NCBI GenBank assembly: GCA_947497895.1 | Contig: CANMIL010000004.1 | Location: 62,001 to 126,000 of the forward strand | Length of the DNA: 64,000 bases | Direction of reading: 5' to 3' | Source: an uncultured Tenacibaculum sp. | GTDB lineage: Bacteria; Bacteroidota; Bacteroidia; Flavobacteriales; Flavobacteriaceae | Part shown: one piece after another, positions 1 to 64,000 of the stretch | Layout: each line of letters begins with the position of its first letter | Numbering within the stretch: position 1 is the first letter of the stretch | The notes under the pieces: model-generated | What the model was told of the DNA's origin: nothing | The model's input: only the letters and a program-made list of their open reading frames with translations | Database searches by the model: none | Program-made: the position numbers and the translations under genes

Positions 1-1
1 A

Positions 2-526
2 GTTGTACCTGTAAAAGTATTAGGATGTAACGGTAGTGGAAGTTCTTCAGGAATTCTAGCTGGTATCAACCATGTTGGTAGATACGATATCGCTGGTGAT
101 GTTGCTAACTTAAGTTTAGGTGGATACCATGGTTCCGGATGCTCTACGAGCTCTGCTTACAGAAGTGCTTTAACGGCTTTATCTAACGGAGGAACTTATG
201 TTTCTCTTGCCGCAGGTAACAGTAGCGCAAATGCTGCTTACTATGCTCCTGCTTGTATTAACGGAAGTAGAATTTACACTGTTGCTTCAATGACTTGTAG
301 TCGTGGGTTCTCTTCTTTCTCAAATTACAACATGAACCCTGTTGACTGTATAGCAACTGGTAGTAGCGTTAACAGTACTTACTTAAACGGTGGATATGCT
401 ACATTAAGTGGTACTTCAATGGCTGCTCCTCACGTTGCTGGAATTATGCATGCTAGAGGAAGTGGACCAAGATTCTCTGGTTCTGTAAGACATAGAGGTG
501 AAAACTACCCTATTGCTGTAAGATAA
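2..526 (+). CDS. S8 subtilisin-family protease, 3' part (partial at window edge)
   Basis: The reading frame is open from the first bases of the window to TAA at 526, so the ORF-track start at 290 is internal. The visible 174 residues hold the oxyanion-hole Asn (LAAGNSSANA) and the catalytic Ser motif (SGTSMAAPHVAGI) of the S8 family, so this is the C-terminal part of the catalytic domain; the catalytic Asp and His lie outside the window. It is nearly identical, residue by residue, to the C-terminus of the next gene (1205-2473), including the unusual tail GENYPIAVR, so the two are tandem duplicates. A Cys (NPVDCIATG) replaces the Phe seen in the neighbour. Role inferred: extracytoplasmic protease. 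Confidence 0.93.
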   Translation, partial: VVPVKVLGCNGSGSSSGILAGINHVGRYDIAGDVANLSLGGYHGSGCSTSSAYRSALTALSNGGTYVSLAAGNSSANAAYYAPACINGSRIYTVASMTCSRGFSSFSNYNMNPVDCIATGSSVNSTYLNGGYATLSGTSMAAPHVAGIMHARGSGPRFSGSVRHRGENYPIAVR

Positions 527-550
527 AATTTTAATCTATAAAAAGATTAT

Positions 551-580
551 GAAACCGCTCATTTTCGAGCGGTTTCTTTT
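551..580 (+). terminator. rho-independent terminator
   Basis: The stem GAAACCGCTC / GAGCGGTTTC with a 6-nt loop is followed by a T-rich run, 25 bp after the stop codon of the first protease. It separates the two tandem protease genes transcriptionally. Confidence 0.85.
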
Positions 581-1204
581 TGTATAAATGCATAAATGCT
601 TAAGAAGTCGCTTCAATCATCTTTAGAAGATCTTTATAGCTCAATTAGTACCAATTAAACTAAAACAAGAGAGAAGATCAATGTTATGTCTTCAACAAAG
701 ATTTGTTTAAAAATGATAACCATTCTATTCCATTTAAAATAAAATTTTGAGTTCTAGATCTACATTTAATTACACATTTTATCAAAACAACTCAAAACCA
801 CTTATTTTAAATATTACTAAATTATTTATTAATTTATTAAATAAAATCCCGTTCCAAGGCGCTTTTTCAACAAAATCCTCAATAAAACCTTTTTTTTAAA
901 CATTCTAGACGGTCAATCAAAACAATTTTAAAAGTTAAAGAAATGTTAATTTTCATTAAAAAACTTAACTAAATGCAACCATAATTCTACCATTAAATCA
1001 CTCTTTTTTAAGATGTTAATTAATCCATAAAAATCGCATTTTCCCCTATAAAACCAATAGAGCAACTTAGTTGCTCTAACCTTTAAAAAACACCTCACAA
1101 AACAACACATACACATCTATTAAACAAAGCCTTAGCATTCTTTAGTGGTTTTTTTATATTCTGATTATTCCTAAATTAGCTCCAAATTAAAAACCCTTCT
1201 AACA
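581..1204. other. AT-rich intergenic region between the tandem proteases
   Basis: No ORF with coding character is seen. The region presumably carries the promoter of the second protease; no clear TAnnTTTG box could be fixed. One perfect 8-bp hairpin (AGAGCAAC TTA GTTGCTCT, 1059-1077) lies about 130 bp upstream of the start codon and lacks a T-run, so it is not a typical terminator. Confidence 0.6.
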
Positions 1205-2473
1205 ATGAAAAATGTAACTAAATTCATTTTTTGCGCTTCATTGATGGCGCTAGTTATGACTTCATGTCAAAACGAAAATTCTTCACAAGACAACTTACAA
1301 TCTGATGTTACCACGGCAATTGATGACAAAAACATCATTCCTGGTCAGTATATCGTTGTTTTCAAAGAATCAAAAATCGCTTCGGCTGCGAAGCAATTAG
1401 GTAAATCCGTATTTACCGATCGAAAATCGAAAGCGGCTTCAGTAGATAGAATTACTGAAACTTCTATCAAAGAAATTAATGCTGTTCTTACCAACAACAA
1501 TGTTGACAGATCGAAAGTATTAAATTACTACACTACCAAAATCTCTGGAATGGCTATCAAATTAACCGATGCGGAATTTGATAAAATAGCTAAAGACGAG
1601 AATGTAGAATCTATTGAATTCGATAGAAGAGTTGAGCTTCCAAAGTTTGAAGTAGAAAACGTTACTACTTTAGGTGATGCTCAAAGAGCTCCACAAACAA
1701 CTCCTTGTGGAATTAATAACGCAGGTGGTTTTGCTAATGGAGCCTCTAAAAACACTTGGGTTTGGGTTATCGATAGTGGAATCGATTTAGATCACCCAGA
1801 TTTAAATGTTGTTACAAGCTCTACCTATGCTAAATCTTTTGTTGGTGGTTCTGCTAACGATTGTAACGGACACGGAACACACGTAGCGGGCACTGCTGCT
1901 GCTAAAAATAACAGTGTTGGTGTCGTTGGTGTTTCTGCGGGTGCATCTGTAGTTCCTGTAAGAGTTTTTGGATGTAGCGGTGGAAGTAGTACCTCTACTA
2001 TTCTTGCTGGTATCAACCATGTTGGTAGATATGACATCGCTGGTGATGTTGCTAACTTAAGTTTAGGTGGATACCATGGTTCTGGATGTTCTAGTAGTTC
2101 TTCTTACAGAAGTGCGTTAAATGCTTTATCTAACGGAGGAACTTACGTGTCTATCGCTGCTGGAAATTCAAGTGCAAATGCAGCTTTATACGATCCTGCA
2201 TGTATTAATGGAAGCAGAATTTATACAGTTGCTTCAATGACTTGTAATCGTAGTTTTTCTTCATTTTCTAACTACAACATGAATCCTGTTGACTTTATCG
2301 CGACTGGTAGTAGCGTTTACAGTACTTACTTAAACGGTGGATACGCTACTTTAAGTGGTACATCTATGGCTGCTCCTCACGTTGCTGGAATTATGCATGC
2401 TAGAGGAAGTGGACCAAGATCATCAGGTTCTGTTTTCAATAGAGGTGAAAACTACCCTATTGCTGTAAGATAA
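1205..2473 (+). CDS. S8 subtilisin/proteinase K-family lipoprotein protease
   Basis: A 422-residue preproenzyme. Residues 1-21 form a lipoprotein signal with lipobox ending at Cys21 (VMTSC). About residues 45-140 look like an inhibitor-I9 propeptide (IPGQYIVVFK...). The catalytic domain shows Asp190 (VIDSGIDLDHPD), His223 (GHGTHVAGT), oxyanion Asn321 (AAGNSSAN) and Ser387 (SGTSMAAPHVAG), all in canonical context. There is no type IX sorting domain; the protein ends with a short tail GENYPIAVR shared with the upstream paralogue. Expected to be exported and membrane-anchored, cleaving proteins after propeptide removal. Own terminator follows at about 2495. The start ATG gives a perfect signal peptide. 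Confidence 0.95.
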   Translation: MKNVTKFIFCASLMALVMTSCQNENSSQDNLQSDVTTAIDDKNIIPGQYIVVFKESKIASAAKQLGKSVFTDRKSKAASVDRITETSIKEINAVLTNNNVDRSKVLNYYTTKISGMAIKLTDAEFDKIAKDENVESIEFDRRVELPKFEVENVTTLGDAQRAPQTTPCGINNAGGFANGASKNTWVWVIDSGIDLDHPDLNVVTSSTYAKSFVGGSANDCNGHGTHVAGTAAAKNNSVGVVGVSAGASVVPVRVFGCSGGSSTSTILAGINHVGRYDIAGDVANLSLGGYHGSGCSSSSSYRSALNALSNGGTYVSIAAGNSSANAALYDPACINGSRIYTVASMTCNRSFSSFSNYNMNPVDFIATGSSVYSTYLNGGYATLSGTSMAAPHVAGIMHARGSGPRSSGSVFNRGENYPIAVR

Positions 2474-2494
2474 TTCTAATCTTGATGAAATACA

Positions 2495-2525
2495 AAGCCA
2501 CTCGTAATTACGGGTGGTTTTTTGG
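2495..2525 (+). terminator. rho-independent terminator
   Basis: GCCACTCGTAATTACGGGTGG hairpin (one G-U pair) followed by TTTTTTGG, directly after the protease stop codon. Confidence 0.75.
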
Positions 2526-2620
2526 TATTCGTAGAAATAGTTCTGCAAACAAAACTTTACTAAGCAGAAAAAAATAAGCGCCCAATATTGACGCTTATAA
2601 ATATTATATAAAGTAATTTT

Positions 2621-3202
2621 TTAGAACTTGTATACGATTCCAAAGTTTACATCAGTTAGGTTTAAGTTAAAACCAAATGTGTTTCTAGCAACCGCACCTT
2701 CAACATCCATCTTAGTAGATTGAAATGCTAATGCTGCAACAGATGCACGTAATACTACGTGATCAGAAACAAAGTAGTGTACTCCTGGAAATAAATTAAC
2801 ACCAAATGTGTTCGTATCTAAAGCATTATCTCCTGAACCTACACTAGTTCTGATATACGCAAGACCTAAACCTGTAGTAAATGTGAACTTGTTTGAAGGC
2901 GTGAAAAAATAAACTGCTCCTAGACCTCCACCTGCAGTTGAAGAATCTGTAGCGTTTCCTCCAACCTCAACTGTAGCTGAACCAAAAGTTAACTGTGCTT
3001 CTAAAGCAATATTTTCACTAATGAAATATCCTGCACCTGGAGAGAACGTATAAGTATCAGTACTAGCCTCTCCTTGAGAAGTAGTTGTAAATCCTACAGA
3101 TCCAGTTGCGTAAAAATCTCCTTTTTCAAATCCTCCATCTTGAGCTTGGGTACCAAAAATCCCTAATACTGCGATAGCAGCAATGCTTAATATTTTTTTC
3201 AT
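2621..3202 (-). CDS. outer-membrane beta-barrel protein
   Basis: A 193-residue protein with a Sec signal peptide (MKKILSIAAIAVLGIFGTQAQ, cleavage after the AQ region) followed by alternating amphipathic strands and a C-terminal aromatic residue (NFGIVYKF), as in small OmpX/OmpW-like barrels (outer membrane protein beta-barrel domain family of Bacteroidota). Expected location is the outer membrane; substrate unknown. Monocistronic: it has its own promoter at 3291-3320 and faces the protease genes convergently. Confidence 0.88.
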   Translation of the reverse strand: MKKILSIAAIAVLGIFGTQAQDGGFEKGDFYATGSVGFTTTSQGEASTDTYTFSPGAGYFISENIALEAQLTFGSATVEVGGNATDSSTAGGGLGAVYFFTPSNKFTFTTGLGLAYIRTSVGSGDNALDTNTFGVNLFPGVHYFVSDHVVLRASVAALAFQSTKMDVEGAVARNTFGFNLNLTDVNFGIVYKF

Positions 3203-3290
3203 AATATTAGTTTAACTTATTCAAATAAAATTTATGCTAAGCTGTTTTAGAAAATCAAAATTGCGCAATTTGTTTCGTCACATAGCGGCG

Positions 3291-3320
3291 CAAATGTAGT
3301 ACTTTTTTTTAATTTAACAA
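3291..3320 (-). promoter_or_regulatory. Bacteroidota-type promoter of the beta-barrel gene
   Basis: On the minus strand, TTG (3318-3320), 19 bp spacer, TACATTTG (3291-3298) matches the -33 / -7 (TAnnTTTG) pattern of Bacteroidota sigma-A promoters, about 90 bp upstream of the start codon. The long leader (about 85 nt) may hold post-transcriptional control. Confidence 0.75.
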
Positions 3321-3610
3321 TTTATTATGAAGTTTAATAAACAACTTGTTCTTAATCTCTTCCCTGTTTAAACACTTAAAAAGAAACTGGTATTCTATGA
3401 TACTTTTGTTATATCAGTTATCAAACTATTCAAAGAAGCTCAAAAAGATTGCGAAGTAATTGGTGTTTCTAAACTGGTTGAGACGAGTTAACTTAGAATG
3501 AGTCTTATTTTTTCACCAAATGATTATATATGACAAATCCGTCTTATAATTGAATCATCTTTCCTTAAAATTCTTATTTTGGTCTAAAAATTAACCAGAC
3601 AGCTACGATA
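3321..3610. other. intergenic region, no gene seen
   Basis: AT-rich region between the beta-barrel promoter and the divergently transcribed 450-aa gene. No ORF or RNA hairpin worth annotating was seen; the promoter of the next gene must lie at its right end. Confidence 0.5.
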
Positions 3611-4963
3611 ATGGAATTAGAGACAAAGAAAATACAAGATCGATTTGGAAGACCCTATGTTGAATTTAATAATAGAAAAATAGGTGTTAAAGAAGCCGAT
3701 TGCCTTATTATTTGGAGATTAAAAAATTCCTCTTCTGACAAAAACCTTTTTAACAGTTTTTTAAATTTAGGCATAGAGTCGATAAAAACAAAAGGATTCA
3801 ACCTCATAGACCTTCTTATTTATCGAGACCATTACAAAGAATTACAGTTTATAAACAATTTATCCTTTTTATTTGATTTAAACGCAAATACAATTGAATT
3901 AACGGGTACTATAAATTTTTTGAATTGGGATAAACAAATATCCATAAAAGAATGGTTTATATCACTTCAAAATAAAATTTCATTTTACCATGGTGATATC
4001 AAAAGTGAATTCAGGTATGATAACTTTGATGATTATTTTCACTTACGATTCGAAGAGCTAAATTCTCTTAAAGAATCTTACAATTACATTTTAAGTCTAT
4101 TAACCAAATCTTCATTAGAAATATTTGAAGAAAATCAATCTACTATAATAACGAAAATCGAAATTCCAAAAGCTTTAAGAACAGCATTTCATCAGTATCT
4201 GATTTTCTTTGGAACCTTTACAGAAAAAGCAAAATCTAAGCGAATTGAAATTCAAATAAAGGAATATGACGAAGGTTTAGAACTAAGTTTTGATAAAACC
4301 ATTGATACTGAATCAGTCCAAGAATACCTGAATGAATACATAAACTTTGTTAAAAATAAAGTAGAAAACATTGATCCGAAAATTGAAACAGAGCTCAATT
4401 CAATAGAACATAAGCTACTTATTGCAGAGTTAAAAAACGAAGTAAGAAACCTTGAATCCAAACTAGAAATTAAAGATGTCGAGATAAAGTATCTAAACAC
4501 CGTTTTTAAGAGTATGGAAAACATCGCCTTGACTCAAGCTCAAAACCCTGCTCCTCTTCAAATCAGCTCGGCTGCACATTCAAATGCCGTTGCCACCAGT
4601 AACTCATCAATTGATTTTAAAGTTGAAATCCAAGGATTACAAAATGATTTCCTAGAGTTTAAAGGTGAAATGGACAAACATTTAAATGAAGCTCAGAAAA
4701 AGGAACTAGAAAAAATAGATACAGAACTTTTAGAAGTTGATGAAACCGTCAAAGCTCCTGAAAAAGTAGATAAAAAAAGTTTCAAAAGGCTTAAACGAGT
4801 AATCGATCAAATAAACAAACCCAATTCTGATTGGAACAAAGCTATCAAAGCTTCGAAAAAAGGGGTTGAGTATCTAAAAAGTATTGGTAAGGCTTATAAT
4901 AAGATTGCACAACATGTAGATCTACCAAATATCACAGAAGTACTCGGAAATATTATTTCTTAA
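3611..4963 (+). CDS. hypothetical protein with C-terminal coiled coil
   Basis: A 450-residue soluble protein that I do not recognise. The first ~240 residues look globular (start MELETKKIQDRFGRPYVEF); ~265-300 form a strong heptad-rich helix (AELKNEVRNLESKLEIKDVE); a low-complexity Ala/Ser linker follows (~310-335), then a charged helical region and a short basic stretch (VDKKSFKRLKRVI) near the end. No signal peptide or TM segment. It ends 2 nt before the end of the convergent 104-aa gene. Being next to a putAbiC-type gene it could belong to a defence neighbourhood, but nothing in the protein shows that. Confidence 0.8.
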   Translation: MELETKKIQDRFGRPYVEFNNRKIGVKEADCLIIWRLKNSSSDKNLFNSFLNLGIESIKTKGFNLIDLLIYRDHYKELQFINNLSFLFDLNANTIELTGTINFLNWDKQISIKEWFISLQNKISFYHGDIKSEFRYDNFDDYFHLRFEELNSLKESYNYILSLLTKSSLEIFEENQSTIITKIEIPKALRTAFHQYLIFFGTFTEKAKSKRIEIQIKEYDEGLELSFDKTIDTESVQEYLNEYINFVKNKVENIDPKIETELNSIEHKLLIAELKNEVRNLESKLEIKDVEIKYLNTVFKSMENIALTQAQNPAPLQISSAAHSNAVATSNSSIDFKVEIQGLQNDFLEFKGEMDKHLNEAQKKELEKIDTELLEVDETVKAPEKVDKKSFKRLKRVIDQINKPNSDWNKAIKASKKGVEYLKSIGKAYNKIAQHVDLPNITEVLGNIIS

Positions 4964-4965
4964 AA

Positions 4966-5280
4966 CTATTTTATATTTCTAATATCAAGTTTAACACTAG
5001 TCACAACTCCATTTTCCTTGGTTACTTTAATAGCTTCTTCACTCTCAGCAGCGATATCTAAGAAATCCTGAGTAAATGGATTATTATGAAGTTCTGGCCA
5101 ACATCCTGAATCTTTTATCACCCAGTAGGCTTTAGGTCCCATCCCTCTCTTTTCGTTGAGCAAATCCATACTCATTTTCAAACTTGCTCCAGCTGCCTTT
5201 AAGTCAGAAATAAATGTTTTTATTTCTTCATCATTTTTCAATTCTCGTTTCAAGATTTCATCTATTCTTTCTTTGTTCAT
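4966..5280 (-). CDS. hypothetical protein, co-transcribed with the broken putAbiC gene
   Basis: A 104-residue soluble protein, not recognised. Helical N-terminal half (MNKERIDEILKRELKNDEE) and a short beta-rich C-terminus (VVTSVKLDIRNIK). It starts 9 bp after the stop of the putAbiC reading frame and is on the same strand, so the two are probably one transcript. Whether it is functionally linked to the AbiC-like protein is unknown. Confidence 0.75.
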   Translation of the reverse strand: MNKERIDEILKRELKNDEEIKTFISDLKAAGASLKMSMDLLNEKRGMGPKAYWVIKDSGCWPELHNNPFTQDFLDIAAESEEAIKVTKENGVVTSVKLDIRNIK

Positions 5281-5289
5281 ACTATCTTT

Positions 5290-6132
5290 TTAAGAATTAG
5301 ATTTAACAAAAGGATTTTCTGAAACACTCTTTTCTTTAAAATTGTCCCAATGACTCTCTTCCATAAGAAAATACTCATCTGTATCATTAAACAAATCATA
5401 TTCATCAATGATAAATTTTAATTTAGGATAACCTCTACAATCTATAATAGAATAGTACATCAAAAAAGCTACCTCATGATCCCCTAGTTGTGAAATAATA
5501 AGATTATAATAAAACTTCTTATCTACTGAACCAATAAATTTAGTCGAATGTATAAACTCAAAAATCCCTATAATATTTCTAAAATATTGAGCTAAACCAT
5601 TATCTCTATTTTCTAAAAACACAGTATTAAAAGATTTTTCAAAAGTACTACCTTCCCTAAAACGGAATAGGACTCTATCATATAGATATTTAAAACACTC
5701 TCTTCCTTCTTTAAAACTGCTATCTCCGAAAGCATAATGAATACATTTTAAGTTATTAACAATCTCATTATGAAGATTTAGCATTTGAAAAAACGTATTC
5801 TCAAATTTTTATGTTTTCAAAGTATCATTTTGAATCTTAAACTCTTCTTTCTGACCTTTAAGTTCATTACGCGCCATTCTTAACTCTTCTCTCTGAAGTT
5901 TCAATTCCTGTCTCTGCATATTAATCGTATAAATTAACCCCGCAAATGCTAATCCAGAGAATAAAGCATTAACTGCTCCAAATGAATCTCCGAACACCCC
6001 AATCTTATTCCAATCCTCAAGACCTGGAATCATTTTCAATAATGGATGGGAGAATATCCAAATAATTACTATCAATAAAGACAATAAAATAAGAGGCCAC
6101 CAATTTGTTGAATTTTCTTTTTGTTCTTTCAT
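5290..6132 (-). pseudogene. putAbiC-type phage abortive-infection protein, split by an in-frame TAA
   Basis: The ORF track splits this into 107 aa (5809-6132) and 164 aa (5290-5784), but both parts lie in the same frame and are separated only by TAA at 5809-5811: ...QNDTLKT, stop, KFENTFFQMLNLHNEIV. The N-part has a TM segment (LILLSLLIVIIWIF), then FGDSFGAVNALFSGLAFAG and a QRQELKLQREEL coiled coil; the second part starts with FENTFFQ(L/M)L. This order and length (about 280 codons) are those of the putative phage abortive infection family (putAbiC). A CAA-to-TAA change (Gln to stop) would explain it. Either the gene is inactivated by a nonsense mutation, the two halves work as separate chains, or the stop is read through. 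Confidence 0.85.
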
Positions 6133-6215
6133 CTTTTTCTTCGTTGTAGTTAGTTACGCAAGTATAGCGAAAACAAAGGGGAATTCAAAGGGAGAAACTA
6201 AACGAAAAAGCAGAA

Positions 6216-6240
6216 AAAACACCTCCTTATGAGGTGTTTT
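6216..6240 (-). terminator. rho-independent terminator
   Basis: AAAACACCTC / GAGGTGTTTT stem with 5-nt loop, downstream of the 274-aa lipoprotein gene on the minus strand; AT runs on both sides make it potentially bidirectional. Confidence 0.75.
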
Positions 6241-6315
6241 AATTATTTCTATTTTTTCTAACTAAAAATTATTTATACTTTCTAAAGGTAACTATCTCTC
6301 GTTTTATTACCCGTT

Positions 6316-7140
6316 TTATTCGTAACTAAAATATAACTCACCTAACAACTCTCCATCATAATAATATTTTCTTGTCAACGGTGCATTAAAATCATTTAAT
6401 GTATATAAATACTCGATTTCAGAGAGATCTGAAGTAATTTTAGAAATTAACCTAGTATTGAAAGACTGAGCTGAATCTGCTAAGGAATTATTCATTAAAA
6501 CAGGGTTTAACAAATTATCTCCATAAACACTTGCATAAGAAAAAGGATAAGTACCATTTTCTTGATATAAATAATTATATCTTGTTGAAAATGAAGTTAA
6601 ACTAATTAAATTGAAATCCGTATCGTATTCCGCCGATACCCTCACCTCATTATTTACAATTTCTTTATTAATAACACCTCTATTTCCAATTTTAAAAACC
6701 TTCAACGAAATATTTCCATTTGAATTTGTTTCACTCACAATGGTATTGTCACTATTATAAGTGAAGCTCGTAATTGCTATGTCACTACCTTTTGTTCTTT
6801 TCGTTTCTTTTATGCGATTGGCATCATCATAACTAATATTCTTCTCATAATCCACTGTTCCATTTGGCAAATATCCTTTTTCTGAAAGCAAAACATTATT
6901 ATTCGAATAATTCCATTCGTGAATATATGTGAGTTCATTATTCTCATTATAAAATGATGATTTAATGGGTTTATTATTACTAAACTCCGTAATAATTCTT
7001 TCCGATAACTCATCATTTTCAAATATTCTCTGTTCAGTTCTAATTAAATTAAGCGTATTATTTTCAATAAGTTCAATATTTTCAGATGAGCACGAAGTTA
7101 ATAGTAATACAATAAATGCTAGTAAAAATACTTTTTTCAT
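6316..7140 (-). CDS. lipoprotein with repeated YD-like strands
   Basis: A 274-residue lipoprotein: signal MKKVFLLAFIVLLLTSCSS with the lipidated Cys at residue 17. The mature part is rich in short repeated beta-strand units of the type (I/N)TSFTYNSDNTIVSE and YDDANRIKETKR, as in DUF4595/RHS-like host lipoproteins of Bacteroidota. It likely sits in the outer membrane; function unknown. It is the last host gene before the prophage. Confidence 0.85.
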   Translation of the reverse strand: MKKVFLLAFIVLLLTSCSSENIELIENNTLNLIRTEQRIFENDELSERIITEFSNNKPIKSSFYNENNELTYIHEWNYSNNNVLLSEKGYLPNGTVDYEKNISYDDANRIKETKRTKGSDIAITSFTYNSDNTIVSETNSNGNISLKVFKIGNRGVINKEIVNNEVRVSAEYDTDFNLISLTSFSTRYNYLYQENGTYPFSYASVYGDNLLNPVLMNNSLADSAQSFNTRLISKITSDLSEIEYLYTLNDFNAPLTRKYYYDGELLGELYFSYE

Positions 7141-7241
7141 AGGTTTTAAATTTGTAGGTTCTTATAACAATATTTTTCGAGGAAAAGCCAGTCACTCTTA
7201 ATTGTTTTAAAGACTGTTAACACTTCCTAATAAAAACAAAA

Positions 7242-7267
7242 AAGCCTTACTAAAACTAGTAAGGCTT
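7242..7267 (-). terminator. original terminator of tRNA-Arg, displaced by prophage insertion
   Basis: AAGCCTTACTA / TAGTAAGGCTT hairpin with 4-nt loop immediately next to the attL core. It corresponds in position and sequence style to the hairpin now following the intact tRNA-Arg at 56885-56910, so it is read as the host terminator that followed the tRNA before the phage inserted. Confidence 0.8.
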
Positions 7268-7287
7268 ATTGTGATCGCGACAGGATT
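7266..7287. other. attachment site attL (core repeat)
   Basis: The sequence GTGATCGCGACAGGATT with 5 preceding bases is identical to the 3' end of tRNA-Arg at 56909-56930. Identity stops exactly at 7288. It represents the displaced bacterial tRNA 3' fragment and is not a working tRNA. Confidence 0.95.
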
Positions 7288-7335
7288 ATATTTTCACACT
7301 CCTAAGCCCTTTAAATACTAGGTTTATATTTTTTT

Positions 7336-7358
7336 GTTGACAGTTTTGTTGACACTTT
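7336..7358. promoter_or_regulatory. putative integrase arm-type sites, left arm
   Basis: Two direct copies of GTTGACA (GTTGACAGTTTT and GTTGACACTTT) lie about 50 bp inside the left end. The same pair with the same spacing occurs at 56770-56792 inside the right end, which fits arm-binding sites of a tyrosine recombinase. Confidence 0.65.
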
Positions 7359-7451
7359 CTTTATTTAACTCATAACAACGTTTCTTTATAACAATTCGGC
7401 AAAGTTATATAAAAATCCATTATCTCAATTAAATATTTATATATTTACAAC

Positions 7452-7473
7452 ATCTATGCAGACGTGCATAGAT
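7452..7473. other. 9-bp perfect hairpin near the left end
   Basis: ATCTATGCA / TGCATAGAT with loop GACG, followed by a T-rich run (TTTCTTTTT). It could be a terminator or part of a small RNA; a second terminator hairpin follows 20 bp later. Confidence 0.5.
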
Positions 7474-7494
7474 TTTCTTTTTCATAGCAATTTT

Positions 7495-7523
7495 CCCACT
7501 CAATCTTTTGAGTGGGTTTTTTA
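7495..7523 (+). terminator. rho-independent terminator before the ExoVII-like gene
   Basis: CCCACTCAA / TTGAGTGGG stem, loop TCTT, then TTTTTTA. It insulates the prophage cargo gene from rightward transcription entering across the left end. The ORF-track start TTG at 7508 lies inside this stem, which argues for the ATG at 7562. Confidence 0.8.
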
Positions 7524-7561
7524 TTTTATATATTGGAAGTATAAAATTAGCTATACTAAAC

Positions 7562-8596
7562 ATGACTACTCTAAGCTCAGAATATACAGTTGAATCGATT
7601 ATACACTTATATAGAGATAGTATCCGTACTAACTTTGATGAGAAAATTGTTACTCTCGAAGGTTTTTATCATGGATCGGGTAAACAATCTTACAATGGTG
7701 TTTATTATGATAGAATTTATGATGCTGACAAACTGCATAATCTAACAATTATAATTAAAGATCAACAAAGAAAGGGACTAATAACAGGACAATACTACCG
7801 ATTTAATGGCTTTATAAATCGTAGTGGCCAAATAGCAAAAGATGGTTCAATTCGTTATGGCTTTAGAGTAACTAAAATAGTTGAGCAATTAGATCAGCAC
7901 AAGTTCATTTCAAAAGATGAATTTGATTTAATACGTCAGCGTTTTGATAAAGATTCAGTAGATATACAAAGCTATTTACTTGAGATTATTAGAAACGGTA
8001 AAAGACCTAATATTCATATAATTTTAGGATCAACTTCAATTGTCGATGCTGATTATAAAAGCCAATTAAACGAGGATCATATTTTCAACATAACCGAGGA
8101 AAGAGTTAATTTCAGTAGAAGTTCTGAACTATTAAATGCATTTTCAGGAAATGACAATCAGGACAATGATCTAATCGTTTGCATGCGTGGTGGTGGTTCA
8201 GGATTAGAAATATTCAATAATACTGATTTAGCTAATCAAGTAGTCAAACTGCAAACACCATTTGTAACTGCTTTGGGGCATAAATCAGATCTTTCAATGA
8301 CTGAAAGAATGGCTGATCGTGGTTTTCCTACTCCAACAGCATTTGGTTCTTTTCTTAGTTTTATAGAAAACATCTATCTATCAGAAATTCAAGAACTGAA
8401 AGAAAAGGATACTAAAATAAAAGACCTAAATAAGAGAATTGAAGCTCTGGAGGTAAAACATAATAACGATAAAGAAGAACTAAAATTACTCTATACTGAA
8501 CTACAAATAAAAGATCAAAAGAAAATCAAAAAATTAAGTTTAGCTCTTCTTATAGCTTTCTTAGCTATTATAGTTCTATGGTTAATTTTAAAATAG
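7562..8596 (+). CDS. exonuclease VII large-subunit-like protein with C-terminal membrane anchor
   Basis: I choose ATG 7562 (344 aa) because the track start is a TTG in a terminator stem. Residues ~20-110 fit a small OB-like domain; ~150-270 contain the XseA catalytic-domain signatures: DLIVCMRGGGS, DLANQVVKLQTPFVTALGHKSD and ADRGFPTPTAFGS. A coiled coil (~275-320) replaces the usual long XseA helical tail and a single TM helix (LSLALLIAFLAIIVLWLIL) ends the protein. Canonical ExoVII degrades ssDNA with the small subunit XseB; none is encoded here and the protein is membrane-tethered, so a phage-exclusion or DNA-entry role is conceivable. It is the outermost prophage gene at attL, opposite in strand to the structural genes, typical for cargo. 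Confidence 0.85.
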   Translation: MTTLSSEYTVESIIHLYRDSIRTNFDEKIVTLEGFYHGSGKQSYNGVYYDRIYDADKLHNLTIIIKDQQRKGLITGQYYRFNGFINRSGQIAKDGSIRYGFRVTKIVEQLDQHKFISKDEFDLIRQRFDKDSVDIQSYLLEIIRNGKRPNIHIILGSTSIVDADYKSQLNEDHIFNITEERVNFSRSSELLNAFSGNDNQDNDLIVCMRGGGSGLEIFNNTDLANQVVKLQTPFVTALGHKSDLSMTERMADRGFPTPTAFGSFLSFIENIYLSEIQELKEKDTKIKDLNKRIEALEVKHNNDKEELKLLYTELQIKDQKKIKKLSLALLIAFLAIIVLWLILK

Positions 8597-8623
8597 GTTT
8601 ATTCTGATTCATTTGAAACCTGA

Positions 8624-9358
8624 TCAACTAAATAAATCATTTAATTCTGGATAATGAAAAGGTTCTAAAATATCAGGTCTATCACTATTAACTTTTGGTT
8701 TATAGATGTCTTGAGAAACTGGATAAGCTTGAATCGGTTCATCTGTAAAGGAAATGAGTAGTTCTTCAATCGAGGTTCGGTTATTTTTACAATAAAGCCA
8801 ATCCAATCTTCGCTCCTTAGACAATATTAACGGTTGTCTATTCTTTCCATTGTTATGAATTTTTCTAAAATAATCATTGGCTTCCATAGTAATTATGGTT
8901 GCAGAATATAAAGAAGAAGATCCGTTATCTATTTCACTATAAAGACCTGCAAACGCAAACAAACCATCATCTTCTTTTCTAAAATTAAATGGTATCGAAC
9001 CTTTTATATCTGGATCTTTATGAGGCTCAATAAATCCATCAGCAATTATTAGACATTTTTGCCATCCAATAAACTCAGAAAAAAAAGAACTTGTAAATAC
9101 ATTCTCACTCCTGGCATTAAAAGTTTTATAATCACGGAAAAACTCTTTTCTCTTACTTAAATCATATCCTGTAGGAAGTAAGCCCCAAGAAGCAAAATCA
9201 ATTAGTTCGGGGTCGTCTTGTCTAATAATATACAGGTTCTTATCCTCATACATATTAAAATCGAAGTAAGGTTTATAAACATCTGGCTCAGAAAAAGGAA
9301 TATTAAATTCGTTTTCCACCTCTTCTCTACTTTTCTTTATAGAAATTCTGTAACACAT
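8624..9358 (-). CDS. SRAP (YedK/HMCES-like) abasic-site processing protein
   Basis: A 244-residue protein with the SRAP family layout: Cys2 directly after the initiator Met (MCYRI), NARSE (KTFNARSENV), the acidic GFIEPH in place of the usual GFYEW, and the His-containing block IHNNGKNRQPLIL. In this family the N-terminal Cys forms a thiazolidine crosslink with abasic sites in ssDNA. It is convergent with the ExoVII-like gene; both handle ssDNA, so they could be a DNA-damage or counter-defence pair, though they are not in one operon. Confidence 0.9.
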   Translation of the reverse strand: MCYRISIKKSREEVENEFNIPFSEPDVYKPYFDFNMYEDKNLYIIRQDDPELIDFASWGLLPTGYDLSKRKEFFRDYKTFNARSENVFTSSFFSEFIGWQKCLIIADGFIEPHKDPDIKGSIPFNFRKEDDGLFAFAGLYSEIDNGSSSLYSATIITMEANDYFRKIHNNGKNRQPLILSKERRLDWLYCKNNRTSIEELLISFTDEPIQAYPVSQDIYKPKVNSDRPDILEPFHYPELNDLFS

Positions 9359-9453
9359 GATTCTGCTCTAATTTACAGCAAATTACAAAAAATTAACACA
9401 AATTGCTAAAATCTGTAGCCATCTTTGCGATAATTACAAGCTAACTTTGCAAT

Positions 9454-9717
9454 ATGGGAAGCCCTTATAAGTATATTGAGTTTATTAATGAACATGTGGA
9501 GGAGAAAGGCATACCAAAACTCTCAGCTAATCAGTTGCAAAGATTATTAAAAATTTTTGCTCTAGAATATTATAAAAGAGCATTGAGGTCAAAAAACAAA
9601 AACATACCGGAAACTCTAGAAGAATTTAAAATTGGTATGAAGGTCACTGAATTAAGTGGAAACCTAAAACCTGAAGAATTACTTAATGAAATGGAAAGAT
9701 TATCAAAAGACATTTAA
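9454..9717 (+). CDS. small phage protein, paralogue 1
   Basis: An 87-residue helical protein, not recognised. The segment KGIPKLSANQLQRLLKIFAL and the last third (ELSGNLKPEELLNEMERL) resemble the next gene (KGVPHLGSDQWCKLLNIGSI; ELTGEKTPQEVLEELIKS), so the two are tandem duplicates. The region before it is the shared promoter zone with the divergent SRAP gene. Confidence 0.75.
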   Translation: MGSPYKYIEFINEHVEEKGIPKLSANQLQRLLKIFALEYYKRALRSKNKNIPETLEEFKIGMKVTELSGNLKPEELLNEMERLSKDI

Positions 9718-9735
9718 TTTTTAACCCCAAACAAC

Positions 9736-9984
9736 ATGTATACAGAGTATTTCTCAGTAGTAATAAAAAACAAAGGTGTACCCCATTTAGGAAGCGATCA
9801 ATGGTGTAAACTTCTAAATATTGGATCCATTGAGTACCATATGAAGAAACTAGAAAAGATAAAAAACCTAAATAATAAGGTTTTTCTAGAGTATCACAAG
9901 CATAAGGACTTACTCAAGGAATTAACTGGTGAAAAAACTCCTCAAGAAGTTCTGGAGGAGCTCATAAAATCATCAAATAATTAG
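9736..9984 (+). CDS. small phage protein, paralogue 2
   Basis: An 82-residue helical protein, 18 bp after its paralogue and on the same strand. Shares the K-G-(I/V)-P-x-L ... LL motif. The stop codon overlaps by 4 bp the end of the convergent 40-aa ORF. Function unknown; together they end the rightward cargo group at the left end of the prophage. Confidence 0.75.
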   Translation: MYTEYFSVVIKNKGVPHLGSDQWCKLLNIGSIEYHMKKLEKIKNLNNKVFLEYHKHKDLLKELTGEKTPQEVLEELIKSSNN

Positions 9985-10103
9985 TTCTGTTTTCCTAACC
10001 ACCGATAAACATTTCTCTTTCTGCTATCAGATAAAGGTGATATATCAATACATCCATCAGACGACACAAAGTTTTCAGTTTTTTGGTTATTCTCTGGAAC
10101 CAT
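9981..10103 (-). CDS. 40-aa protein, last gene of the late operon (below ORF-track cut-off)
   Basis: Read by eye: ATG at 10101-10103, stop TAA at 9981-9983; protein begins MVPENNQKTENF and ends SDSRKRNVYRWLGKQN. It lies 26 bp downstream of the 60-aa membrane protein in the same direction. Mixed polar N-terminus and a basic aromatic C-terminus; no homologue recognised. Confidence 0.55.
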   Translation of the reverse strand: MVPENNQKTENFVSSDGCIDISPLSDSRKRNVYRWLGKQN

Positions 10104-10129
10104 AATTATTTTCAAACTATCAGACTTTT

Positions 10130-10312
10130 TTATTTTTTCAATGGAAATTTGTTTTTAATTGTTTCCTTATCAATTGCTTTATTAATAGTTGGTTTTAATT
10201 GTGTAATTATGTTATTTGATGTATTCCTTGTTAGTACATGGCCAATCAGAATACCAACCATAATAAACACTAAACTAATACTTAAGTTTTTCGTTGTATT
10301 CTTCCAGTTCAT
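10130..10312 (-). CDS. small membrane protein in the lysis-like cluster
   Basis: A 60-residue protein with one N-terminal TM helix (LSISLVFIMVGILIGHVL) and a periplasmic-type charged tail. It begins 3 bp after the DUF5675 gene stop. Position and topology fit a spanin- or holin-accessory protein, inferred only. The overlapping plus-strand ORF at 10083-10319 is taken as its shadow. Confidence 0.65.
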   Translation of the reverse strand: MNWKNTTKNLSISLVFIMVGILIGHVLTRNTSNNIITQLKPTINKAIDKETIKNKFPLKK

Positions 10313-10315
10313 AAT

Positions 10316-10720
10316 TTAATCTATAATGGTTAACTCAAATTCTTCAGGAGCTATTGAGAGAATTCGTTTCATTGTTTTATTACTAGAAGTAACATCTTTG
10401 TAACCATCTTTGTTTAAATCAACAAAAGCGTTCCCTACTAAAACACAACCTCTAGTGTCTGTATAATAATTTCCAAAGTGAATTAATATAAGTGTTCTAC
10501 CTGGTACATCTTGAATATGATAGTGCCATCCGTATTTTTCGGACCATCTGAGAACACAAATATATTTTCCTGCAGGAACTCTACTAATAGAACGCTGATT
10601 CCCACTATCTGGAAGCTCCAAAGCCTTAACTGATAAAACTTCACATTCATCTTGATAAAACTTCAAGGAAGAAAGCGTTTGTTTATCCTCATGAATTAAT
10701 CTTTTAAGTATTGCTTTCAT
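10316..10720 (-). CDS. DUF5675-family phage protein
   Basis: A 134-residue protein with the family core: VPAGKYICVLRWSEKYGWHYHI, GRTLILIHFGNYYTDTRGCVLVG (H, D, C in a conserved cluster) and DVTSSNKTMKRIL. The H-x-G-N-x-x-x-D-T-x-G-C arrangement looks like a catalytic or metal site, and the family often sits at the end of tail operons, so it may be the lytic enzyme of this phage, since no classical endolysin is seen. It overlaps the holin-like gene by 17 bp. Confidence 0.8.
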   Translation of the reverse strand: MKAILKRLIHEDKQTLSSLKFYQDECEVLSVKALELPDSGNQRSISRVPAGKYICVLRWSEKYGWHYHIQDVPGRTLILIHFGNYYTDTRGCVLVGNAFVDLNKDGYKDVTSSNKTMKRILSIAPEEFELTIID

Positions 10721-11066
10721 CAGGTTTTAAATCTTCAAATTCAACAATTACTTCATTGAGTTCTTTCCTCTGTTTCTCTGTCCTTAATTCCTCTTGCTCA
10801 ATTAACTCTTTTCCCTTTGTTACTTCTTGAACGTTTAACATGTGCTGCTTCCATTCTTTACTAATACGACCAAGTAAAACAACAATACCATAGATAACCC
10901 CCAATACAACCGCTATCTGACTTGGCACTTGATTTAACAGGTTTTGAAAATAGTCTGCCTGAGTAAATTGTTGCTCTATTATAGCCAATGAACTTAATCC
11001 AAAACTATAACCAAATAAGTATTTTAAAACAGGGCTATTTGAAATTAGGGAGAAAAGAGTTGTCAT
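10704..11066 (-). CDS. holin-like membrane protein
   Basis: A 120-residue protein with two hydrophobic stretches (SPVLKYLFGYSFGLSSLAII; IAVVLGVIYGIVVLLG) followed by a charged coiled-coil tail (ELIEQEELRTEKQRKEL). This topology and the place before DUF5675 suggest a holin. It overlaps its downstream neighbour, indicating translational coupling. Confidence 0.65.
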   Translation of the reverse strand: MTTLFSLISNSPVLKYLFGYSFGLSSLAIIEQQFTQADYFQNLLNQVPSQIAVVLGVIYGIVVLLGRISKEWKQHMLNVQEVTKGKELIEQEELRTEKQRKELNEVIVEFEDLKPDESNT

Positions 11067-11068
11067 AA

Positions 11069-11530
11069 TTAAATTGCTTTATTTCTTATTAAATCTTCAG
11101 TTTTTCTTAATCTCCACAACTCAGGATCAAGAAGCCAAGGCGCATTTTGCTTTCTCTCAATCAAAAACATTAATTGTATTTTACTTTTCTCAAATTCAGT
11201 TGGTGCCATATCATCTGGTAACCGGGGAGTAACAATCTTTGTAAATTTATTTATTTGAGCCTCCGTAATTTCCTGCCTTGACCAATCCTGCCTAGTTTCA
11301 ACATATTCCAATTTCTCTAAAGTAACTTCGACAACTTCTCCGTTTTCATTTTCTCTATATTCAACGACATCAACGTATCGAACCAAATCAGTTCGTACTT
11401 TATAAAGCTTATGCCTCTTCACTTCTTCTATTACTGCATGCAAATAACACATAGTTCCGTCAAACGAAGGCATAACAGGTTGATTCGTAATTATTGCAAT
11501 TTGATTTAATGAGGGGTTTAATTTACTCAT
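11069..11530 (-). CDS. phage tail-associated hypothetical protein
   Basis: A 153-residue soluble protein, unrecognised. It follows the fibre gene by 2 bp and ends 2 bp before the holin-like gene, so it is part of the late operon. The C-terminal half is helical (EFEKSKIQLMFLIERKQNAPWLL). By position, a fibre chaperone or minor fibre part is possible. Confidence 0.75.
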   Translation of the reverse strand: MSKLNPSLNQIAIITNQPVMPSFDGTMCYLHAVIEEVKRHKLYKVRTDLVRYVDVVEYRENENGEVVEVTLEKLEYVETRQDWSRQEITEAQINKFTKIVTPRLPDDMAPTEFEKSKIQLMFLIERKQNAPWLLDPELWRLRKTEDLIRNKAI

Positions 11531-11532
11531 AT

Positions 11533-13332
11533 CTATACTTTTATTATAAAGGTTTTCACTTCTATATCAAACGGAGACTGTTGAAATCTCAAGCGCAGTT
11601 TATTGTTGTCAATAGTATTAACGCGGTCATTCAAAGGATAATCAAAGTAGGTTTTGGGAATATCAAAACGCTCAGAATAACTGTCATTGAAAGGTTTAGA
11701 ACAATCTATAGTTATAATTTTAGTAGCGTATTTAAAACCATTCATATCAGTTAACCCTAGACGATGAGTAACGAACAAATTTTGGAGATAAGTTGCTTTA
11801 GAATTATCAAAGTTCAATATTTCAAATTTTAACAAATCATACCCTACAGTGGGATGTCTTTTAAGATCACAAGCAACAGAAAAATAAAAGTTTCCATTTA
11901 TATCAGCCCCTTCTGGAATTATAAAGGTAAAATCGACTCCAAAATCTAAAAAACCGAGATTTCGAACAATATCATTAACAACAAAGGTTTCGTCTAACAA
12001 ATCAACCTTACCATTATTTAACTCTACCTTCGTCCAACGTTTTGCTTTTGAAAGATTTAAAAAACGTTTCTTTAATCTGACTTTTTTCTCTATTTCATCT
12101 AGTTCAAAATCACCAGAAAAACTGATAGAATCAGTAGTTTCGAAAACTTCACTACCTAAATCATCTTTTATTATTAATGGATCAGACTTTCCTTGAACAA
12201 GATTTCCCTTAATTGGTGCTCCAGCATTACCAAATGATGTTTCTGAACTAACTTTAAAATCTTCTTTTATCTGTTTAAACACAGCTTGAGAAGCTCCCCC
12301 ATTCAGTGTTCCTATCAAATTAGTAATACTAATATTCCCATATCTAAAATCACTATCAAGTTCACCTATGTATATAGCTAGGGAATCTCCTCCCTCGTAA
12401 CGAATGTTTAAATCGAATTCCTTCTTTGAAGCAATAATTCTAACATCTTCATGTTGAATAATATTAGTGTTAGAAGCCATTGATGTTCGGAAGTTTAAAA
12501 CCATGTTAAACGAGAACTTAGAACCTCCTTGATAACAACAACTTACATCTAATTCTAATGTAACTGTAGTCATTTGAACAGTAGGTACTGAAATTTTTAA
12601 AGGTCCTGGTGAAGTTACCCTATGACTTACTTGTTTCGGAGTAAAATTATAAGCGGTACCGTAAGTTCTATTTCTTGTATCGATGACAATATTATTACCA
12701 AGAATATCAGCCCCCTTTAACAAAAGCTGATGATTTTCTCTTGCTGCTTCAACGGTATTAAATGAATCGTCCTTGAAAGAAAATCCTTTTTTATAGACTG
12801 ATGGCAACTCACCTCCTAATCGCTCCGAATCTTTAGCAACATCAATTACCAAAGAAGAAAAATCAACAATAAAAGTGGAGTTATCATCACGCTTAAACGT
12901 TGCCAATCCATTAGCATCAACTGTTCCCGAAACAAGCCTTGATAAATTGGTGTCATCTAAATAAAGAGACAAATCTATTTCCTTTACAACTTCTCCATCT
13001 TTTAATAACGAAAGTTTATTTCCTATGATTTCAGACAAAGTGTATGATGGAACAAAATTTGGATTAATTTTAGAATCTTGATTTAAACCTACATACCCAT
13101 TAGGTTGGTCTATTTCATTCCTTTTTTGATATTCCGAGTTAATAGGATTAAACGTAGAAATTTGATACTTTTTAGTTGTCTTTTCTTGGCCATCATAAAC
13201 AGCAATATAATCAGACTGAGTAACTTCTTGTTTCTCTTCTAATTCTGGAATACTCTTACTCTCATTTACTAGCTTTAACAAACTATCACGTAAAGAAGTT
13301 ATTTGATTTACCACCCAATCTTGGAAAGTCAT
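11533..13332 (-). CDS. phage tail fibre / receptor-binding protein candidate
   Basis: A 599-residue late protein. N-terminal short coiled coil (MTFQDWVVNQITSLRDSLLKLV), then a QSDYIAVYDGQEKTTKKYQIS segment common at the N-terminus of Bacteroidota phage fibres, followed by beta-rich repeats. No catalytic domain recognised. The position after the tail-tip genes and before holin supports a distal fibre that contacts the host. Confidence 0.75.
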   Translation of the reverse strand: MTFQDWVVNQITSLRDSLLKLVNESKSIPELEEKQEVTQSDYIAVYDGQEKTTKKYQISTFNPINSEYQKRNEIDQPNGYVGLNQDSKINPNFVPSYTLSEIIGNKLSLLKDGEVVKEIDLSLYLDDTNLSRLVSGTVDANGLATFKRDDNSTFIVDFSSLVIDVAKDSERLGGELPSVYKKGFSFKDDSFNTVEAARENHQLLLKGADILGNNIVIDTRNRTYGTAYNFTPKQVSHRVTSPGPLKISVPTVQMTTVTLELDVSCCYQGGSKFSFNMVLNFRTSMASNTNIIQHEDVRIIASKKEFDLNIRYEGGDSLAIYIGELDSDFRYGNISITNLIGTLNGGASQAVFKQIKEDFKVSSETSFGNAGAPIKGNLVQGKSDPLIIKDDLGSEVFETTDSISFSGDFELDEIEKKVRLKKRFLNLSKAKRWTKVELNNGKVDLLDETFVVNDIVRNLGFLDFGVDFTFIIPEGADINGNFYFSVACDLKRHPTVGYDLLKFEILNFDNSKATYLQNLFVTHRLGLTDMNGFKYATKIITIDCSKPFNDSYSERFDIPKTYFDYPLNDRVNTIDNNKLRLRFQQSPFDIEVKTFIIKV

Positions 13333-13400
13333 AATCTATTACTTTTTAGACATTTACTAAATTAAACAGAATGGAATCAAAAGGTAATTTTCAAATTACT

Positions 13401-13425
13401 GTTTAGGACATGGTGGCAGTAATTT
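13401..13425. repeat. 25-bp sequence repeated at 27281-27305
   Basis: GTTTAGGACATGGTG then G (T in the other copy) CAGTAATTT: 24 of 25 bases match. In the 27.3-kb copy it encodes the C-terminus of a 94-aa protein (LLTPCPKHE); here it is intergenic but still reads LLPPCPKQ-stop on the minus strand, so it looks like the remnant of a duplicated gene end. Confidence 0.7.
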
Positions 13426-13440
13426 TCTTATCTTTATAAT

Positions 13441-13644
13441 ATGATATTTAACATTATAATTTTATTCGTTTTTGGTGGTTGGTTTATTGGTAAAATCGTC
13501 CAGTTAGCAATACCAAAAGAAAAGGAAGAAAACAAATACTTAGAAGACTATAAAGAAAGCCCAACCGTAATAAATAACTATACAACTAATATTCAGAATA
13601 ACTTAAATATTACAGATGAGCAATTAAAAAAACTTAGATCTTAA
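13441..13644 (+). CDS. small membrane protein on the opposite strand inside the tail operon
   Basis: A 67-residue protein: one TM helix (IIILFVFGGWFIGKIVQLAI), then a polar tail with NNYTTNIQNNLNITDEQLKKL. It lies in the only wide gap of the late operon, on the plus strand, and its end overlaps the convergent tail gene by 11 bp. Independent transcription suggests a lysogeny-expressed moron, for example superinfection exclusion; unproven. Confidence 0.6.
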   Translation: MIFNIIILFVFGGWFIGKIVQLAIPKEKEENKYLEDYKESPTVINNYTTNIQNNLNITDEQLKKLRS

Positions 13645-15688
13645 TATATCCTTCTGGTTGAATCTGAATCAATGGAGGTAAATCAAGTAAATCTCCAGTT
13701 ATTGGCAAATCAGTATCAAAAGTTCTAGACTTATGAATCCCGTTATTTTTAAACAATTTCGCTTTAAGTGAATAAAGATTTGTGTTTCCATAATCGTCCA
13801 CTTTTTCAGGAGGACTAGACAATTTAAAAGGCATCCCATCTATAAACAGATTTCTATGCGATAAAGCCTTGTACAAAATCATAAACATTCCTCCAGTTGT
13901 TGGTTCAAAAACAAATTCTTTCGCTTCGTGAATGGTACCATCAATCAAAATCACATTTGTATCTGTTTTCTGAGTATTAATTGAAGCTTCAGGATCAACT
14001 GAGTCCTTTTCTAGTCTCAACCAAATTTTAAATTTAATACCGGTTGAATACAAAATATCAGTATTTGTATCATTACTATAAATAATTTCTACATGATCTG
14101 ATAGATCTGAAAATACTTTAATCCTTTCACTTTGATATTCAACCGCATGAAATCTTTGATCATCAGCTTCTATTTTTAAAGTAAAATATTCATCACTTTC
14201 AAAAAGCCCCATATCGGTTCTAAATTCATAAACATCAACTGTATCACGATTATAGATTACTCCTACCTTTTCTAACACTTCAGTTTCAGTAATTCTAGTT
14301 TCAACTTCTAATACTTCAGCTTGTTTATCATCATCAGGATAAACATTCTTTATTTCAAACCAAGAGTTTGATATTCTCATATAGACACCAATCTTACCCC
14401 ATTCAGGAACACCTCCCATCAAATCATAATCTCCAATAACTTCTCCAGTATCAAAATTGTATTTATTCCCAGACTTAAAATAGATGCCAGTATTACCATT
14501 TTCCAAAGGAAACACATAAGCATCTCTGCTATCCTTAAGCCCAATATTATTGGTTTTCTTCTCAGGAAATATTCTCACCTCTTGATTACTGTTTGTTACA
14601 GCTTTTACAATTAAATTTTCATAGTTCGTTCTAAATTGAGTAGGCTCATTATCCAACTTTGAATAGCAATGATATTGAGTATATGGAATTTCAACTTTAT
14701 CATTATAAGAAAGTCGATTATCATCTATCCTTTTATCTGTTTCATTCCCATTCTCACTGCTCTTTATATAACGAATAGAATTAGACTTTGAGATATAAAA
14801 CTCTGGAACGCTTATCCCAAAAGAATCAATAATAATATTTTTATGAATTGAACACCCAAATTGATCCTTTATATGTACTACATAACTCCCTTCAGTAACA
14901 GAAGGAAAAACATTTGATGACTGCCAATTACTACCATCAATAGAATATTGCAAAACTAAATCAAACGAATGCATTAATGTTACAATAACTGTAGCTCCAT
15001 ATGGAGAGTTATTGATCGTTGTATTAATATTATCAGCAATTAATCTATTGGGAGAATTATACGATTTAGAAACCCTTTGCCCATCAGAATTTTCACAAAT
15101 AAAAGTGAAAGAACCACCATTCCTGAGAACATCAAACTCAACAAAATCAAAAGAGTTATTATTTAATGTTATCGGGCTAATAACTTTCTTTATTACCTCA
15201 TTTGCTTTTATTCTAACTTTTACACTTGAACACGGGTTTACAGATGATGATAATAATTGGAAAGACTCTATTTTAAATAAATTCAGCTCATAATTGGTAA
15301 TTTTATGAATGACATTCAATGGCCTGTCTAATATAGGTCCTAATGGTGAATCATCTTGTGGAAAATACCAAGCAAAAAATAGGTTGAATGTTAAGTTTGG
15401 ATTTTTAGATTTAATCACAACCTTATTTCCTGAAGTACTTGTTTCGAAGTCATTACCACTACCATTATAATCTAAATTAAAAGAATTTAAATAATTATAT
15501 GCGCTAACTTGACCAACTGTAGAAGATGGTCTTCGTGTAGAAACTTCATTCCTATTAGATCTCCATGAAACCCATTTCTCTAAAACTTGAAATGAAGTAT
15601 TAGTTTGCCGATTTAACACAAAAAATGAGATCTCACCTCCTTCTTGAACTTCCTCTAGAAATTCTATTTTAATTTCTGAATATGTCAT
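13634..15688 (-). CDS. phage tail-tip protein with SprB-like repeat
   Basis: A 684-residue beta-rich protein. Residues ~232-287 (LQYSIDGSNWQ ... SYVVHIKDQFGCS) match the SprB-type repeat known from flavobacterial gliding adhesins. The N-terminus (IKIEFLEEVQEGGEISF) and C-terminal part look like structural beta domains. Its start overlaps the preceding tail gene by 20 bp. Probably a tail-tip or fibre component used in host contact. Confidence 0.75.
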   Translation of the reverse strand: MTYSEIKIEFLEEVQEGGEISFFVLNRQTNTSFQVLEKWVSWRSNRNEVSTRRPSSTVGQVSAYNYLNSFNLDYNGSGNDFETSTSGNKVVIKSKNPNLTFNLFFAWYFPQDDSPLGPILDRPLNVIHKITNYELNLFKIESFQLLSSSVNPCSSVKVRIKANEVIKKVISPITLNNNSFDFVEFDVLRNGGSFTFICENSDGQRVSKSYNSPNRLIADNINTTINNSPYGATVIVTLMHSFDLVLQYSIDGSNWQSSNVFPSVTEGSYVVHIKDQFGCSIHKNIIIDSFGISVPEFYISKSNSIRYIKSSENGNETDKRIDDNRLSYNDKVEIPYTQYHCYSKLDNEPTQFRTNYENLIVKAVTNSNQEVRIFPEKKTNNIGLKDSRDAYVFPLENGNTGIYFKSGNKYNFDTGEVIGDYDLMGGVPEWGKIGVYMRISNSWFEIKNVYPDDDKQAEVLEVETRITETEVLEKVGVIYNRDTVDVYEFRTDMGLFESDEYFTLKIEADDQRFHAVEYQSERIKVFSDLSDHVEIIYSNDTNTDILYSTGIKFKIWLRLEKDSVDPEASINTQKTDTNVILIDGTIHEAKEFVFEPTTGGMFMILYKALSHRNLFIDGMPFKLSSPPEKVDDYGNTNLYSLKAKLFKNNGIHKSRTFDTDLPITGDLLDLPPLIQIQPEGYIKI

Positions 15689-17876
15689 AATTAAATGCTT
15701 CTAAAAATTTCCATTTCCCTTTTCCTTTAGGTTTTAAAGATTGTAAATATCCTCTTACAGTTTCACCTTTTTGGTTTACAAACTCTATTAAACCATCTAT
15801 ATTTTTAACCGTTTTACCATTAACCACTGTTGTTCCTTTCAATAAATCCATTAATTCTTGGGATACTTCATGTTCTAACTCTAATTCCTTTGGAATGTAT
15901 AATGGAAAACCAAGCTCCATACATGGAATATCTCTGTTCTCTGAGACCTCACCTTCACCAAGTTTTTTAGTTGTTAAATTGCTATTCCCCTTAGAACTTC
16001 CAAATCGAACAAACCCATCCCTATGATGAACAAGTGAAGGAGCTATGAATTTCGAGTGTTTCTTAACTAAATTTGAAGGAGAATACAACAAATTGTATGC
16101 AGTATCAGGAGAATAAACCCCTCTTGGCAACACCTCTAAGTCATCCCGCCATGTTCTTAACTCATACTTCCATCCAACTTTCTTTAAGGCAAAAGCGAAT
16201 ATCTCTTTATCATTTTTATGATCAAGATTAGGGTATTTTGATTTCGGTTTTCTTCTTATAAATTCACCAGCATAGGGTGCATAAATGTATTTAGTTATTC
16301 GTTTGTATTCATTCTTAATTCTAGTAATTGGAGTAATAAAGTTACTTTGGGTATTATACTCATCTAACCCCATCGCCTCTTCATTATTCCAACCTTTTGC
16401 CGCGCCTATCAGAATACTTGAATAATATTTCTTTTCTGCTGTTTTCCTCTTTACGTTGCATTGGTTTGGCAAGCGTATAGTTACTCGGTTCACATAAAAC
16501 TCTTCCCTTGGTTTAATTACTACTTTTTCTGCATATCCTACCTTCTCTATTCCAATTCCCAAGTTTTCAGTAACCATTAGGTCCTCAAAAGCGTCCTTTA
16601 AAGTTGTTGTAAACGGTTTATACTTATTATCCTCTCTAGCGGGTAATTTATCAAACCCCCTTAACCAATGACCACAAGCATAACCTTTTAAAGCCCCGTC
16701 TCCATCTTCCTCATACCCTAACTCTTTCCTTCCTAAATAAGGTGAATACAAAATATTCTCTTGTCCTGTAATTATGTGTAGAAGTCTATCTACAAAATCA
16801 TGAGCTAATATCACTTTTGTTGATGTTTTTTCAAAAAAACTATCTTCCTGAATTAAAACATCGATTTCAGGATTTAAGTACTCATGGATAAAATCACCAT
16901 ACCCCCACAAAGAATGTCCTATATCAGCACCAGTATGAACACAGAAAGCTAAACTTTCACCTTCTTCTAAATTTATTTCGTATGCTTTGTCAAAACGTGC
17001 AATTCTCGATGCCCCACTTGTTGGAACTGGATCTTGATATAGAATATGAGTTTCCTTGTAGTTGTATGAGTTATGATCTTTCAATACAAAAAGAACAACC
17101 GCTATAAACTCTCTCCCATACATTTTATGAAGCTTAATAGGATTTATTTTAATCTCGCCCTTTATAGATATTTTTAGAGTTTTCAACCTATCATTAATCC
17201 CATAAAAGATATGAGAAGAATCAGGATTCCATTCGAATTGACCGACCATTGGATTATGAATTAACTCATCAGATTGTCCATTGATTTTAATTGGTAAAAC
17301 GTTCTTTATTTGATAAAACTTTCCATTTCTTCCCGGAACTTCTGTTTTCACATATAAAGACTTATCTTCTACAAAAGAAGATTCAAGAAATATATCCTTT
17401 CCGGGTAAATCTATTACTTCAGTTTTCAACTCTGGAATAACCTTACCATCAATAGTTGTTGTTCGTTCTAATTCGATTTGCTGTGACTCTCTTGATTTTA
17501 AAATTGTTTCTAAGCCACTTGAATTAAACTTAGCTTTTATTTCAAAGCCATCTTCTTCAATCTTAGAGAGGTCAATAACCCCTGAATAAGACAACACCCA
17601 ATGATCTGTATGTGGGTGCCTCACCTCCTTTTTTAAAAAAATCTCGGCTTCTACACCATACCTTTCAGATACTGTATAAATAAAATCCGCACCATCTTCT
17701 ATATATTTTGAACTATTAGATAATTTGGTTAGAATCCCTTCATATTTGGAATGTTTAATATATTCCAGATCATCATCTTCCCAACCTATTGGCTCAGTTA
17801 TCACCCTTGTACCTAACTTCTCATGATATAATGTATATCTAACCCTATCCCTGAAATCTGTTTGTATACCGTTCAT
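15669..17876 (-). CDS. phage distal tail / baseplate-like protein
   Basis: A 735-residue protein directly after the tape measure (3-bp gap). N-terminus TDFRDRVRYTLYHEKLGTRV ... GWEDDDLEYIKHSKYEGI is typical of the protein that follows the tape measure in Bacteroidota siphophages. Beta-rich with no obvious peptidase motif. Expected to form the tail-tip hub. Confidence 0.78.
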   Translation of the reverse strand: MNGIQTDFRDRVRYTLYHEKLGTRVITEPIGWEDDDLEYIKHSKYEGILTKLSNSSKYIEDGADFIYTVSERYGVEAEIFLKKEVRHPHTDHWVLSYSGVIDLSKIEEDGFEIKAKFNSSGLETILKSRESQQIELERTTTIDGKVIPELKTEVIDLPGKDIFLESSFVEDKSLYVKTEVPGRNGKFYQIKNVLPIKINGQSDELIHNPMVGQFEWNPDSSHIFYGINDRLKTLKISIKGEIKINPIKLHKMYGREFIAVVLFVLKDHNSYNYKETHILYQDPVPTSGASRIARFDKAYEINLEEGESLAFCVHTGADIGHSLWGYGDFIHEYLNPEIDVLIQEDSFFEKTSTKVILAHDFVDRLLHIITGQENILYSPYLGRKELGYEEDGDGALKGYACGHWLRGFDKLPAREDNKYKPFTTTLKDAFEDLMVTENLGIGIEKVGYAEKVVIKPREEFYVNRVTIRLPNQCNVKRKTAEKKYYSSILIGAAKGWNNEEAMGLDEYNTQSNFITPITRIKNEYKRITKYIYAPYAGEFIRRKPKSKYPNLDHKNDKEIFAFALKKVGWKYELRTWRDDLEVLPRGVYSPDTAYNLLYSPSNLVKKHSKFIAPSLVHHRDGFVRFGSSKGNSNLTTKKLGEGEVSENRDIPCMELGFPLYIPKELELEHEVSQELMDLLKGTTVVNGKTVKNIDGLIEFVNQKGETVRGYLQSLKPKGKGKWKFLEAFNYDIFRN

Positions 17877-17879
17877 TTA

Positions 17880-20800
17880 CTACCCCCAATTAATTGTATC
17901 GTTCCTATATATAGCATGAGTGATTTTGTCAGCTATCTTCTCACTGTTATCGTTAACATTAATGTTCCTTTCTCTCTCAAAAGCTTTTCTTGATAATTTA
18001 GTTTCCATTAGAATTTCACCTAAAACAGCATTATCCAATGCATTCTGCTTTTCTTGATACCCCTTTAACTTTCGGCTTTCAAATTCTAATGATGCCATGT
18101 TAGAAACTCTCATCAACTTTTCATACTCTTCTAATGAAGGAATTACTTTAGTACCTTCAGCTAAGTCTAATATCGAAGGTTTATAAACAACATAAGGATC
18201 TTTGTTCGGCTCCATAATAACCTCTGGTCTTTCTTCCCCTACCAACGCATGGCCTCCTGGATGATACCCAGTACCTTTTGCATATTTCGGAAGTGGTTTA
18301 GACGCAACTGCTGCCATTTGTGCTAAACCTAATGAACCAACAAATGCCGTCATTAATCCAGCAGACACTCCAAAATCAAACTTTGGTACTTGCGCCCAAA
18401 TTCCAAGAATGGCCTGTGCAGTATTAATTCCGATTTGAAATATAGCTGCATCCCTTTGGAATTTTGCTTGCTTATATTGTTCCTTCTTTCTCTTTTTTTC
18501 TAGTTCCTTCTCTTTTTTCTCTTGATCTCTTCTTATTAAATCTTGTTGAACCTTATCACCTTCAGCCAATTCGATTCTTTCTTCATAATACTCATTCCAA
18601 TAGTTTCTTTCTTCATCAAGTTGCTCCATGTTGTTCTGGTAAATACTACCCATCACATCATCAACAACACTAGATAATGAGGAAATTCCATTTATAACAC
18701 CATCCAATCCCTCTCCAAAACCATCAACTACACCTGTTAGGAAGTTCTCAAGATTTGAAGCATCCAGATTTAAACTCTCGGCAAGTACATTTGAAGCTTT
18801 TTGTATTTGATTGGTTTTCCATTCGTTTAACCTTTGTTCAGCTTCTCTTTGTTTCTGTAAATCGGCAATAACACCTTCAGTAGTTACATTTGAAAGAGAT
18901 AGTTTTAAATCAGAAATTAATTTTGATAGTTCTTCTTTCTGTTCGGTTGTATATTTCTCATTCAGTAACTCCTTTTCTAGTAAAGCGATCTGATTTTCTA
19001 TAACCTTTCTCGCATTATTTCGCTTTATTTCAGCTACTTTTCTTTCGTGTTCCTCGATTAACTTCTCACGCTGATCCAGCGACAGTTTTTCATTCTTTAA
19101 AGCTTCATTTAGTTCATTATTGGCATCTACCAGAGCATTATTTAATGTTATTTGACTGCCCCCCTTTTCAATTAATTCTTTTCTCTTATTAAAATACTCT
19201 TCTAGAATTTTGATTGAATTTTCAGAACCTTCCTTTTCTATAGCTTCCTTATCATTTTGAAACCTTAATTCAATTTCGTTTATCTTGTCTTGCCTTCCTT
19301 TTGCTTCTTTAATTTTCTGCTGAGCTTCTAACCTTAACAATCCAACAGATTTCTGAATGTACTGTTCATTTGCTATAATTTTTCGTTGATAACTTGAATT
19401 TTCATTTTCTAAAATTTGTTTTTCAATTTCAATAGACTCCTCAAGCTTATACTTCTGTAAACTAAAGCTATCCTGCGCTAATTGTTTCCTTAATGCATCT
19501 TGTTTTCTTTTTCGCTCTTCTCCTTTCCTTTTTGATTCTCTTTCCTTTTCCTTCTCTTGGTCATCTAAATATTGATTATTCTGTTTAATTATCTTTTCTA
19601 AACTTTGATAAGCAGCAATTTCGTCAAGGATATATTGAGTTTGCCTTTTTGAATAAGTTGAAGCTGTATTGATTTTCTTTTTAATAGCTTCAATTTCTGA
19701 AACATGAGTTTCTTCAATAAGCGTTTTAGCATCTCTTATATGTGCTTCATTATATTGAAATTTTTCATCAGAATACTCTTTTAATCGATCCGAAACTCTT
19801 TCCATTATTTTGCGTTGACCCTCCATGGCTACACCCACTTGATCCGCTCCTTTAGCGTATGAATTTGCTATTTCTTGATATCTCCCTTGAATCCCATTGA
19901 ATCTTTCCAACTCTTTATTTAATTCCTTTACTTTATCGGCGGCCTCACTGGCACCTGAAGTAAAACTCTGCCATATTTCATAGGCGGAACCAAGAGCCAC
20001 CAAGAAAAGTCCAATACCAGATGAAGCGGTTGCCACTTTTAAAGCTCGCAAAGAAACAATCGCTTTTTTAATCCCTCCGTTCATTGCAACTACTGAGAGT
20101 CTGTAAAGAGCGTTAGCTTTCGTTGCAATAGTCAAGGCATTTTTAGTAAGAAAAACAACAGCTTTGTAAATCCCAAACCATTTAATCACTTTGATGGTAA
20201 CATTAATTATCTCCCCAAGGTTGTCAGATAGAAACTTAAGCCCTTTCTTTAATTCATTAGACGCACCAGTCGATTTATCTGTATTTAGAATGTATTCTTC
20301 CCATCTACTTGCCAAAATTTTGAAGTGAGAATCTAATGAAGTTAGTTGTTCATTAACAAGATCATCCAAGGCCCCAGAGTTCTTTCTAATTGATTCTGCA
20401 TTCCTATCAATGATATCAGAGTTATTAGCTAATATAACCCCAAGTGAAGCAGCTTGCTTACCAAATAAATTAGATGCTAATTCAAGCAACTCTAATTCTG
20501 AAGCATTATTGGCTTTCGCTTCATTCAATTCATCAAGTGCATCAACTAGTGTTTTTCCTTCTGCTGCTAATTTCTGTTGTGAAGTTCCTAATAATCGACC
20601 AGCTCTTTCAGCTTTTATACCATTATCAGCCAGTAACCCAATTAACGCACCAGTATATGGTAAATCTTTATTTAATGCCTTAGAAATCGGTGCTAAATAT
20701 TGAAAAGAATCCACCATCTTCTGAAAATCTAAAGATGTAGATGTTCTAATTGTCGCTATCGTATCAGCATATCTCTCAGCCTCATTAATACTAGCCCCAA

Positions 20801-21830
20801 AAGTATTTAGCATCTGCACCAAAAACTCCCCAGAATCATCAGCACTAGCATTTAAACCTATAGATAGATTGTTTACAGGTTTTAATAGAGCTTCTATCTC
20901 TTCTCTAGTTTTTCCAAGTGTAGCTAATGACTCAGCTAATTTGGCGACATCTGTAGCCGTATTAACTGAAGCCCCTGCAACTTCAATGATTTTATTTTCT
21001 AAAGGCTCTAACTCTTTTCTGTTAGTTCTATAAATACCAGCTATGTTACTCATTGTTCTACCAAACTCACGAACAACACCTATACTGTCTTTTACAACTT
21101 GAATTCCTTGAGCGAAACCGAATCCAGCACCAATTAAAGGCAAAAATTGTCTTATGCTTGCTGTTGCTATTTTAAATTTGGTTGGATATTTACCTACATA
21201 TTCTTGAAACTGTTTCGTTGTTGTTTTAGCCTTCTTAATCGCTTTGTCATATTTCTCAAATTCAATTCTGGACTTAACTAAACTTCTTTGTTCTTTAGCG
21301 GATAGTTTTAATCCCAACTCCTTCTTAGCAATCAAGTTTTGAATAATTCGAATGGAACGCGCTCTTTTTACATTGAGTTTTTCTATCAATGTAGATGACT
21401 TTGAATTTAATACAGCATTTTCTTTTTCAATCTTATTTAGTTTCGACAACTCGTATTTCTTTTTGATTAAAGCTTTATTTGTCGATTCCCTTGCCAGATT
21501 GTGCTTTTCAATGGTGGTAATTAAACTTTTTTCTAATTTTTGCTGTTCTCGAGTGGCTACAATATTTTGTTCAGTTAAAGTCGTCTCTCTTTTTTTCAAC
21601 TTAAGAAACTCTTTACGAGTTGGAGCTATTTTAAATGATTTTTCAAGTTGAGCATATTCCAGTGTTTGCTTTTTTATAAGCTCATAATTGTCTTTCATTT
21701 TAGACAATGTGCTATTCAATTCTTCTCCGGCCTTTATTCCTGGTTCTAAACTTTTAGCCCACTTTTGAGCGAATTGATAAGCACTTTGTTCTACAAAACT
21801 TTCTTCTGATAATTTATTAACCTTTGCCAT
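17880..21830 (-). CDS. tail tape measure protein (TP901 family core)
   Basis: A 1316-residue protein, the longest in the prophage. Residues 1-220 and ~700-1010 are long charged coiled coils; ~250-470 hold the TP901 tape-measure core (AGASVNTATDVAKLAESLATLG ... RTSTSLDFQKMVDSFQYLAP); hydrophobic helices follow (~595-640, IGLFLVALGSAYEIW) and again ~1130-1200, as in tape measures that form a channel. It sets tail length. The C-terminal overlap with the chaperone-type gene upstream is 14 bp. Confidence 0.95.
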   Translation of the reverse strand: MAKVNKLSEESFVEQSAYQFAQKWAKSLEPGIKAGEELNSTLSKMKDNYELIKKQTLEYAQLEKSFKIAPTRKEFLKLKKRETTLTEQNIVATREQQKLEKSLITTIEKHNLARESTNKALIKKKYELSKLNKIEKENAVLNSKSSTLIEKLNVKRARSIRIIQNLIAKKELGLKLSAKEQRSLVKSRIEFEKYDKAIKKAKTTTKQFQEYVGKYPTKFKIATASIRQFLPLIGAGFGFAQGIQVVKDSIGVVREFGRTMSNIAGIYRTNRKELEPLENKIIEVAGASVNTATDVAKLAESLATLGKTREEIEALLKPVNNLSIGLNASADDSGEFLVQMLNTFGASINEAERYADTIATIRTSTSLDFQKMVDSFQYLAPISKALNKDLPYTGALIGLLADNGIKAERAGRLLGTSQQKLAAEGKTLVDALDELNEAKANNASELELLELASNLFGKQAASLGVILANNSDIIDRNAESIRKNSGALDDLVNEQLTSLDSHFKILASRWEEYILNTDKSTGASNELKKGLKFLSDNLGEIINVTIKVIKWFGIYKAVVFLTKNALTIATKANALYRLSVVAMNGGIKKAIVSLRALKVATASSGIGLFLVALGSAYEIWQSFTSGASEAADKVKELNKELERFNGIQGRYQEIANSYAKGADQVGVAMEGQRKIMERVSDRLKEYSDEKFQYNEAHIRDAKTLIEETHVSEIEAIKKKINTASTYSKRQTQYILDEIAAYQSLEKIIKQNNQYLDDQEKEKERESKRKGEERKRKQDALRKQLAQDSFSLQKYKLEESIEIEKQILENENSSYQRKIIANEQYIQKSVGLLRLEAQQKIKEAKGRQDKINEIELRFQNDKEAIEKEGSENSIKILEEYFNKRKELIEKGGSQITLNNALVDANNELNEALKNEKLSLDQREKLIEEHERKVAEIKRNNARKVIENQIALLEKELLNEKYTTEQKEELSKLISDLKLSLSNVTTEGVIADLQKQREAEQRLNEWKTNQIQKASNVLAESLNLDASNLENFLTGVVDGFGEGLDGVINGISSLSSVVDDVMGSIYQNNMEQLDEERNYWNEYYEERIELAEGDKVQQDLIRRDQEKKEKELEKKRKKEQYKQAKFQRDAAIFQIGINTAQAILGIWAQVPKFDFGVSAGLMTAFVGSLGLAQMAAVASKPLPKYAKGTGYHPGGHALVGEERPEVIMEPNKDPYVVYKPSILDLAEGTKVIPSLEEYEKLMRVSNMASLEFESRKLKGYQEKQNALDNAVLGEILMETKLSRKAFERERNINVNDNSEKIADKITHAIYRNDTINWG

Positions 21831-22380
21831 GCGATTTTACTTTGTTCTTAACTTGACTCTCCAATGCTAAATATTCTAGTAATGTAATAGTATTGGCATC
21901 TTTAAAACCAAAACCTAGTATTGACAAATAACCTATCATAATTTCCTCAAAAGTGAGTTTATGTCGATTAACTCCTTTTTTTTCATTTAAAGAATTTGAA
22001 TGCTTCTCAATTTTCATAATTATAGTATCAGACAAAGAATCAATTCTATCTAAATCTTGGTAAAAAGTCTTTTCTGATAAACGATATCCTTTCCCCTTAA
22101 GTAGTGATTCTAAATCAAGATCCCTTTCATTTTTCAATTGAGTAACTGCATTTTTAATAAAGGTTAACCTACAGCTTAAGCTTTGTATTTTCTTATACAT
22201 ATCTAATTCATTATCCTTTTTAGTGCTTCCTGAACATCTCTGATAATGATCTAGTATTGGATTCCAGAGTTCATATAATTTTTCTTCCGAAATTTCTTCA
22301 TCACTCAACAACCCTAATTCACCTGTTTCATTTATTTTAAAAAATAACTTAGCTGGTATATCTTCTAAAGTGTAAGTCAT
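21817..22380 (-). CDS. tail assembly chaperone candidate
   Basis: A 187-residue, mainly helical protein between the major tail protein and the tape measure, the position of tail assembly chaperones. The C-terminal block (TFEEIMIGYLSILGFGFKDANTITLLEYLAL) resembles the end of such proteins. No frameshift signal was identified. Starts at the base after the upstream gene ends. Confidence 0.65.
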   Translation of the reverse strand: MTYTLEDIPAKLFFKINETGELGLLSDEEISEEKLYELWNPILDHYQRCSGSTKKDNELDMYKKIQSLSCRLTFIKNAVTQLKNERDLDLESLLKGKGYRLSEKTFYQDLDRIDSLSDTIIMKIEKHSNSLNEKKGVNRHKLTFEEIMIGYLSILGFGFKDANTITLLEYLALESQVKNKVKSHGKG

Positions 22381-22851
22381 TTATGTGAATAGCTTTTTTA
22401 AATAGTATTGATAAAAGAAAGGAATAAACTTCTCGTTGATTACTTGGTTTAAATCATCATTAGAAAGTCCTAGTATATCCGTTGTCAAAAGGTTCTTTAA
22501 CACCTTATCTGTTTTCGGATCTGTAGCTTCAAAAACAACACTAAAAGATTCAACGGATGCAGAGATACTTTTTAAAAAATCACCTGTATCTTCTAAATCA
22601 TAAGGATCTCCTTCTTTTTTAATCTTATTGCCCTTTCCTAGAAGTGCATTATTAAAAGAAATGTATTCGGTAGCTTTAGAATAAAACCCTAAAGGATTCC
22701 CGAATACATCTTTACTTTCTTTGTTTAATTGCTCCTTGTTAAACTCAGCGATATAAACCTCTAAACCCCTAATGAAATTAAAAAAATCACTTCGTACTCT
22801 TTGTGGTGTTAGGCTTTGGGCCCTCTTTTTGAGTTGCTTTAACGCGTCCAT
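22381..22851 (-). CDS. phage tail-completion or chaperone-type protein
   Basis: A 156-residue protein with a DTGDFLKSISASVE segment often seen in HK97-gp10-like tail/joining proteins, though the fit is weak. Its 5' end overlaps the 73-aa gene by 65 nt in another frame. Located between major tail protein and tape measure. Confidence 0.65.
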   Translation of the reverse strand: MDALKQLKKRAQSLTPQRVRSDFFNFIRGLEVYIAEFNKEQLNKESKDVFGNPLGFYSKATEYISFNNALLGKGNKIKKEGDPYDLEDTGDFLKSISASVESFSVVFEATDPKTDKVLKNLLTTDILGLSNDDLNQVINEKFIPFFYQYYLKKLFT

Positions 22852-23008
22852 TGGGAACAGCTATTTTATAAGCTTTTTTTAACTCTTTTTCTCTTTTATC
22901 TGATGGTATTGCTTTTAACACATGACACAAGCCATATTGCTTAACAAATTCATCAAAAGAGCAGTCTAAATTCTCTGGAAATAAGATTCCTAAATATTCT
23001 TTTGCCAT
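22787..23008 (-). CDS. small phage protein upstream of the chaperone genes
   Basis: A 73-residue protein (MAKEYLGILFPENLDCSF...), with a Lys-rich Pro-containing C-terminus (KEGPKPNTTKSTK). It begins 2 bp after the major tail protein gene and overlaps the next gene by 65 nt in a +1-shifted frame, so a programmed shift joining the two is formally possible; I see no clear slippery site. Confidence 0.65.
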   Translation of the reverse strand: MAKEYLGILFPENLDCSFDEFVKQYGLCHVLKAIPSDKREKELKKAYKIAVPNGRVKATQKEGPKPNTTKSTK

Positions 23009-23010
23009 GT

Positions 23011-23868
23011 TTAAAAACTTGGAATTTTTATTTCGTTAACTCCTTCAACTACAACTTCAGTTAAATCAACAACTCCATCAATTGAAAGTCTATTACCTGG
23101 ACCAAAAGCTCCATTTATCTCATAGACATAGTCAGGACTAACGGGAACATTTCCTAAACCTCCTACAATGGCACCATCATTGTCTAATACTTTAAACTTA
23201 TCATAAGCTATCTGTGAAATATAACTCCCTGTTGATACATTCTTTACTTTGAATTTTATTGAAGTCGGTGAAACCGAAACCTCTTCCAATAACACATCAT
23301 AAATACCCTCCAAATCAGATGGCTCTCCGTCTGTGGTTAAAATAGAATGAGTATTATTCTCATACTTAATAGACACATCCACAAATGGAACTTCACTATC
23401 CGTTGCTTGGTTACGATTACCAATTAAAAAAGATGACATTTTACGCCCCTTGACATTCCCTTTTTCATCAATATCACATAACACTTCATCCAAATCTGTG
23501 ATTTCGTAAACCCTAGTGTATTGAGAATTCTTGTAACTCAGGAAAGCTTCATAAGTTGTATTTGATATATCAAAACGATACTTCGCTCCAGATACCGCTG
23601 TTTTTAACTCATAATCAGTATAACGACCTTCTTTTATTTGAGCATCAGTATTGTTAGCTTCTAAGCCTTCAATATTTGGGAAAGGAATTAGAGATTTGTT
23701 TAATATCCCGTTTTTCCAATGTTCCATCACATTTTTAAATTGTTCTGGTGTAAAATATTGATCATCCTTGGCTAGAATAATAGTTTTTACAGGAGCTTCT
23801 AGCCTTTGTTTTTTTCCTCCGATATTTTTTGTAGTGGTTGTATTACCACCAATCTCGTTTCTTACCAT
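23011..23868 (-). CDS. major tail (tube) protein
   Basis: A 285-residue protein placed between the head-tail connectors and the tape measure. Beta-rich core with GAKYRFDISNTTYEAFLSYK and VSIKYENNTHSILTTDGEP, and a C-terminal Ig-like extension (VSVSPTSIKFKVKNVSTGSY). Size, place and the N-terminal NEIGGNTTTTKN segment fit a siphophage tube protein. Confidence 0.78.
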   Translation of the reverse strand: MVRNEIGGNTTTTKNIGGKKQRLEAPVKTIILAKDDQYFTPEQFKNVMEHWKNGILNKSLIPFPNIEGLEANNTDAQIKEGRYTDYELKTAVSGAKYRFDISNTTYEAFLSYKNSQYTRVYEITDLDEVLCDIDEKGNVKGRKMSSFLIGNRNQATDSEVPFVDVSIKYENNTHSILTTDGEPSDLEGIYDVLLEEVSVSPTSIKFKVKNVSTGSYISQIAYDKFKVLDNDGAIVGGLGNVPVSPDYVYEINGAFGPGNRLSIDGVVDLTEVVVEGVNEIKIPSF

Positions 23869-23870
23869 TT

Positions 23871-24371
23871 TTAGTATATTCCTTGATATTTCATATTTCC
23901 ATTGAATCTCAAAAAGAAATAAGGATGCATATCGTTTAAGTCCGTTTTGAACTCTTTTAACACATCATTACCTTTTATAATTTCAGTTAAATCAAAGTAT
24001 TTACATTGTTCTATTATTGCATATAACTCTGTTTTAACCTCTTCATCATTACGCCCCTTAAAGTTTGGTGATAGCTTTTCTAAGTTTAACAGTATCACTA
24101 AGCTTACTGGAGTTGTAAGTCTCGAACTACTCTTTTTAGTTAATCCATCTTCAAAAAAGAAAAAGTTCCCAGTTAATCGATCATTAATTAATACCTCTTT
24201 ATATTCTCCATTGCTCAAATAATGTTCTGGTACTTTTTTCCCATTGTCATCATTCAAATAAATACGGCCAAACCCTTCCACGGCATCAGAATTAAAATAC
24301 TTGTAGATCTTAGTTTGTAGTTTTTGAATTAAAACGTCAACACCTTTTGGTTTTTCCTTCTGATAATTCAT
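23871..24371 (-). CDS. head-tail connector / tail terminator candidate
   Basis: A 166-residue soluble protein between a DUF6712-like gene and the major tail protein. Contains TTPVSLVILLNLEKLSPNFKG and a C-terminal MHPYFFLRFNGNMKYQGIY beta segment. Position suggests the tail terminator; not recognised by sequence. Confidence 0.7.
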   Translation of the reverse strand: MNYQKEKPKGVDVLIQKLQTKIYKYFNSDAVEGFGRIYLNDDNGKKVPEHYLSNGEYKEVLINDRLTGNFFFFEDGLTKKSSSRLTTPVSLVILLNLEKLSPNFKGRNDEEVKTELYAIIEQCKYFDLTEIIKGNDVLKEFKTDLNDMHPYFFLRFNGNMKYQGIY

Positions 24372-24374
24372 ATA

Positions 24375-24962
24375 CTACCACTTGTTTACAAAATTTACGG
24401 TTACCTTATTTTTTTTCTTAGGGAATAACTTTTCTCTTATCTCCTTTATTGATTCTCGATACAGATAACCTACACCAACTGATAGAACTTTACCATTTTC
24501 ATTTTTAGCTCCATCAAGTTCTACTTTCAAATAGTTATATGAATTTTTAAGTGTTCGTTCCTCTGGATTTTTTCTTATTGAGGTTATCATCCCTTGAATA
24601 ACTTGAACAGCCATAAAAAGCTTTAAAGAAACATCGAAAACATTTTGTTTTAACTCGATTAAACTATCGTAATTCTTAGTATCATCTATAACTGTATTAG
24701 TATCAAAAACATCTTCTAACACCCTTGTGACACAAACATTATTTAACCTTATTAGATAGATATTAAAGTCTGAATCACTGATCTCACTATTAGGTTGAGT
24801 GCTGTGAATATTCTCAATAGTCACCAACTTATGAGCATCCTGATATGCCTTATCATATACATCTGCCGTGATTTCTGGTATTAGGATAGAGGCGTACTCC
24901 CCAATAGGAGTGCGCCACTTTATTCTGCTACTTAATACTTCTATTGATGAAATACTATACAT
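24375..24962 (-). CDS. head-tail adaptor-type protein (DUF6712-like)
   Basis: A 195-residue, mostly helical protein whose start codon overlaps the capsid gene stop by 1 bp. The helical region FDVSLKLFMAVQVIQGMITSIRKNPEERTLKNSYNY is like the adaptor family found after capsid genes in Bacteroidota phages. Family assignment from memory of layout, moderate certainty. Confidence 0.65.
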   Translation of the reverse strand: MYSISSIEVLSSRIKWRTPIGEYASILIPEITADVYDKAYQDAHKLVTIENIHSTQPNSEISDSDFNIYLIRLNNVCVTRVLEDVFDTNTVIDDTKNYDSLIELKQNVFDVSLKLFMAVQVIQGMITSIRKNPEERTLKNSYNYLKVELDGAKNENGKVLSVGVGYLYRESIKEIREKLFPKKKNKVTVNFVNKW

Positions 24963-26233
24963 TAACCTATTTCAAGAGCACTTTTTAACTTCGCTTCATC
25001 TTCTTCAGAGAGCTTGTTAACCTTCGTTATCAAACTACTTTCCTTAATGGTTTCAGAAGTTGTTTTACCCATTCCATTTAATGCATTTACAACATCAATT
25101 GTATTTAATTGTCTTCCCCAAATAGTTACAAATGAATCACTGTTATCATCAATCGGGTCAAGTTCTTGAGCTTCCATTGAATTTAAATAAAACATTGACT
25201 CCACATTTTGAAGAATCGGGAAGGCTATCGCTTGTCCTGTGGTTTTTCTGCTTACAGGATCAGTAGTTCCTGACATACCAATTAAAATGTAATTATTAGG
25301 CTTAGCATAAGAAACTCCATCAACTGGGTTTTCTTCCTCGGCTAACGTTGAATAGGTTAAAGTACCAACTTTGGTTCCAGAGGTAAATACGACCATATCT
25401 TTAGTCCAACCATCTACAACAGTCTTTTTACCATTTTTCTCCTTAGTGAAAGTACGATCAACAACTCTTAATTCTAATTTTAAAACTCTCTTTAAAACAT
25501 TTGCTAACTGTGATTCATCAAGTAACGGTATATCTTTACCAACAAAATTTAAATTAAACGCAAATTGGGTTTTAATCTGATTATTATTACAGAGTAATGC
25601 AACTGTATCAGAATTCATCCAAATGTGAGTGGGATACTCTCCTTTTGCTTTAGCCGCTTTCAAGATATTTCTTATATCATCTAATGGTTTAGCTTCTATA
25701 TTATCCCACTTGTAAGTAACTCCAAACCTATTTGACTTAGGAACATTAAAATCAAGACGGATACCATGTCCTGTATTATTCTCATCTTTAATAATAGTTA
25801 CACCTGAAGATAATGCCAACAAGAAAGCTTCCTCTAGTGATTCTTTTATACCAAAGATGCAATTTGACACATCGTTAAAAATTTTCTTAACGATTTGCTT
25901 TGTTTTGTTTTTCAGAGCTCCTAATATCCTAATAGTGTTCATTTCCTTTTCATTCAATTGGTATTTTAATCCAATCTTAGGAATATTACCACTAGCTTTA
26001 GAAATAACACTTCTAGACTTTAAAGGCAATGGAGAATCAAACGCAACTACATCCGCAGTAACTCTCGTTAATTCTCCTGACATACTTTCATAGGTCATAT
26101 CTACAGAATATTCCTCGTCTAACATTTGATCATGGAGATACTTCGGTTCATCCTTAGTTCCATTAATCGTTTCGAAATAATATTTTGCTACTTTAGCAAA
26201 GTATTTTTTTATGTAATCTTTAAATAATTGCAT
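24962..26233 (-). CDS. major capsid protein
   Basis: A 423-residue protein in the capsid position, after scaffold and decoration genes. Features: N-terminal helix, P-loop-like stretch SRSVISKASGNIPKIGLKYQL, the long spine helix (IKESLEEAFLLALSSGVTII) and A-domain block THIWMNSDTVALL; these fit the HK97 fold and resemble capsid family E. It is the most strongly structural candidate in the head module. Confidence 0.8.
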   Translation of the reverse strand: MQLFKDYIKKYFAKVAKYYFETINGTKDEPKYLHDQMLDEEYSVDMTYESMSGELTRVTADVVAFDSPLPLKSRSVISKASGNIPKIGLKYQLNEKEMNTIRILGALKNKTKQIVKKIFNDVSNCIFGIKESLEEAFLLALSSGVTIIKDENNTGHGIRLDFNVPKSNRFGVTYKWDNIEAKPLDDIRNILKAAKAKGEYPTHIWMNSDTVALLCNNNQIKTQFAFNLNFVGKDIPLLDESQLANVLKRVLKLELRVVDRTFTKEKNGKKTVVDGWTKDMVVFTSGTKVGTLTYSTLAEEENPVDGVSYAKPNNYILIGMSGTTDPVSRKTTGQAIAFPILQNVESMFYLNSMEAQELDPIDDNSDSFVTIWGRQLNTIDVVNALNGMGKTTSETIKESSLITKVNKLSEEDEAKLKSALEIG

Positions 26234-26238
26234 AGCTA

Positions 26239-26598
26239 TTAATCTTCTTGATTATAAATTCCCTCTTCCTTTAATTTCCCCAAACTATCAGCGCTAAAAG
26301 GGTATTTTAACACTGCGTTATTTATATAACCACTAGTCATAACTCCAACTGATGGTCGAGATATACTAGTAGTCGCTCTAACAACCCCAACTAAAAAGGC
26401 ATGTTTACTCCCATCAACAGGTTGTGGTTTATAAACTCCTTCTTCTTTAATAACACCATGACCTGCACAGATATAGTCATCTGGAAAATCCTTACAATCC
26501 AATGCCACTCCCCCTTCTATTCCATGCGAATATTTTTTTATAGCAATGCCATCTCTACCATTACCATATTCCTCTTTTTTATTACTTAAATCAACCAT
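26239..26598 (-). CDS. head decoration protein candidate
   Basis: A 119-residue beta-rich protein with GIAIKKYSHGIEGGVALDC and a small barrel-like core, just before the capsid gene on the same transcript. Size and place match decoration (gpD-like/DUF2190) proteins. Confidence 0.68.
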   Translation of the reverse strand: MVDLSNKKEEYGNGRDGIAIKKYSHGIEGGVALDCKDFPDDYICAGHGVIKEEGVYKPQPVDGSKHAFLVGVVRATTSISRPSVGVMTSGYINNAVLKYPFSADSLGKLKEEGIYNQED

Positions 26599-26607
26599 TT
26601 TTTAATT

Positions 26608-27207
26608 TTATTTAAACACTTCCTCTATCTCAGCATCTGTGGCCTCCTTATCTCCTATCGGATTAGGAATTCCAGACGAAGACACTGAACTATTAATAAT
26701 ATCCTGTTTTAATGCTATCGTATCCGCTTCGGCTTTAATAATTTGATCTTCAATAGAGGTTTCAGAATCAATATCAATAAGCTTTTGAAACCAAGAATCA
26801 CTATTTTTTATAGAATCAGGAATGTTAGACTTTTGCCATAACTTTTTCGCATTAGAAACTTTAATCCCATGGCTTTGGGTTGCTTCCATTTTTTCCAATC
26901 TATCTGTTATAGCCTTCGCCCATTCTGGAGTTTCATCTCCTTTTTTATTTTGTTCATTTTCTTTTGATGATGCTCCTGGATTATTTTTTTTATAAGTTTC
27001 AATTGCTTTGGTTACTCTTCGATCGAATTCGCTTTTGGCCTCTGCATTGTCCTTTAAATAATCATCAAATTCTTGTGGTTTTTGAAGTTCTCCTAAGTGA
27101 TTTATGATTCCTTCAATTTCTGATTCATCTGTAATTGTAATGAAGTTAGCTAGTACCTTGGGTAGTCCCTTTTTCTCAAGTGCCTGTTCAAGTTTCTCTC
27201 TTAACAT
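26608..27207 (-). CDS. scaffolding protein candidate
   Basis: A 199-residue, charged, helical protein (EFDDYLKDNAEAKSEFDRRV; ETPEWAKAITDRLEKME) with disordered linker NPGASSKENEQNKKGDE and an acidic C-terminus. This composition and the place before decoration/capsid genes are characteristic of phage scaffolds. Confidence 0.72.
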   Translation of the reverse strand: MLREKLEQALEKKGLPKVLANFITITDESEIEGIINHLGELQKPQEFDDYLKDNAEAKSEFDRRVTKAIETYKKNNPGASSKENEQNKKGDETPEWAKAITDRLEKMEATQSHGIKVSNAKKLWQKSNIPDSIKNSDSWFQKLIDIDSETSIEDQIIKAEADTIALKQDIINSSVSSSGIPNPIGDKEATDAEIEEVFK

Positions 27208-27272
27208 AATGGATATTATTATTTTATTTTGATTAATAAAATTATATGATGATTCAGAGACGGTTATAATAA

Positions 27273-27557
27273 TTATTCGTGTTTAGGACATGGTGTCAGT
27301 AATTTCTCTTTATTAATATTTTTGAGGATTCTATAAAAGGTTCGCTCGGAGCAAAAAAGATGATAAGCAGCCAATTCAGAACATAAATCAATCCCTTTAA
27401 TTCTATTTTCTGGTTTTGAGGACCAGACGTTTAAAAAATACTTTACGTATTCCTCCCTGTTACCTAATATTTGCTTGTTTTTCCTCATTGCGTACTCCTT
27501 AAAATCCCTTTTTGCGTTAAAGGCTCTTTCGAAATAAATATTTTTATTGATCTCCAT
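27273..27557 (-). CDS. small protein between portal and scaffold
   Basis: A 94-residue basic protein: NIYFERAFNAKRDFKEYAMR, KNKQILGNREEYVKYFLNVW, then a possible HTH (LCSELAAYHLFCSERTFYRIL) and a Cys/His end (LLTPCPKHE). It occupies the place where many phages carry a MuF-type head protein, which is missing here. The end of the gene is duplicated as a 25-bp noncoding sequence at 13401. Overlaps the portal gene by 14 bp. A DNA-binding role is plausible. Confidence 0.7.
   Translation of the reverse strand: MEINKNIYFERAFNAKRDFKEYAMRKNKQILGNREEYVKYFLNVWSSKPENRIKGIDLCSELAAYHLFCSERTFYRILKNINKEKLLTPCPKHE
27281..27305. repeat. 25-bp repeat, coding copy
   Basis: Matches 13401-13425 at 24 of 25 bases and encodes the C-terminal LLTPCPKHE of the 94-aa protein. 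Confidence 0.7.
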
Positions 27558-28986
27558 GAGATGTTATTTCATTTTGAATGTCTTTGTTAATATTTTCCAG
27601 CTCATCTATTGCATTTTCAGACAGTGAGATAATTTTAATAGCTGTTTCCCTTGACATAAAGCGCCCATCAATTGCAGTTTTTAGAGTTGACACTATACCG
27701 GCTAGATCATTTGGCAACACACTTTGAAAATCAACATCATAAATAAGTTTTTTTCTAAAACTGTTTAATTTAATCTCAGTGGTTGTGCAAATACCTGATT
27801 TTATCACATTAACAATTCTCTGAATATCAGTAGTATTTTGACCTTGATTACTTAACGCCTTTAATTTAGAATCCAAAAACATTAATTCTAAAGCGACCCC
27901 TGTAACATTCCCAATACCTTTTAAGCTATCGAATGATAAGTCAGGAGTACTAGTGAGGTAATTAATCAAACCTTTAAGCTCATGCAACTCTAGTTCAACA
28001 CTTTTCGGGGCGTTGTCATGTGTTAAAAACTTAGCATCTCCATGTACTGGCTTTCCTGTGTCTTCATCATACACTACAGGAGCATTAAGAAGTTTTCCAT
28101 CACTATCACGATCTGGCATTCCACTAACTTCGCCTACAGTAAATAATAGTGGTGAACCTGAGTAATTATTTGATGCACCTAACTTCGATAATAGCGTTTC
28201 GTAACGATCGATTAATTCTTTCACATCTTCATGTTCAGGAGCTTCTTGAGACATATAGACACAGGGTATTATGTCAAACCCATGAGATTCGGATTGATCA
28301 AGTTTCCATCCGTCACTATCAGATTGATACTTGGTAATTAACTTTTCATCGTAAATCCATAGATTTCTTATTTCCGTATCTTCTTTTTTTGTCTTGAACT
28401 CCCAAACGAATAATATCATATCTCCAAAATCATCAAAAACAGGATGAAAAACACCACTATTAAAGTCAAGAACTTTACTTTTTATTTCTGGAGTATTATT
28501 TTTTTTGAGAATATTAAAGATTATTGCCGTCTGTGTTTGGCTTCGTTGAATTTCTTTTAATTCTTGGAGTTTAGAATCAAGCCTATTTTTTTTCCAAACT
28601 TGTAAAACAGTTTCAAATAATTGGTTAGCTTCAGAAGGTATTAACTTGACAGGATTGGCGAACTCAAACGCTACACTCGTTCTTGTTATCTTCTTGGCAA
28701 AATTCACTGGAGTTCTAATAGCCTTAACTATTTCCTTCAATCTGGTTTCCATGATAGGCTCTCCACTATTATCGTATTCACCTGTTGAAATTTGCTCATA
28801 AATGGATTTATCTTTTTGAGTTTTCCCAATTTGAGTATCACGAATTGACCTATCTCGATGGGTATATTCATTGTAATATTCCTCGATAATATCCTCGTCT
28901 TTTTTATTTAGCTTTAGACGATTTAAAATTGTTCCATCTAATTCTCCTTGCCTTATTTTCTCTATAATATCTTTCATTGTTATCAA
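27544..28986 (-). CDS. portal protein (SPP1 gp6-like)
   Basis: A 480-residue protein with the layout of SPP1-type portals: wing start (YYNEYTHRDRSIRDTQIGKT), ANPVKLIPSEANQLFETVLQVWKKN, and the helical crown (LKTAIDGRFMSRETAIKIISLSENAIDELENI). Overlaps the large terminase by 4 bp. It forms the dodecameric ring through which DNA is packaged. Confidence 0.88.
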   Translation of the reverse strand: MITMKDIIEKIRQGELDGTILNRLKLNKKDEDIIEEYYNEYTHRDRSIRDTQIGKTQKDKSIYEQISTGEYDNSGEPIMETRLKEIVKAIRTPVNFAKKITRTSVAFEFANPVKLIPSEANQLFETVLQVWKKNRLDSKLQELKEIQRSQTQTAIIFNILKKNNTPEIKSKVLDFNSGVFHPVFDDFGDMILFVWEFKTKKEDTEIRNLWIYDEKLITKYQSDSDGWKLDQSESHGFDIIPCVYMSQEAPEHEDVKELIDRYETLLSKLGASNNYSGSPLLFTVGEVSGMPDRDSDGKLLNAPVVYDEDTGKPVHGDAKFLTHDNAPKSVELELHELKGLINYLTSTPDLSFDSLKGIGNVTGVALELMFLDSKLKALSNQGQNTTDIQRIVNVIKSGICTTTEIKLNSFRKKLIYDVDFQSVLPNDLAGIVSTLKTAIDGRFMSRETAIKIISLSENAIDELENINKDIQNEITSHGDQ

Positions 28987-30527
28987 ATATTAATACCTAA
29001 TTCACCAATTGTTTTGGCCCTTGTCCCTCTTTTTTTAGTTTTCTTTCTTCCACAATAAGCTACATACTGTTTCTTAAAGTACTCGCATAAGAAGTAATCA
29101 TCTGTATCAGTTAAATGCCCATACTTCTCGTAAGTTACCTTGGTTATTGGGTGCTTTGTTTTCTCTTTAAACTTGGTGCCATCCGAAGCCTCTTTGACAC
29201 TTTCATAATCATCAATAGTTTTAGGGCATTTGGAAGAAATATGATAACTAGCACCAGGGATAGAACCAATTAAAAGTTCATTAATAAAACCTCCCCTACT
29301 ATGAACATTTGGGTTCTTACTAGGTAGCCTCCTTTTGTGGTTGAAATCATTATCTGTGAGATTATCCTCAACTATTGTAAAAAAGTTTTGCCCTTTTTCT
29401 AGCTTGGAATCAGATTTTAGAGAAGTTCTATCCCCATAAATATAAATCAGTTTATCATGGTCGGGATATCTTTTAATAAGTTCTTTTAAAGCATGTTTTA
29501 ATGTGTTTCTGGGATGCTCCAAACATATCTCATCTATCTTCCAAGCTCTTAAGCCCTTTCCTTGATATACCGATATTGTAACATAAGGATTTACGTTTTC
29601 ATCAAATGAAATATGTAACGGTAAATCAGGGTCGTATTCATTATCCCTAACATTTCTCTCCGCTTTGAAGTTCTTATAAAACTCGCCGCCTCTATTCAAT
29701 TTACCCCAATTCCCTAGGGCATATATGGAATAGAAATTATAGTCAGTATTTCTATCATGATCGAAATCAGCAATGGTTTGTATATCGACAAAACCAAAAG
29801 TTTTACAAGGAGAACCAACTACCCAAAAGTTATTTAAATAAGTTGACTTAATCACAACAAAATTTGGAGGATAAGTTTCACCATTTACAACTACTTCATT
29901 CCCCTCCCATTTTTCCGTTACTTCGGTGTATCGATCATCTATGTTTAATTGAAGAACTCCATTGTGATCGACTAAAGAATTTGAAAGTTCATTTCTCACC
30001 TCTCTATCAAAAACCTCTTTTTTAATCCAGTGTTCTTTATCAATTGGATTGAACATGCATATTATTTGCTGCCCTTCCATTCCTCTTAAACGCTTTCTTA
30101 TTTGTTTGAAATCTGCAAAGTCAAATTCAGATACTTCTTCTAACACAACCCTTTTCACAGTAATACCCTTTATTTTTTCAGGATCATCAAGTCCTTTAAA
30201 AACTATTTCGGCACCAGTAACGCATTTTATTTTTTTGGCTTGAATAATAAAAAATTGGTCTAAACCTAAATCTTTTATAACATCTTTAAATGTTTTAAAT
30301 ACACTGCCATCAATGGTAGCAGAAACCTTTCTAAACACCAAAGTATCTGCCCCTTCCAAAAGTGAAGCGATAATAATAATTGCCTGGGCAACCGAATAAG
30401 ATTTAGCAGACGAAGAACCTCCATAGCACCAAATAAACCTTCGATGTATGTTAGTAAGCTCCTTTTCAAGGTGATGAAAATTAGGGTTAAAGAGCTTCCA
30501 ATTAAACTTTAATTGAACCTTTGCCAC
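28983..30527 (-). CDS. terminase large subunit
   Basis: A 514-residue motor: Walker A-like CYGGSSSAKSYSVAQ (~residues 34-48), Walker B VLEEVSEFDF (~130), coupling-type CMFNP, and a nuclease half with HISFDENVNP and YIYGDRTS acidic residues. It packages DNA into the head. Translationally coupled to portal by an ATGA-type overlap and follows the small subunit by 6 bp. Confidence 0.92.
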   Translation of the reverse strand: MAKVQLKFNWKLFNPNFHHLEKELTNIHRRFIWCYGGSSSAKSYSVAQAIIIIASLLEGADTLVFRKVSATIDGSVFKTFKDVIKDLGLDQFFIIQAKKIKCVTGAEIVFKGLDDPEKIKGITVKRVVLEEVSEFDFADFKQIRKRLRGMEGQQIICMFNPIDKEHWIKKEVFDREVRNELSNSLVDHNGVLQLNIDDRYTEVTEKWEGNEVVVNGETYPPNFVVIKSTYLNNFWVVGSPCKTFGFVDIQTIADFDHDRNTDYNFYSIYALGNWGKLNRGGEFYKNFKAERNVRDNEYDPDLPLHISFDENVNPYVTISVYQGKGLRAWKIDEICLEHPRNTLKHALKELIKRYPDHDKLIYIYGDRTSLKSDSKLEKGQNFFTIVEDNLTDNDFNHKRRLPSKNPNVHSRGGFINELLIGSIPGASYHISSKCPKTIDDYESVKEASDGTKFKEKTKHPITKVTYEKYGHLTDTDDYFLCEYFKKQYVAYCGRKKTKKRGTRAKTIGELGINI

Positions 30528-30533
30528 TACCTC

Positions 30534-30965
30534 TTACCCCTCTTTTCCTCCAACATAAAAAGTGGTAATTTCTGTCTTAACCTCTTGTTTTTCGGTAAGT
30601 TTATTCAAACGAGAAGTAATACTAGGGTTGTAGAAACCAAGCAATCCCCCTACGATTTGATTTTCTCTGATTTCTTCCTTTATGTACGAACAGATACCAA
30701 CAAAGTCATTGTAATACTGACCTTTATTCAAGAAATACTGTTCTACACAGCCGTATTTTCTTCGACAAAATCTTTTGAATCCTTCTAAGGTTAATGGAAC
30801 TTTCTGTGGATCCTCTTTTCGTTCTGCATCCTTACCAACATATTGAACTTTCATCCATTCCTTGGACTGTTCTTTTACATCTTCCTTATACTTGTCAAAA
30901 GCTTTTGCTAAATCTTCAGGAGTATTAAAAATTCTTGTAGGATGAATATTACCATTTTTACCCAT
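30534..30965 (-). CDS. terminase small subunit / DNA-packaging protein
   Basis: A 143-residue protein: PLTLEGFKRFCRRKYGCVEQY and YNDFVGICSYIKEEIRENQIVGGLLGFYNPSITSRLNKL match the gp3-like small terminase family of Bacteroidota phages (HTH-like N-terminus plus an oligomerisation helix). First gene of the late operon; an array of direct repeats lies just upstream. Confidence 0.88.
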   Translation of the reverse strand: MGKNGNIHPTRIFNTPEDLAKAFDKYKEDVKEQSKEWMKVQYVGKDAERKEDPQKVPLTLEGFKRFCRRKYGCVEQYFLNKGQYYNDFVGICSYIKEEIRENQIVGGLLGFYNPSITSRLNKLTEKQEVKTEITTFYVGGKEG

Positions 30966-30990
30966 AACATAGTAGTTAAAGGTTATACTT

Positions 30991-31072
30991 GGAATCTTAA
31001 TGCCTAATAGGTCTTTTTGGAATCTAATGCCTTTAGGAAAGGGCTTTTAATGGAATCTTATCACCTCAATTG
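30991..31072. promoter_or_regulatory. three direct repeats upstream of the packaging/late operon
   Basis: Three copies of a ~20-bp element: GGAATCTTAATGCCTAATAG (30991), GGAATCTAATGCCTTTAGG (31019) and the more diverged GGAATCTTATCACCTCAATT (31052), all in the same direction and 28-33 bp apart, within 110 bp upstream of the small terminase start. They look like binding sites for a late-gene activator; the LuxR-type HTH encoded 600 bp away is a candidate. Confidence 0.65.
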
Positions 31073-31116
31073 TAGAGAGGTATACAAAAATAATCAAAAA
31101 AAATAATAAATCTTGA

Positions 31117-31443
31117 TTAACACAGTATTTCAAATACATCTTTATTTTTTTTCACTAAAAAGTCCTGTTTCTTTTCTTCTTGAATTCTAAAACATTCTTT
31201 TACAAGTGACATTAATAATTCAGATTTTAAAAAATTATCGCTGTACCTATCTTTCTTTAGTCTGAAACTATCAGTTTCATTTTCTTTAAATAGAGCAATT
31301 TTTTTATCTTTTCTATTCACTGTAAACATTAGCCCTTCATTCTTATCAAGTTCGAGTAATTCAATTGCTTTTTTAGAGAATGAAAATTTTCCATTTTTTG
31401 TCATTGTGACACAAGGGTATAAGGGTTCTTTTTTAGTTCTCAT
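31117..31443 (-). CDS. hypothetical phage protein
   Basis: A 108-residue protein starting MRTKKEPLYPCVTMTKNGKFSFSKKAIELLEL, with a beta-rich N-terminal region (GLMFTVNRKDKKIALFKEN) and a helical C-terminus. The first half is of the kind seen in small phage proteins with a swapped-hairpin-like pattern, but I cannot assign a family. Last gene before the late promoter region. Confidence 0.72.
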   Translation of the reverse strand: MRTKKEPLYPCVTMTKNGKFSFSKKAIELLELDKNEGLMFTVNRKDKKIALFKENETDSFRLKKDRYSDNFLKSELLMSLVKECFRIQEEKKQDFLVKKNKDVFEILC

Positions 31444-31636
31444 TTACGTTTGGTTTCTTAAAGCACAATCTAACTAATTAAATAACACTAATTCAAATAT
31501 ACAATTTTTAGTTTAATTTATAACAATTAAATAAAACTTTAAGTTTGATTTATATTTTCTACTTATTTCCAATGAGAACTTTTATTTTTTTGTCAAATTT
31601 TTTCTTAACAGTATCATTTCTCTTTTTCTATTCTAG

Positions 31637-31840
31637 TCAAATTATCCCTTTTTTAGTAAGAATTACCGCTAGATGAAAATTAGACTTAGCTCCATAATCA
31701 GACTTAACCTTTTTTAATGTTTTCTCTATTGTTGCTAAACTATTTTTCTCAAACCCTTCTTTTTTCAGTATTGAAGGGATCTGTTTTTGTTTTAATCCTG
31801 TTGAAAGGAGTTCCAATATTCTTAATTCTAATTTGTTCAT
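31637..31840 (-). CDS. standalone LuxR/GerE-type HTH protein
   Basis: A 67-residue protein that is only a LuxR-type DNA-binding domain: ELRILELLSTGLKQKQIPSIL, then NSLATIEKTLKKVKSDYGAKSNFHLAVI, aligned with the four-helix GerE fold (E-x-x-[IV]-L-x-L-L-x-x-G-x-x-x-x-x-I ... T-[IV]-x-x-x). There is no receiver or ligand domain. Placed between the cassette array and the late operon, it could be the late-gene activator. Confidence 0.78.
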   Translation of the reverse strand: MNKLELRILELLSTGLKQKQIPSILKKEGFEKNSLATIEKTLKKVKSDYGAKSNFHLAVILTKKGII

Positions 31841-31890
31841 TATTTTAACGACTTACTCAATTGCATCTATTAATACTTATAAATTAAATC

Positions 31891-31933
31891 TTTGACAATA
31901 AAAAACCACTTCATTCGAAGTGGTTGTGGTAAG
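31891..31933 (-). repeat. cassette trailer (element C), includes terminator
   Basis: On the minus strand: CTTACCACAA, then hairpin CCACTTC/GAAGTGG, TTTTTTATTGTCAAAGA. It is the trailer half of the repeat element found complete at 32420-32545 and 34326-34453, with no leader half. It terminates the ExoX-C gene transcript. Confidence 0.8.
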
Positions 31934-31949
31934 CTTATGTTATTCTCTT

Positions 31950-32357
31950 TTATTTAGCGTTATTGATTTCTCGTATTTTTTCTGGAAATCTAAAATTTTC
32001 TAATTCTTCAACTGAGCTTCCGCTCTGAATCATTTCTTTGATTTCAGAAACGCTAAAAAAAGGATTTACTGTATCAGTTTTATCAACAAGCTCGATTAAC
32101 ATTTCAATATTAAATTCTTCCTTTCCTTCAATTCTTTTCAATAAATCTGATTTTATTTCTTCAAACCAACGCTTATTATAACCAATAGTCGTTGGCGCAG
32201 GTAGGTTTTCAAACTTTTCTATGTCAATTTTGAAATCCTTAATCTCAAAGATTGCCCATTCCAAATAACTCGGTTGATACTCATAAATTTCTGCTAATGT
32301 CAGGCCTTTGTTTTTTCCAAAATTAATTCTATCAGAAGGTTGTAGTGATTTAATCAT
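31950..32357 (-). CDS. cassette gene 3: exodeoxyribonuclease X C-terminal-like domain protein
   Basis: A 135-residue protein. The start (INFGKNKGLTLAEIYEYQPSYLEWAI) is the FGK-x-KG-x-x-x-x-E-[IV] ... YL-x-W signature of the domain found at the C-terminus of ExoX and in many phage proteins; here it stands alone with no exonuclease domain. The rest (~80 residues) is a charged helical extension. Bracketed by the leader of element B and the trailer of element C. Likely DNA-related, function unknown. Confidence 0.78.
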   Translation of the reverse strand: MIKSLQPSDRINFGKNKGLTLAEIYEYQPSYLEWAIFEIKDFKIDIEKFENLPAPTTIGYNKRWFEEIKSDLLKRIEGKEEFNIEMLIELVDKTDTVNPFFSVSEIKEMIQSGSSVEELENFRFPEKIREINNAK

Positions 32358-32419
32358 AATTTCAATTCCAATATGTTATTAGGATAAATGCTTTATTGAA
32401 TATATTAAAATCATTTAAT

Positions 32420-32545
32420 CTTACCACAATGATGTCAAAGAACTTTTCCGTTTTTAAGGTATCGGAGAACCTACTCTTATTTTATAATTCGTTTACTAAA
32501 TCTTGGACATAAAAAAACACCTTAATTAAGGTGTTTTGTGGTAAG
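32420..32545 (-). repeat. cassette boundary element B (trailer + leader)
   Basis: 126 bp. On the minus strand it starts CTTACCACAA, has a terminator hairpin (ACACCTTAATTAAGGTGT), GTCCAAGATTTAGTAAA, then the leader block AGGTTCTCCGATACC, TTAAAAACGGAAAAGTTC, TTTGACATCATTGTGGTAAG. The ends are an inverted repeat (CTTACCACAA / TTGTGGTAAG). Same order as element A over its whole length; only the terminator stem sequence differs. Confidence 0.85.
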
Positions 32546-32592
32546 TGTTATATGTTTAAACTAGGTTTTGTGCCTAAACTTAAAAGTACTAA

Positions 32593-34086
32593 TTAATTCT
32601 TTATCACTTTTTTTAAGGCTACTTTATTATCCTTACTTTCTATTTTTACTAGATATACTCCTTTAGAGAAACCACTAAAATCAATGGCACTTTTTTTTGT
32701 TTCCGAAATTTTATTTCCCAAAACAGAATATACCTCCACTCTTTTGATTTCCGATAAAATTGGTAGAGAAACAGTTAATTGATTATTTACTGGATTAGGA
32801 GCTATGGAGACATTAGTATTAAATACTTTATCAATACTCGCTGTTTCACAATTTTCACTGTAACTAACAGTGTCATCCTTTCCCCATGAATGTGGTATAT
32901 TATTAACATCATCCACTTGAATACATGTAAGATCTTCGTTATCAAAAGACAACATTGTTTGCATGTTTCTATTGCTACCGTTTTTTAAATCTAAACTCGT
33001 AAGTTGATTACGAGAACACCATAAATGAGTTAACTCCGTATTTTGAGATACATCTAAACTCGTAAGGGAATTAACACGACAAATTAGCTCTGTTAACTCC
33101 GTATTTTGAGATACATCTAAACTCGTAAGTTGGTTGTGATCACACCACAAATGAGTTAACTCCGTGTTTTGAGATACATCTAAACTCATAAGATAATTAT
33201 CAGAACAATCTAAATAAGTTAACTCCGTATTTTGAGATACATCTAAACTCGTAAGAGAATTATTATGACACCATAATTCAATTAACTCCGTATTTTGAGA
33301 TACATCTAAACTCGTAAGGGAATTAAAAGAACACCATAATTGAGTTAACTCCGTATTTTGAGATACATCTAAACTCGTAAGGGAATTAACACGACAAATT
33401 AGCTCTGTTAACTCCGTATTTTGAGATACATCTAAACTCGTAAGGGAATTATTATGACAATATAAAACAGTTAACTCCGTATTTTGAGATACATCTAAAC
33501 TCGTAAGGGAATTAATATGACAAAATAAATAAGTTAACTCCGTATTTTGAGATACATCTAAACTCGTGAGTTGATTATCATCACACCTTAATCGAATTAA
33601 CTCCGTATTTTGAGATACATCTAAACTCGTAAGGCTATTACCTTTACACCTTAATCGAATTAACTCCGTATTTTGAGATACATCTAAACTCGTAAGAGAA
33701 TTATTATGACACAATAAATCAGTTAGCTCCGTATTCTTTGATAAATCTAAACTCGTAAGTTGATTGACATAACACCATAATCGAGTTAACTTTGTGTTTT
33801 TGGAAACATCTAAACTCGTAAGGGAATTATTATGACAATCTAATTCAGTTAACTCCACAAAAGCTTCAATCCCCGTTAAATCCGAGATTTCTCTATAAGA
33901 AACATAAATCGTACCAGTAAAAGACTCGGCTTCGCTCACTTGTATCTCTGAATCGCCATTGGTGTTAATTTGAGTATTACCTATCAAATAAGCTTTAAAA
34001 TTAGCATCTGGGATGTTTACATTTTGTGCTTTTATAAGCATTGATAAACAAAAAAGAAGTAGTAATAGTAAGTAGTTTTTTTTCAT
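32593..34086 (-). CDS. cassette gene 2: type IX-secreted leucine-rich-repeat protein
   Basis: A 497-residue exported protein: signal peptide (MKKNYLLLLLLFCLSMLIKAQ), an LRR cap (NVNIPDANFKAYLIGN), 14 repeats of 21 residues with consensus LTxLxCxxNxLTSLDVSQNTE, and a C-terminal type IX secretion sorting domain (FNTNVSIAPNPVNNQLTVSL ... GVYLVKIESKDNKVALKKVI). The invariant halves are identical at DNA level in about ten repeats; the x positions fall on the LxxLxCxxN strand, the concave ligand face of LRRs. Being host-secreted, it is cargo, probably surface-exposed on the lysogen: adhesin, receptor mask or immune-like binder. It has leader A upstream with about 240 nt of 5' region and trailer B downstream. 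Confidence 0.9.
   Translation of the reverse strand: MKKNYLLLLLLFCLSMLIKAQNVNIPDANFKAYLIGNTQINTNGDSEIQVSEAESFTGTIYVSYREISDLTGIEAFVELTELDCHNNSLTSLDVSKNTKLTRLWCYVNQLTSLDLSKNTELTDLLCHNNSLTSLDVSQNTELIRLRCKGNSLTSLDVSQNTELIRLRCDDNQLTSLDVSQNTELTYLFCHINSLTSLDVSQNTELTVLYCHNNSLTSLDVSQNTELTELICRVNSLTSLDVSQNTELTQLWCSFNSLTSLDVSQNTELIELWCHNNSLTSLDVSQNTELTYLDCSDNYLMSLDVSQNTELTHLWCDHNQLTSLDVSQNTELTELICRVNSLTSLDVSQNTELTHLWCSRNQLTSLDLKNGSNRNMQTMLSFDNEDLTCIQVDDVNNIPHSWGKDDTVSYSENCETASIDKVFNTNVSIAPNPVNNQLTVSLPILSEIKRVEVYSVLGNKISETKKSAIDFSGFSKGVYLVKIESKDNKVALKKVIKN
33000..33860 (-). repeat. 63-bp tandem repeats encoding the LRRs
   Basis: About 14 units of 63 bp. A backbone (read on + as TTAACTCCGTATTTTGAGAT, ACATCTAAACTCGTAAG) is identical in about ten units, while the remaining ~25 bp vary. 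Two units (LTELICRVN...) appear twice with the same sequence. Expected to recombine or slip easily. Confidence 0.9.
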
Positions 34087-34325
34087 AATTTTAACTTTTA
34101 CAATGTATTATGTATGTTGGAAAAAAAGATTACGTAAACTACCCTTTTAGAATAAGCATAGTTTTTATTTGAAAATAAATGTTGATTTGAGGTCTTAGCT
34201 ATTTTTAATGTGCATCTTTTTCACAACTTACAATTTCTTGTAAAGATATTTTATTTTTTTAATTCTCTTACAACTCCATTATTTTTTTTTGGAATCTAAA
34301 AAAATACAATTGTAAAAGAATCTCA
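34087..34325. other. 5' region of the LRR gene
   Basis: About 240 bp between leader A and the LRR start codon, very AT-rich, no ORF seen. Contains T-runs and a partial GGAATCT sequence also seen in the late repeats. A long 5' leader for the LRR transcript is the simplest reading. Confidence 0.4.
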
Positions 34326-34453
34326 CTTACCACAATTATGTCAAAGAACGTTTTTCCGTTTTTCAGGTATCGGAGAACCTACTGTTTTTTAAATATTCTT
34401 TTACTAAATTTTTGACAATAAAAAACCACTTCAATTGAAGTGGTCATGGTAAG
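34326..34453 (-). repeat. cassette boundary element A (trailer + leader)
   Basis: 128 bp. Minus strand: CTTACCATGA, hairpin CCACTTCAATTGAAGTGG, TTTTTTATTGTCAAA, ATTTAGTAAA, then AGTAGGTTCTCCGATACC, GAAAAACGGAAAAACG, TTTGACATAATTGTGGTAAG. It ends the 145-aa gene transcript and leads into the LRR gene. The leader block contains an imperfect dyad TTCTCCG / CGGAAAA. Confidence 0.85.
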
Positions 34454-34473
34454 TTGGTTTGTATTTAAATAAT

Positions 34474-34911
34474 CTATTTTTTAGACGCTTTAATTTGCTC
34501 CTCTAAAAACGATATTTTTTTTTGTGCTCTATCTAAATCATCTCTTAATAAATTGATTTGATTTAAGTTTTGGTTGATGTTTTCCAATTTTTGAAGCTGT
34601 AATTCTTGCCAAGTTTTATCTCCTTCGAAATCCCGATAACTAAAGTAAATAGAAAATAAAGAGGAAATAAGTGTTGTTATGACCACAATTATACTTAAAC
34701 GAAATGCTCTTCCAGATATTTTAAGACTCGACTTAGCTGATCTTCGCTCTAGTTCTTGATTAGCTATCTGAGCGAGAGTCATTTTGTCATTTGGTGAAGG
34801 TTTACCATTGGAACTTTTCCAAAAATTAAAATATTGTGTTAGATTAAAATTGATAGATTCTTTAAGTTCTTCTTCAGAATCCGTTAAGTTAGGTAGTTTA
34901 AAATCATTCAT
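34474..34911 (-). CDS. cassette gene 1: small single-pass membrane protein with coiled coil
   Basis: A 145-residue protein: N-terminal soluble helix region (ESINFNLTQYFNFWKSSNGK), one TM helix (~85-105, LSIIVVITTLISSLFSIYFS), and a C-terminal coiled coil (INQNLNQINLLRDDLDRAQKKISFLEEQI). No family recognised. First cassette of the array, bracketed by leader D and trailer A. Confidence 0.75.
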   Translation of the reverse strand: MNDFKLPNLTDSEEELKESINFNLTQYFNFWKSSNGKPSPNDKMTLAQIANQELERRSAKSSLKISGRAFRLSIIVVITTLISSLFSIYFSYRDFEGDKTWQELQLQKLENINQNLNQINLLRDDLDRAQKKISFLEEQIKASKK

Positions 34912-34950
34912 GAATTTTGTTTTTTACCAAAACTAAATAACAACATCCAA

Positions 34951-35003
34951 CTTACCAATTATGTCAATGAACTTTTCCGTTTTTAAGGTACCGGAGAACC
35001 TAC
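34951..35003 (-). repeat. cassette leader (element D)
   Basis: Minus strand: TGTAGGTTCTCCGGTACC, TTAAAAACGGAAAAGTTC, ATTGACATAATTGGTAAG. It is the leader half only; its first bases form the TAG stop codon of the upstream gene (35000-35269). Leader-only here and trailer-only at 31891 bracket exactly three cassettes. Confidence 0.8.
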
Positions 35004-35269
35004 ACTTTTTTTAATGGTTGTACATTGCTCGGTTCTACGATTATTCTCTCTTTTATATCGGAACCGTATTTTTTTTCAAACTTTTCAGTTTCTCCCCACC
35101 AGCACTCGCACCCCCATACATACTTTCCTGAATCTAATTTGATGCATGGGTTTGTGATGTTTAAATCTTTAAAGGGATTCATATCTGGAACTTGATCTTT
35201 TATCAGCTCTCCTTCGCCGTATGTTCTTAGAACACCATTTTTAAAGCTTTCTATTGCTATTACTCTCAT
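35000..35269 (-). CDS. hypothetical phage protein
   Basis: An 89-residue small protein (MRVIAIESFKNGVLRTYGEG...), with a Trp/Cys-rich segment YVWGCECWWGE. Its stop codon is part of leader D. It starts 7 bp after the QTRR-family gene, so it belongs to the small-gene operon. Not recognised. Confidence 0.75.
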   Translation of the reverse strand: MRVIAIESFKNGVLRTYGEGELIKDQVPDMNPFKDLNITNPCIKLDSGKYVWGCECWWGETEKFEKKYGSDIKERIIVEPSNVQPLKKV

Positions 35270-35276
35270 CGTTTAA

Positions 35277-35978
35277 CTACTGTTTAAAAGATTCAGGTTT
35301 CACTATCGTCTCGAAATCATACACCCATACCCAAGGATTTTCTTCTAATGACTCTTTACCATTTATTGACCACCAAAGAGTGAAAAAACTTGCTTTCCAT
35401 CCAGAATGAGAAGGTACTTTTTCCATTACATAAGGAGCATCACCAAAGAAATATTGATGTTTAAAACCATCCTTTTCACCGCACATATAATTTAAAGGAG
35501 CTTTTTCTCCCCAATAATCATCCGTAATGTAAATTCCCTCATTTTTGGAATCTTCGTCTGAAATATCGTGCAGTCTTTCAATTCTTACATTTTTAACTTT
35601 TAGAAATAATCTACAAGCTTTTTTAGGCATAAAAATTGAAGGCTTCCAACCTTGCCAATCTTCAATATTATATTCATCATTTTCACCATCTGCTCGATAA
35701 ATAAATTCTTCTTTCCCTGTTTTGTATGAGTTTATTAATTGCCATGTTTCGCGAACCCACAATACATCACCTTTTTGATATTTTGCTTTACAAGAAATAA
35801 AGTTTTCATCTGTACTTCTTTGATTAGATCCAATTCCGAAGCAATAACCTTCTTGACAGAAACCTACATTTTCGGAAAGTGTAGGCTGAGGCTTCACAAT
35901 TCGTCTGGTTTGGTTTTTTGCGCCATTCATGATAGCTTTTACCATTTCCTTATTAAATAATATCGGTCTTATCTTCAT
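35277..35978 (-). CDS. phage protein of the QTRR / ASCH-like family
   Basis: A 233-residue protein beginning KIRPILFNKEMVKAIMNGAK followed by NQTRRIVKPQP, the signature of a family widespread in phages and prophages; KGDVLWVRETW and RLFLKVKNVRIERLHDIS support an ASCH/PUA-like nucleic-acid-binding fold. Precise function unknown. Two bp after the upstream gene stop, so operonic. Confidence 0.82.
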   Translation of the reverse strand: MKIRPILFNKEMVKAIMNGAKNQTRRIVKPQPTLSENVGFCQEGYCFGIGSNQRSTDENFISCKAKYQKGDVLWVRETWQLINSYKTGKEEFIYRADGENDEYNIEDWQGWKPSIFMPKKACRLFLKVKNVRIERLHDISDEDSKNEGIYITDDYWGEKAPLNYMCGEKDGFKHQYFFGDAPYVMEKVPSHSGWKASFFTLWWSINGKESLEENPWVWVYDFETIVKPESFKQ

Positions 35979-35980
35979 AA

Positions 35981-36496
35981 TTACTGGTTTTTTGGTTCAT
36001 TGAATATCTGAAGAGCCTCTAAATACTTTTTGTTATCTCCATACCATAAAAACTTTAAACCTTCGTAAAATTTAATAATGTGGTCATGAGTTTTAAAGAC
36101 TTTCTTTGGCAAATGGTAGGTGTATTCTTGCTCATAGTTGAAAGTTATTTTTTGTCCGCTTTTGTAGTGGTTTAAAAGACTTCTCATTATGGTTCGTGAT
36201 TTATCTGCACTGCAAGGGCTACCTTCTTTTTCTTCTATAATTCGGGCAAAATTATGTTCTATGAATTTTTGATTTTGGATTATGAAAACTACATCTCTAT
36301 TGTTTGCTATTTTACTTTTTACAAACCCACTTATGAATTGTTCAAACGGATATAAAACCGCATAGAAAAATCCTTCATGGTCTTTAATATCGGTGATTTT
36401 ATTAGTAGCTATTACTTTCTTAAACAAATCAATTTCTTTCTGTTCTATGCGACCAATCATAGAATCTAAAAATTTTGTTATGTCTTGTTTATCCAT
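35981..36496 (-). CDS. hypothetical phage protein
   Basis: A 171-residue, largely helical protein (MDKQDITKFLDSMIGRIEQKE...). Contains the region CSADKSRTIMRSLLNHYKSGQ. No family recognised. Part of the small-gene operon. Confidence 0.75.
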   Translation of the reverse strand: MDKQDITKFLDSMIGRIEQKEIDLFKKVIATNKITDIKDHEGFFYAVLYPFEQFISGFVKSKIANNRDVVFIIQNQKFIEHNFARIIEEKEGSPCSADKSRTIMRSLLNHYKSGQKITFNYEQEYTYHLPKKVFKTHDHIIKFYEGLKFLWYGDNKKYLEALQIFNEPKNQ

Positions 36497-36511
36497 TTCT
36501 TATCGTTTTTA

Positions 36512-36634
36512 CTACTGTTTTAAGGTTATGAACTGCTCAAAACTTACATTTGGATTACTAAGTCTAAAAATTTGATATTGTCCCCATAAATAGTTTCTCT
36601 TTAAAACTGGCTTGATTTTTTTACTGTTTTTCAT
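36512..36634 (-). CDS. 40-aa basic phage protein (below ORF-track cut-off)
   Basis: Read by eye: ATG at 36632-36634, TAG at 36512-36514; MKNSKKIKPVLKRNYLWGQY ... FEQFITLKQ. It sits 15 bp upstream of the next gene in the same direction, with an aromatic/basic composition. Not recognised. Confidence 0.6.
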   Translation of the reverse strand: MKNSKKIKPVLKRNYLWGQYQIFRLSNPNVSFEQFITLKQ

Positions 36635-36722
36635 CTTTTTGCGCTTTTGCGTTAATATTTGCGTTTTTGCGTAGCTCAATAGCTACTCTTTTACTTTATT
36701 TTGTTTTTACTAATTTTGATTC

Positions 36723-36878
36723 ATGCGTATATTAAAACTTTGGTATTGGCGATTATTACTAAGTGTCGTGGTTGGTCAAACTATCGTTCAATTATTTGAA
36801 GGATTTAATGACTATATTTTCGTTGGAACAATCGTAATATGTTTTGTTATTCTTTCCGCTATGGCTAAAAAGCTTTAA
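36723..36878 (+). CDS. 51-aa two-TM protein on the opposite strand
   Basis: Read by eye: MRILKLWYWRLLLSVVVGQT ... YIFVGTIVICFVILSAMAKKL, two hydrophobic helices with a short loop. It fills the 255-bp gap between minus-strand genes and is on the plus strand, like the lone membrane ORF at 13441. Could be a lysogeny-expressed membrane protein; no homologue recognised. Confidence 0.45.
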   Translation: MRILKLWYWRLLLSVVVGQTIVQLFEGFNDYIFVGTIVICFVILSAMAKKL

Positions 36879-36889
36879 CTACTGTATTT

Positions 36890-37147
36890 TTAGTTTTTGA
36901 TATTGTCTAATACATGAGAATATTTACTATTCTCAATCCATTCTTGAAGCTGATCCGATGGACTAAAAATCTCTGGGATCAATTCCATTGCGTTTTTTAT
37001 TGAAATTCTTTCAAATCGATTAGACCAGTTAAACTTCACATAAAACACAGGTCTTTGAATCCATTTTCTTTTCTCTGAATCATACCTTACAAATTGCCAA
37101 TCTTGTTTTGCTTCTTGAAGGTCTTCCCAAGTTATTTTCATATCCAT
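36890..37147 (-). CDS. hypothetical phage protein
   Basis: An 85-residue protein (ITWEDLQEAKQDWQFVRYDS...), Trp-rich, with VFYVKFNWSNRFERISIKNA. Not recognised. Operonic with its minus-strand neighbours. Confidence 0.7.
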   Translation of the reverse strand: MDMKITWEDLQEAKQDWQFVRYDSEKRKWIQRPVFYVKFNWSNRFERISIKNAMELIPEIFSPSDQLQEWIENSKYSHVLDNIKN

Positions 37148-37157
37148 TATGCTACAG

Positions 37158-37313
37158 TTAAAATTCGTTTTCTAAATAACTAGCTAAGTTTATTATTTGG
37201 TCAGCTCTTAAATTGTAATAAGTATTACTCGAATCAAACCAAGGTCTATCGCCTCCAATATCATTTGCAGACATCCATTCTTCAATTAATTCTGTTTTCG
37301 ATTTATTCTTCAT
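37158..37313 (-). CDS. 51-aa phage protein (below ORF-track cut-off)
   Basis: Read by eye: ATG at 37311-37313, TAA at 37158-37160; MKNKSKTELIEEWMSANDIG ... NYYNLRADQ-type acidic protein ending ASYLENEF. It closes the gap between two annotated genes with 10 bp and 36 bp spacing. Not recognised. Confidence 0.6.
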   Translation of the reverse strand: MKNKSKTELIEEWMSANDIGGDRPWFDSSNTYYNLRADQIINLASYLENEF

Positions 37314-37349
37314 CTTTTTATGTTTTTACGTAGCAGAAATGCTACAGGT

Positions 37350-37679
37350 TTAATAGTCTTTGTCATTCCAGTACATATCATCAGCAGGATCATATTCTCC
37401 AGCCATATCAATATCATAAACAGGGTAACCAAATTCATCGTATGCAGTTCCATTCTTAACAACGTACCCTTCTGATGTTCTGGACCTGTTTTTATTCCAG
37501 TTCGCTCTTCTTTCATTATTCCTCTTAACTCTCTCTGGATTATAATTAGGTTTTGACATCTCCCTTTTTTTTGCTGCACAACTCTTTGAGCAAGTCAATC
37601 CCCAACCTCTCTTTAAATTTCTGTTATCTGCGTGATATTCTTTTCCGCAGTAATCACAATTTCTTATAGTTGTAGTCAT
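37350..37679 (-). CDS. zinc-ribbon phage protein
   Basis: A 109-residue protein with CDYCGKEYHADNR ... LTCSKSCAAKKR, i.e. CxxC and CxxxC pairs typical of a treble-clef/zinc ribbon, then a basic linker and an acidic C-terminus (AGEYDPADDMYWNDKDY). Probably binds nucleic acid or a protein partner; the family is common in phages near HNH genes, but no HNH motif is present here. Confidence 0.78.
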   Translation of the reverse strand: MTTTIRNCDYCGKEYHADNRNLKRGWGLTCSKSCAAKKREMSKPNYNPERVKRNNERRANWNKNRSRTSEGYVVKNGTAYDEFGYPVYDIDMAGEYDPADDMYWNDKDY

Positions 37680-37699
37680 CTAATTATTGTATTAATGAT

Positions 37700-37867
37700 T
37701 CAAACACTCCTGCATAATACATAGAGCACCCAAAGTACAATTAGAGCGAATAAGCTTATCCGCCAATCATGTTTTCCTTTCTTTTCTTGTCCATGGAGAA
37801 TGCAAGATTTTGTAAACCCTGAGACTCCCAATCCTAATATTATTAATACAGGTATCATATTCTTCAT
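37700..37867 (-). CDS. 55-aa two-TM phage protein (below ORF-track cut-off)
   Basis: Read by eye: ATG 37865-37867, TGA 37700-37702; MKNMIPVLIILGLGVSGFTK ... LFALIVLWVLYVLCRSV. Two TM helices with a basic loop. Eight bp downstream of the 60-aa gene. Confidence 0.55.
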   Translation of the reverse strand: MKNMIPVLIILGLGVSGFTKSCILHGQEKKGKHDWRISLFALIVLWVLYVLCRSV

Positions 37868-37875
37868 TTCTTTAA

Positions 37876-38058
37876 TTAAAGTATCTTTAACATCCTATTA
37901 AGCCTCTTTATCTTTTTCTTTGTATGAGATTTTATCTGCTTGCTATTACTCTCTCTCAACATTGTTGTTTCTATTTCTATTTGTTTTAAAATGAGTTCTT
38001 CAATTTGCTCCATCGTTAGTAATTTTCTTATTGGGGTTTTTAATACATTTCGATTCAT
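37876..38058 (-). CDS. small basic helical phage protein
   Basis: A 60-residue protein if it starts at MNRNVLKTPIRKLLTMEQIE; the track start (38106) would overlap the upstream gene by 107 nt. Rich in Lys/Arg (KSHTKKKIKRLNRMLKIL). Overlaps the zinc-finger end of the upstream gene by 59 nt. Not recognised. Confidence 0.5.
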   Translation of the reverse strand: MNRNVLKTPIRKLLTMEQIEELILKQIEIETTMLRESNSKQIKSHTKKKIKRLNRMLKIL

Positions 38059-38737
38059 GTGCAACTCTTGCCTTCTTGTTTTTCCAACGTAAACCGCAGT
38101 GTACACATGTAATATCTTTTATTTCTTGGTATATCTTTGCTAACTCTTGCTTTGCCTCTGCTACCTTTTTGTTTTTGGTATCTAACAGGTGATTTACTTT
38201 TGTTGTTTCTTGCTCTAATTCTGCTATCTTTTCCTTTCGCGCTGTAATATTTTGGTTGAGTGTTGCTATGATATGGTCCAGAGATGCTTTTTTAGTTTTA
38301 CTTCTCACTACTCTCACAAAGTTTTTTATTAACCAATAGCTTAGGAAGGTAATAAAGGAGGCGAATATCAGATCTTCATAGACTTGTTTCCAATCTCCTA
38401 TATGATCATGAACTCGTAATACAACACCTAATATTAGAAAATCAAAACATGCTATGACTTCAATTACCCATTCCTTTTTTGGGTCAATGTAAAAGGCTAT
38501 TTTCATTAATGCTCTTGCAACGAAATAACCAAAGAAGACAGATATTAAGAATCTAATAGAAGAGAGCGGTATTAACCCTTGAATTAAGTTATACAGGTAT
38601 GCCGCTATTTTTACTCCATAATACACATTGAAACTAATTATTGTGTAGCTATAGGATTCTAATGACACTAAACGTTCGTAAAGTTTCTTTTTAGGCGTAT
38701 CGATAAAACCCTGTTCTTTTTTTTTATTAATTGACAT
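38000..38737 (-). CDS. membrane protein with coiled coil and C-terminal zinc finger
   Basis: A 245-residue protein: three or four TM helices in residues ~25-140 (SSIRFLISVFFGYFVARALM; SFITFLSYWLIKNFVRVV), a coiled coil (~150-205, ARKEKIAELEQETTKVNHLL) and a C-terminal C-x2-C-x12-H-x3-C finger (CVHCGLRWKNKKARVAHESKC). This combination of membrane anchor and finger is unusual for a phage protein; function unknown. Confidence 0.75.
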   Translation of the reverse strand: MSINKKKEQGFIDTPKKKLYERLVSLESYSYTIISFNVYYGVKIAAYLYNLIQGLIPLSSIRFLISVFFGYFVARALMKIAFYIDPKKEWVIEVIACFDFLILGVVLRVHDHIGDWKQVYEDLIFASFITFLSYWLIKNFVRVVRSKTKKASLDHIIATLNQNITARKEKIAELEQETTKVNHLLDTKNKKVAEAKQELAKIYQEIKDITCVHCGLRWKNKKARVAHESKCIKNPNKKITNDGAN

Positions 38738-38755
38738 AGTTTCTTGTAATTTGAT

Positions 38756-38974
38756 TTACAAATCCTTGGTTATGAATACAAATAGCTTTGTGTAAATTTC
38801 TTTTTGAGCTTCTAAACAATTTGAATAATATCGAACACCTTTATTAATTAGATTTTCTCCTTTGTACAAATCTCCGGTTACTCCTTTTTCTGATGAATTA
38901 AAGCGGATCTTCAATCCTTTGCGCTCAACAGAGTTAGTCATCGTTATGAAATCGGGCAATACTTTATTAACCAT
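38756..38974 (-). CDS. hypothetical phage protein
   Basis: With the start MVNKVLPDFITMTNSVERKG (12 residues inside the track ORF) it is 72 residues long. Beta-strand pattern KIRFNSSEKGVTGDLYKGEN. Not recognised. Confidence 0.6.
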   Translation of the reverse strand: MVNKVLPDFITMTNSVERKGLKIRFNSSEKGVTGDLYKGENLINKGVRYYSNCLEAQKEIYTKLFVFITKDL

Positions 38975-39080
38975 AATCAAACTTTTTCTTTCATTTATTT
39001 TACACAAACTTAATTAATACTTTGATTTAATACAAATAAAATGTAATTAAAAATTATATAAAATAAACATAATCAAACTT

Positions 39081-39323
39081 TTATTTATACTCACTTCCTG
39101 TTTTTACAAGAAAACCTTTCATTCTTAATTCCTTTATTCTGTAATCTTGCAATGGGCTTGTTTCTCCAGTAGGTGTTTTAACTTCATAAAACAAAACCTG
39201 GTGAGGTTTCAGAGCTATAAGGTCAGGTATTCCATTTTTATTGGTTGAAATGAGTTTCAATACATAAAATCCCTCGGACTCTAGTTTTTTAATGATTTTA
39301 CGCTGATAATCGGCTTCTTTCAT
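39081..39323 (-). CDS. VRR-NUC domain nuclease
   Basis: An 80-residue standalone VRR-NUC: EADYQRKIIKKLESEGFYVLK, NKNGIPDLIALKPHQ (catalytic D), VLFYEVKTPTGETSPLQ (E-x-K) and RIKELRMKGF. The family is a PD-(D/E)XK-like nuclease often paired with a SNF2 helicase in phages, as here; the start overlaps the helicase gene end by 26 nt. Likely resolves DNA structures in replication/recombination. Confidence 0.92.
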   Translation of the reverse strand: MKEADYQRKIIKKLESEGFYVLKLISTNKNGIPDLIALKPHQVLFYEVKTPTGETSPLQDYRIKELRMKGFLVKTGSEYK

Positions 39324-40536
39324 AGTGCTTAGTTGTAAATGACTTTTTGTTTAAAACAGCCTCGTAAATCTTATGTTCTAATCCTCCTTCAGCAAATAGG
39401 TAGAAAACCTCGTTTTTTTCTCTCTCTTTTGTTGTTAACCTATCTCTTGATTGCCAATATGAGGTCGCCGAAAAATCAATATTGAAAAACACTAAAGCTT
39501 CAGCTTTCGCTAATGATATCCCCTCTCTACCAGCTACAATTTGCAATGCTATACTTTTACGACTTCCATTAAACTCGTGCAAGTCTGTTGTAACACTTCC
39601 CCCAAGGGCCTGTTTGATAAGGTTTAACTCCTCGTTAAACTTGTAGAATATTGCTATTTTTTTACCTTGAAAGTGATGCTTGATACATTCAGCTTTTGTA
39701 TTATCGATTATAATCGACTGGCCATCTTCTAACTTTACTGTTCCCGAGTAGATTTGATGTACTTTAGACATTAGTTTAACTGGTGTATCTCCTAGAATTA
39801 CTCCCCCTTTCTTACCCTCATACACTTTATCCTTTTCCAATTTTGATACAAGATTATAAGTAACAGGCTTCATTTTAACATTGATTACCTTTTCAATCAC
39901 TTTCGATTTAAAACCAGCTTCAGCTTGAGTATAGCTAATCATATAACTACTAATCATCTGCCTAATGAGGTTTTCATTCGCATTTGAATAATCATTAACT
40001 ATTCTACCGTGAGCCACTTTTTTTTGCCTAACACTAACATAACCTTTAGCCCACTGATAGAAGTTAGCCTCATGGAATGGTGAGTAATCAGAAATATAAA
40101 ATTGATGAAAGATTTGAGAGAAACTCTCAGGTGTTGGAGTACCTGACAACAATAAAACTTTCTTATTTCCTACTATTGCTTTCACCTTCTTGGCTCTACT
40201 CGAAGGCTTTGGAAAAGCACCTATCTTATGTGACTCATCAACAATTATAAAATCATGATCTTTATCTGTTATTTTATGCAGGGATTCATAATTTATAAGC
40301 TCTAGCTCAAATGATGGTCCGAACAGATCGTAGTCTCTTTTCACAGTTCCATCTTTTATTACTTTAGCAGTCGTAATAAATAGTACTTTATTTGCTTTTA
40401 CACCATCTGCAACTCCTAGAGCCGTAAGAGTTTTGCCCGTCCTAACTTCCATACAAAGAAGTATTAATCTTTGCTTAAATATCTTTTTTATAGCATCAGC
40501 AATAATGCTTTTTTGATAATCTCTAAATTCAAACAT
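39298..40536 (-). CDS. SF2/SNF2-type DNA helicase
   Basis: A 412-residue helicase: FRDYQKSIIADAI (Q-like motif), motif I MEVRTGKTLTALG, motif II DESH (FIIVDESHKIG), motif III LLSGTPTPES, and in the C-terminal lobe IVAGREGISLAKAEALVFFN plus QSRDRLTTKE (motifs V-VI with Arg finger). Phage SNF2 helicases of this kind accompany VRR-NUC proteins. Length is compact but complete. Confidence 0.92.
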   Translation of the reverse strand: MFEFRDYQKSIIADAIKKIFKQRLILLCMEVRTGKTLTALGVADGVKANKVLFITTAKVIKDGTVKRDYDLFGPSFELELINYESLHKITDKDHDFIIVDESHKIGAFPKPSSRAKKVKAIVGNKKVLLLSGTPTPESFSQIFHQFYISDYSPFHEANFYQWAKGYVSVRQKKVAHGRIVNDYSNANENLIRQMISSYMISYTQAEAGFKSKVIEKVINVKMKPVTYNLVSKLEKDKVYEGKKGGVILGDTPVKLMSKVHQIYSGTVKLEDGQSIIIDNTKAECIKHHFQGKKIAIFYKFNEELNLIKQALGGSVTTDLHEFNGSRKSIALQIVAGREGISLAKAEALVFFNIDFSATSYWQSRDRLTTKEREKNEVFYLFAEGGLEHKIYEAVLNKKSFTTKHYERSRLSA

Positions 40537-40547
40537 TTCTTCAATTT

Positions 40548-42959
40548 TTAAAAAGGAACTTCTCCAAGTTCTTTGATTTCTGTATCGGTTAATTCTTTGT
40601 CATAACCAAGATCAACCCACCTTATTCCTTGGGAATTACCTTGTTCAAATGATAACCCCTTTAATTCAGCATACTTTCTTAGCCATCCTAAAAAAGTCTT
40701 ACGAGATAGCCATCTTTTAAAGTCCGTATATTCCGAAGTAAAATCTTCGAATAGTTCAGCTTTTGCCACTCTACTCTTACGAATCTTTTCGTTCTGATCA
40801 TCTTCTGCCCACTGATAAAATTCCATTGAGGTTTGGTTCATGAACTTTCTTAACTTCAAATTTTTAAACTCTGGACTTATCATTTGACAATTATTTTCGA
40901 AATAGAACTGAACACACCCTAGCATGTAGTTATCGAAGAGGAGCCAATCATTATCATTCCAATCATAAAACAACTGTCTTCCAAACTCTTCCTCTGGTGT
41001 TTTGTTCCTGTGGTAGTATTGTGAGAATTCTAGTTCCCACTTTCTTCTATCGTGTGAGTTCCCATCACCTTTTACTGTGTAATTCGTAGAAATAATGATC
41101 TTAGGACTATCTTTAAAATCAACCTTTTTTGCTCCGACATTCTTATATTCTAATGTAATCCCTTGGGTTATTACACTGAATAAAGATTCAAAGGGGAAAT
41201 TCTTTTTTATATCATCAAAGGCTATGATTTGTGTTTCTGGAGTTACAGTCTGGAAGGCAAATTTTTCTTTAATATTAAACAGTTTACCATCAAGTACAAC
41301 ACTCCTTCTTAAATACTCAAGTGCAGTTGTAAAAATACCTTTTCCAGTTCCTCCTTCTGGATTCTCAGAGATACATTCGTCATTTAAAATAACCGCTGGA
41401 GATTTAGAAGAATCTTTATAACCATGCAGTAAATAACCTATCGTACTCCTAAAAGATTGTTCATTTACCTTGTTGTTTCCACTAACATTTTTAATAAAGG
41501 TTTTGAAATCATTATTGTTATTATTGGTAACCTCGAAGGACCTTTTATTAATTCGTTTTTTAAAAACATAACCATCTTCTAGATCTAAATAATCAATGGT
41601 TTTTATACCTTCAGGAGTTACAATTGCAATACAATTACTATAAAAAAAGTAAGCCTTTCTTTTCGTATCTCTTAGTAATGGAATCTCTCGTATATCAAGA
41701 ATATTTAAAAAGTCTTTTTTGAAATACTTAGGGCTATCAGCAAAAAACTCATAAATACGCCACTTTCCATTATCATCAAGATCTTTTAATACAAAATCTT
41801 TTATGTTATCTACAGTAATAAAGCTTACTAGGTTGTTTTCTATCCTAATGAAACGATACTCTTCATCATCATTATTTTGGTAACGATAAAAACCATTCAT
41901 CTGCAGGAACTCTTTAAATCGCTTGGCATATATGGTTACCCTTTTAGTTTTTTGAGCTACCGAGTAATAAACATCAAGATCATCGGCGTTTTGGGCTTCT
42001 TCATCAATGACATCATCCAGTTCATTTTGATCATACCCTTTTTTAGAAACCTCCTCTTTTATTTTCTCTAAAGGAGTACCTAAATAAACTTCTTTCTTAA
42101 CATAATCTCTTATGTCATAATTCTCAAAGAATTTACTATTAAAAGAGGTTACTGTTTTTTTATAGGCCGATTCAATAGTTTGATTAATCTCACCAGTCTT
42201 AAAGTCTTCTCTCTGAAATTTTGTGAAATAAGATTCACAACTATACTTTGCAATACCATACTCGGAAAAAGCACATGCCAAAACAAACAAACTGTCATTC
42301 CTATTCCCTTCTGTAAACGAGTACTTTTTATTCCACCATTTCTCAAGCCTTTGAATAATGGCTGTTTCATTTTTTAAAGGAATTTTATCTTTTGAGGCTG
42401 AAGCATATTTATGCTCTTCAATATCATCTTTCTTTATAAAGACAACTGATTCTTTATTTACATAAATATTAGGATCATAAGATATAAAACATACTCTCGA
42501 AACATCAGAGCAGTTTTTGTCAAAATACTCACAATCATAATAGTCTTCAAGAGCTTTAAAGTATCTCTTATGATCGCTTTTCTCATTAGGTATTTTTACT
42601 ATTACTTTAATTCCGTTACCTGAAGGGGATATAAAACAAGAATAAGTAAATTGGTCCTTTTTGAATTGGTCAACATAATCGGTTAACACCTCATTATCTG
42701 GAAAATTATCGAAATCAAGACAAATAAACCCGCTATGAGTAATGATCTTATTGGCTGATCTTTCTCTAAATGTTCCAGAAAAACATATACTTGGTAACTG
42801 TTTTTTTAACTCCTGCCTTTTTGCTTTATCCCTTTCCTTTCTTATTCTATGTATAAGGTCTTTTACCTTCCCCTCCTTTATCCTTTTTAACACCTCGTCA
42901 ATATCGACATGCATAGGAGTTTTAGTCTCTCTAATACTCTTAAATAGCGTTATTTTCAT
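40548..42959 (-). CDS. replicative primase-helicase (VirE/BT4734-type AEP primase + SF3-like helicase)
   Basis: An 803-residue fusion. Residues ~1-190 form the AEP-type primase domain: FICLDFDNFP (catalytic D-x-D), ISPSGNGIKVIVKI (SG-x-G-x motif) and SRVCFISYDP. A PriCT/linker region (~200-290) follows; the helicase shows Walker A NPEGGTGKGIF (~565) and Walker B AFDDIKKNF. The protein ends in EVPF, resembling an SSB-type tip. It lies directly downstream of the iteron-rich region at 42981-43256 and most likely starts replication there. Confidence 0.9.
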   Translation of the reverse strand: MKITLFKSIRETKTPMHVDIDEVLKRIKEGKVKDLIHRIRKERDKAKRQELKKQLPSICFSGTFRERSANKIITHSGFICLDFDNFPDNEVLTDYVDQFKKDQFTYSCFISPSGNGIKVIVKIPNEKSDHKRYFKALEDYYDCEYFDKNCSDVSRVCFISYDPNIYVNKESVVFIKKDDIEEHKYASASKDKIPLKNETAIIQRLEKWWNKKYSFTEGNRNDSLFVLACAFSEYGIAKYSCESYFTKFQREDFKTGEINQTIESAYKKTVTSFNSKFFENYDIRDYVKKEVYLGTPLEKIKEEVSKKGYDQNELDDVIDEEAQNADDLDVYYSVAQKTKRVTIYAKRFKEFLQMNGFYRYQNNDDEEYRFIRIENNLVSFITVDNIKDFVLKDLDDNGKWRIYEFFADSPKYFKKDFLNILDIREIPLLRDTKRKAYFFYSNCIAIVTPEGIKTIDYLDLEDGYVFKKRINKRSFEVTNNNNNDFKTFIKNVSGNNKVNEQSFRSTIGYLLHGYKDSSKSPAVILNDECISENPEGGTGKGIFTTALEYLRRSVVLDGKLFNIKEKFAFQTVTPETQIIAFDDIKKNFPFESLFSVITQGITLEYKNVGAKKVDFKDSPKIIISTNYTVKGDGNSHDRRKWELEFSQYYHRNKTPEEEFGRQLFYDWNDNDWLLFDNYMLGCVQFYFENNCQMISPEFKNLKLRKFMNQTSMEFYQWAEDDQNEKIRKSRVAKAELFEDFTSEYTDFKRWLSRKTFLGWLRKYAELKGLSFEQGNSQGIRWVDLGYDKELTDTEIKELGEVPF

Positions 42960-42980
42960 CTTTACTTGACTTTTTGGTTA

Positions 42981-43256
42981 AACACTTAAAAAACACTTCT
43001 TGCAACACTTTACGCAACACTTACAAACACAAACAAACCATTCATTTACAACACCTTAAACACTACCACAACACTTGCAACACATTTGAATTGAAAAAAT
43101 AAAATCCCTTTCCAACTCTTTTAACTACTCTGAAAAAATCTAAATACGATTTAAAGTGTTGCAAGTGTTGCGTGTGCTGTTTTTACCAGTATTTACAGGG
43201 CTTTGAGCGTAAACACTTACATTTTTAAATGTGTTTGCAAGTGTTTTGAAGTGTTT
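42981..43256. repeat. iteron-like repeats, putative replication origin
   Basis: About 270 bp without ORF containing many copies of an octamer: on the left AACACTT/CAACACTT (AAACACTTAA, GCAACACTTT, GCAACACTTA, CAACACTTGC), on the right the reverse complement (AAGTGTTGC twice, AAGTGTTTT twice), separated by an A+T-rich stretch (TTGAATTGAAAAAATAAAA). This inverted arrangement around an AT-rich centre next to the primase-helicase gene is typical of a phage origin. Confidence 0.7.
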
Positions 43257-44000
43257 TTAAGCTGTTTTTTTTGACTCGCCTAACTTATACGAGTTTTCAT
43301 ACATTAGGTTACGAGGGCTATAATTAGGATTTTCCTCATCCCATAAAGCTCTGGTATACTTGTAAAGATTCATGTTCTTTAAATGGTCTTTGGTAAACTC
43401 TTTTATCTGCCAACCAACACCTTGAAAGTCTTTTTTAGTCCTGGTACTTGCATTTAACCATAACACACCATATCGATCTATTTGTACTTTGGTGTTTTCT
43501 TCCCATACTTGCTTGTATATAGCTAATTGTAACTGGTAAGTTTTGTAGATAGCGTTTGATGTTTTGAAGTCAATCATCCATCTTTGCCCACCAATAGTAC
43601 AAACAAAATCAATTGTTCCACCGATGAGCCATTTTTCAGAAAACACTTGAGCTTCTACCGCATCAAATGAATCAACAAGCGTATCATAAAAGTCCATGAA
43701 CCTTGTAATCATCTTCCACTCGTTAAGTGTATATTGTTCTTTTCCATTGATAAACCAAGAAATCTCCTTCCCATTTAGGAAGTCCTCAATCGCATTATGA
43801 ACATTACTTCCTTGCTCTCCAGCTTCTTTTAAGATTCTATCGGCATTCTTTCCATTGTTTTTCAACCACTCAAAGTAAACTGGATTCTTAGGATACGCCT
43901 GTAAAACAGTTGTAACACTTGGATAATAAGTTTCAAAGTCGAGCGTATAAAAACGCTCGTCCAGAACTTCTATTTTATTTAAGTTTTGGATAACCCTCAT
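43257..44000 (-). CDS. PD-(D/E)XK exonuclease (RecB/Cas4-like)
   Basis: A 247-residue nuclease: EQGSNVHNAIEDFLNG (His of motif), GGTIDFVCTIGGQRWMIDFKTS (D ... D-x-K catalytic motif) and YQLQLAIYKQVWEE (Q-x-x-x-Y motif of RecB-type nucleases). Lies 10 bp after the SSB-like gene; together they look like a recombination pair. Its 3' end reads into the iteron region. Confidence 0.88.
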   Translation of the reverse strand: MRVIQNLNKIEVLDERFYTLDFETYYPSVTTVLQAYPKNPVYFEWLKNNGKNADRILKEAGEQGSNVHNAIEDFLNGKEISWFINGKEQYTLNEWKMITRFMDFYDTLVDSFDAVEAQVFSEKWLIGGTIDFVCTIGGQRWMIDFKTSNAIYKTYQLQLAIYKQVWEENTKVQIDRYGVLWLNASTRTKKDFQGVGWQIKEFTKDHLKNMNLYKYTRALWDEENPNYSPRNLMYENSYKLGESKKTA

Positions 44001-44010
44001 AGCTCATGAA

Positions 44011-44634
44011 TTAAAATGGCAAATCTTTTAATTCATCCATATTAACGTCTATGTCTTTAGCTTTCTCTAATTCTTGAGGAGTGATCTCGAATTTATCCGT
44101 GAAACTTTTAAACTTGTCTTTTAAAAAGGCCAATTGTTCCGTTTTATCCCATTGCTTTTTTCCGTTAAACATAACCTCCTTTAAAGGCGGTAATCCGTTT
44201 GGATTCTCCATGGTATGCTCACTTTTAATTTTAACTCCATTTTGAAATACGTTAACCCCAGTAATATTTTTTCCTTCTTTATTTAGAAAAGCATAAGGAA
44301 TGAATCTTACTTCTTGCTGAGTATTGAAAGAGTTAATTTTATAGAGAAAAGAACGCCCATAGGAGCTATCAAACTTTATTGATAATACAGCTCTCTCTCC
44401 TCCTTTTTCAATTGTTAATTTGATCGTATCACCATATTCATCATGAGTTAAAACTTCTGCCTTTTCGATTCTTCCTTCGATATAATCGTGACGCTGCTCA
44501 TATACAGTATCTCCGTTTTTATTAACTCTAGATGAACAGATAACTCCTTCTGGCTCTACTTTACCATAACTTCTTACTACTTTCCCGTTTGAAACATTGT
44601 AATAATTGCTTACTTGATTTAAATTTCCTACCAT
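44011..44634 (-). CDS. single-strand DNA-binding-like protein
   Basis: A 207-residue protein with beta-rich first two thirds (DTIKLTIEKGGERAVLSIKF) and a helical acidic tail ending NMDELKDLPF, which is very like the conserved SSB C-terminal tip (D-D-x-P-F). Placed upstream of the exonuclease and primase. I infer an SSB/annealing function; the OB fold itself is not proven. Confidence 0.7.
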   Translation of the reverse strand: MVGNLNQVSNYYNVSNGKVVRSYGKVEPEGVICSSRVNKNGDTVYEQRHDYIEGRIEKAEVLTHDEYGDTIKLTIEKGGERAVLSIKFDSSYGRSFLYKINSFNTQQEVRFIPYAFLNKEGKNITGVNVFQNGVKIKSEHTMENPNGLPPLKEVMFNGKKQWDKTEQLAFLKDKFKSFTDKFEITPQELEKAKDIDVNMDELKDLPF

Positions 44635-44665
44635 TTTACTTGTGATTTTTAATTAATAATTATTT

Positions 44666-44869
44666 TTATTTAGGTATTCCGTATCCCACTTGATTTCTAT
44701 ATTCATCATAAATAGGATAAGGGTATGTTCTTTTTTTTCTTGCTATGTCATAGGACTTTATTTCCTCTTCAATTCCAATTCCTTTTAAAAAGGTTGTCAA
44801 TCCGTCTTTAATTCTTTTCGTTACTTCTACACCTTCATAAGTGTAATATTGGTTCTTTGTTTTTTTCAT
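44666..44869 (-). CDS. small phage early protein
   Basis: A 67-residue protein (MKKTKNQYYTYEGVEVTKRI...), Tyr-rich C-terminus (YPYPIYDEYRNQVGYG). Overlaps the next gene by 4 nt (ATGA), so translationally coupled. Not recognised. Confidence 0.7.
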   Translation of the reverse strand: MKKTKNQYYTYEGVEVTKRIKDGLTTFLKGIGIEEEIKSYDIARKKRTYPYPIYDEYRNQVGYGIPK

Positions 44870-45132
44870 ATTCTTTCGATTTGGTTAGCTACTAAATTGT
44901 TGTAACAGTTCTGGTAATTATCTTTTTTAAATTCAGTTTTTATAGTAGTTTTGATCTTATCTCCAACTTTTAAAAAATGCGCTTGTTCGTGAAGAGACTT
45001 TCTTAATTCCACGGATAATTCCTCCTTATTTTCTTTTCCGTTTACTTGATACACATCAAGAACTACAATCGTTTTTTTGCTTGTTCTTAATACTTTTTCA
45101 ATCTTCTCCTTTACAAGTCCTATTATCTCCAT
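44866..45132 (-). CDS. small phage early protein
   Basis: An 88-residue protein with a beta strand core (KKTIVVLDVYQVNGKENKEE), no recognised family. Coupled to the downstream 67-aa gene. Confidence 0.7.
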   Translation of the reverse strand: MEIIGLVKEKIEKVLRTSKKTIVVLDVYQVNGKENKEELSVELRKSLHEQAHFLKVGDKIKTTIKTEFKKDNYQNCYNNLVANQIERI

Positions 45133-45140
45133 TTGCTTTT

Positions 45141-45278
45141 TTAAGGCTCGTTTTTTTTGATTTTATCTATATGCCTAAGGATGTGCATATTCTCTTTTAA
45201 CACTTTTTCTTTTCTGTAGTAGCAATAGACGGCGAACGAAAAAAGCACTACTTCAATAATAAACCTTGCCGTTTCCAT
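45141..45278 (-). CDS. 45-aa single-TM early protein (below ORF-track cut-off)
   Basis: Read by eye: ATG 45276-45278, TAA 45141-45143; METARFIIEVVLFSFAVYCY then a basic tail. Two bp separate it from the end of the HTH gene and 8 bp from the start of the next gene, so it fits the operon exactly. Confidence 0.65.
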   Translation of the reverse strand: METARFIIEVVLFSFAVYCYYRKEKVLKENMHILRHIDKIKKNEP

Positions 45279-45280
45279 GC

Positions 45281-45583
45281 TTACAAATACTTATTATGAT
45301 TATCTCTTGCCTCCTTAAACTTTTCTAAATCACTCCTAAGAATTTGTAAATCTCTTTTACCTTTTTTAGTGGCCTTAAGTTTTATCTTTCCATCCTTCAA
45401 ACCGTCGTTTATCCATGATAAAACGGTAGTAACAGAAACATTTTCTTCTTTTGCTGCTTGCCTAGTACTTATCTTTTCATTAAGCTTCGCTCTTTTCTCT
45501 TCTTCCCTGATAAGATTATAAGTTGCTTTGGTTGCCGTTTCAGCGACGAACTTTGTATACTGCTGAAAAATATCATTCGGCAT
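45281..45583 (-). CDS. HTH (excisionase/MerR-like) early regulator
   Basis: I choose ATG 45583 (100 aa, MPNDIFQQYTKF) because AGGAGG lies 7 nt upstream, a strong Shine-Dalgarno that is rare in this window; the track start is a TTG. The domain KISTRQAAKEENVSVTTVLS ... IKLKATKKGKRDLQIL has the winged-helix pattern of excisionase-like HTH_17 proteins, with the binding wing ending in RSDLEKF. It may be Xis or an early regulator. Confidence 0.75.
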   Translation of the reverse strand: MPNDIFQQYTKFVAETATKATYNLIREEEKRAKLNEKISTRQAAKEENVSVTTVLSWINDGLKDGKIKLKATKKGKRDLQILRSDLEKFKEARDNHNKYL

Positions 45584-45724
45584 AAAAACCCCTCCTTTTT
45601 CTATATGTTGAATTCCTTCCATTTTCTCTATTTGCTTTTTTAAAAAGAGGGGGAGTTTGGAACTCCCTCCCTCCAAAAAATCAACTAACCAAATTTTAAT
45701 GAAAACGGACTACCTCTTGTAATC

Positions 45725-45754
45725 CTAGGCAAGCCCTTCTAAACACTTGCCTAG
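45725..45754. other. 9-bp hairpin in the early operon
   Basis: CTAGGCAAG / CTTGCCTAG with a 12-nt loop, between the 72-aa gene and the HTH gene; no T-run on the transcribed strand. Could be an attenuation, mRNA-processing or protein-binding structure. Confidence 0.5.
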
Positions 45755-45759
45755 CATTA

Positions 45760-45978
45760 TTAAACAGTTAGTGCGTTATTTTGCTTAGCGATATAATTTT
45801 GTGTGAATTGATTTAGATTTTTATGAATACCGTACATGTCTTTGATTTTCCATTTTGAAAACCAATTGACTCTTGCCGATTCAGTTGCTATCTGGAATTC
45901 CTCAGCCACTAAAGCGTGAAACTCTTTTTTATTTTCTACCTGTTCGTATAATCGTTTTATATTTTCTAAAAGGTCCAT
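45760..45978 (-). CDS. small phage early protein
   Basis: A 72-residue helical protein (MDLLENIKRLYEQVENKKEF ... SARVNWFSKWKIKDMYGI). The middle part could be an HTH (FQIATESARVNWFSKW). Not recognised. Confidence 0.7.
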   Translation of the reverse strand: MDLLENIKRLYEQVENKKEFHALVAEEFQIATESARVNWFSKWKIKDMYGIHKNLNQFTQNYIAKQNNALTV

Positions 45979-46022
45979 TTTTTATTAGTATTTATATTCC
46001 CAACTTACTTGCCATAAACTAT

Positions 46023-46115
46023 CTAAAAGCTAATCAACAGCACAAACAGTAACCATACTATTCCCATAATAACTACAGCTAAAGTGTCTCCAATTTCAAT
46101 TTTGTGTTTACCCAT
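46023..46115 (-). CDS. 30-aa TM micro-protein (candidate)
   Basis: Read by eye: MGKHKIEIGDTLAVVIMGIV ... LISF, a single TM helix after a short polar start. It fits the gap between early genes on the same strand; the length leaves doubt. Confidence 0.4.
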   Translation of the reverse strand: MGKHKIEIGDTLAVVIMGIVWLLFVLLISF

Positions 46116-46130
46116 CACTTCTACCGTATT

Positions 46131-46250
46131 TTAGTTTAAAACTGACAGTAAATACTCAGCTTCACTATCGGTTATATTTTTTTCGTTTTGTTTGTGTGGG
46201 GAATTGTAATACTCTCCTAGTTTTTCAAAAAATGCTCTTAAATCTTCCAT
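46131..46250 (-). CDS. 39-aa early protein (below ORF-track cut-off)
   Basis: Read by eye: ATG 46248-46250, TAA 46131-46133; MEDLRAFFEKLGEYYNSPHK ... SEAEYLLSVLN. Acidic helical micro-protein in the early operon. Confidence 0.55.
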   Translation of the reverse strand: MEDLRAFFEKLGEYYNSPHKQNEKNITDSEAEYLLSVLN

Positions 46251-46324
46251 GATTTTTTATTTTGGTTGTTAATTATAATTTTTCAAAAGAGAGGAGGTGA
46301 ACCTCCCCTCTAACTTGTTAGCTT

Positions 46325-46690
46325 CTATCCCCAATAAGCCAACTCAGCTACATTTCTGTTAATATTAAATGATGTGATATTATCGTTTAGTTCAGCTCTT
46401 CTATTTTCAACTAGCTTAATAATGCAATCAAAAATTTTGTTTTGCTCCCTTTCTGCTAATTGGACAGTTTCTTCATCATCTCCTAACCATACGAAAAGCT
46501 CATATTTATCTTTCTTACAACCGTAAACCATATCTAGTCTGAAATAGCCCCAACCTAACTCCTCTTCAGCATAAAAAGCACACTCATTTTCAAGACTATG
46601 TAAGTTGTTATCTTCGAACTGTATAGTACATACTTCTACTATCTTTTCAATTTGCTCAGTAGTAAGTGCGTTTTTAACGGTTGCTTCCAT
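46325..46690 (-). CDS. first early gene, intact copy of the duplicated pair
   Basis: A 121-residue acidic protein if started at MEATVKNALTTEQIEKI; the track start at 46744 would place the start inside the operator. Contains FAYEEELGWGYF-type and LFVWLGDDEETVQLAER segments. Its first 60 codons and promoter region are duplicated at 47390-47612 (98 percent identity). It is the first gene after the immunity promoter and hence a candidate Cro/antirepressor-position gene; no HTH seen. Confidence 0.75.
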   Translation of the reverse strand: MEATVKNALTTEQIEKIVEVCTIQFEDNNLHSLENECAFYAEEELGWGYFRLDMVYGCKKDKYELFVWLGDDEETVQLAEREQNKIFDCIIKLVENRRAELNDNITSFNINRNVAELAYWG

Positions 46691-46733
46691 TTTTTTTGTA
46701 AGTTTGTGTTGTTGAACAATACGAAGATATAAC
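46511..46733. repeat. 223-bp duplication, copy 1
   Basis: Aligns base for base with 47390-47612 at offset 879 with about 4 mismatches (98 percent). Covers the first ~60 codons of the early gene and its minus-strand promoter (GTTATATCTTCG). Confidence 0.9.
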
Positions 46734-46764
46734 AAAACGTACAATTAAACAAAACAAAACGTAC
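46732..46764. promoter_or_regulatory. operator of repressor 1 (two direct repeats)
   Basis: Two identical 11-mers ACAAAACGTAC start at 46732 and 46754, exactly 22 bp apart (two helical turns), between the divergent early gene and repressor 1. This is the natural place for repressor binding. Confidence 0.7.
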
Positions 46765-46801
46765 TTTTTTGTTTGTTTTGTGTTTTTTATACTTATATAA
46801 T

Positions 46802-47215
46802 ATGCAAAAAAACAGACTCGAACTTATAATCAAGGAGCGAAAAAAGCAAGGAATAACTTGGGAGGAGTTATCAGATGGCCTTCCAATTGCTGGAAATTCG
46901 TTAAGAGTTGCTTTTACTCGTAAAAGTGTTGATGAAGTGTATATCGAACATGTAGAGTCTAAGCTAAACATTAAACAAAACAAACAAAACATACAACATG
47001 TCAAAAATGAGGATGATCAGGAAAACGACATCTATTACGAAAAAGACGGTGTTAAGATTAGTTTGGATGAAATATTATTATTTGTTTCGAAAAATGAAGA
47101 AAGATGTATGCAAGAAAAAATATTTTCTAATATTGTAGAAGTACGTGTTGCTAAACGTATATCAGAAATAACTGCTTCAAAAGAAAAACTAATGCAGTAT
47201 TTGGATATTTCTTAA
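46802..47215 (+). CDS. phage repressor-like protein 1
   Basis: A 137-residue protein from ATG 46802 (the track start at 46769 lies in the promoter). N-terminal HTH-like segment KERKKQGITWEELSDGLPIAG ... LRVAFTRKSVDEVYIEHVES, a linker rich in Asn/Gln, and a helical C-terminus (ERCMQEKIFSNIVEVRVAKR) suited to dimerisation. No peptidase domain. Divergent from the early operon. Confidence 0.75.
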   Translation: MQKNRLELIIKERKKQGITWEELSDGLPIAGNSLRVAFTRKSVDEVYIEHVESKLNIKQNKQNIQHVKNEDDQENDIYYEKDGVKISLDEILLFVSKNEERCMQEKIFSNIVEVRVAKRISEITASKEKLMQYLDIS

Positions 47216-47229
47216 TTTTTAGGTTTTCT

Positions 47230-47358
47230 ATGATTATTTTCCGTTTAGAAGAATTTATCAAACATAAAAACCTTAATATCAGGTCGTTTGAAAAACTTAT
47301 TGGTACTAGTGATGGTACAATTAGAAACGCATTAAAGAAAGAAAGAAAGAGAAATTAA
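47230..47358 (+). pseudogene. truncated repressor, HTH fragment
   Basis: Read by eye: 42 residues, MIIFRLEEFIKHKNLNIRSF ... TSDGTIRNALKKERKRN. It is the N-terminal HTH of a typical Bacteroidota prophage repressor (R-x-x-x-F-I ... S-F-E-x-x-I-G-x-S-x-G-T-I) that stops after the recognition helix. It lies 14 bp after repressor 1. Remnant or a mini-repressor. Confidence 0.65.
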
Positions 47359-47368
47359 TTCTAAGTGG

Positions 47369-47569
47369 TTAGTAATAATTTCCGATAATTTTCTTACAAC
47401 CGTAAACCATATCTAGTCTGAAATAGCCCCAACCTAACTCCTCTTCAGCATAAAAAGCACACTCATTTTCAAGACCATGTAAGTTGTTATCTTCGAACTG
47501 TATAGTACATACTTCTACTATCTTTTCAATTTGCTCGGTAGTAAGTGCGTTTTTAACGGTTGCTTCCAT
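47369..47569 (-). pseudogene. truncated copy of the first early gene
   Basis: 66 residues: the first ~60 match the 121-aa early gene (one Ser/Gly change), then the frame runs into IIGNYY-stop. Its intact promoter faces left, so its transcript would run antisense through the HTH fragment and repressor 1. Confidence 0.8.
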
Positions 47570-47612
47570 TTTTTTTGTAAGTTTGTGTTGTTGGATAATA
47601 CGAAGATATAAC
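47390..47612. repeat. 223-bp duplication, copy 2
   Basis: See copy 1 at 46511-46733; junctions are at the end of CGTAAGAAA-type sequence on the left and at the ATATAAC operator half on the right. Confidence 0.9.
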
Positions 47613-47623
47613 TTTTGTTATAT
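47606..47623. promoter_or_regulatory. operator of repressor 2 (18-bp perfect dyad)
   Basis: ATATAACTTTTGTTATAT is a perfect inverted repeat (7-bp arms, 4-bp centre) at the outer edge of the duplication and overlapping the copy-2 early promoter; a looser second copy (ATAATAACTTTTTTATATTA) follows at about 47638. Different from the operator of repressor 1. Confidence 0.7.
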
Positions 47624-47662
47624 TTCACAAAAAAAACATAATAACTTTTTTTATATTATTTT

Positions 47663-48109
47663 ATGTCAGATGTAGGAAATCGACTAAAAACCCTAGTGAA
47701 AACGTGCGGTTTCACCAATAAAAGTTTCGCTGAAAAAGCTGAAGTAGCGCCTAATTACATAAGTATACTTATAAGAACAGGGGATATTTCAGACAAATTC
47801 AAATACACTATAAAAAAAGTTATACCTAATACAAATATTAATTGGCTGGAAACGGGAAATGGTGAAATGCTCATGGATTCAGGAGACACTGGTCAGAAAT
47901 TCACCAAAGATTCGGATTTAGACATAGTTCCATTGTTGGAACACCTCCTAAAGCATAATGACGAGCTTATGAAGGATGAGACATTCATTAAGTATATACA
48001 AATGAATGCCGAGTATTTGTCATTAGAGGAAGAAAAGGAACTAAAAAAACAAGCTATTCAAGAACTCAGGGAAATAGCAAGAGAAAAAATTAGAAATAAA
48101 GAATTATAA
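47663..48109 (+). CDS. phage repressor 2 (CI-like HTH)
   Basis: A 148-residue protein with a clear HTH: GNRLKTLVKTCGFTNKSFAE ... APNYISILIRTG, followed by the INWLETGNGEML motif usual in Bacteroidota prophage repressors, and a helical C-terminal part (EEEKELKKQAIQELREIARE). No LexA-type peptidase domain, so SOS cleavage is not expected. Own operator lies just upstream. Confidence 0.88.
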   Translation: MSDVGNRLKTLVKTCGFTNKSFAEKAEVAPNYISILIRTGDISDKFKYTIKKVIPNTNINWLETGNGEMLMDSGDTGQKFTKDSDLDIVPLLEHLLKHNDELMKDETFIKYIQMNAEYLSLEEEKELKKQAIQELREIAREKIRNKEL

Positions 48110-48110
48110 A

Positions 48111-48130
48111 AAAACACCTCGTAATGAGGT
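48111..48130. terminator. bidirectional terminator
   Basis: AAAACACCTC / GAGGTGTTTT hairpin with GTAAT loop flanked by A- and T-runs, between repressor 2 (+) and AbiH (-). Confidence 0.8.
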
Positions 48131-48196
48131 GTTTTTTTACAGAACTCTATCAGCAAGTATACTTATAATCCTAATAAAAGATATAAATAAATATCT

Positions 48197-49480
48197 TTAT
48201 AAATGAAAACCAGTAATATCAAACTCTGATCGTCGTTTACTAGTCAAACTTATTTTTAGTTCTGGTGAATCAATCAAAAAGAACTCTAGAAACCCTCTTT
48301 GGTGTAGCTCAACAATTTCTCGTTGACCTCTAATAGCTATCAAATTAATTAATAAACGAGATCTTGATTCATCATCATGATGAATAATGGTAATCTTATT
48401 ATCAGTTGAAGCATCCCGACGACCATTTTTTAATTGATAATTTAAATGGTCAAACACAGCGTCTATGTAATATTTATCTGAAGTATCAAGGGAATGTCCA
48501 AAAAAATAGAAATGAACATTCTCTCCACCGAAATCTGTTAGGAAGTTATAATCACACTTTAGATAAAGTTTTTGATAATATTTAGTAAAGGGTATGAAAT
48601 ATTTTTCACCAACCCCATTTTCAGGTATTTCATTTACACCAAGAACAATTTTATTCTGACCTTCTTCAATTCTCCCATGAAGAAAATCAGTTTTACAACC
48701 ATCAATATTGTAAAACTTTTCAAAGGTTGGTGTATAATTAAATGTGAAATGATGACTAACCAGTTTAAATATATCTGGATCCATCTGTTCTTTTAAGTTA
48801 TCATAAAAAGGAAAAACGAAAATTTCAAAATATAAATTAAAGACACGTTTAAATTCCTCCAACTCCTTTATCAAATCATTATAAATAGCTGTAAAGTCAA
48901 TATCAATATAACGCCCCTCAGCACTTCCTTTTTCTCTCTTTACTAAATATTTTTTCGAAATTCCAAGCTTAAATCTACTAATACCTTCCCCTTCTCTATT
49001 AAAAACTTCAAAAGCCTCTAGCATGTTAACTGTGTCATATCTGTAGTTATTACTTTCATCTGTAATTAACAGTTTTTCTGAATACTCCGAAATCTTAACA
49101 GAAGAGGTGCTAAATGATTTTCTTCCGTAATAAAAATGGATTAATGAATCATATATTTTAGTAATAACGAACTCAATTTTGTTTTCAAAATCAATCCAAG
49201 TTTCAATATTATACTCTTTCAAAAAAAATTTAAACCACAAATTCTTTTTTAATATTACTCGGACCTCATTTATTAAATCTGTATCAAATTCAAATTTCTT
49301 ATAACGCTCTAATATTTTTGCATATTTCCATCCACATTCCTTGTATATGTTATCAAAGTTAAAAATAAAACTTTCTTCCTTCGATAGAATGTATTTATAG
49401 ATATTCATTATATCCCCATATGAAGTAGGTAAATAATGATTCAAATCAAAACCATTTCCTGTAATAAGTATTCTTTTCAT
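48197..49480 (-). CDS. AbiH-family phage abortive-infection protein
   Basis: A 427-residue protein starting KRILITGNGFDLNHYLPTSY, the nucleotide-binding-like GNGFD signature of AbiH, with the second hallmark IETWIDFENKIE (W-x-D-x-E) and a C-terminal HSLD-type motif (FFGHSLDTSDKYY). Located in the lysogeny arm, it is presumably expressed from the prophage and excludes other phages. Mechanism of AbiH proteins is not known to me. Confidence 0.92.
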   Translation of the reverse strand: MKRILITGNGFDLNHYLPTSYGDIMNIYKYILSKEESFIFNFDNIYKECGWKYAKILERYKKFEFDTDLINEVRVILKKNLWFKFFLKEYNIETWIDFENKIEFVITKIYDSLIHFYYGRKSFSTSSVKISEYSEKLLITDESNNYRYDTVNMLEAFEVFNREGEGISRFKLGISKKYLVKREKGSAEGRYIDIDFTAIYNDLIKELEEFKRVFNLYFEIFVFPFYDNLKEQMDPDIFKLVSHHFTFNYTPTFEKFYNIDGCKTDFLHGRIEEGQNKIVLGVNEIPENGVGEKYFIPFTKYYQKLYLKCDYNFLTDFGGENVHFYFFGHSLDTSDKYYIDAVFDHLNYQLKNGRRDASTDNKITIIHHDDESRSRLLINLIAIRGQREIVELHQRGFLEFFLIDSPELKISLTSKRRSEFDITGFHL

Positions 49481-49482
49481 TT

Positions 49483-49593
49483 TTAAGTTAGTTTTTTTGT
49501 TTGATTAATTCTCACATAGCTATCAATAAGGCTCTCAATTTCGTCAGATGTGTAGTGATTAGACGTTTCTTTTAAGACTTTAATTAAAAATGG
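49483..49593 (-). other. coding-like remnant upstream of AbiH
   Basis: An open frame of 36 codons with protein-like composition (ETSNHYTSDEIESLIDSYVR ... TKKLT-stop) but without ATG, ending 2 bp before the AbiH start. It is preceded by TGA in frame. Either a 3' remnant of a lost gene or a leader peptide with an unusual start. Confidence 0.3.
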
Positions 49594-49611
49594 TCAATGA
49601 GTTTATTCAAT

Positions 49612-49794
49612 TCAAAACAAGGTAGAGAAATTAGAAATTCCAATTGTCTTATAATTATTTATTGATTGGTTTTGTTTTTCAACCTCTTCTTCGATCTCTT
49701 CTTGCAAATCTTTTTTGAACTGCTCTTCTGTTTCTGTATCAAAAAATTTTGACTTTCTTCCCTTATCAAAATACTCTTCCTTACTCATTATCAA
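49612..49794 (-). CDS. small acidic protein downstream of membrane module 1
   Basis: A 60-residue charged protein (MSKEEYFDKGRKSKFFDTET ... EEEVEKQNQSINNYK). It overlaps the stop of the membrane protein by 14 nt, so it belongs to that operon. Not recognised. Confidence 0.6.
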   Translation of the reverse strand: MIMSKEEYFDKGRKSKFFDTETEEQFKKDLQEEIEEEVEKQNQSINNYKTIGISNFSTLF

Positions 49795-50554
49795 GTGCGT
49801 TTTTTGCTAATTCTAATCTCCTTTTTTTGTACTCGTTTATTTTTTCATCCTTGATATATCCCTTCTTCTCGGACTCAATGAATATGAAATTAAATAACCC
49901 CCTTATAATTGTGTAAAGCGATTCTTTCTTGACAAAATATCGAGTTAAACCATAAATAAAACAACCAGTCAAAACAGAAACACCTAAAGCGACATAGAAG
50001 TACGTCTCTGAGTAGAAGTCATTTGCTGTTTGAAAGAACAAATGATAAAACCAAAAAACGCATACAGAAACCCCTGCAATTGAAATGAATTTATGACCAG
50101 TATTTATGTCCCGATTAATATCATCAAAAACAGATTTAATGCTAAAATAAAACCCCAATAAAACAATACCAAATTGACCAAGCCAGTACTTAAAGCTTCC
50201 CCTTCCAAGGAATGACCATTCTTCTTTCAATCGCTTATTCACCTTTGTGAATTCTCTTAGTTTTTCTTGTGAAGCCAACCACTCTAAATTTCGACTTTCT
50301 TTGTATTCATCAATTGTTAAGGATTTTCCCAATTGAATTAGTAATGAGTCTTGAACCTCATTTCTATCGGCTATAATTTTAGTGTATTCCTTTTTATGCT
50401 CAATGTACTCTTTTGACCATCTGTCGAAAGCAGCATGGAAAAGAGACATTCCTACAATAAGAAACGCCCCTATACCCAATAAAAAACTTTTAATTTTAAT
50501 TCCCGTTGTTGTTTTCTGATCCTGTTTCGATTGGCTCTGGGTCGATGGTTCCAT
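49781..50554 (-). CDS. multi-TM membrane protein, module 1
   Basis: From ATG 50554 it has 257 residues (the track start is 14 residues upstream). N-terminal TM (IKSFLLGIGAFLIVGMSLFH), an extracytoplasmic or cytoplasmic helical domain (RWSKEYIEHKKEYTKIIADR ... LREFTKVNKRLKEEW), then four TMs and a basic helical tail. Homologous to the 51463-52143 protein: SKE(Y/F)IE(H/S)KK, FG(I/L) ... and GL(I)TRY-type blocks align in order. Its 5' end overlaps the lipoprotein gene by 59 nt. Confidence 0.78.
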   Translation of the reverse strand: MEPSTQSQSKQDQKTTTGIKIKSFLLGIGAFLIVGMSLFHAAFDRWSKEYIEHKKEYTKIIADRNEVQDSLLIQLGKSLTIDEYKESRNLEWLASQEKLREFTKVNKRLKEEWSFLGRGSFKYWLGQFGIVLLGFYFSIKSVFDDINRDINTGHKFISIAGVSVCVFWFYHLFFQTANDFYSETYFYVALGVSVLTGCFIYGLTRYFVKKESLYTIIRGLFNFIFIESEKKGYIKDEKINEYKKRRLELAKNALDNE

Positions 50555-50687
50555 CGTCGTCTGGGTCTGTTGCGTGAAGTGATGTTTGGTATTCATTTTG
50601 TTCTAATTCTTCTAAGCTGTTGTCGGTGCAACTATTTAAGGATACTAAACTCGTTAATAATACCGCCGCTAATACAATTTTTCTCAT
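50496..50687 (-). CDS. small acidic lipoprotein, module 1
   Basis: A 63-residue lipoprotein: MRKIVLAAVLLTSLVSLNSC with Cys20 as lipid site, then a disordered acidic tail (TDPDDDGTIDPEPIETGSEN). Related in design to the 58-aa lipoprotein of module 2 (SCTDxxxE ... NxYQTS/NQTQS, acidic end). The end of its coding sequence is also read as the start of the membrane protein. A GTATCTTTA promoter box sits about 40 bp upstream, the same as in module 2. Confidence 0.78.
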   Translation of the reverse strand: MRKIVLAAVLLTSLVSLNSCTDNSLEELEQNEYQTSLHATDPDDDGTIDPEPIETGSENNNGN

Positions 50688-50794
50688 TTTACTTTAATTT
50701 ATAGTAGTTTAACATTTATTAAAGTAAAGATACTGTAGTAGTCTTATTTATGTAATTATCTGGAGTTTATTTATTAGTTTGTTTTTAACAAGAT

Positions 50795-51202
50795 TTAATT
50801 TATTTTCTTGTAGACATCGTACCAATTATCACTTTCTTGGATTTTTAAAGTGCTAGCATCCATTAAAGTAAAAATTGAAGAATTAGAACTAATAGAATAA
50901 GTTCCATCGTCTTTTTTGGTAACTTGATCATTTAAACGGGCATACTCTTGACATCCTTGTTGTTGGTCAAATGCGTATGTAACTACGTTTAAATTCAAAT
51001 TGTCATTTACAGTAACTCGACCTTTTCTCTCGCAATCTAATTGCTCTTGTGGAATATCTGTATTTGAACCAATATTAATTGTTTCGTGAAATGCCCAGGT
51101 ACCAACTAAAGGATCATTTATTGATTGAGCTTCATCGTTACTATCACAAGAAGCAATAAAAAGTAATGTAGTTGTTAGTAAAATTGATAGTAGTTTTTTC
51201 AT
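50795..51202 (-). CDS. lipocalin-like lipoprotein
   Basis: A 135-residue lipoprotein: signal MKKLLSILLTTTLLFIASC (Cys19), then DPLVGTWAFHETINIG, the G-x-W start of the lipocalin-like family common in Bacteroidota, with strands ending STLKIQESDNWYDVYKKI. Two conserved Cys may bond (LDCERKG, QQGCQEY). Lies between the two membrane modules. Confidence 0.85.
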   Translation of the reverse strand: MKKLLSILLTTTLLFIASCDSNDEAQSINDPLVGTWAFHETINIGSNTDIPQEQLDCERKGRVTVNDNLNLNVVTYAFDQQQGCQEYARLNDQVTKKDDGTYSISSNSSIFTLMDASTLKIQESDNWYDVYKKIN

Positions 51203-51462
51203 AATAATTAAAAGTTTGGTGTTAGGTTAGTTTAATTCTAACCTTAGTTTTTTTTAGTTAAACAAGAACAGATAATGAGTAGATATTCATTAACTGTATT
51301 CTTTCTCCAATAATAGCCGATTTTCCAAAATTAATACTTTTTGAAATATATTTTTCAAAAACGCACTTTTCAAAAATTCCCAATATAAGAGATACAGACA
51401 AAACCCTCTTACGGCTTACCATACCCAAAGAGAATGTCATATAATACACCTTTAAATATCAA

Positions 51463-52143
51463 TTATTTATCATTTGCAATTTTTTTCAAAACTTCAAAAG
51501 TTTCCTCTTGTTTCTCTGGTTTAGCGTTCCGTAAAGCAAGTTTTGAAATAGTAAAGTTTTGCTCTCTTAGTTTCTGAATGCTGTCTTTCTTGTAGCGAGT
51601 AATCAACCAGATAGCTGCTGTAACTAGGATAGCTGAAATGAATGTCATAAGGTTATATGCTGCAACACTTAGATCTTGGAATTTCTGGAACATCCAAAAG
51701 AAATAAAAGAAAGGAATAGAAAGCATGTATGTGTGATATACTTTGCTTCCTATATTCTTTCTCTCTCTAAAATGTGATTTTATTAGATTATATAGTGCAT
51801 ATATGGAAAATGCTACCATCAAACCAAATCTTTCTATGAAATACCTTAACGATATAAAGACAAAAACTTCTTCATCTTTTTTCACTTCTTTATATTTATC
51901 CCATAAATCATTGGTGATTTTGTCTTGCTTTTCAAATTCATTATACAATTCGGTACCTTTGGATGCTTCTATTATTGCCAAAACTACTTTTCTACGCTTG
52001 TTTTTAGCTTCTTTATGAGCCTTCTTTGACTCTATGAATTCCTTACTAAATTCTTCAATATTTTGGTGTGTAAGAAAAGCAATACTACTTATTATAAGCG
52101 CTATATAAACACCATTTTTACGTAAGATCGTTATTATCTTCAT
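51463..52143 (-). CDS. multi-TM membrane protein, module 2
   Basis: From ATG 52143 (MKIITILRKNGVYIALIISS) it has 226 residues; the track start at 52221 would lie deep inside the lipoprotein gene. TM1 at ~10-28, helical domain (EFSKEFIESKKAHKEAKNKR), then four TMs (FGLMVAFSIYALYNLI; YMLSIPFFYFFWMF; FISAILVTAAIWLITRY) and a charged tail. Paralogue of the module 1 protein. Overlaps the lipoprotein gene by 26 nt. Confidence 0.78.
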   Translation of the reverse strand: MKIITILRKNGVYIALIISSIAFLTHQNIEEFSKEFIESKKAHKEAKNKRRKVVLAIIEASKGTELYNEFEKQDKITNDLWDKYKEVKKDEEVFVFISLRYFIERFGLMVAFSIYALYNLIKSHFRERKNIGSKVYHTYMLSIPFFYFFWMFQKFQDLSVAAYNLMTFISAILVTAAIWLITRYKKDSIQKLREQNFTISKLALRNAKPEKQEETFEVLKKIANDK

Positions 52144-52294
52144 CGTCGTCACCTCCTCCTCCTGGATGGGTGTCATTTCCTTTGTCGATTGATTGCGTTT
52201 GGTTTTCAAGTAATTTAACATCTTCTGTTGTTGTATCTGTACAAGAAGCTAGAACTAAACTAAATGCGAATAAAACTAATAGTAATTTTTTCAT
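52118..52294 (-). CDS. small acidic lipoprotein, module 2 (missed by ORF track)
   Basis: Read by eye: ATG 52292-52294, TAA 52118-52120; 58 residues, MKKLLLVLFAFSLVLASC (Cys18) then TDTTTEDVKLLENQTQSIDK and a Gly/Asp-rich end (GGGGDDDEDNNDLT). Counterpart of the 63-aa lipoprotein in module 1. A TATCTTTA box (52320-52328 on the plus strand as TAAAGATAC) is 26 bp upstream, so it is expressed separately from the response regulator. Confidence 0.8.
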   Translation of the reverse strand: MKKLLLVLFAFSLVLASCTDTTTEDVKLLENQTQSIDKGNDTHPGGGGDDDEDNNDLT

Positions 52295-52353
52295 TATATC
52301 TGAGGTTTAAATTAACCTATAAAGATACAAAAGTTTACTACCTCGCTTCTATT

Positions 52354-52983
52354 TTACTTCCTTTGCCCCCACCTAATTAATAAATTAACTAATTCAATAT
52401 TTTTAGAAACACCTAACTTCTCTCTGATCCTTTTAAAGTAAGTTTTCACGGTGTTAACACTCAACTCCTTCTCAGTTGCTATATCATTATAATTATAATG
52501 CTCTAACATTGGGAGAAGCTCCTTTTCTCGTTCCGATAAATCTTTTTCGAAAATCCTAGATTTCAAATAGTCACTTTCTACTTTCTCTTTCACGGGTAGT
52601 GAAACAAAATAAGATCCACCATCTATAATTGCATTTATAGCATCTTCCAAGAGATAACTTACATCCGTTTTAGAAACAAAACCTTTCAATAAGCTATCTT
52701 GAAACCTCTCAATAAAAGTTTCTGAATGATGATCCGAAACAACTAAAGTTTTAATATTCATGTTATTCTCTTGAAAATACTCCAAAACACCAACACCATC
52801 TAATTCTGGCATTTCAATATCCAAAATCAATAAGTCATAGAAATTGCTTTTACTCCATTCGATAAGCTCAAGTCCATTCTGGAATAATCCGACGATCTCA
52901 ACATTACATGTACCTAATAGGACCTTATAGCCATCTATTAAGATATCATGATCTTCCGCTATTACCACTTTCGTTTTTCTCAT
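52354..52983 (-). CDS. orphan NarL/FixJ-type response regulator
   Basis: A 209-residue regulator: receiver domain with acidic pocket VIAEDHD, phosphorylation site Asp55 (LLILDIEMPELDG), conserved Lys (FVSKTD), and a LuxR-type output domain (LSEREKELLPMLEHYNYNDI ... SVNTVKTYFKRIREKLGVS). No histidine kinase lies in the window, so it is either driven by a host kinase or by the membrane modules that follow it on the same strand. Divergent from the PIN operon; a dyad lies upstream of both. Confidence 0.92.
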   Translation of the reverse strand: MRKTKVVIAEDHDILIDGYKVLLGTCNVEIVGLFQNGLELIEWSKSNFYDLLILDIEMPELDGVGVLEYFQENNMNIKTLVVSDHHSETFIERFQDSLLKGFVSKTDVSYLLEDAINAIIDGGSYFVSLPVKEKVESDYLKSRIFEKDLSEREKELLPMLEHYNYNDIATEKELSVNTVKTYFKRIREKLGVSKNIELVNLLIRWGQRK

Positions 52984-52987
52984 GTTA

Positions 52988-52995
52988 CAAATTTA
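52988..52995 (-). promoter_or_regulatory. -7 box of the response regulator promoter
   Basis: TAAATTTG on the minus strand matches TAnnTTTG but lies only 4 bp before the ATG, so either the mRNA is nearly leaderless or the translation start is a later codon. Confidence 0.4.
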
Positions 52996-53039
52996 ATTCA
53001 CAGGATTTAATTTTCATGTAAACCAATTAGGTGTTTTTC

Positions 53040-53055
53040 TTACGGATACCCGTAA
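53040..53055 (-). promoter_or_regulatory. operator dyad, copy 1 (response-regulator side)
   Basis: On the minus strand TTACGGGTATCCGTAA followed by GAAAA. Copy 2 on the plus strand (53156-53171) shares 14 of 16 bases plus the GAAAA. The two copies point outward toward the two divergent genes. Confidence 0.7.
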
Positions 53056-53155
53056 TAACTCAGGAAATAACAAGAAAAAGATATAAACACAACATTTATA
53101 TTTTTTTATTACAACTTTAATTGAAAATTATATAATTGAAAACAATCGCTTTTAT

Positions 53156-53171
53156 CTACGGGAATCCGTAA
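53156..53171 (+). promoter_or_regulatory. operator dyad, copy 2 (PIN-operon side)
   Basis: CTACGGGAATCCGTAA followed by GAAAA, immediately upstream of and overlapping the expected -33 region of the PIN-operon promoter (-7 box TATATTTG at 53193-53200). Confidence 0.7.
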
Positions 53172-53192
53172 GAAAATATTAAAGAGATTATC

Positions 53193-53200
53193 TATATTTG
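53193..53200 (+). promoter_or_regulatory. -7 box of the PIN operon promoter
   Basis: TATATTTG fits TAnnTTTG exactly, about 155 bp before the first gene. The rest of 53201-53355 carries no ORF, so the operon has a long AT-rich leader. Confidence 0.6.
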
Positions 53201-53355
53201 TTCAACCAACTAACCAAACTATTAAAATTTGAACAATACGAACCCCCTGTCAACTTCTATTAATATTCGGAGAGGTAACAGCTTTTTTTTACTTTACTCC
53301 ATAAGTTTTTCTTTTTAATTTTAAATTTCAATTCTAAAACTCCGAATTAAAGAGA

Positions 53356-54057
53356 ATGAATAATTTTTACTTAAAATTTAATAGTGAACATGAGGATGTT
53401 GACTTCAATAATGCCGTATCCATAGATGGGTTAGCGGAGTTATTAAAGTCTTTATATACTGCTATTTATGCAAGTAAAAAGGATAATGTTGTTCTATCTC
53501 AGGTAACTGATAATTGTTACCAACTAGGATTTAAAACCTCCAACGATGTCCTTGAATTAAGATGTATAGAGGCGAATAATGACATTCTAGAAAAAAGTGA
53601 TAGGGAATTATCTCCAGGAGTTTTAAGGTATAAAAAAGCAGTTGATAAGGTTATAAAAGAAAACTGGTATTTAGAAATATTAAATTCAGAGGGAGTACCA
53701 GTTGTAAAGATTCCACATGGTTTTAGTCAAAAATCTGTTGATCATTATTATTCAAATAAAAGTTTTGTTGGTTACATAACGTTAATTGGTGACAGGGAAT
53801 TGGACCCCAAAAGCCTTCATATTTATTTATCAGAGCATAAAAACATTAAAATTTTTATCTCTGAAAATCAACATAAAGAATTAACGTCATATTACAGAAA
53901 AAACAAAATCAGGGCAAAGGTAAAATTGAAGAAGTCACTTTCAAGTAATAGAGTGATGAGTGCTAAATTATTAAGTTTTAAAGTTAAATCAACTTTAAAC
54001 TTTCCGGAGAATTTAGACCAAATGGACCTATCTGATTTGAATTTTGAAATTGATTAA
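53356..54057 (+). CDS. unknown partner of the PIN protein
   Basis: A 233-residue soluble protein, not recognised. It begins MNNFYLKFNSEHEDVDFNNA, has SIDGLAELLKSLYTAIYASK, an alpha/beta middle, and a basic segment near the end (YYRKNKIRAKVKLKKSLSSN). It is 16 bp upstream of the PIN gene on the same transcript, in the place an antitoxin or specificity subunit would take, but it is much larger than usual PIN antitoxins and lacks a visible AbrB/RHH/HTH motif. Confidence 0.82.
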   Translation: MNNFYLKFNSEHEDVDFNNAVSIDGLAELLKSLYTAIYASKKDNVVLSQVTDNCYQLGFKTSNDVLELRCIEANNDILEKSDRELSPGVLRYKKAVDKVIKENWYLEILNSEGVPVVKIPHGFSQKSVDHYYSNKSFVGYITLIGDRELDPKSLHIYLSEHKNIKIFISENQHKELTSYYRKNKIRAKVKLKKSLSSNRVMSAKLLSFKVKSTLNFPENLDQMDLSDLNFEID

Positions 54058-54073
54058 GTAAAACAGAAGCTTC

Positions 54074-54715
54074 ATGAGTGTTACTACAACTTGGCAAAAA
54101 GTTCTAATAGATACGAATGTTATTATTAAAATAATTAACTACAAAAAAAACGGAAAAGAAGTGAACGAATTCGCTCATAGATTAGTGGATTATTTATCCA
54201 AATCTAAGGCCCAAGTTACCGACAGAAAAACTGCAGAAAGACAATTATTCATTTCCTCAATTTCTATAGCAGAATTAATAGATTCTAGCCAAGCAACTGG
54301 AACAAACAAAACGGATTTGATCGTAAGAGCTCTAGATGCAAATAATGTTGAAATTGTCGATTTTGATGAAGATGTAGCAAATATTTATAATTTGGCTTTT
54401 ATAGATAAGCTAGGAGTTAAATATCAGAAAGAATTTCTAAGTAAATGGGGAGATGAAAACTCAAAAGTCAATAGGGAAATACTAACCAAAGATTTAATGA
54501 TATTAGGATGTGCTTTATACAAAGAAGTTGACGCCGTATTATGTATTGATAAAGGAATGTATAGAATAGGCGTAGAATGTGGAGTAAATATGATCTATAT
54601 TGAACCAGATTATTTTCATCAGAATGATTCCTATATTTTCGAATTCTTCTATAGCAAATGCGATAAAGATCTTAAGGTAAAAAGAAACTCCAATATATCA
54701 TTGGACGTATTTTAA
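54074..54715 (+). CDS. PIN-domain ribonuclease-like protein
   Basis: A 213-residue protein with the PIN acidic quartet: Asp13 (VLIDTNVIIKI), Glu67 (ISIAELID), Asp140 (TKDLMILGCAL) and Asp159 (LCIDKGMYR). It is longer than VapC toxins (about 130 residues), with an inserted helical region (~25-60) and a C-terminal extension (~175-213). Expected to be an RNA endonuclease, used as toxin or defence effector together with the preceding gene. Confidence 0.9.
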   Translation: MSVTTTWQKVLIDTNVIIKIINYKKNGKEVNEFAHRLVDYLSKSKAQVTDRKTAERQLFISSISIAELIDSSQATGTNKTDLIVRALDANNVEIVDFDEDVANIYNLAFIDKLGVKYQKEFLSKWGDENSKVNREILTKDLMILGCALYKEVDAVLCIDKGMYRIGVECGVNMIYIEPDYFHQNDSYIFEFFYSKCDKDLKVKRNSNISLDVF

Positions 54716-54751
54716 AAGGCCACAATATAAAAACACAAAAAAGGTCTTTTT

Positions 54752-55243
54752 TCACCCAATTATTTGACTATAAATTTCTTTAGTAATATTTTTTAAATAG
54801 CAGATTTCATTTAGTTCATTATCGTAAATACCCATATTTACTTTATTCATTTCGTTAAAAAAGACTATTGAATTACCTTCTTTTTCTAAAACATAACATT
54901 GCGTTATCTTGCCATTCCAGCTTTGATGCATTTCTCCATTGAAATCTTCATTGAGACTATAAAATTCTAAGAACTTATCATCAATAAGTTCATGAGTCAA
55001 TTTCAATATCAGATCCATTTTTTGATTATTGCTAAGCTGATCTTTTTTTTTGATTTGATAAAAAAGCTCGAGCACCTCAATATTAAGTATACGAGCCATC
55101 TTCTCAAGGATTTCCTTTTTAGGAAAAGAATTTCCCTTTTTAATACTAGTTAGTGATGTGTTAGAGATACCTACCTTCTTTGCAAAATCTTTAGATAGAA
55201 TACCTCTCTCGTCTAATATATCCGCGACCCTTAATAATTTCAT
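54752..55243 (-). CDS. XRE-family transcriptional regulator
   Basis: A 163-residue protein with N-terminal HTH (RVADILDERGILSKDFAKKV ... TSLTSIKKGNSFPKKEIL) and a ~95-residue C-terminal domain with beta strands (GKITQCYVLEKEGNSIVFFN). It is convergent with the PIN gene and upstream of the integrase gene on the other side. May control integrase or the PIN operon. Confidence 0.85.
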   Translation of the reverse strand: MKLLRVADILDERGILSKDFAKKVGISNTSLTSIKKGNSFPKKEILEKMARILNIEVLELFYQIKKKDQLSNNQKMDLILKLTHELIDDKFLEFYSLNEDFNGEMHQSWNGKITQCYVLEKEGNSIVFFNEMNKVNMGIYDNELNEICYLKNITKEIYSQIIG

Positions 55244-55428
55244 TTCTTAAAATTTAAACAAAGATATAAAAAGCAAAACATAAATTCTGAAAACCTCAGT
55301 CAAAGAAAAAATTTAATAAGAAGGACCTACCAAAAGAAAAACTTCAGAACATTTAGAATTGAAAATTTCTTGGTAACAATTTAAATATCGATATTAATTA
55401 TGAATTTCGAAGTAAAACATTTAGCGAC

Positions 55429-56727
55429 TTATTTACCTTTCTTGCTATAATATTCTTTCCAAAATCTTTTTAAATTCTCGGCATGCTCAGATGGTGTGAT
55501 TTGAATATATTTCAAAAAACTAGATTGTGTTTTATGTCCTGTTATCGCCATTATAGAAAGTATAGGAAAGTTCATTTTATAAAGATTAGTAGCGAAAGAC
55601 CTTCTACACACATGAGAGGCTATAAGCTCGTATTTTGGATATAATCCGGTTACTTTTCTTTTTACAAGATTAGTTTCCCCTTGAATTTTAATAAGCTTAG
55701 TAACGCCACCTTGAACCATTTGATCAAACCCAACAATTTCAGCGACTTCTTTAATATATTTATTGAACTTTACATCAGAAATTTTACGTGGCATCCCCCT
55801 GGTCTTAATAACTTCAACAATATGATGATGTAGAGGAATTACGACAGATACTCCAGTACTATTTTCAGTTTTTTTTGGTGTTACTTCAATAAATTCACTT
55901 TCTAAATCAATCTCTGGTAAAGATAAAAAATCATTAACCCTAAGCCCAGTCCACAATCCAATGATTAGTAAGTCACGCGCATTTTGCAACCTATCATTTT
56001 CTGAAAAATCGTATTCCAATATTTTCTGTATCTCTTCTTCATTAAACACAACCGCTTTCACCTTTTCAGATTGGACCACAAACGATTTTAACCCAGCTTC
56101 ATCTATTTTATACCCTCTTTCATAAGCCTTAGAAATTAATGTCTTTAAAGTCTTTATAATCTCCCCTATTGAATTATAAGAATACTTTCTATCCTGAAGA
56201 AAGCTTAAGAAAGAATCATAAACAGATGCGTTGAAACCATCTATTCTAATCTTGCGCCCATTCTTCGCTTCAAACTTCGTATAAATATTAAATCCTTTAT
56301 TATAATTCCTTATGGCAGAAGATTCGTAAACTTTTTTTGTTTTCCTATTTATTGTCTCAGGGGCCTTCACTAGAAAGTCCTCTACAAAATCTGAAAAGTA
56401 AACGAACCTCTCTTCTTTCCTTTTTTTTCCTAACTCTTCATCAAAAACATTCTTAAGATTTTCTTTAGTTAATAGAATATTATTTAAATCAAACTTCTCA
56501 ATAGTTCTCTCCAATAAATCTGAATACTTCTGTAGATTCCTTTTTATTAAACTTAGATCGGATCTCCCTCTTTTAGAAATTGGCGATCTAGTTTCGACAC
56601 TCCATTCGCTTGGTAAAATATTTAAACCCGTTGAATAAGTGAAACGCCCTTCTTGTTTCGAAATATAATATTTAAGAAGAATTGGTGAAGGTTTATCCGA
56701 ATTAGGTGTCCTAAGAAAAAAGCTCAT
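55429..56727 (-). CDS. tyrosine recombinase (phage integrase)
   Basis: A 432-residue integrase. Arm/core-binding regions at ~1-200 (SAM-like segment FSDFVEDFLVKAPETINRKT); catalytic residues Arg263 (TGLRVNDF), His372 and Arg375 (ASHVCRRSF), His398 (ITGHKTQ) and Tyr407 (FLKYIQ). Belongs to the Bacteroidota phage integrase SAM-like type. Located directly beside the intact tRNA-Arg with arm sites in between, so it is the enzyme of this prophage. Confidence 0.96.
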   Translation of the reverse strand: MSFFLRTPNSDKPSPILLKYYISKQEGRFTYSTGLNILPSEWSVETRSPISKRGRSDLSLIKRNLQKYSDLLERTIEKFDLNNILLTKENLKNVFDEELGKKRKEERFVYFSDFVEDFLVKAPETINRKTKKVYESSAIRNYNKGFNIYTKFEAKNGRKIRIDGFNASVYDSFLSFLQDRKYSYNSIGEIIKTLKTLISKAYERGYKIDEAGLKSFVVQSEKVKAVVFNEEEIQKILEYDFSENDRLQNARDLLIIGLWTGLRVNDFLSLPEIDLESEFIEVTPKKTENSTGVSVVIPLHHHIVEVIKTRGMPRKISDVKFNKYIKEVAEIVGFDQMVQGGVTKLIKIQGETNLVKRKVTGLYPKYELIASHVCRRSFATNLYKMNFPILSIMAITGHKTQSSFLKYIQITPSEHAENLKRFWKEYYSKKGK

Positions 56728-56740
56728 TTTTGTTATGCTG

Positions 56741-56792
56741 TGTCAACAAATATAACTTTAAATATGCTTGTTGACACTATTGTTGACACTTT
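56741..56792. promoter_or_regulatory. putative integrase arm-type sites, right arm
   Basis: One inverted TGTCAACA (56741) and two direct GTTGACACT copies (56770-56792), the latter with the same order and spacing as 7336-7358. They also overlap the integrase promoter region, so integrase may repress its own gene. Confidence 0.65.
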
Positions 56793-56884
56793 TTAAAAAT
56801 TAAGCTGTTTAAATTTAAAAAACTTATCGAACCTAAAACACCGTAAAACCTAGGAAACATGTAGCATATATGCCAAAAACAAAA

Positions 56885-56910
56885 AAACCTTACTGAGTTC
56901 AGTAAGGTTT
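56885..56910 (-). terminator. terminator after tRNA-Arg, phage-supplied
   Basis: AAACCTTACTGA / TCAGTAAGGTTT near-perfect palindrome. It lies inside the prophage boundary and mimics the host hairpin at 7242-7267, so the phage restores transcription termination of the tRNA. Confidence 0.8.
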
Positions 56911-56930
56911 ATTGTGATCGCGACAGGATT
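56909..56930. other. attachment site attR (core repeat)
   Basis: Identical to 7266-7287 over 22 bp; overlaps the last 16 bases of tRNA-Arg. Confidence 0.95.
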
Positions 56931-56988
56931 CGAACCTGTGACCGTCTGCTTAGAAGGCAGATGCTCTATCCAGCTGAGCTACGCGACC
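56915..56988 (-). tRNA. tRNA-Arg(UCU)
   Basis: On the minus strand GGTCGCGTAGCTCAGC...GGTTCGAATCC...CGCGATCA folds into a cloverleaf with acceptor GGTCGCG/CGCGATC, anticodon TCT in CTTCTAA and discriminator A; CCA is not encoded. 74 nt. The 3' end is phage DNA after integration but sequence-identical. Confidence 0.97.
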
Positions 56989-56996
56989 ATTGTTTG

Positions 56997-57071
56997 TCGG
57001 GGTGGCAGGATTCGAACCTGCGACCTCCTGCTCCCAAAGCAGGCGCGATGACCGGGCTACGCTACACCCCG
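56997..57071 (-). tRNA. tRNA-Pro(UGG)
   Basis: Minus strand CGGGGTGTAGCGTAGCCC...; anticodon TGG in CTTTGGGAG, T-loop GGTTCGAATCC, acceptor CGGGGTG/CACCCCG, discriminator A. 75 nt, 8 bp from tRNA-Arg, so the three tRNAs form one transcription unit. Confidence 0.97.
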
Positions 57072-57097
57072 ATGGTGTCATCTTTTACAACTTTTTG

Positions 57098-57180
57098 CGG
57101 AGAGACCGGGATTCGAACCCGGGCATCGAAAAACGATGACAGCTTAGCAGGCTGCTGCATTACCACTCTGCCACCTCTCC
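57098..57180 (-). tRNA. tRNA-Ser(GCU)
   Basis: Minus strand GGAGAGGTGGCAGAGTGG...; anticodon GCT in CTGCTAAG, a long variable arm (CATCGTTTTTCGATG), T-loop GGTTCGAATCC, discriminator G. 83 nt. Confidence 0.96.
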
Positions 57181-57280
57181 TTTAATTCTTGTTTCGTTTC
57201 CGAAGTGTGAATTAAAAATTGCGAGTGCAAATATATAACCGATTAAGTATTCACACAAGTTTTTTTGATAAAAAAATTCA

Positions 57281-59344
57281 TCAATCTGGATACTCAACTC
57301 GTAAGTGATAGATATTCATCAACTTATTCTTAATAATTTTTTTAATTTTTTCTATCTCCCTAAAGGTAATATCGGAATTTATGAACTGATTCTCGTTTTT
57401 TTGCTTCTCAATAATGCGATCAATCAACTCATCAATTTTATGTGCAGTTGGTTCTTTAATACTTTTTGATGCCGCTTCTGCTGCATCACACATCATTAGA
57501 ATGGCTGTTTCTTTTGAAAAAGGAATTGGTCCTTGATATTGGAACTTTTTAATATCTACTTCTCCATTTGGATTGTTTTCTAATTCTGTTTTATAAAAAT
57601 AGTACGTAACACTGGTTCCATGATGTGTTCTTATAAAGTCAATAATTCGATCCGGTAAATTATTCTTCTTTGCTATTTCAACGCCATTAATAACATGATC
57701 TAAAATTATTCGAGCACTATCCTTTGGAGAAAGATCATTATGTGGATTCACTCCTGTAGATTGATTTTCGGTGAAGTACATAGGGTTCACCATTTTCCCA
57801 ATATCATGATACAAAGCTCCTGTTCGCACTAACATAGAATTAGCTCCAATTTCATTTGCGGCAGCTTCTGCCAAATTAGCTACCTGCATGGAATGCTGAA
57901 AGGTTCCTGGGGCTTTCTCATTTAATTCTCTTAAAAGCCTCGAATTTGTATTTGAAAGTTCCAATAAAGTAACATCTGACACCAAACCGAATAACTTCTC
58001 GTAAAAGTAAATAAAGAACACTGCTAAAAAGGAAAGCAATCCATTCGCAGCAAAAAGACCTAAATACAACCATTTGATTTGATCAGCATTTCCTTCTTTG
58101 ATAATTGAAAAGGCCAAATAGGTAATCATGTAAATCAAAGTTATCTGCCCAATACTAATAAATAAATTCGCTCTTTTATACAATTCAGAAACCGTTAAAA
58201 TCGTAACGATTCCTGCAATAATATGTAGGTAAATAAATTCAAAGCTATTCGGTACAATAAACCCTAAAAGAAGCACTGTAAGTACATGGGTAAACAATCC
58301 TAAACGGGCATCAAAGAAAGCCTTTAAAACAATCGGTAAAATACTCAAAGGAACCACATACAAATAATCTACGTTTGTCTTTACAACTATTGTTTGTACC
58401 AAAATCATGACAAACACATTGAAAAAGATAAAGGTTACTTTGTTATTGTCATTAAAAATCTCTGGACGATATCGCATCAAAAACAGTAACAGCATTAATA
58501 AAGCTAAGGATACCAATACTGCGTAGCCCGACAAAATCCAACTGTAATTCGATTTTGACCAGATGGTCGATTGAGATGCCTGTTCGTAAGAACGTAACAT
58601 ATGATAGCGTTCTCCTTCAATAATCCCTCCCTTTTCAATAATTAATTCTCCTTCGGCGACCATTCCTTTGGTATAAGAAATCGTTTTTATTTTCTCTTCT
58701 AATTCTTTGTTTGTAAACTTTTCATCAAAAGTTACATTTGGCTTAATAGCCTCAGCCAAAGAGGCAAGAATTAACTGCTGCTTATACTCATCTAAATCCT
58801 GAGTCTTTTGATCTATAATTGGTAAAATTTCATCTGATTGCACCAATTTAGAAAACAATATATTCTCTACAGAATTCCCCTTTCTCAATACCACAATTTC
58901 ATTCTTATCACTGATATTGGCCTCAGAAGTATTCTGATTGATAAATCCATATTGATAAATCAAATTAACAATAGAAACTCCACGTTTTCTTAGTTCTTCC
59001 ACATCCTTTACTGATAAGGAATCAGAGGTCGGTGTTTTTACAATCTGCTCTTTGAATTGCGTAATTACACCACGTCGAATACCATCATCAAAAGCAAAGT
59101 ATTTTTTGCTCTCAGTTGCCAATCGTTCTTTTTCCTTTTCAATTTCATTATCACCTTTATAAATGGCAAAATCGAAAGGAGAATAAAGATTATCATATTG
59201 CCATGGTTTCCCTAATGCGAAGTCGTATTTAAACTGACCTCCTCTTGGAAATAAATAGACAATTGCGCCCGCTGTGAGTAGGAAAAGTAGCACTTTATAA
59301 ACAACGGCATTGTGTTTATATAACTTATCGATAAGTTGACTCAT
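57281..59344 (-). CDS. pgpH: 7TM-HD cyclic-di-AMP phosphodiesterase PgpH
   Basis: A 687-residue membrane enzyme: N-terminal TM, an extracytoplasmic 7TMR-HDED domain (~45-260), seven TM helices (~270-450) and a cytoplasmic HD domain with GTFQHSMQVANLAEAAA and ALYHDIGKMVNP, plus a late DHV/THHGTS (IRTHHGTSVTYY) metal-binding part. The domain order is that of PgpH, which hydrolyses c-di-AMP. Divergent from the thiolase gene. Confidence 0.93.
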   Translation of the reverse strand: MSQLIDKLYKHNAVVYKVLLFLLTAGAIVYLFPRGGQFKYDFALGKPWQYDNLYSPFDFAIYKGDNEIEKEKERLATESKKYFAFDDGIRRGVITQFKEQIVKTPTSDSLSVKDVEELRKRGVSIVNLIYQYGFINQNTSEANISDKNEIVVLRKGNSVENILFSKLVQSDEILPIIDQKTQDLDEYKQQLILASLAEAIKPNVTFDEKFTNKELEEKIKTISYTKGMVAEGELIIEKGGIIEGERYHMLRSYEQASQSTIWSKSNYSWILSGYAVLVSLALLMLLLFLMRYRPEIFNDNNKVTFIFFNVFVMILVQTIVVKTNVDYLYVVPLSILPIVLKAFFDARLGLFTHVLTVLLLGFIVPNSFEFIYLHIIAGIVTILTVSELYKRANLFISIGQITLIYMITYLAFSIIKEGNADQIKWLYLGLFAANGLLSFLAVFFIYFYEKLFGLVSDVTLLELSNTNSRLLRELNEKAPGTFQHSMQVANLAEAAANEIGANSMLVRTGALYHDIGKMVNPMYFTENQSTGVNPHNDLSPKDSARIILDHVINGVEIAKKNNLPDRIIDFIRTHHGTSVTYYFYKTELENNPNGEVDIKKFQYQGPIPFSKETAILMMCDAAEAASKSIKEPTAHKIDELIDRIIEKQKNENQFINSDITFREIEKIKKIIKNKLMNIYHLRVEYPD

Positions 59345-59383
59345 TTTTTTGGTTTAAAACGTAAAGATAACCTTTCTGTATTA

Positions 59384-59415
59384 TTTGAGTAGTTGGTATA
59401 AAATAGTTATTTTCG
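59384..59415 (+). promoter_or_regulatory. promoter of the thiolase gene
   Basis: TTTG (59384-59387), 20 bp, TATTTTCG (59408-59415) fits the Bacteroidota -33/-7 pattern with one mismatch. The -7 box touches the ORF-track start at 59417, so translation must start further on, at 59450. Confidence 0.65.
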
Positions 59416-59449
59416 CATGACTAATTTAACGCAAATACAAAATCTAAAT

Positions 59450-60625
59450 ATGAAAGAAGTAGTTATCGCATCAGTTGCAAGAACACCTATAGGAAGCTTT
59501 TTAGGTACTTTATCTAAAATACCTGCTCCTAAGCTTGGTGCTACTGCCATTAAAGGGGCCTTAGATAAAATCAATTTAAAGCCTGAATTGGTTGATGAAG
59601 TTTTTATGGGAAATGTGGTTTCTGCTGGTTTAGGTCAAGGACCTGCAAGACAAGCAGCAATGTTAGCAGGAATTCCTGACACTACTCCCTGTACATCTAT
59701 TAACAAAGTTTGTTCATCTGGGATGAAATCTATTATGTTAGGAACGCAATCGATTGCGTTGGGTGATGCTGATATCGTTGTAGCTGGTGGAATGGAAAAC
59801 ATGAGTATGATTCCTCACTATCAACATGCAAGAAATGGAAGTAAGTTCGGTCCTGTTACTTTAGAAGATGGAATGCAGAAGGATGGATTGGTAGATGCTT
59901 ACGATAAAGTAGCCATGGGAGTATGTGCTGATGATTGTGCTACAGAATATGAGTTTTCAAGAGAAGATCAAGATAATTTTGCCATTGAGTCGTATAACAG
60001 ATCTGCCAAAGCATGGAGTGAAGGAAAGTTTGCTGATGAGGTAGTACCTGTTGAAGTTCCTCAAAGAAGAGGTGAGCCTTTAATTTTTAGTGAAGATGAG
60101 GAATATAAGAATGTAAAAATGGAAAAAATCCCTGCTTTACGTCCTGCATTTACTAAAGAAGGGACTGTTACTGCTGCCAATGCGTCAACAATAAATGATG
60201 GTGGTGCTGCGTTAGTTTTAATGTCTGCTGAAAAAGCCCAAGAACTAGGAATTACTCCTTTAGCGAAAATAAAGAGTTATGCCGATGCTGCTCATGAGCC
60301 TAAATGGTTTACTACGGCACCTGCAAAAGCATTACCTAAGGCCTTAGATAAAGCTGGAGTTTCAATTAATGATGTTGATTATTTTGAGTTAAACGAAGCT
60401 TTTTCTGTTGTTGGTTTAGCAAACATGAAAATCTTAGGATTAGATGCTGATAAAGTAAATGTGAACGGTGGTGCAGTTTCATTAGGACACCCATTAGGTG
60501 TTTCTGGAGCTAGAATTATCATTGCTTTAACTTCTATCCTAAAACAAAATAATGCTAAAATTGGAGCTGCTGGAATTTGTAACGGTGGCGGTGGTGCAAG
60601 TGCAATGGTTATAGAAAGAATTTAA
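59450..60625 (+). CDS. acetyl-CoA C-acetyltransferase (thiolase)
   Basis: 391 residues from ATG 59450 (MKEVVIASVARTPIGSFLGT), chosen because the upstream ATG lies at the promoter and this start gives the usual thiolase N-terminus. Acyl-carrying Cys88 (INKVCSSGMKS), NEAFS motif, the His of GHPLGVSGAR and the second Cys of CNGGGGASAM are all present. Condenses two acetyl-CoA or cleaves acetoacetyl-CoA. Confidence 0.95.
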   Translation: MKEVVIASVARTPIGSFLGTLSKIPAPKLGATAIKGALDKINLKPELVDEVFMGNVVSAGLGQGPARQAAMLAGIPDTTPCTSINKVCSSGMKSIMLGTQSIALGDADIVVAGGMENMSMIPHYQHARNGSKFGPVTLEDGMQKDGLVDAYDKVAMGVCADDCATEYEFSREDQDNFAIESYNRSAKAWSEGKFADEVVPVEVPQRRGEPLIFSEDEEYKNVKMEKIPALRPAFTKEGTVTAANASTINDGGAALVLMSAEKAQELGITPLAKIKSYADAAHEPKWFTTAPAKALPKALDKAGVSINDVDYFELNEAFSVVGLANMKILGLDADKVNVNGGAVSLGHPLGVSGARIIIALTSILKQNNAKIGAAGICNGGGGASAMVIERI

Positions 60626-60647
60626 TATTTATCATCTCCCTATTTTA

Positions 60648-61415
60648 ATGTTTGGAATTTGTAACCTTAGTATTGTTCCTTTGCGATTAACTCCTTCTGA
60701 CACTTCAGAAATGGTGAACCAAATTGTTTTTGGTGAACATTTTACTGTTCTTGAAAAAGACAAAAAATGGAGTAAAATAAAACTAGCTTTTGATGGTTAC
60801 GAGGGCTTTATTGACAATAAACAATACCAAGAAATTTTAGAAGAAGATTATCGCGCTTTATGTGATAGTAAAAAACATTATGCAGGTGAGCTTATTGATT
60901 TTATTACTGACAATACAAACAATTTAACCACGATTCCCTTAGGTGCTCAGTTACCTTTTTTTAATGAACATAAACTAAGAATTCACCAACAGCATTATTC
61001 ATATGAAGGTCAAGTTTATAGCGAACAACTTCCGAAAAATGCAGTGATTGAAAAAGCGTTTTTGTTTTTAAATGTACCTTATCTCTGGGGTGGTAAATCT
61101 CCTTTTGGAATTGACTGTTCTGGATTTACTCAAACTGTGTATAAACTTTGTGGGTATCATCTTTTAAGAGATGCCAAAGAGCAAGCCACACAGGGTGAAG
61201 TTTTAAGTTTTATTGAAGAAAGTGAACCAGGAGATCTAGCTTTTTTTGACAATGAAGAGGGAATCATTACGCATGTTGGTATTATTATGAACGATTACAA
61301 TATTATTCATGCCCATGGTAAAGTTAGAATTGACAAACTAGATCATAGCGGAATTTACAATATTGATACGAATCAACACACGCATAAATTACGAGTTATA
61401 AAGCGTTTTATTTAA
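60648..61415 (+). CDS. NlpC/P60-family cysteine peptidase with SH3-like N-terminus
   Basis: A 255-residue protein: bacterial SH3-like segments (~5-120) and NlpC/P60 domain with Cys157 (FGIDCSGFTQ), His209 (ITHVGIIM) and His221 (IIHAHGKVR). Such proteins cut the D-Glu to dibasic amino acid bond of peptidoglycan stem peptides. No signal peptide is seen, as in many Bacteroidota members (a cytosolic recycling role is possible). 22 bp after the thiolase, thus probably co-transcribed. Confidence 0.92.
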   Translation: MFGICNLSIVPLRLTPSDTSEMVNQIVFGEHFTVLEKDKKWSKIKLAFDGYEGFIDNKQYQEILEEDYRALCDSKKHYAGELIDFITDNTNNLTTIPLGAQLPFFNEHKLRIHQQHYSYEGQVYSEQLPKNAVIEKAFLFLNVPYLWGGKSPFGIDCSGFTQTVYKLCGYHLLRDAKEQATQGEVLSFIEESEPGDLAFFDNEEGIITHVGIIMNDYNIIHAHGKVRIDKLDHSGIYNIDTNQHTHKLRVIKRFI

Positions 61416-61423
61416 AACATAAA

Positions 61424-61449
61424 AAAAGCCCGATTTTCATCGGGCTTTT
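61424..61449. terminator. bidirectional terminator
   Basis: AAAAGCCCGA / TCGGGCTTTT stem with TTTTCA loop between convergent NlpC/P60 and clpC genes. Confidence 0.9.
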
Positions 61450-61454
61450 TTATT

Positions 61455-64000
61455 TTATTCTTCGTCAATCTCTGTTCGAGTTTCTTCAGATTTTTCTCCT
61501 TTTTCTATTTTAATACTTAAACGTTTCGTTTTATCATCTAAGTCCATAAAAATAGAATCACCTTCATCAAGCTTCGAGTTCACTATCTCTTCTGCTAAAG
61601 CATCTTCAATATACTTCTGAATGGCTCTCTTTAATGGTCTTGCTCCATATTGCTTATCATATCCTTTATCAGAAATATAATCTTTTGCCTTCTCGCTTAA
61701 CGTTAAGTTATATCCTAGATCAGCGATACGAAGTAATAATTTCTCTAACTCAATATCAATAATCTTATGAATATCTTCACGCTCTAAAGTATTGAATATA
61801 ATTACATCATCAATACGGTTTAAGAATTCAGGAGCAAAGGTCTTTTTCAACGCACCTTCAATAATACTCTTCGCATGTGCATCTTCTTGATCTTTCTTTG
61901 AAGATGTTCCAAATCCAACTCCTCCTCCGAAATCTTTTAATTTACGAACACCAATATTTGATGTCATAATAATAATTGTATTTCTGAAGTCTATTTTTCT
62001 TCCTAAACTATCCGTAATATGTCCGTCATCTAATATCTGTAACATCATATTAAATACATCTGGATGCGCTTTTTCGATCTCATCTAAAAGCACTACAGAA
62101 TAAGGCTTTCTTCTAACTTTCTCAGTCAACTGGCCACCTTCTTCGTATCCTACATATCCTGGAGGCGCTCCAATTAATCTTGATATCGCGAATTTCTCCA
62201 TGTATTCACTCATATCAATTCTGATTAACGAATCTTCTGAATCAAATAATTCTTTCGCTAAAACTTTTGCTAACTGTGTTTTCCCAACTCCCGTAGAACC
62301 TAAGAAAATGAATGATCCAATCGGTTTGTTAGGATCTTTTAATCCTACTCTATTACGTTGAATCGCCTTTACCACCTTAGTTACTGCTTCATCTTGACCA
62401 ATTACTTTACCTTTAATCATATTTGGTAAATCAGCCAATCGGTTACTTTCTGCCTCCGCTACTCTATTTACAGGTATCCCTGTCATCATAGAAACAACTT
62501 CAGCTACATTGTCTTCAGTTACAGTTTCTCTATGTAATTTAGAATCTTCTTCCCATTGATTTTGAGCAGATTCTAGAGCAATCTCTAAATTCTTTTCATC
62601 ATCTCGAAGTTTTGCCGCCTCTTCATATTTCTGACCACTAACCGCTTTCGTTTTACGATCTCTAATTTCCTCTAATTTTGCTTCAATTTCCAAAATTTGT
62701 TGAGGAACTACAATGTTTGTAATATGAATACGAGACCCCGCTTCATCTAAAGCATCAATCGCTTTGTCTGGAAGATATCTATCCGTCATATAACGATTCG
62801 TCAACTTCACACAAGCTTCTATTGCTTGATCTGTATAATTTACATGGTGATGAGATTCGTATTTTCCTTTGATATTATGTAAAATCTGTACAGTCTCTTC
62901 AACTGTAGTAGGATCTACAATAACTTTCTGGAAACGACGCTCTAAAGCACCATCTTTTTCAATATTCGTTCTATACTCATCTAATGTGGTCGCTCCAATA
63001 CATTGGATTTCTCCTCTTGCTAAAGCAGGTTTTAACATGTTCGAAGCATCTAGAGAACCTGTTGCTCCTCCTGCTCCAACAATTGTATGAATTTCATCAA
63101 TGAATAAAATGATATCATCATTCTTTTCAAGCTCGTTCATTAACGCCTTCATGCGCTCTTCAAACTGTCCTCTATATTTTGTTCCTGCAACTAAACTTGC
63201 CAAATCTAAAGACACAATTCGCTTATCAAAAAGAATTCGCGACACCTTTCTATTTACGATACGTAAAGCTAACCCTTCAGCAATAGCTGATTTACCAACT
63301 CCAGGCTCACCAATAAGCATTGGGTTATTCTTTTTACGACGACTTAATATTTGAGAAACACGTTCAATCTCTTTCAATCTACCAACCACAGGATCTAATC
63401 TTCCTTCTTCAGCAAGCGAAGTTAAATCACGTCCAAAATTATCCAACACTGGGGTTTTGGTCTTTTTATTTTGCTTACCTCTTGGTGATTGTTGTCCAAA
63501 CGGATTCGATTTATCATCGGTGAATTCATCATCTGAAGGAGTTTCCGCTATCGGACTAGAATAGTCCTCAACGTGAAGCTCTTTGTATAGTGCCTTCGCT
63601 TGTTCGTAATCGATATCATATTTTTGTAACAACTTTGTTGTAGGGTCATTTTCATTACGTAAAATACATAATAATAAATGCGCGGTATCAATCGCATTGC
63701 TTTGATACAATTTAGCCTCTAAAAAAGTTGTTTTTATAGCTTTCTCTGCTTGTCTCGTTAGATGTAGACTTTTCTTCTGATTATTACCAAGTGACGGGGA
63801 AGAGGGGTTCAGTTTCTCTAACTTATTACGCACCAAATCCAAATCTACATCAAAAGTAGTTAAGATTTCAATGGCCTTTCCATCTCCTTTTCTTATTAAT
63901 CCTAGGAGCAAATGCTCCGTTCCAATAAAGTCGTGACCTAACCTTAAGGCCTCTTCTTTACTGAATGTAATCACATCTCTAACTTGTGGTGAAAAATTAT
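61455..64000 (-). CDS. clpC: ATP-dependent Clp protease ATPase subunit ClpC (partial, 5' end outside window)
   Basis: The frame stays open to the window edge ([20 protein letters not shown]), so the track start at 63974 is an internal GTG. Two N-terminal Clp_N repeats, AAA1 with Walker [11 protein letters not shown] and Walker [10 protein letters not shown], a middle UVR-type segment ([13 protein letters not shown]), AAA2 with [10 protein letters not shown] and [13 protein letters not shown], then the C-terminal D2-small domain and an acidic tail. Unfolds substrates for ClpP. Confidence 0.97.

Follow-up and report, generated by a model that had tools for sequence, protein, structure and literature searches.

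An internalin J-type leucine-rich repeat gene in a Tenacibaculum prophage: a candidate type IX-secreted adhesin with half-homogenised repeats in a GTAG-bounded cassette

How does a prophage come to hold a gene for a leucine-rich repeat (LRR) protein whose repeat units are nearly identical in one half and strongly variable in the other, and what might such a protein do for the lysogen? This question is raised by a window of 64,000 nucleotides from an uncultured Tenacibaculum sp. (assembly GCA_947497895.1, contig CANMIL010000004.1, positions 62,001 to 126,000), which is the whole stretch of DNA analysed here and to which all unprefixed coordinates refer. With a probability of roughly two in three, the observations are read jointly as those of a lysogenic-conversion adhesin of the internalin J (InlJ) type, which would be displayed through the host type IX secretion system (T9SS), whose repeats would be homogenised by recombination, and whose gene would form an exchangeable cassette bounded by GTAG.

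The prophage spans positions 7266-56930 and includes terminase, portal, capsid and tape measure genes. A 22-bp attachment repeat (TTATTGTGATCGCGACAGGATT) marks its far end (7266..7287) and recurs at 56909..56930, at the 3' end of a tRNA-Arg gene (56914-56988), and a tyrosine integrase is encoded at 55429..56727 on the minus strand. The large and small terminase subunits (28983..30965, minus strand) adjoin the array of cassettes that includes the LRR gene; the small subunit was assigned by its position and by 42% identity to its counterpart in the related prophage of genome G111, whose terminase is 73% identical. Two duplications were also observed in the window: a 223-bp direct repeat, 98% identical (46511-46733 and 47390-47612), flanks a regulator-like gene (46769-47215) within the prophage, and the 3' portion of an S8 protease gene belongs to an 85% tandem duplication at the left window edge (2-537 and 1949-2482).

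The LRR gene lies at 32593..34086 on the minus strand and, according to the ORF call and family matches, encodes 497 residues from an ATG start. The N-terminus is hydrophobic by eye, and residues 1-20 (34027..34086, minus strand), which end in ...KAQ, are a predicted signal peptide, as suggested by their sequence and by a helix over residues 2-17 of the structural model. Fourteen LRR units of 21 codons each occupy residues 79-372 (32971..33852, minus strand), and residues 428-497 (32596..32805, minus strand) form a type A C-terminal sorting domain of the T9SS, identified by profile matches to Por_Secre_tail (E 2e-11) and to TIGR04183, whose cut-off it passes (44.6 vs 23 bits). Phage genes, attachment repeats, the sorting domain and the number of units all agree with the preliminary description of this locus as encoding a prophage-borne, T9SS-tagged LRR protein. 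The host genome encodes full-length SprA, a T9SS translocon gene, which makes export by this route plausible; a TIGR04183 domain, a hydrophobic N-terminus and SprA in the genome are the features by which type A cargo was recognised. As an accessory (moron) gene of the Tenacibaculum prophage, the LRR gene would give rise to a product that the lysogen exports by its own type IX system and, to judge from the sequence, probably displays on the cell surface for adhesion or ligand binding, in a form of lysogenic conversion.

Among solved structures, the best match to the LRR protein is internalin J (PDB 3bz5; phmmer E 3.7e-76), and Foldseek, run on an AF2 model with a mean pLDDT of 90, also placed 3bz5 at rank 1 (E 1e-24). 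The profile of the Listeria class 1 internalin InlJ, NF033187, matches with an E of 2e-78 and 264.6 bits, a score that does not reach its curated cut-off of 1700 bits. A cysteine occupies position 6 of LxxLxCxxN in 14 of 14 units, the arrangement of the InlJ-type cysteine ladder, and by its sequence the protein is assigned to this "cysteine-ladder" LRR type. It is in itself a new member of an already known family, matches to which were found in 54 of the 59 related genomes searched, with dozens each in several; matches in Listeria phages are unannotated or internalin-like fragments. In the AF2 model, strands span codons 3-5 of each unit, with x3 and x5 flanking the strand residue and facing the concave side, and x7 and x8 beside the concave face; the earlier proposal that the variable codons lie on this face is thus borne out in the model.

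Variation between the units was followed codon by codon. Tandem Repeats Finder detects a 63-bp array at 32989-33856 (score 932) together with a 189-bp period. Codons 3, 5, 7, 8 and 10 differ between units by a mean of 1.4-1.8 nt per codon, and the remaining codons by 0-0.8 nt each, in accordance with the initial claim of fourteen 21-residue repeats with strongly variable x codons; the list of x positions was right for 3, 5, 7 and 8, but position 2 (T/I) is not variable and position 10 is. Nine of the 14 units contain an exact copy of the 33-nt block CTTACGAGTTTAGATGTATCTCAAAATACGGAG, and LTSLDVSQNTE, exact or one position off, is found in 11; the DNA identity reported for this half is real. 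Units 8 and 13, offset by five units, are identical over 63 nt within a 104-nt exact tract, and this is the unit that had been noticed to occur twice unchanged and was taken as a trace of conversion or duplication.

The silent sites indicate how this pattern may have arisen. For units 3-13, with the duplicate unit 13 left out, codons 1-10 have a silent divergence (pS) of 0.35 and codons 11-21 one of 0.055, a difference that yields p 0.0015 upon permutation of codon columns and a bootstrap lower bound above zero. The DNA backbone is therefore not invariant across the whole unit, as had been supposed, but homogenised only in codons 11-21. Such a split suggests that recombination has homogenised the conserved half; neither a recent expansion of whole units nor selection at x positions only would divide the silent sites in this manner, which argues that exchange is confined to that half. 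In addition, end units 1, 2 and 14 are less homogenised, which matches a prediction of concerted evolution. On the evidence of the sequence, conversion or crossover in the identical block accounts better for the half-unit pattern than does selection at x positions alone. Acting between identical 33-nt half-units, gene conversion or unequal crossover would expand the repeats and keep them alike, and the exchange of half-units would shuffle the variable halves that form the concave ligand face, with no active mutagenic system involved.

Two other accounts of the repeats have to be weighed against shuffling by recombination. If the protein were a hypervariable receptor or adhesin, with its concave x positions under diversifying selection or targeted mutation and its backbone constant, as in VLRs or fungal NWD proteins, one could point to the location of the variable codons, which the model places on the concave face, and to pN at x codons, which is 0.605 vs a pS of 0.36 in the same half (pN/pS ~1.7), so that positive selection may act there. 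Furthermore, divergence at x equals that of chromosomal homologues though half of the unit is young, and there is a precedent in fungal NLR repeats, whose interface residues are under positive selection while the repeats evolve in concert (PMC4986451). However, silent sites in the x half have diverged as well, which suggests that this half is simply older, and the nucleotide difference at x codons (0.56) falls within the range of 28 homologous genes (0.45-0.69). Among the 29 genes, that of the prophage ranks first in homogenisation and is ordinary in x-codon divergence; as far as these sequences indicate, it appears unusual by its backbone and not by its x positions. No allele of the prophage gene was found in any collection searched. 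In an orthologous chromosomal pair from two species (L128/L129, 96% DNA identity), repeat order is identical and nonsynonymous changes number 4 of 172 at x positions vs 6 of 523 in the backbone, x being not clearly faster. There is also no reverse transcriptase near the LRR gene: a search for RVT_1 found none within the 64-kb window, as had been stated, and the only two RVT_1 genes of the genome lie on contig C22, on which ground the gene was ruled out as a target of a diversity-generating retroelement. What remains of the "diversifying receptor" first suggested are the concave variable codons and the traces of conversion, set against ordinary x variability, diverged silent sites and the stable order of the chromosomal pair, and a hypervariable role is accordingly considered unlikely. 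The two reverse transcriptase genes (C22:19711-21614, L133 and L134) are adjacent and possibly form a DRT-type defence pair.

An account of the opposite kind, given about the same low chance, is that of an ordinary, stable LRR adhesin whose DNA uniformity dates from a single recent expansion, after which shuffling did not go on. The chromosomal homologue that retains its repeat order across two species fits such stability, as does the wide difference in degree of homogenisation over the 29 genes, but a single expansion should leave both halves of the unit equally young, and the permutation test (p 0.0015) indicates that they differ.

The surroundings of the gene bear on how it reached the prophage. 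It is carried by a 1,908-bp cassette (32475..34382, minus strand) with GTAG on both sides, in which, as in each unit of this kind, the coding-strand order is R element, gene, L element. The R element (34325..34382, minus strand) is 58 nt long and consists of GTAG, a putative H-type pseudoknot and a conserved GTTC(A/T)TTGACATAATTGTGGTAAGT. The L element (32475..32546, minus strand), of ~70 nt, contains a ACTTACCACAA arm complementary to the R of its own cassette, an intrinsic-terminator-like hairpin, and ATGTCCAAGATTTAGTAAACGAATTATAAAATAA, part of the complementary arm being positioned 3' of the terminator. The cassette abuts two others at GTAG: one of 621 bp (34383..35003, minus strand), with a 145-aa membrane/coiled-coil ORF (34474-34911), and one of ~600 bp (31872..32474, minus strand), with a 135-aa ORF (31950-32357) that displays an ExoX-like C-terminal motif; the R copies around the LRR gene are spaced 1,908 and 621 bp apart. 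Beyond them lie a GTAG-bounded cassette with an 89-aa ORF that lacks R and L (35004..35280, minus strand) and, as the junction pattern suggests, the rest of a presumed array (35277..37345, minus strand), with intergenic (C/G)(A/T)GTAG junctions at 36515, 36686, 36882, 37155 and 37345.

R and L flank diverse genes across Tenacibaculum and Kordia. A strict R query matched 14 of 166 Tenacibaculum genomes, and also Kordia, and an L query matched 40 of the 166, with many matches short and partial. On GTDB contigs, other matches to the strict R pattern came from Williamsia, Bacillota, Gammaproteobacteria and others, and were taken as chance, judging from one such locus (L056) in which the R context is missing; in IMG/VR viral contigs none was found. 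An Rfam scan of positions 28-40 kb returned nothing up to E 1, and the cassette architecture has no counterpart in Rfam or in the open-access literature searched. The two elements co-vary: in 24 units, R and L arms from one unit fit each other more closely than arms paired by shuffling (1/5000 permutations), and pairing within the R pseudoknot was equalled in 0/10000 shuffles for stem 2 and 91/10000 for stem 1, figures that are optimistic since the tests ignore the relatedness of copies. Pairing was tested on ungapped segments because MAFFT alignment blurs the pseudoknot arms, and double-sided changes in stem 2 include TCCG/CGGA, TCGG/CCGA, TCGC/GCGA, TCAG/CTGA and TCTGA/TCAGA.

Comparison between loci reveals units that occur in different contexts with defined ends, as expected of mobile single-gene cassettes. 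A unit encoding a 162-aa secreted protein is 93-94% identical between an array of the same genome (L043) and a locus of G111 (L118); homology sets in precisely at GTAG, between flanks that are unrelated. The L118 copy adjoins a phage-like methyltransferase gene, carries a second GTAG 3' of L, and follows an ORF that stops with the TAG of the first GTAG. The 89-aa gene, which precedes the R-L units of the window, recurs at 98% DNA identity in another phage, contig L135, where a 282-bp block with GTAG at either cut end lies within an otherwise unrelated stretch and is followed by a different gene; in this contig, 7/7 TAG-ending ORFs end in GTAG. Over all loci compared, GTAG is present on both partners at 22/154 homology-block ends vs 0.55% at random, a count made optimistic by some overlapping alignments. 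An empty site was sought, without success, for the 87-aa gene that lies upstream of the G111 cassette. One region of L135 (2900-5550 of IMGVR_UViG_2634166274_000001) is an array of tiny genes with (A/C/G)(A/T)GTAG(T/A)TA-like junctions, and several of its blocks, ending at GTAG, are common to array L119 of genome G156, comparisons from these two being possibly derived from one strain. Arrays L119, L123, L126 and L043 are rich in small genes, among them those for double-glycine-leader (bacteriocin-like) peptides, for repeated MEHSYEQLNIEF-type proteins and for secreted GNVGIGTTSP proteins that resemble one another at the C-terminus.

The slot that holds the LRR gene itself looks exchangeable. 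Upstream of the terminase, the G111 prophage has an R-L cassette with a T9SS-tailed alpha/beta-hydrolase-like gene (L116 14612-15883), and an independent phage contig (L034) encodes a 318-aa InlJ-like LRR protein (5992-6948) directly before its terminase genes (7109-8724). The C-terminus of this last protein resembles a shortened T9SS tail. Under the proposed mechanism, a cassette unit (5' R, gene, 3' L with terminator) would enter or be replaced at a GTAG that in many cases supplies the stop codon of the preceding gene, and phages and chromosomal islands would thereby swap genes for secreted proteins.

What might move the cassettes is a matter on which several explanations compete. We tentatively suggest, at somewhat less than even odds, that a gene-cassette system not described before exists in Tenacibaculum and Kordia, with a GTAG-pseudoknot head, a terminator-element end with a co-varying arm, and arrays in prophages and chromosomal islands; with a similar degree of caution, a putative recombinase may insert the units at GTAG and so spread T9SS-secreted proteins such as the LRR adhesin. 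Mosaic phage genomes are common, and homologous recombination at shared linkers is a serious rival, judged about as probable: the junctions would be boundary sequences of modular phage evolution, with R as promoter or 5' leader and L as terminator. The linkers are indeed short and A-rich, and L contains a terminator-like hairpin, but R-L units are also present in arrays on chromosomes, away from any evident phage, the complementary arm of L extends in part beyond the terminator, and a linker needs neither R-L arm co-variation nor pseudoknot co-variation.

Explanations based on known mobile systems fare worse than either of these. It is improbable that a RAYT/Y1 (HUH) transposase moves the units as GTAG-tagged REP-like elements, even though GTAG REPs are characterised by a hairpin that follows GTAG (PMC3733652): a Y1_Tnp match is missing in the element-bearing genomes G095, G111 and G172 and present in many element-poor ones, whole gene units move rather than hairpins alone, and the survey in PMC3733652 does not report GTAG REPs for Bacteroidetes. 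Least probable is an attC cluster without integrase, that is, integron gene cassettes, in spite of the arrayed single-gene units, the imperfectly palindromic junctions that have both an outer and an inner arm, and the integrons reported in phages (PMC9892861). The attC core GTTRRRY / RYYYAAC is not conserved, GGTAAGT and variants taking its place in most element copies; arms co-vary between the R and L that flank one gene; first genes have R upstream and last genes L downstream; and IntI was above cut-off in none of 8 element-bearing genomes. This candidate was rejected for want of both attC core and IntI.

If the adhesin reading holds, lysogenic conversion would be tied to type IX secretion, the phage supplying its marine host with an InlJ-type surface binding protein; many Flavobacteriaceae interact with algae and fish. 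Should a dedicated enzyme indeed move the GTAG cassettes, they would represent a non-integron gene-capture system in this family.

Several described systems are partial counterparts. The cassettes share exchangeable single-gene arrays and palindromic junctions with phage integron cassettes (PMC9892861), but differ in that R-L units lack a conserved GTT core and IntI and show the opposite arm pairing. As in GTAG REP/RAYT systems (PMC3733652), GTAG precedes a base-paired element, although here it heads the pseudoknot of a gene-sized unit and the transposase link is absent. The repeats resemble those of fungal NLR proteins (NWD, ANK, TPR; PMC4986451) in their near identity, variable binding-face residues and concerted evolution; the latter are not homologous to the LRR gene, and positive selection and allele variation are demonstrated for them only. 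The LRR protein agrees with Listeria internalin J (3bz5) in repeat length, LxxLxCxxNxLTxLDVSxNTx consensus and fold, but has a T9SS tail instead of an LPXTG anchor and is phage-borne. In Flavobacterium psychrophilum, the number of LRR proteins varies among strains and several have TIGR04183 domains (PMC8400371, PMC5682007); these tandem surface proteins offer the same flavobacterial combination of LRR and TIGR04183, encoded in a chromosomal cluster rather than a prophage cassette (PMC8400371, PMC5682007, PMC9723704). Finally, InlJ of Porphyromonas gingivalis is a known adhesin that binds Candida Als3 (PMC5915736), and provides the example of an InlJ-family surface adhesin in a member of the Bacteroidota with a T9SS; its gene is chromosomal, whereas that of Tenacibaculum resides in a prophage.

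Follow-up and report, generated by a model that had tools for sequence, protein, structure and literature searches.

A probable composite immunity region with two repressor specificities in a Tenacibaculum prophage

An intact-looking prophage of 49.7 kb (bases 7266–56930) holds two immunity modules in tandem within a 64,000-nucleotide contig segment of an uncultured Tenacibaculum sp., here called the window. The locus is best read (at a probability of about 0.6) as a composite immunity region of two specificities that most likely arose through a single illegitimate crossover of heteroimmune relatives. Judged by comparison with independent relatives, the two repressors probably differ in DNA-binding specificity, each with a cognate operator, as an earlier first-pass annotation had proposed.

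Anatomy of the immunity region

The region is placed in an integrated phage genome by att repeats, an integrase, and head and tail genes. A tRNA-Arg gene carries one copy of the att repeat TTATTGTGATCGCGACAGGATT at its 3' end, and the prophage contains terminase, portal, major head and tape-measure genes as well as tail genes. In the immunity region, an HTH repressor diverges from the early operon. The features referred to below are the following.

7266 and 56909: att, the 22-bp repeat TTATTGTGATCGCGACAGGATT, bounding the prophage
46325–46690, minus strand: intact early gene (121 aa), an open reading frame, first in the early operon
46511–46733, minus strand: repeat copy A, with early-gene codons 1–60, leader and −7 element
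46722–46753, minus strand: putative early promoter PA, TTTG-N20-TATCTTCG
46731–46742, plus strand: operator 1, distal site AACAAAACGTAC, an exact 12-mer upstream of three relatives with the Rep1 HTH
46753–46764, plus strand: operator 1, proximal site AACAAAACGTAC(TTTTTT), an exact 12-mer in the same relatives
46802–47215, plus strand: rep1, repressor 1 (137 aa), with a lambdoid-type HTH N-terminus
46984–46994, plus strand: third operator-1-like copy with one mismatch, inside rep1
47230–47389, plus strand: rep3, pseudogene of a repressor 5' third, frameshifted and truncated; the open reading frame ends at 47358
47334–47349, plus strand: (AAAG)4 tract with an extra, frameshifting unit; the sole four-copy tetranucleotide tract in the window
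47369–47569, minus strand: truncated stub of the early gene, with 60 of its codons and 6 codons from the junction
47390–47612, minus strand: repeat copy B, joined to rep3 at 47390, with microhomology TTTC
47601–47631, minus strand: putative promoter PB, TTTG-N19-TATCTTCG, which would run antisense through rep3 and rep1
47606–47623, plus strand: operator 2, ATATAACTTTTGTTATAT, with 16/18 matches upstream of the repressors at loci L018 and L120
47639–47656, plus strand: weaker operator-2-like site with three mismatches, near the rep2 start
47663–48109, plus strand: rep2, repressor 2 (148 aa), with a Phage_CI_repr-type HTH
48096–48150, no strand assigned: hairpin terminator separating rep2 from a convergent AbiH gene
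55429–56727: prophage integrase

The 223-bp block that had been reported to occur twice, at an offset of 879 and with 98 percent identity, was exactly as described. The copies agree at 219 of 223 positions, and the four substitutions comprise two in the leader, one that is silent and one Ser/Gly exchange. Each copy lies next to a different operator and a different repressor gene, again as claimed, and both repressor genes were found as intact open reading frames. No further copy of the repeat was found elsewhere in the genome, and outside the block the two modules have no significant DNA similarity. The only complete early operon is the one next to module 1.

A candidate −7 element, TATCTTCG, lies inside the shared block. 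Since the block includes neither the −33 TTTG nor the operators, each copy has the −33 element and the operator of its own module. The motif conforms to TAnnTTTG, the −7 consensus for Flavobacterium (PMC9723704). However, the promoter pattern is not more frequent in the window than expected by chance (11 instances versus 8.4), and PA and PB are therefore treated as putative; a sigma-70 scan is uninformative for promoters of Bacteroidota. No minus-strand terminator was found from PB to rep1, and none on the plus strand from rep1 to rep2. Because none was found on the latter stretch and a hairpin follows rep2, rep2 may be transcribed by read-through from rep1.

Between the two copies lies the third HTH reading frame that had been noted at 47230–47358. 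As a working repressor it was rejected, being both frameshifted and truncated. In an alignment, rep3 is colinear with the repressor of locus L025 save for one 4-nt insertion in the AAAG tract, and slippage at (AAAG)4 inactivated it. With the offset corrected, rep3 runs on to ISDNF and ends at the junction 47389/47390, where its sequence GATAATTTTC has TTTC in common with TTTCTTAC of the early gene. The pseudogene rep3 marks the join; it was cut off there, probably at this 4-bp microhomology.

Repressors and their operators

The HTH of Rep1 is 58 percent identical over the domain to that of locus L008 (genome G422, contig 93; the gene is also present in CAJXAS010000093.1, from an uncultured Polaribacter), and those of L117 and L118 are similar. 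Its C-terminal domain is common to L009 and L014. Rep2 matches Phage_CI_repr with an E-value of 0.0005, just under the curated cut-off. In structural models, the N-terminal domain of Rep2 is predicted to be of the SinR/434 Cro/P22 c2 type, followed by a long helix, and Rep1 is predicted, at lower confidence, to have an HTH of a Rep2-like fold. Scans of IMG/VR with full-length rep1 and rep2 found nothing; it was a query with the HTH part that yielded L117 and L118. Homology between the C-terminal domains of Rep1 and Rep2 was considered and not established (hhalign probability 2.7 percent). The repressors of this group (46802–47215, L008, L117, L009 and L014) look like two-domain mosaics, in which one HTH occurs with unrelated C-termini and one C-terminus with unrelated HTHs.

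The direct repeats ACAAAACGTAC of operator 1, at 46732 and 46754 and 22 bp apart, are exact, and the 64 kb contain no other exact copy. For operator 2, the sequence ATATAACTTTTGTTATAT of the earlier description is exact, and it is unique, but the dyad is not perfect over all 18 bp: the 7-bp arms (ATATAAC/GTTATAT) are perfect, and the TTTT centre is not self-complementary.

Which repressor would bind which operator? The HTH domains differ and so do the operators, and comparison with relatives argues strongly for the pairing of operator 1 with the Rep1 type and moderately for that of operator 2 with the Rep2 type. Exact AACAAAACGTAC stands at −38 from the repressor start in L008, L117 and L118, all of which share the Rep1 HTH. 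When these upstream regions were put through 500 dinucleotide shuffles, only 0–1 reached such a match. As L117 and L118 are close kin, the three loci count as two independent lineages. In IMG/VR, the exact 18-mer AACAAAACGTACTTTTTT is confined to four contigs, standing before Rep1-HTH genes in two and inside unrelated coding genes in the other two. Operator 2, on the other hand, is identical at 16 of 18 positions at −59 in L018 and at −49 in L120 (−57 in the window), both of which share the Rep2 HTH; for each, 2 of 500 shuffles reached this match. Its support is weaker than that of operator 1 because the site is AT-rich and there are only two relatives. The exact 18-mer of operator 2 turned up in 15 contig stretches of IMG/VR, but no repressor-like gene lies close to any of them, so that there an exact match by itself is uninformative. 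The converse pairings gave matches at chance level only, both for operator 1 near Rep2-type genes and for operator 2 at L008 and L117, whose repressor genes are of the Rep1 type.

The first-pass annotation had also called for phages carrying a single module. Module 1 alone was indeed found, in L117, L118 and L008, but module 2 together with this early gene was not. For module 2, L018 and L120 are relatives in repressor and operator only.

Origin and proposed working of the tandem modules

How did two immunity modules come to lie side by side? The proposal that they were joined by recombination on the shared early gene is supported, and the locus most likely stems either from a recent illegitimate crossover of heteroimmune phages or from tandem duplication followed by module replacement. 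The former route, the simplest history, would take a single illegitimate crossover, at a microhomology of about 4 bp, between heteroimmune relatives whose early genes were nearly identical. One of them, phage A, would have contributed the early gene, operator 1, rep1 and rep3, broken within rep3, and the other, phage B, an early gene cut short after codon 60 together with operator 2 and rep2. Neither parent phage has been seen, as the early gene is without detectable close relatives. It matches nothing in Pfam or NCBIfam; no relatives were found in 299 genomes of the family or in IMG/VR, GTDB contigs and phage records; and 166 genomes of the genus gave a single weak local match (32 percent, E 8e-4).

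The second route, in which a tandem duplication in one phage was followed by the swap of one operator–repressor module for a foreign one, would yield the same function. It has parallels in L096, L123 and L168, where duplications of operator and repressor start from at or near the 5' end of the early gene. However, it requires two events, whereas a single joining event is directly in keeping with the near identity of the early blocks and with a piece of rep3 lying at the junction. This route is considered unlikely.

In the composite region as formed by a crossover, Rep1 on operator 1 would silence the working early promoter and thereby maintain lysogeny. Rep2 on operator 2 would silence the promoter for the gene stub and for antisense RNA into rep1. 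A plausible benefit of module 2 is superinfection immunity in trans against operator-2 phages. When the repeats are recombined in silico, 879 bp are deleted and an intact 121-aa early gene adjoins operator 2; recombination at the 223-bp repeats would thus restore the order early gene, operator 2, rep2 and switch the immunity type.

The antisense orientation of PB had suggested a hierarchical switch, in which loss of Rep2 would release PB transcription through rep3 and rep1, lower Rep1 and trigger the early operon, so that two signals would be integrated and PB would be a working regulatory element. PB retains its −33 and −7 elements with operator 2 in between, and the minus strand, on which no terminator was found down to rep1, fits as well. 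Against this, the arrangement is recent (98 percent identity) and its layout is accounted for by the crossover alone; moreover, L168 is a parallel array whose early stub carries stops and has decayed to 71 percent identity. Such a switch is quite improbable. It is very unlikely that module 2 is non-functional debris of a recent illegitimate recombination, due to be lost: the duplication is recent, rep3 is dead and the early copy is truncated, but rep2 and operator 2 are intact, as are the downstream repressor copies of other arrays, with dN/dS of 0.14–0.23. There is hardly any likelihood that the assembly stitched together two prophage variants of one culture at the 223-bp block, for although the genome is a draft of 129 contigs, the junction between stub and rep3 does not coincide with a long repeat, rep3 is a genuine pseudogene, the contig is 344 kb long, and other loci have a similar architecture.

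Related arrays, known systems and neighboring genes

Tandem repressor clusters occur at four places, namely the window locus and genomes G462, G334 and G336, the count covering 27 Polaribacter genomes listed in full that were picked largely for having several repressor matches. In G336 (L168), a full early gene, an operator and a repressor are followed by a decayed stub with stops, an operator and a repressor; the unit is about 880 bp, and the layout is the same as in the window. In G334 (L096) there are three operator–repressor copies, with the junction within the early leader, and L123, from another genus, has two. In G462 (L097), three different repressors stand in tandem, flanked by early and lysogeny genes that resemble those of the window prophage; the third in this stack (7324–8049) is a tandem-fused repressor of 241 aa with two HTH domains.

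The presence of similar arrays in other Flavobacteriaceae implies that stacking recurs. Between array copies, dN/dS is 0.14–0.23 at dS of 0.7–1.9, and the copies thus remain under constraint, although part of this signal could predate the joining and have accrued in separate phages. The window array stands apart through its recent formation and through the two unrelated specificities that it combines. These patterns suggest that phages of this group gain resistance to rival viruses through stacked immunity modules. A more general scheme can be offered tentatively, as a possibility: flavobacterial phages may keep serial immunity arrays whose modules are gained and lost by recombination at early-gene 5'-end stubs, with each retained module widening superinfection immunity and deletion between stubs switching the type, and the window would then be a fresh array of two specificities.

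Heteroimmune lambdoid phages such as lambda, 434, 21 and P22 exchange immunity regions through homologous flanks. They share with the window a divergent operator region, a cognate HTH repressor and the homologous flanks, but there one module replaces another, whereas the window retains the two in tandem, separated by a truncated early gene. P22 (immC and immI) and P1 carry two immunity systems per genome and so resemble the window in having more than one repressor–operator system in one temperate phage. Their second system controls its own antirepressor, whereas the second early promoter of the window would drive only a 60-codon stub and antisense RNA, with no antirepressor; and both window modules grew from the same early-gene promoter, unlike those of P22 and P1. 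In Mycobacterium abscessus, tandem prophages bring together two unrelated repressors (PMC9934374). As in the window, two unrelated immunity repressors are stacked at one locus by recombination, but there whole prophages are joined at att sites, while here immunity regions alone are joined within one prophage. In cluster A mycobacteriophages, repressor and operator specificities diversify, and one escape mutant is a recombinant that acquired its early promoter and repressor region from a different phage (PMC6550527). Unlike the window prophage, these phages have a single repressor per genome and operators scattered as stoperators.

Literature searches on double immunity or tandem repressors yielded no direct precedent, and little is documented of how temperate phages alter or widen their immunity specificity, as has been stated for the cluster A phages (PMC6550527). 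The window would represent a two-specificity intermediate caught in one prophage, with repeats that could resolve the arrangement, and the related tandem arrays of other genomes form a series of ages. The route between immunity types thereby becomes directly testable.

The surroundings of the region offer several further observations. A gene for a putAbiC-domain protein (5290–5784) lies about 1.5 kb beyond the left prophage end, and genes for an exonuclease VII large-subunit-like protein (7508–8596) and a SRAP-domain protein (8624–9358) lie at that end of the prophage. An abortive-infection gene of the AbiH family (48197–49480) stands between rep2 and a membrane cassette. This three-gene cassette (49612–50687) encodes a coiled-coil protein of 60–90 aa, a membrane protein of about 270 aa and a small SCTD lipoprotein, and had no match among known families and defence models. 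In many prophages of Polaribacter it lies in convergent orientation with the repressor, and it also adjoins orphan repressors among chromosomal genes; besides the window, the loci concerned are L009, L014, L018, L024 and L108–L115. A second, related membrane protein (51463–52221), with a weak match to Saf_2TM, adjoins a LuxR-type response regulator and a lipoprotein that resembles lipocalins. The three genes are syntenic in L097, as are those of the membrane protein and the regulator in L099.
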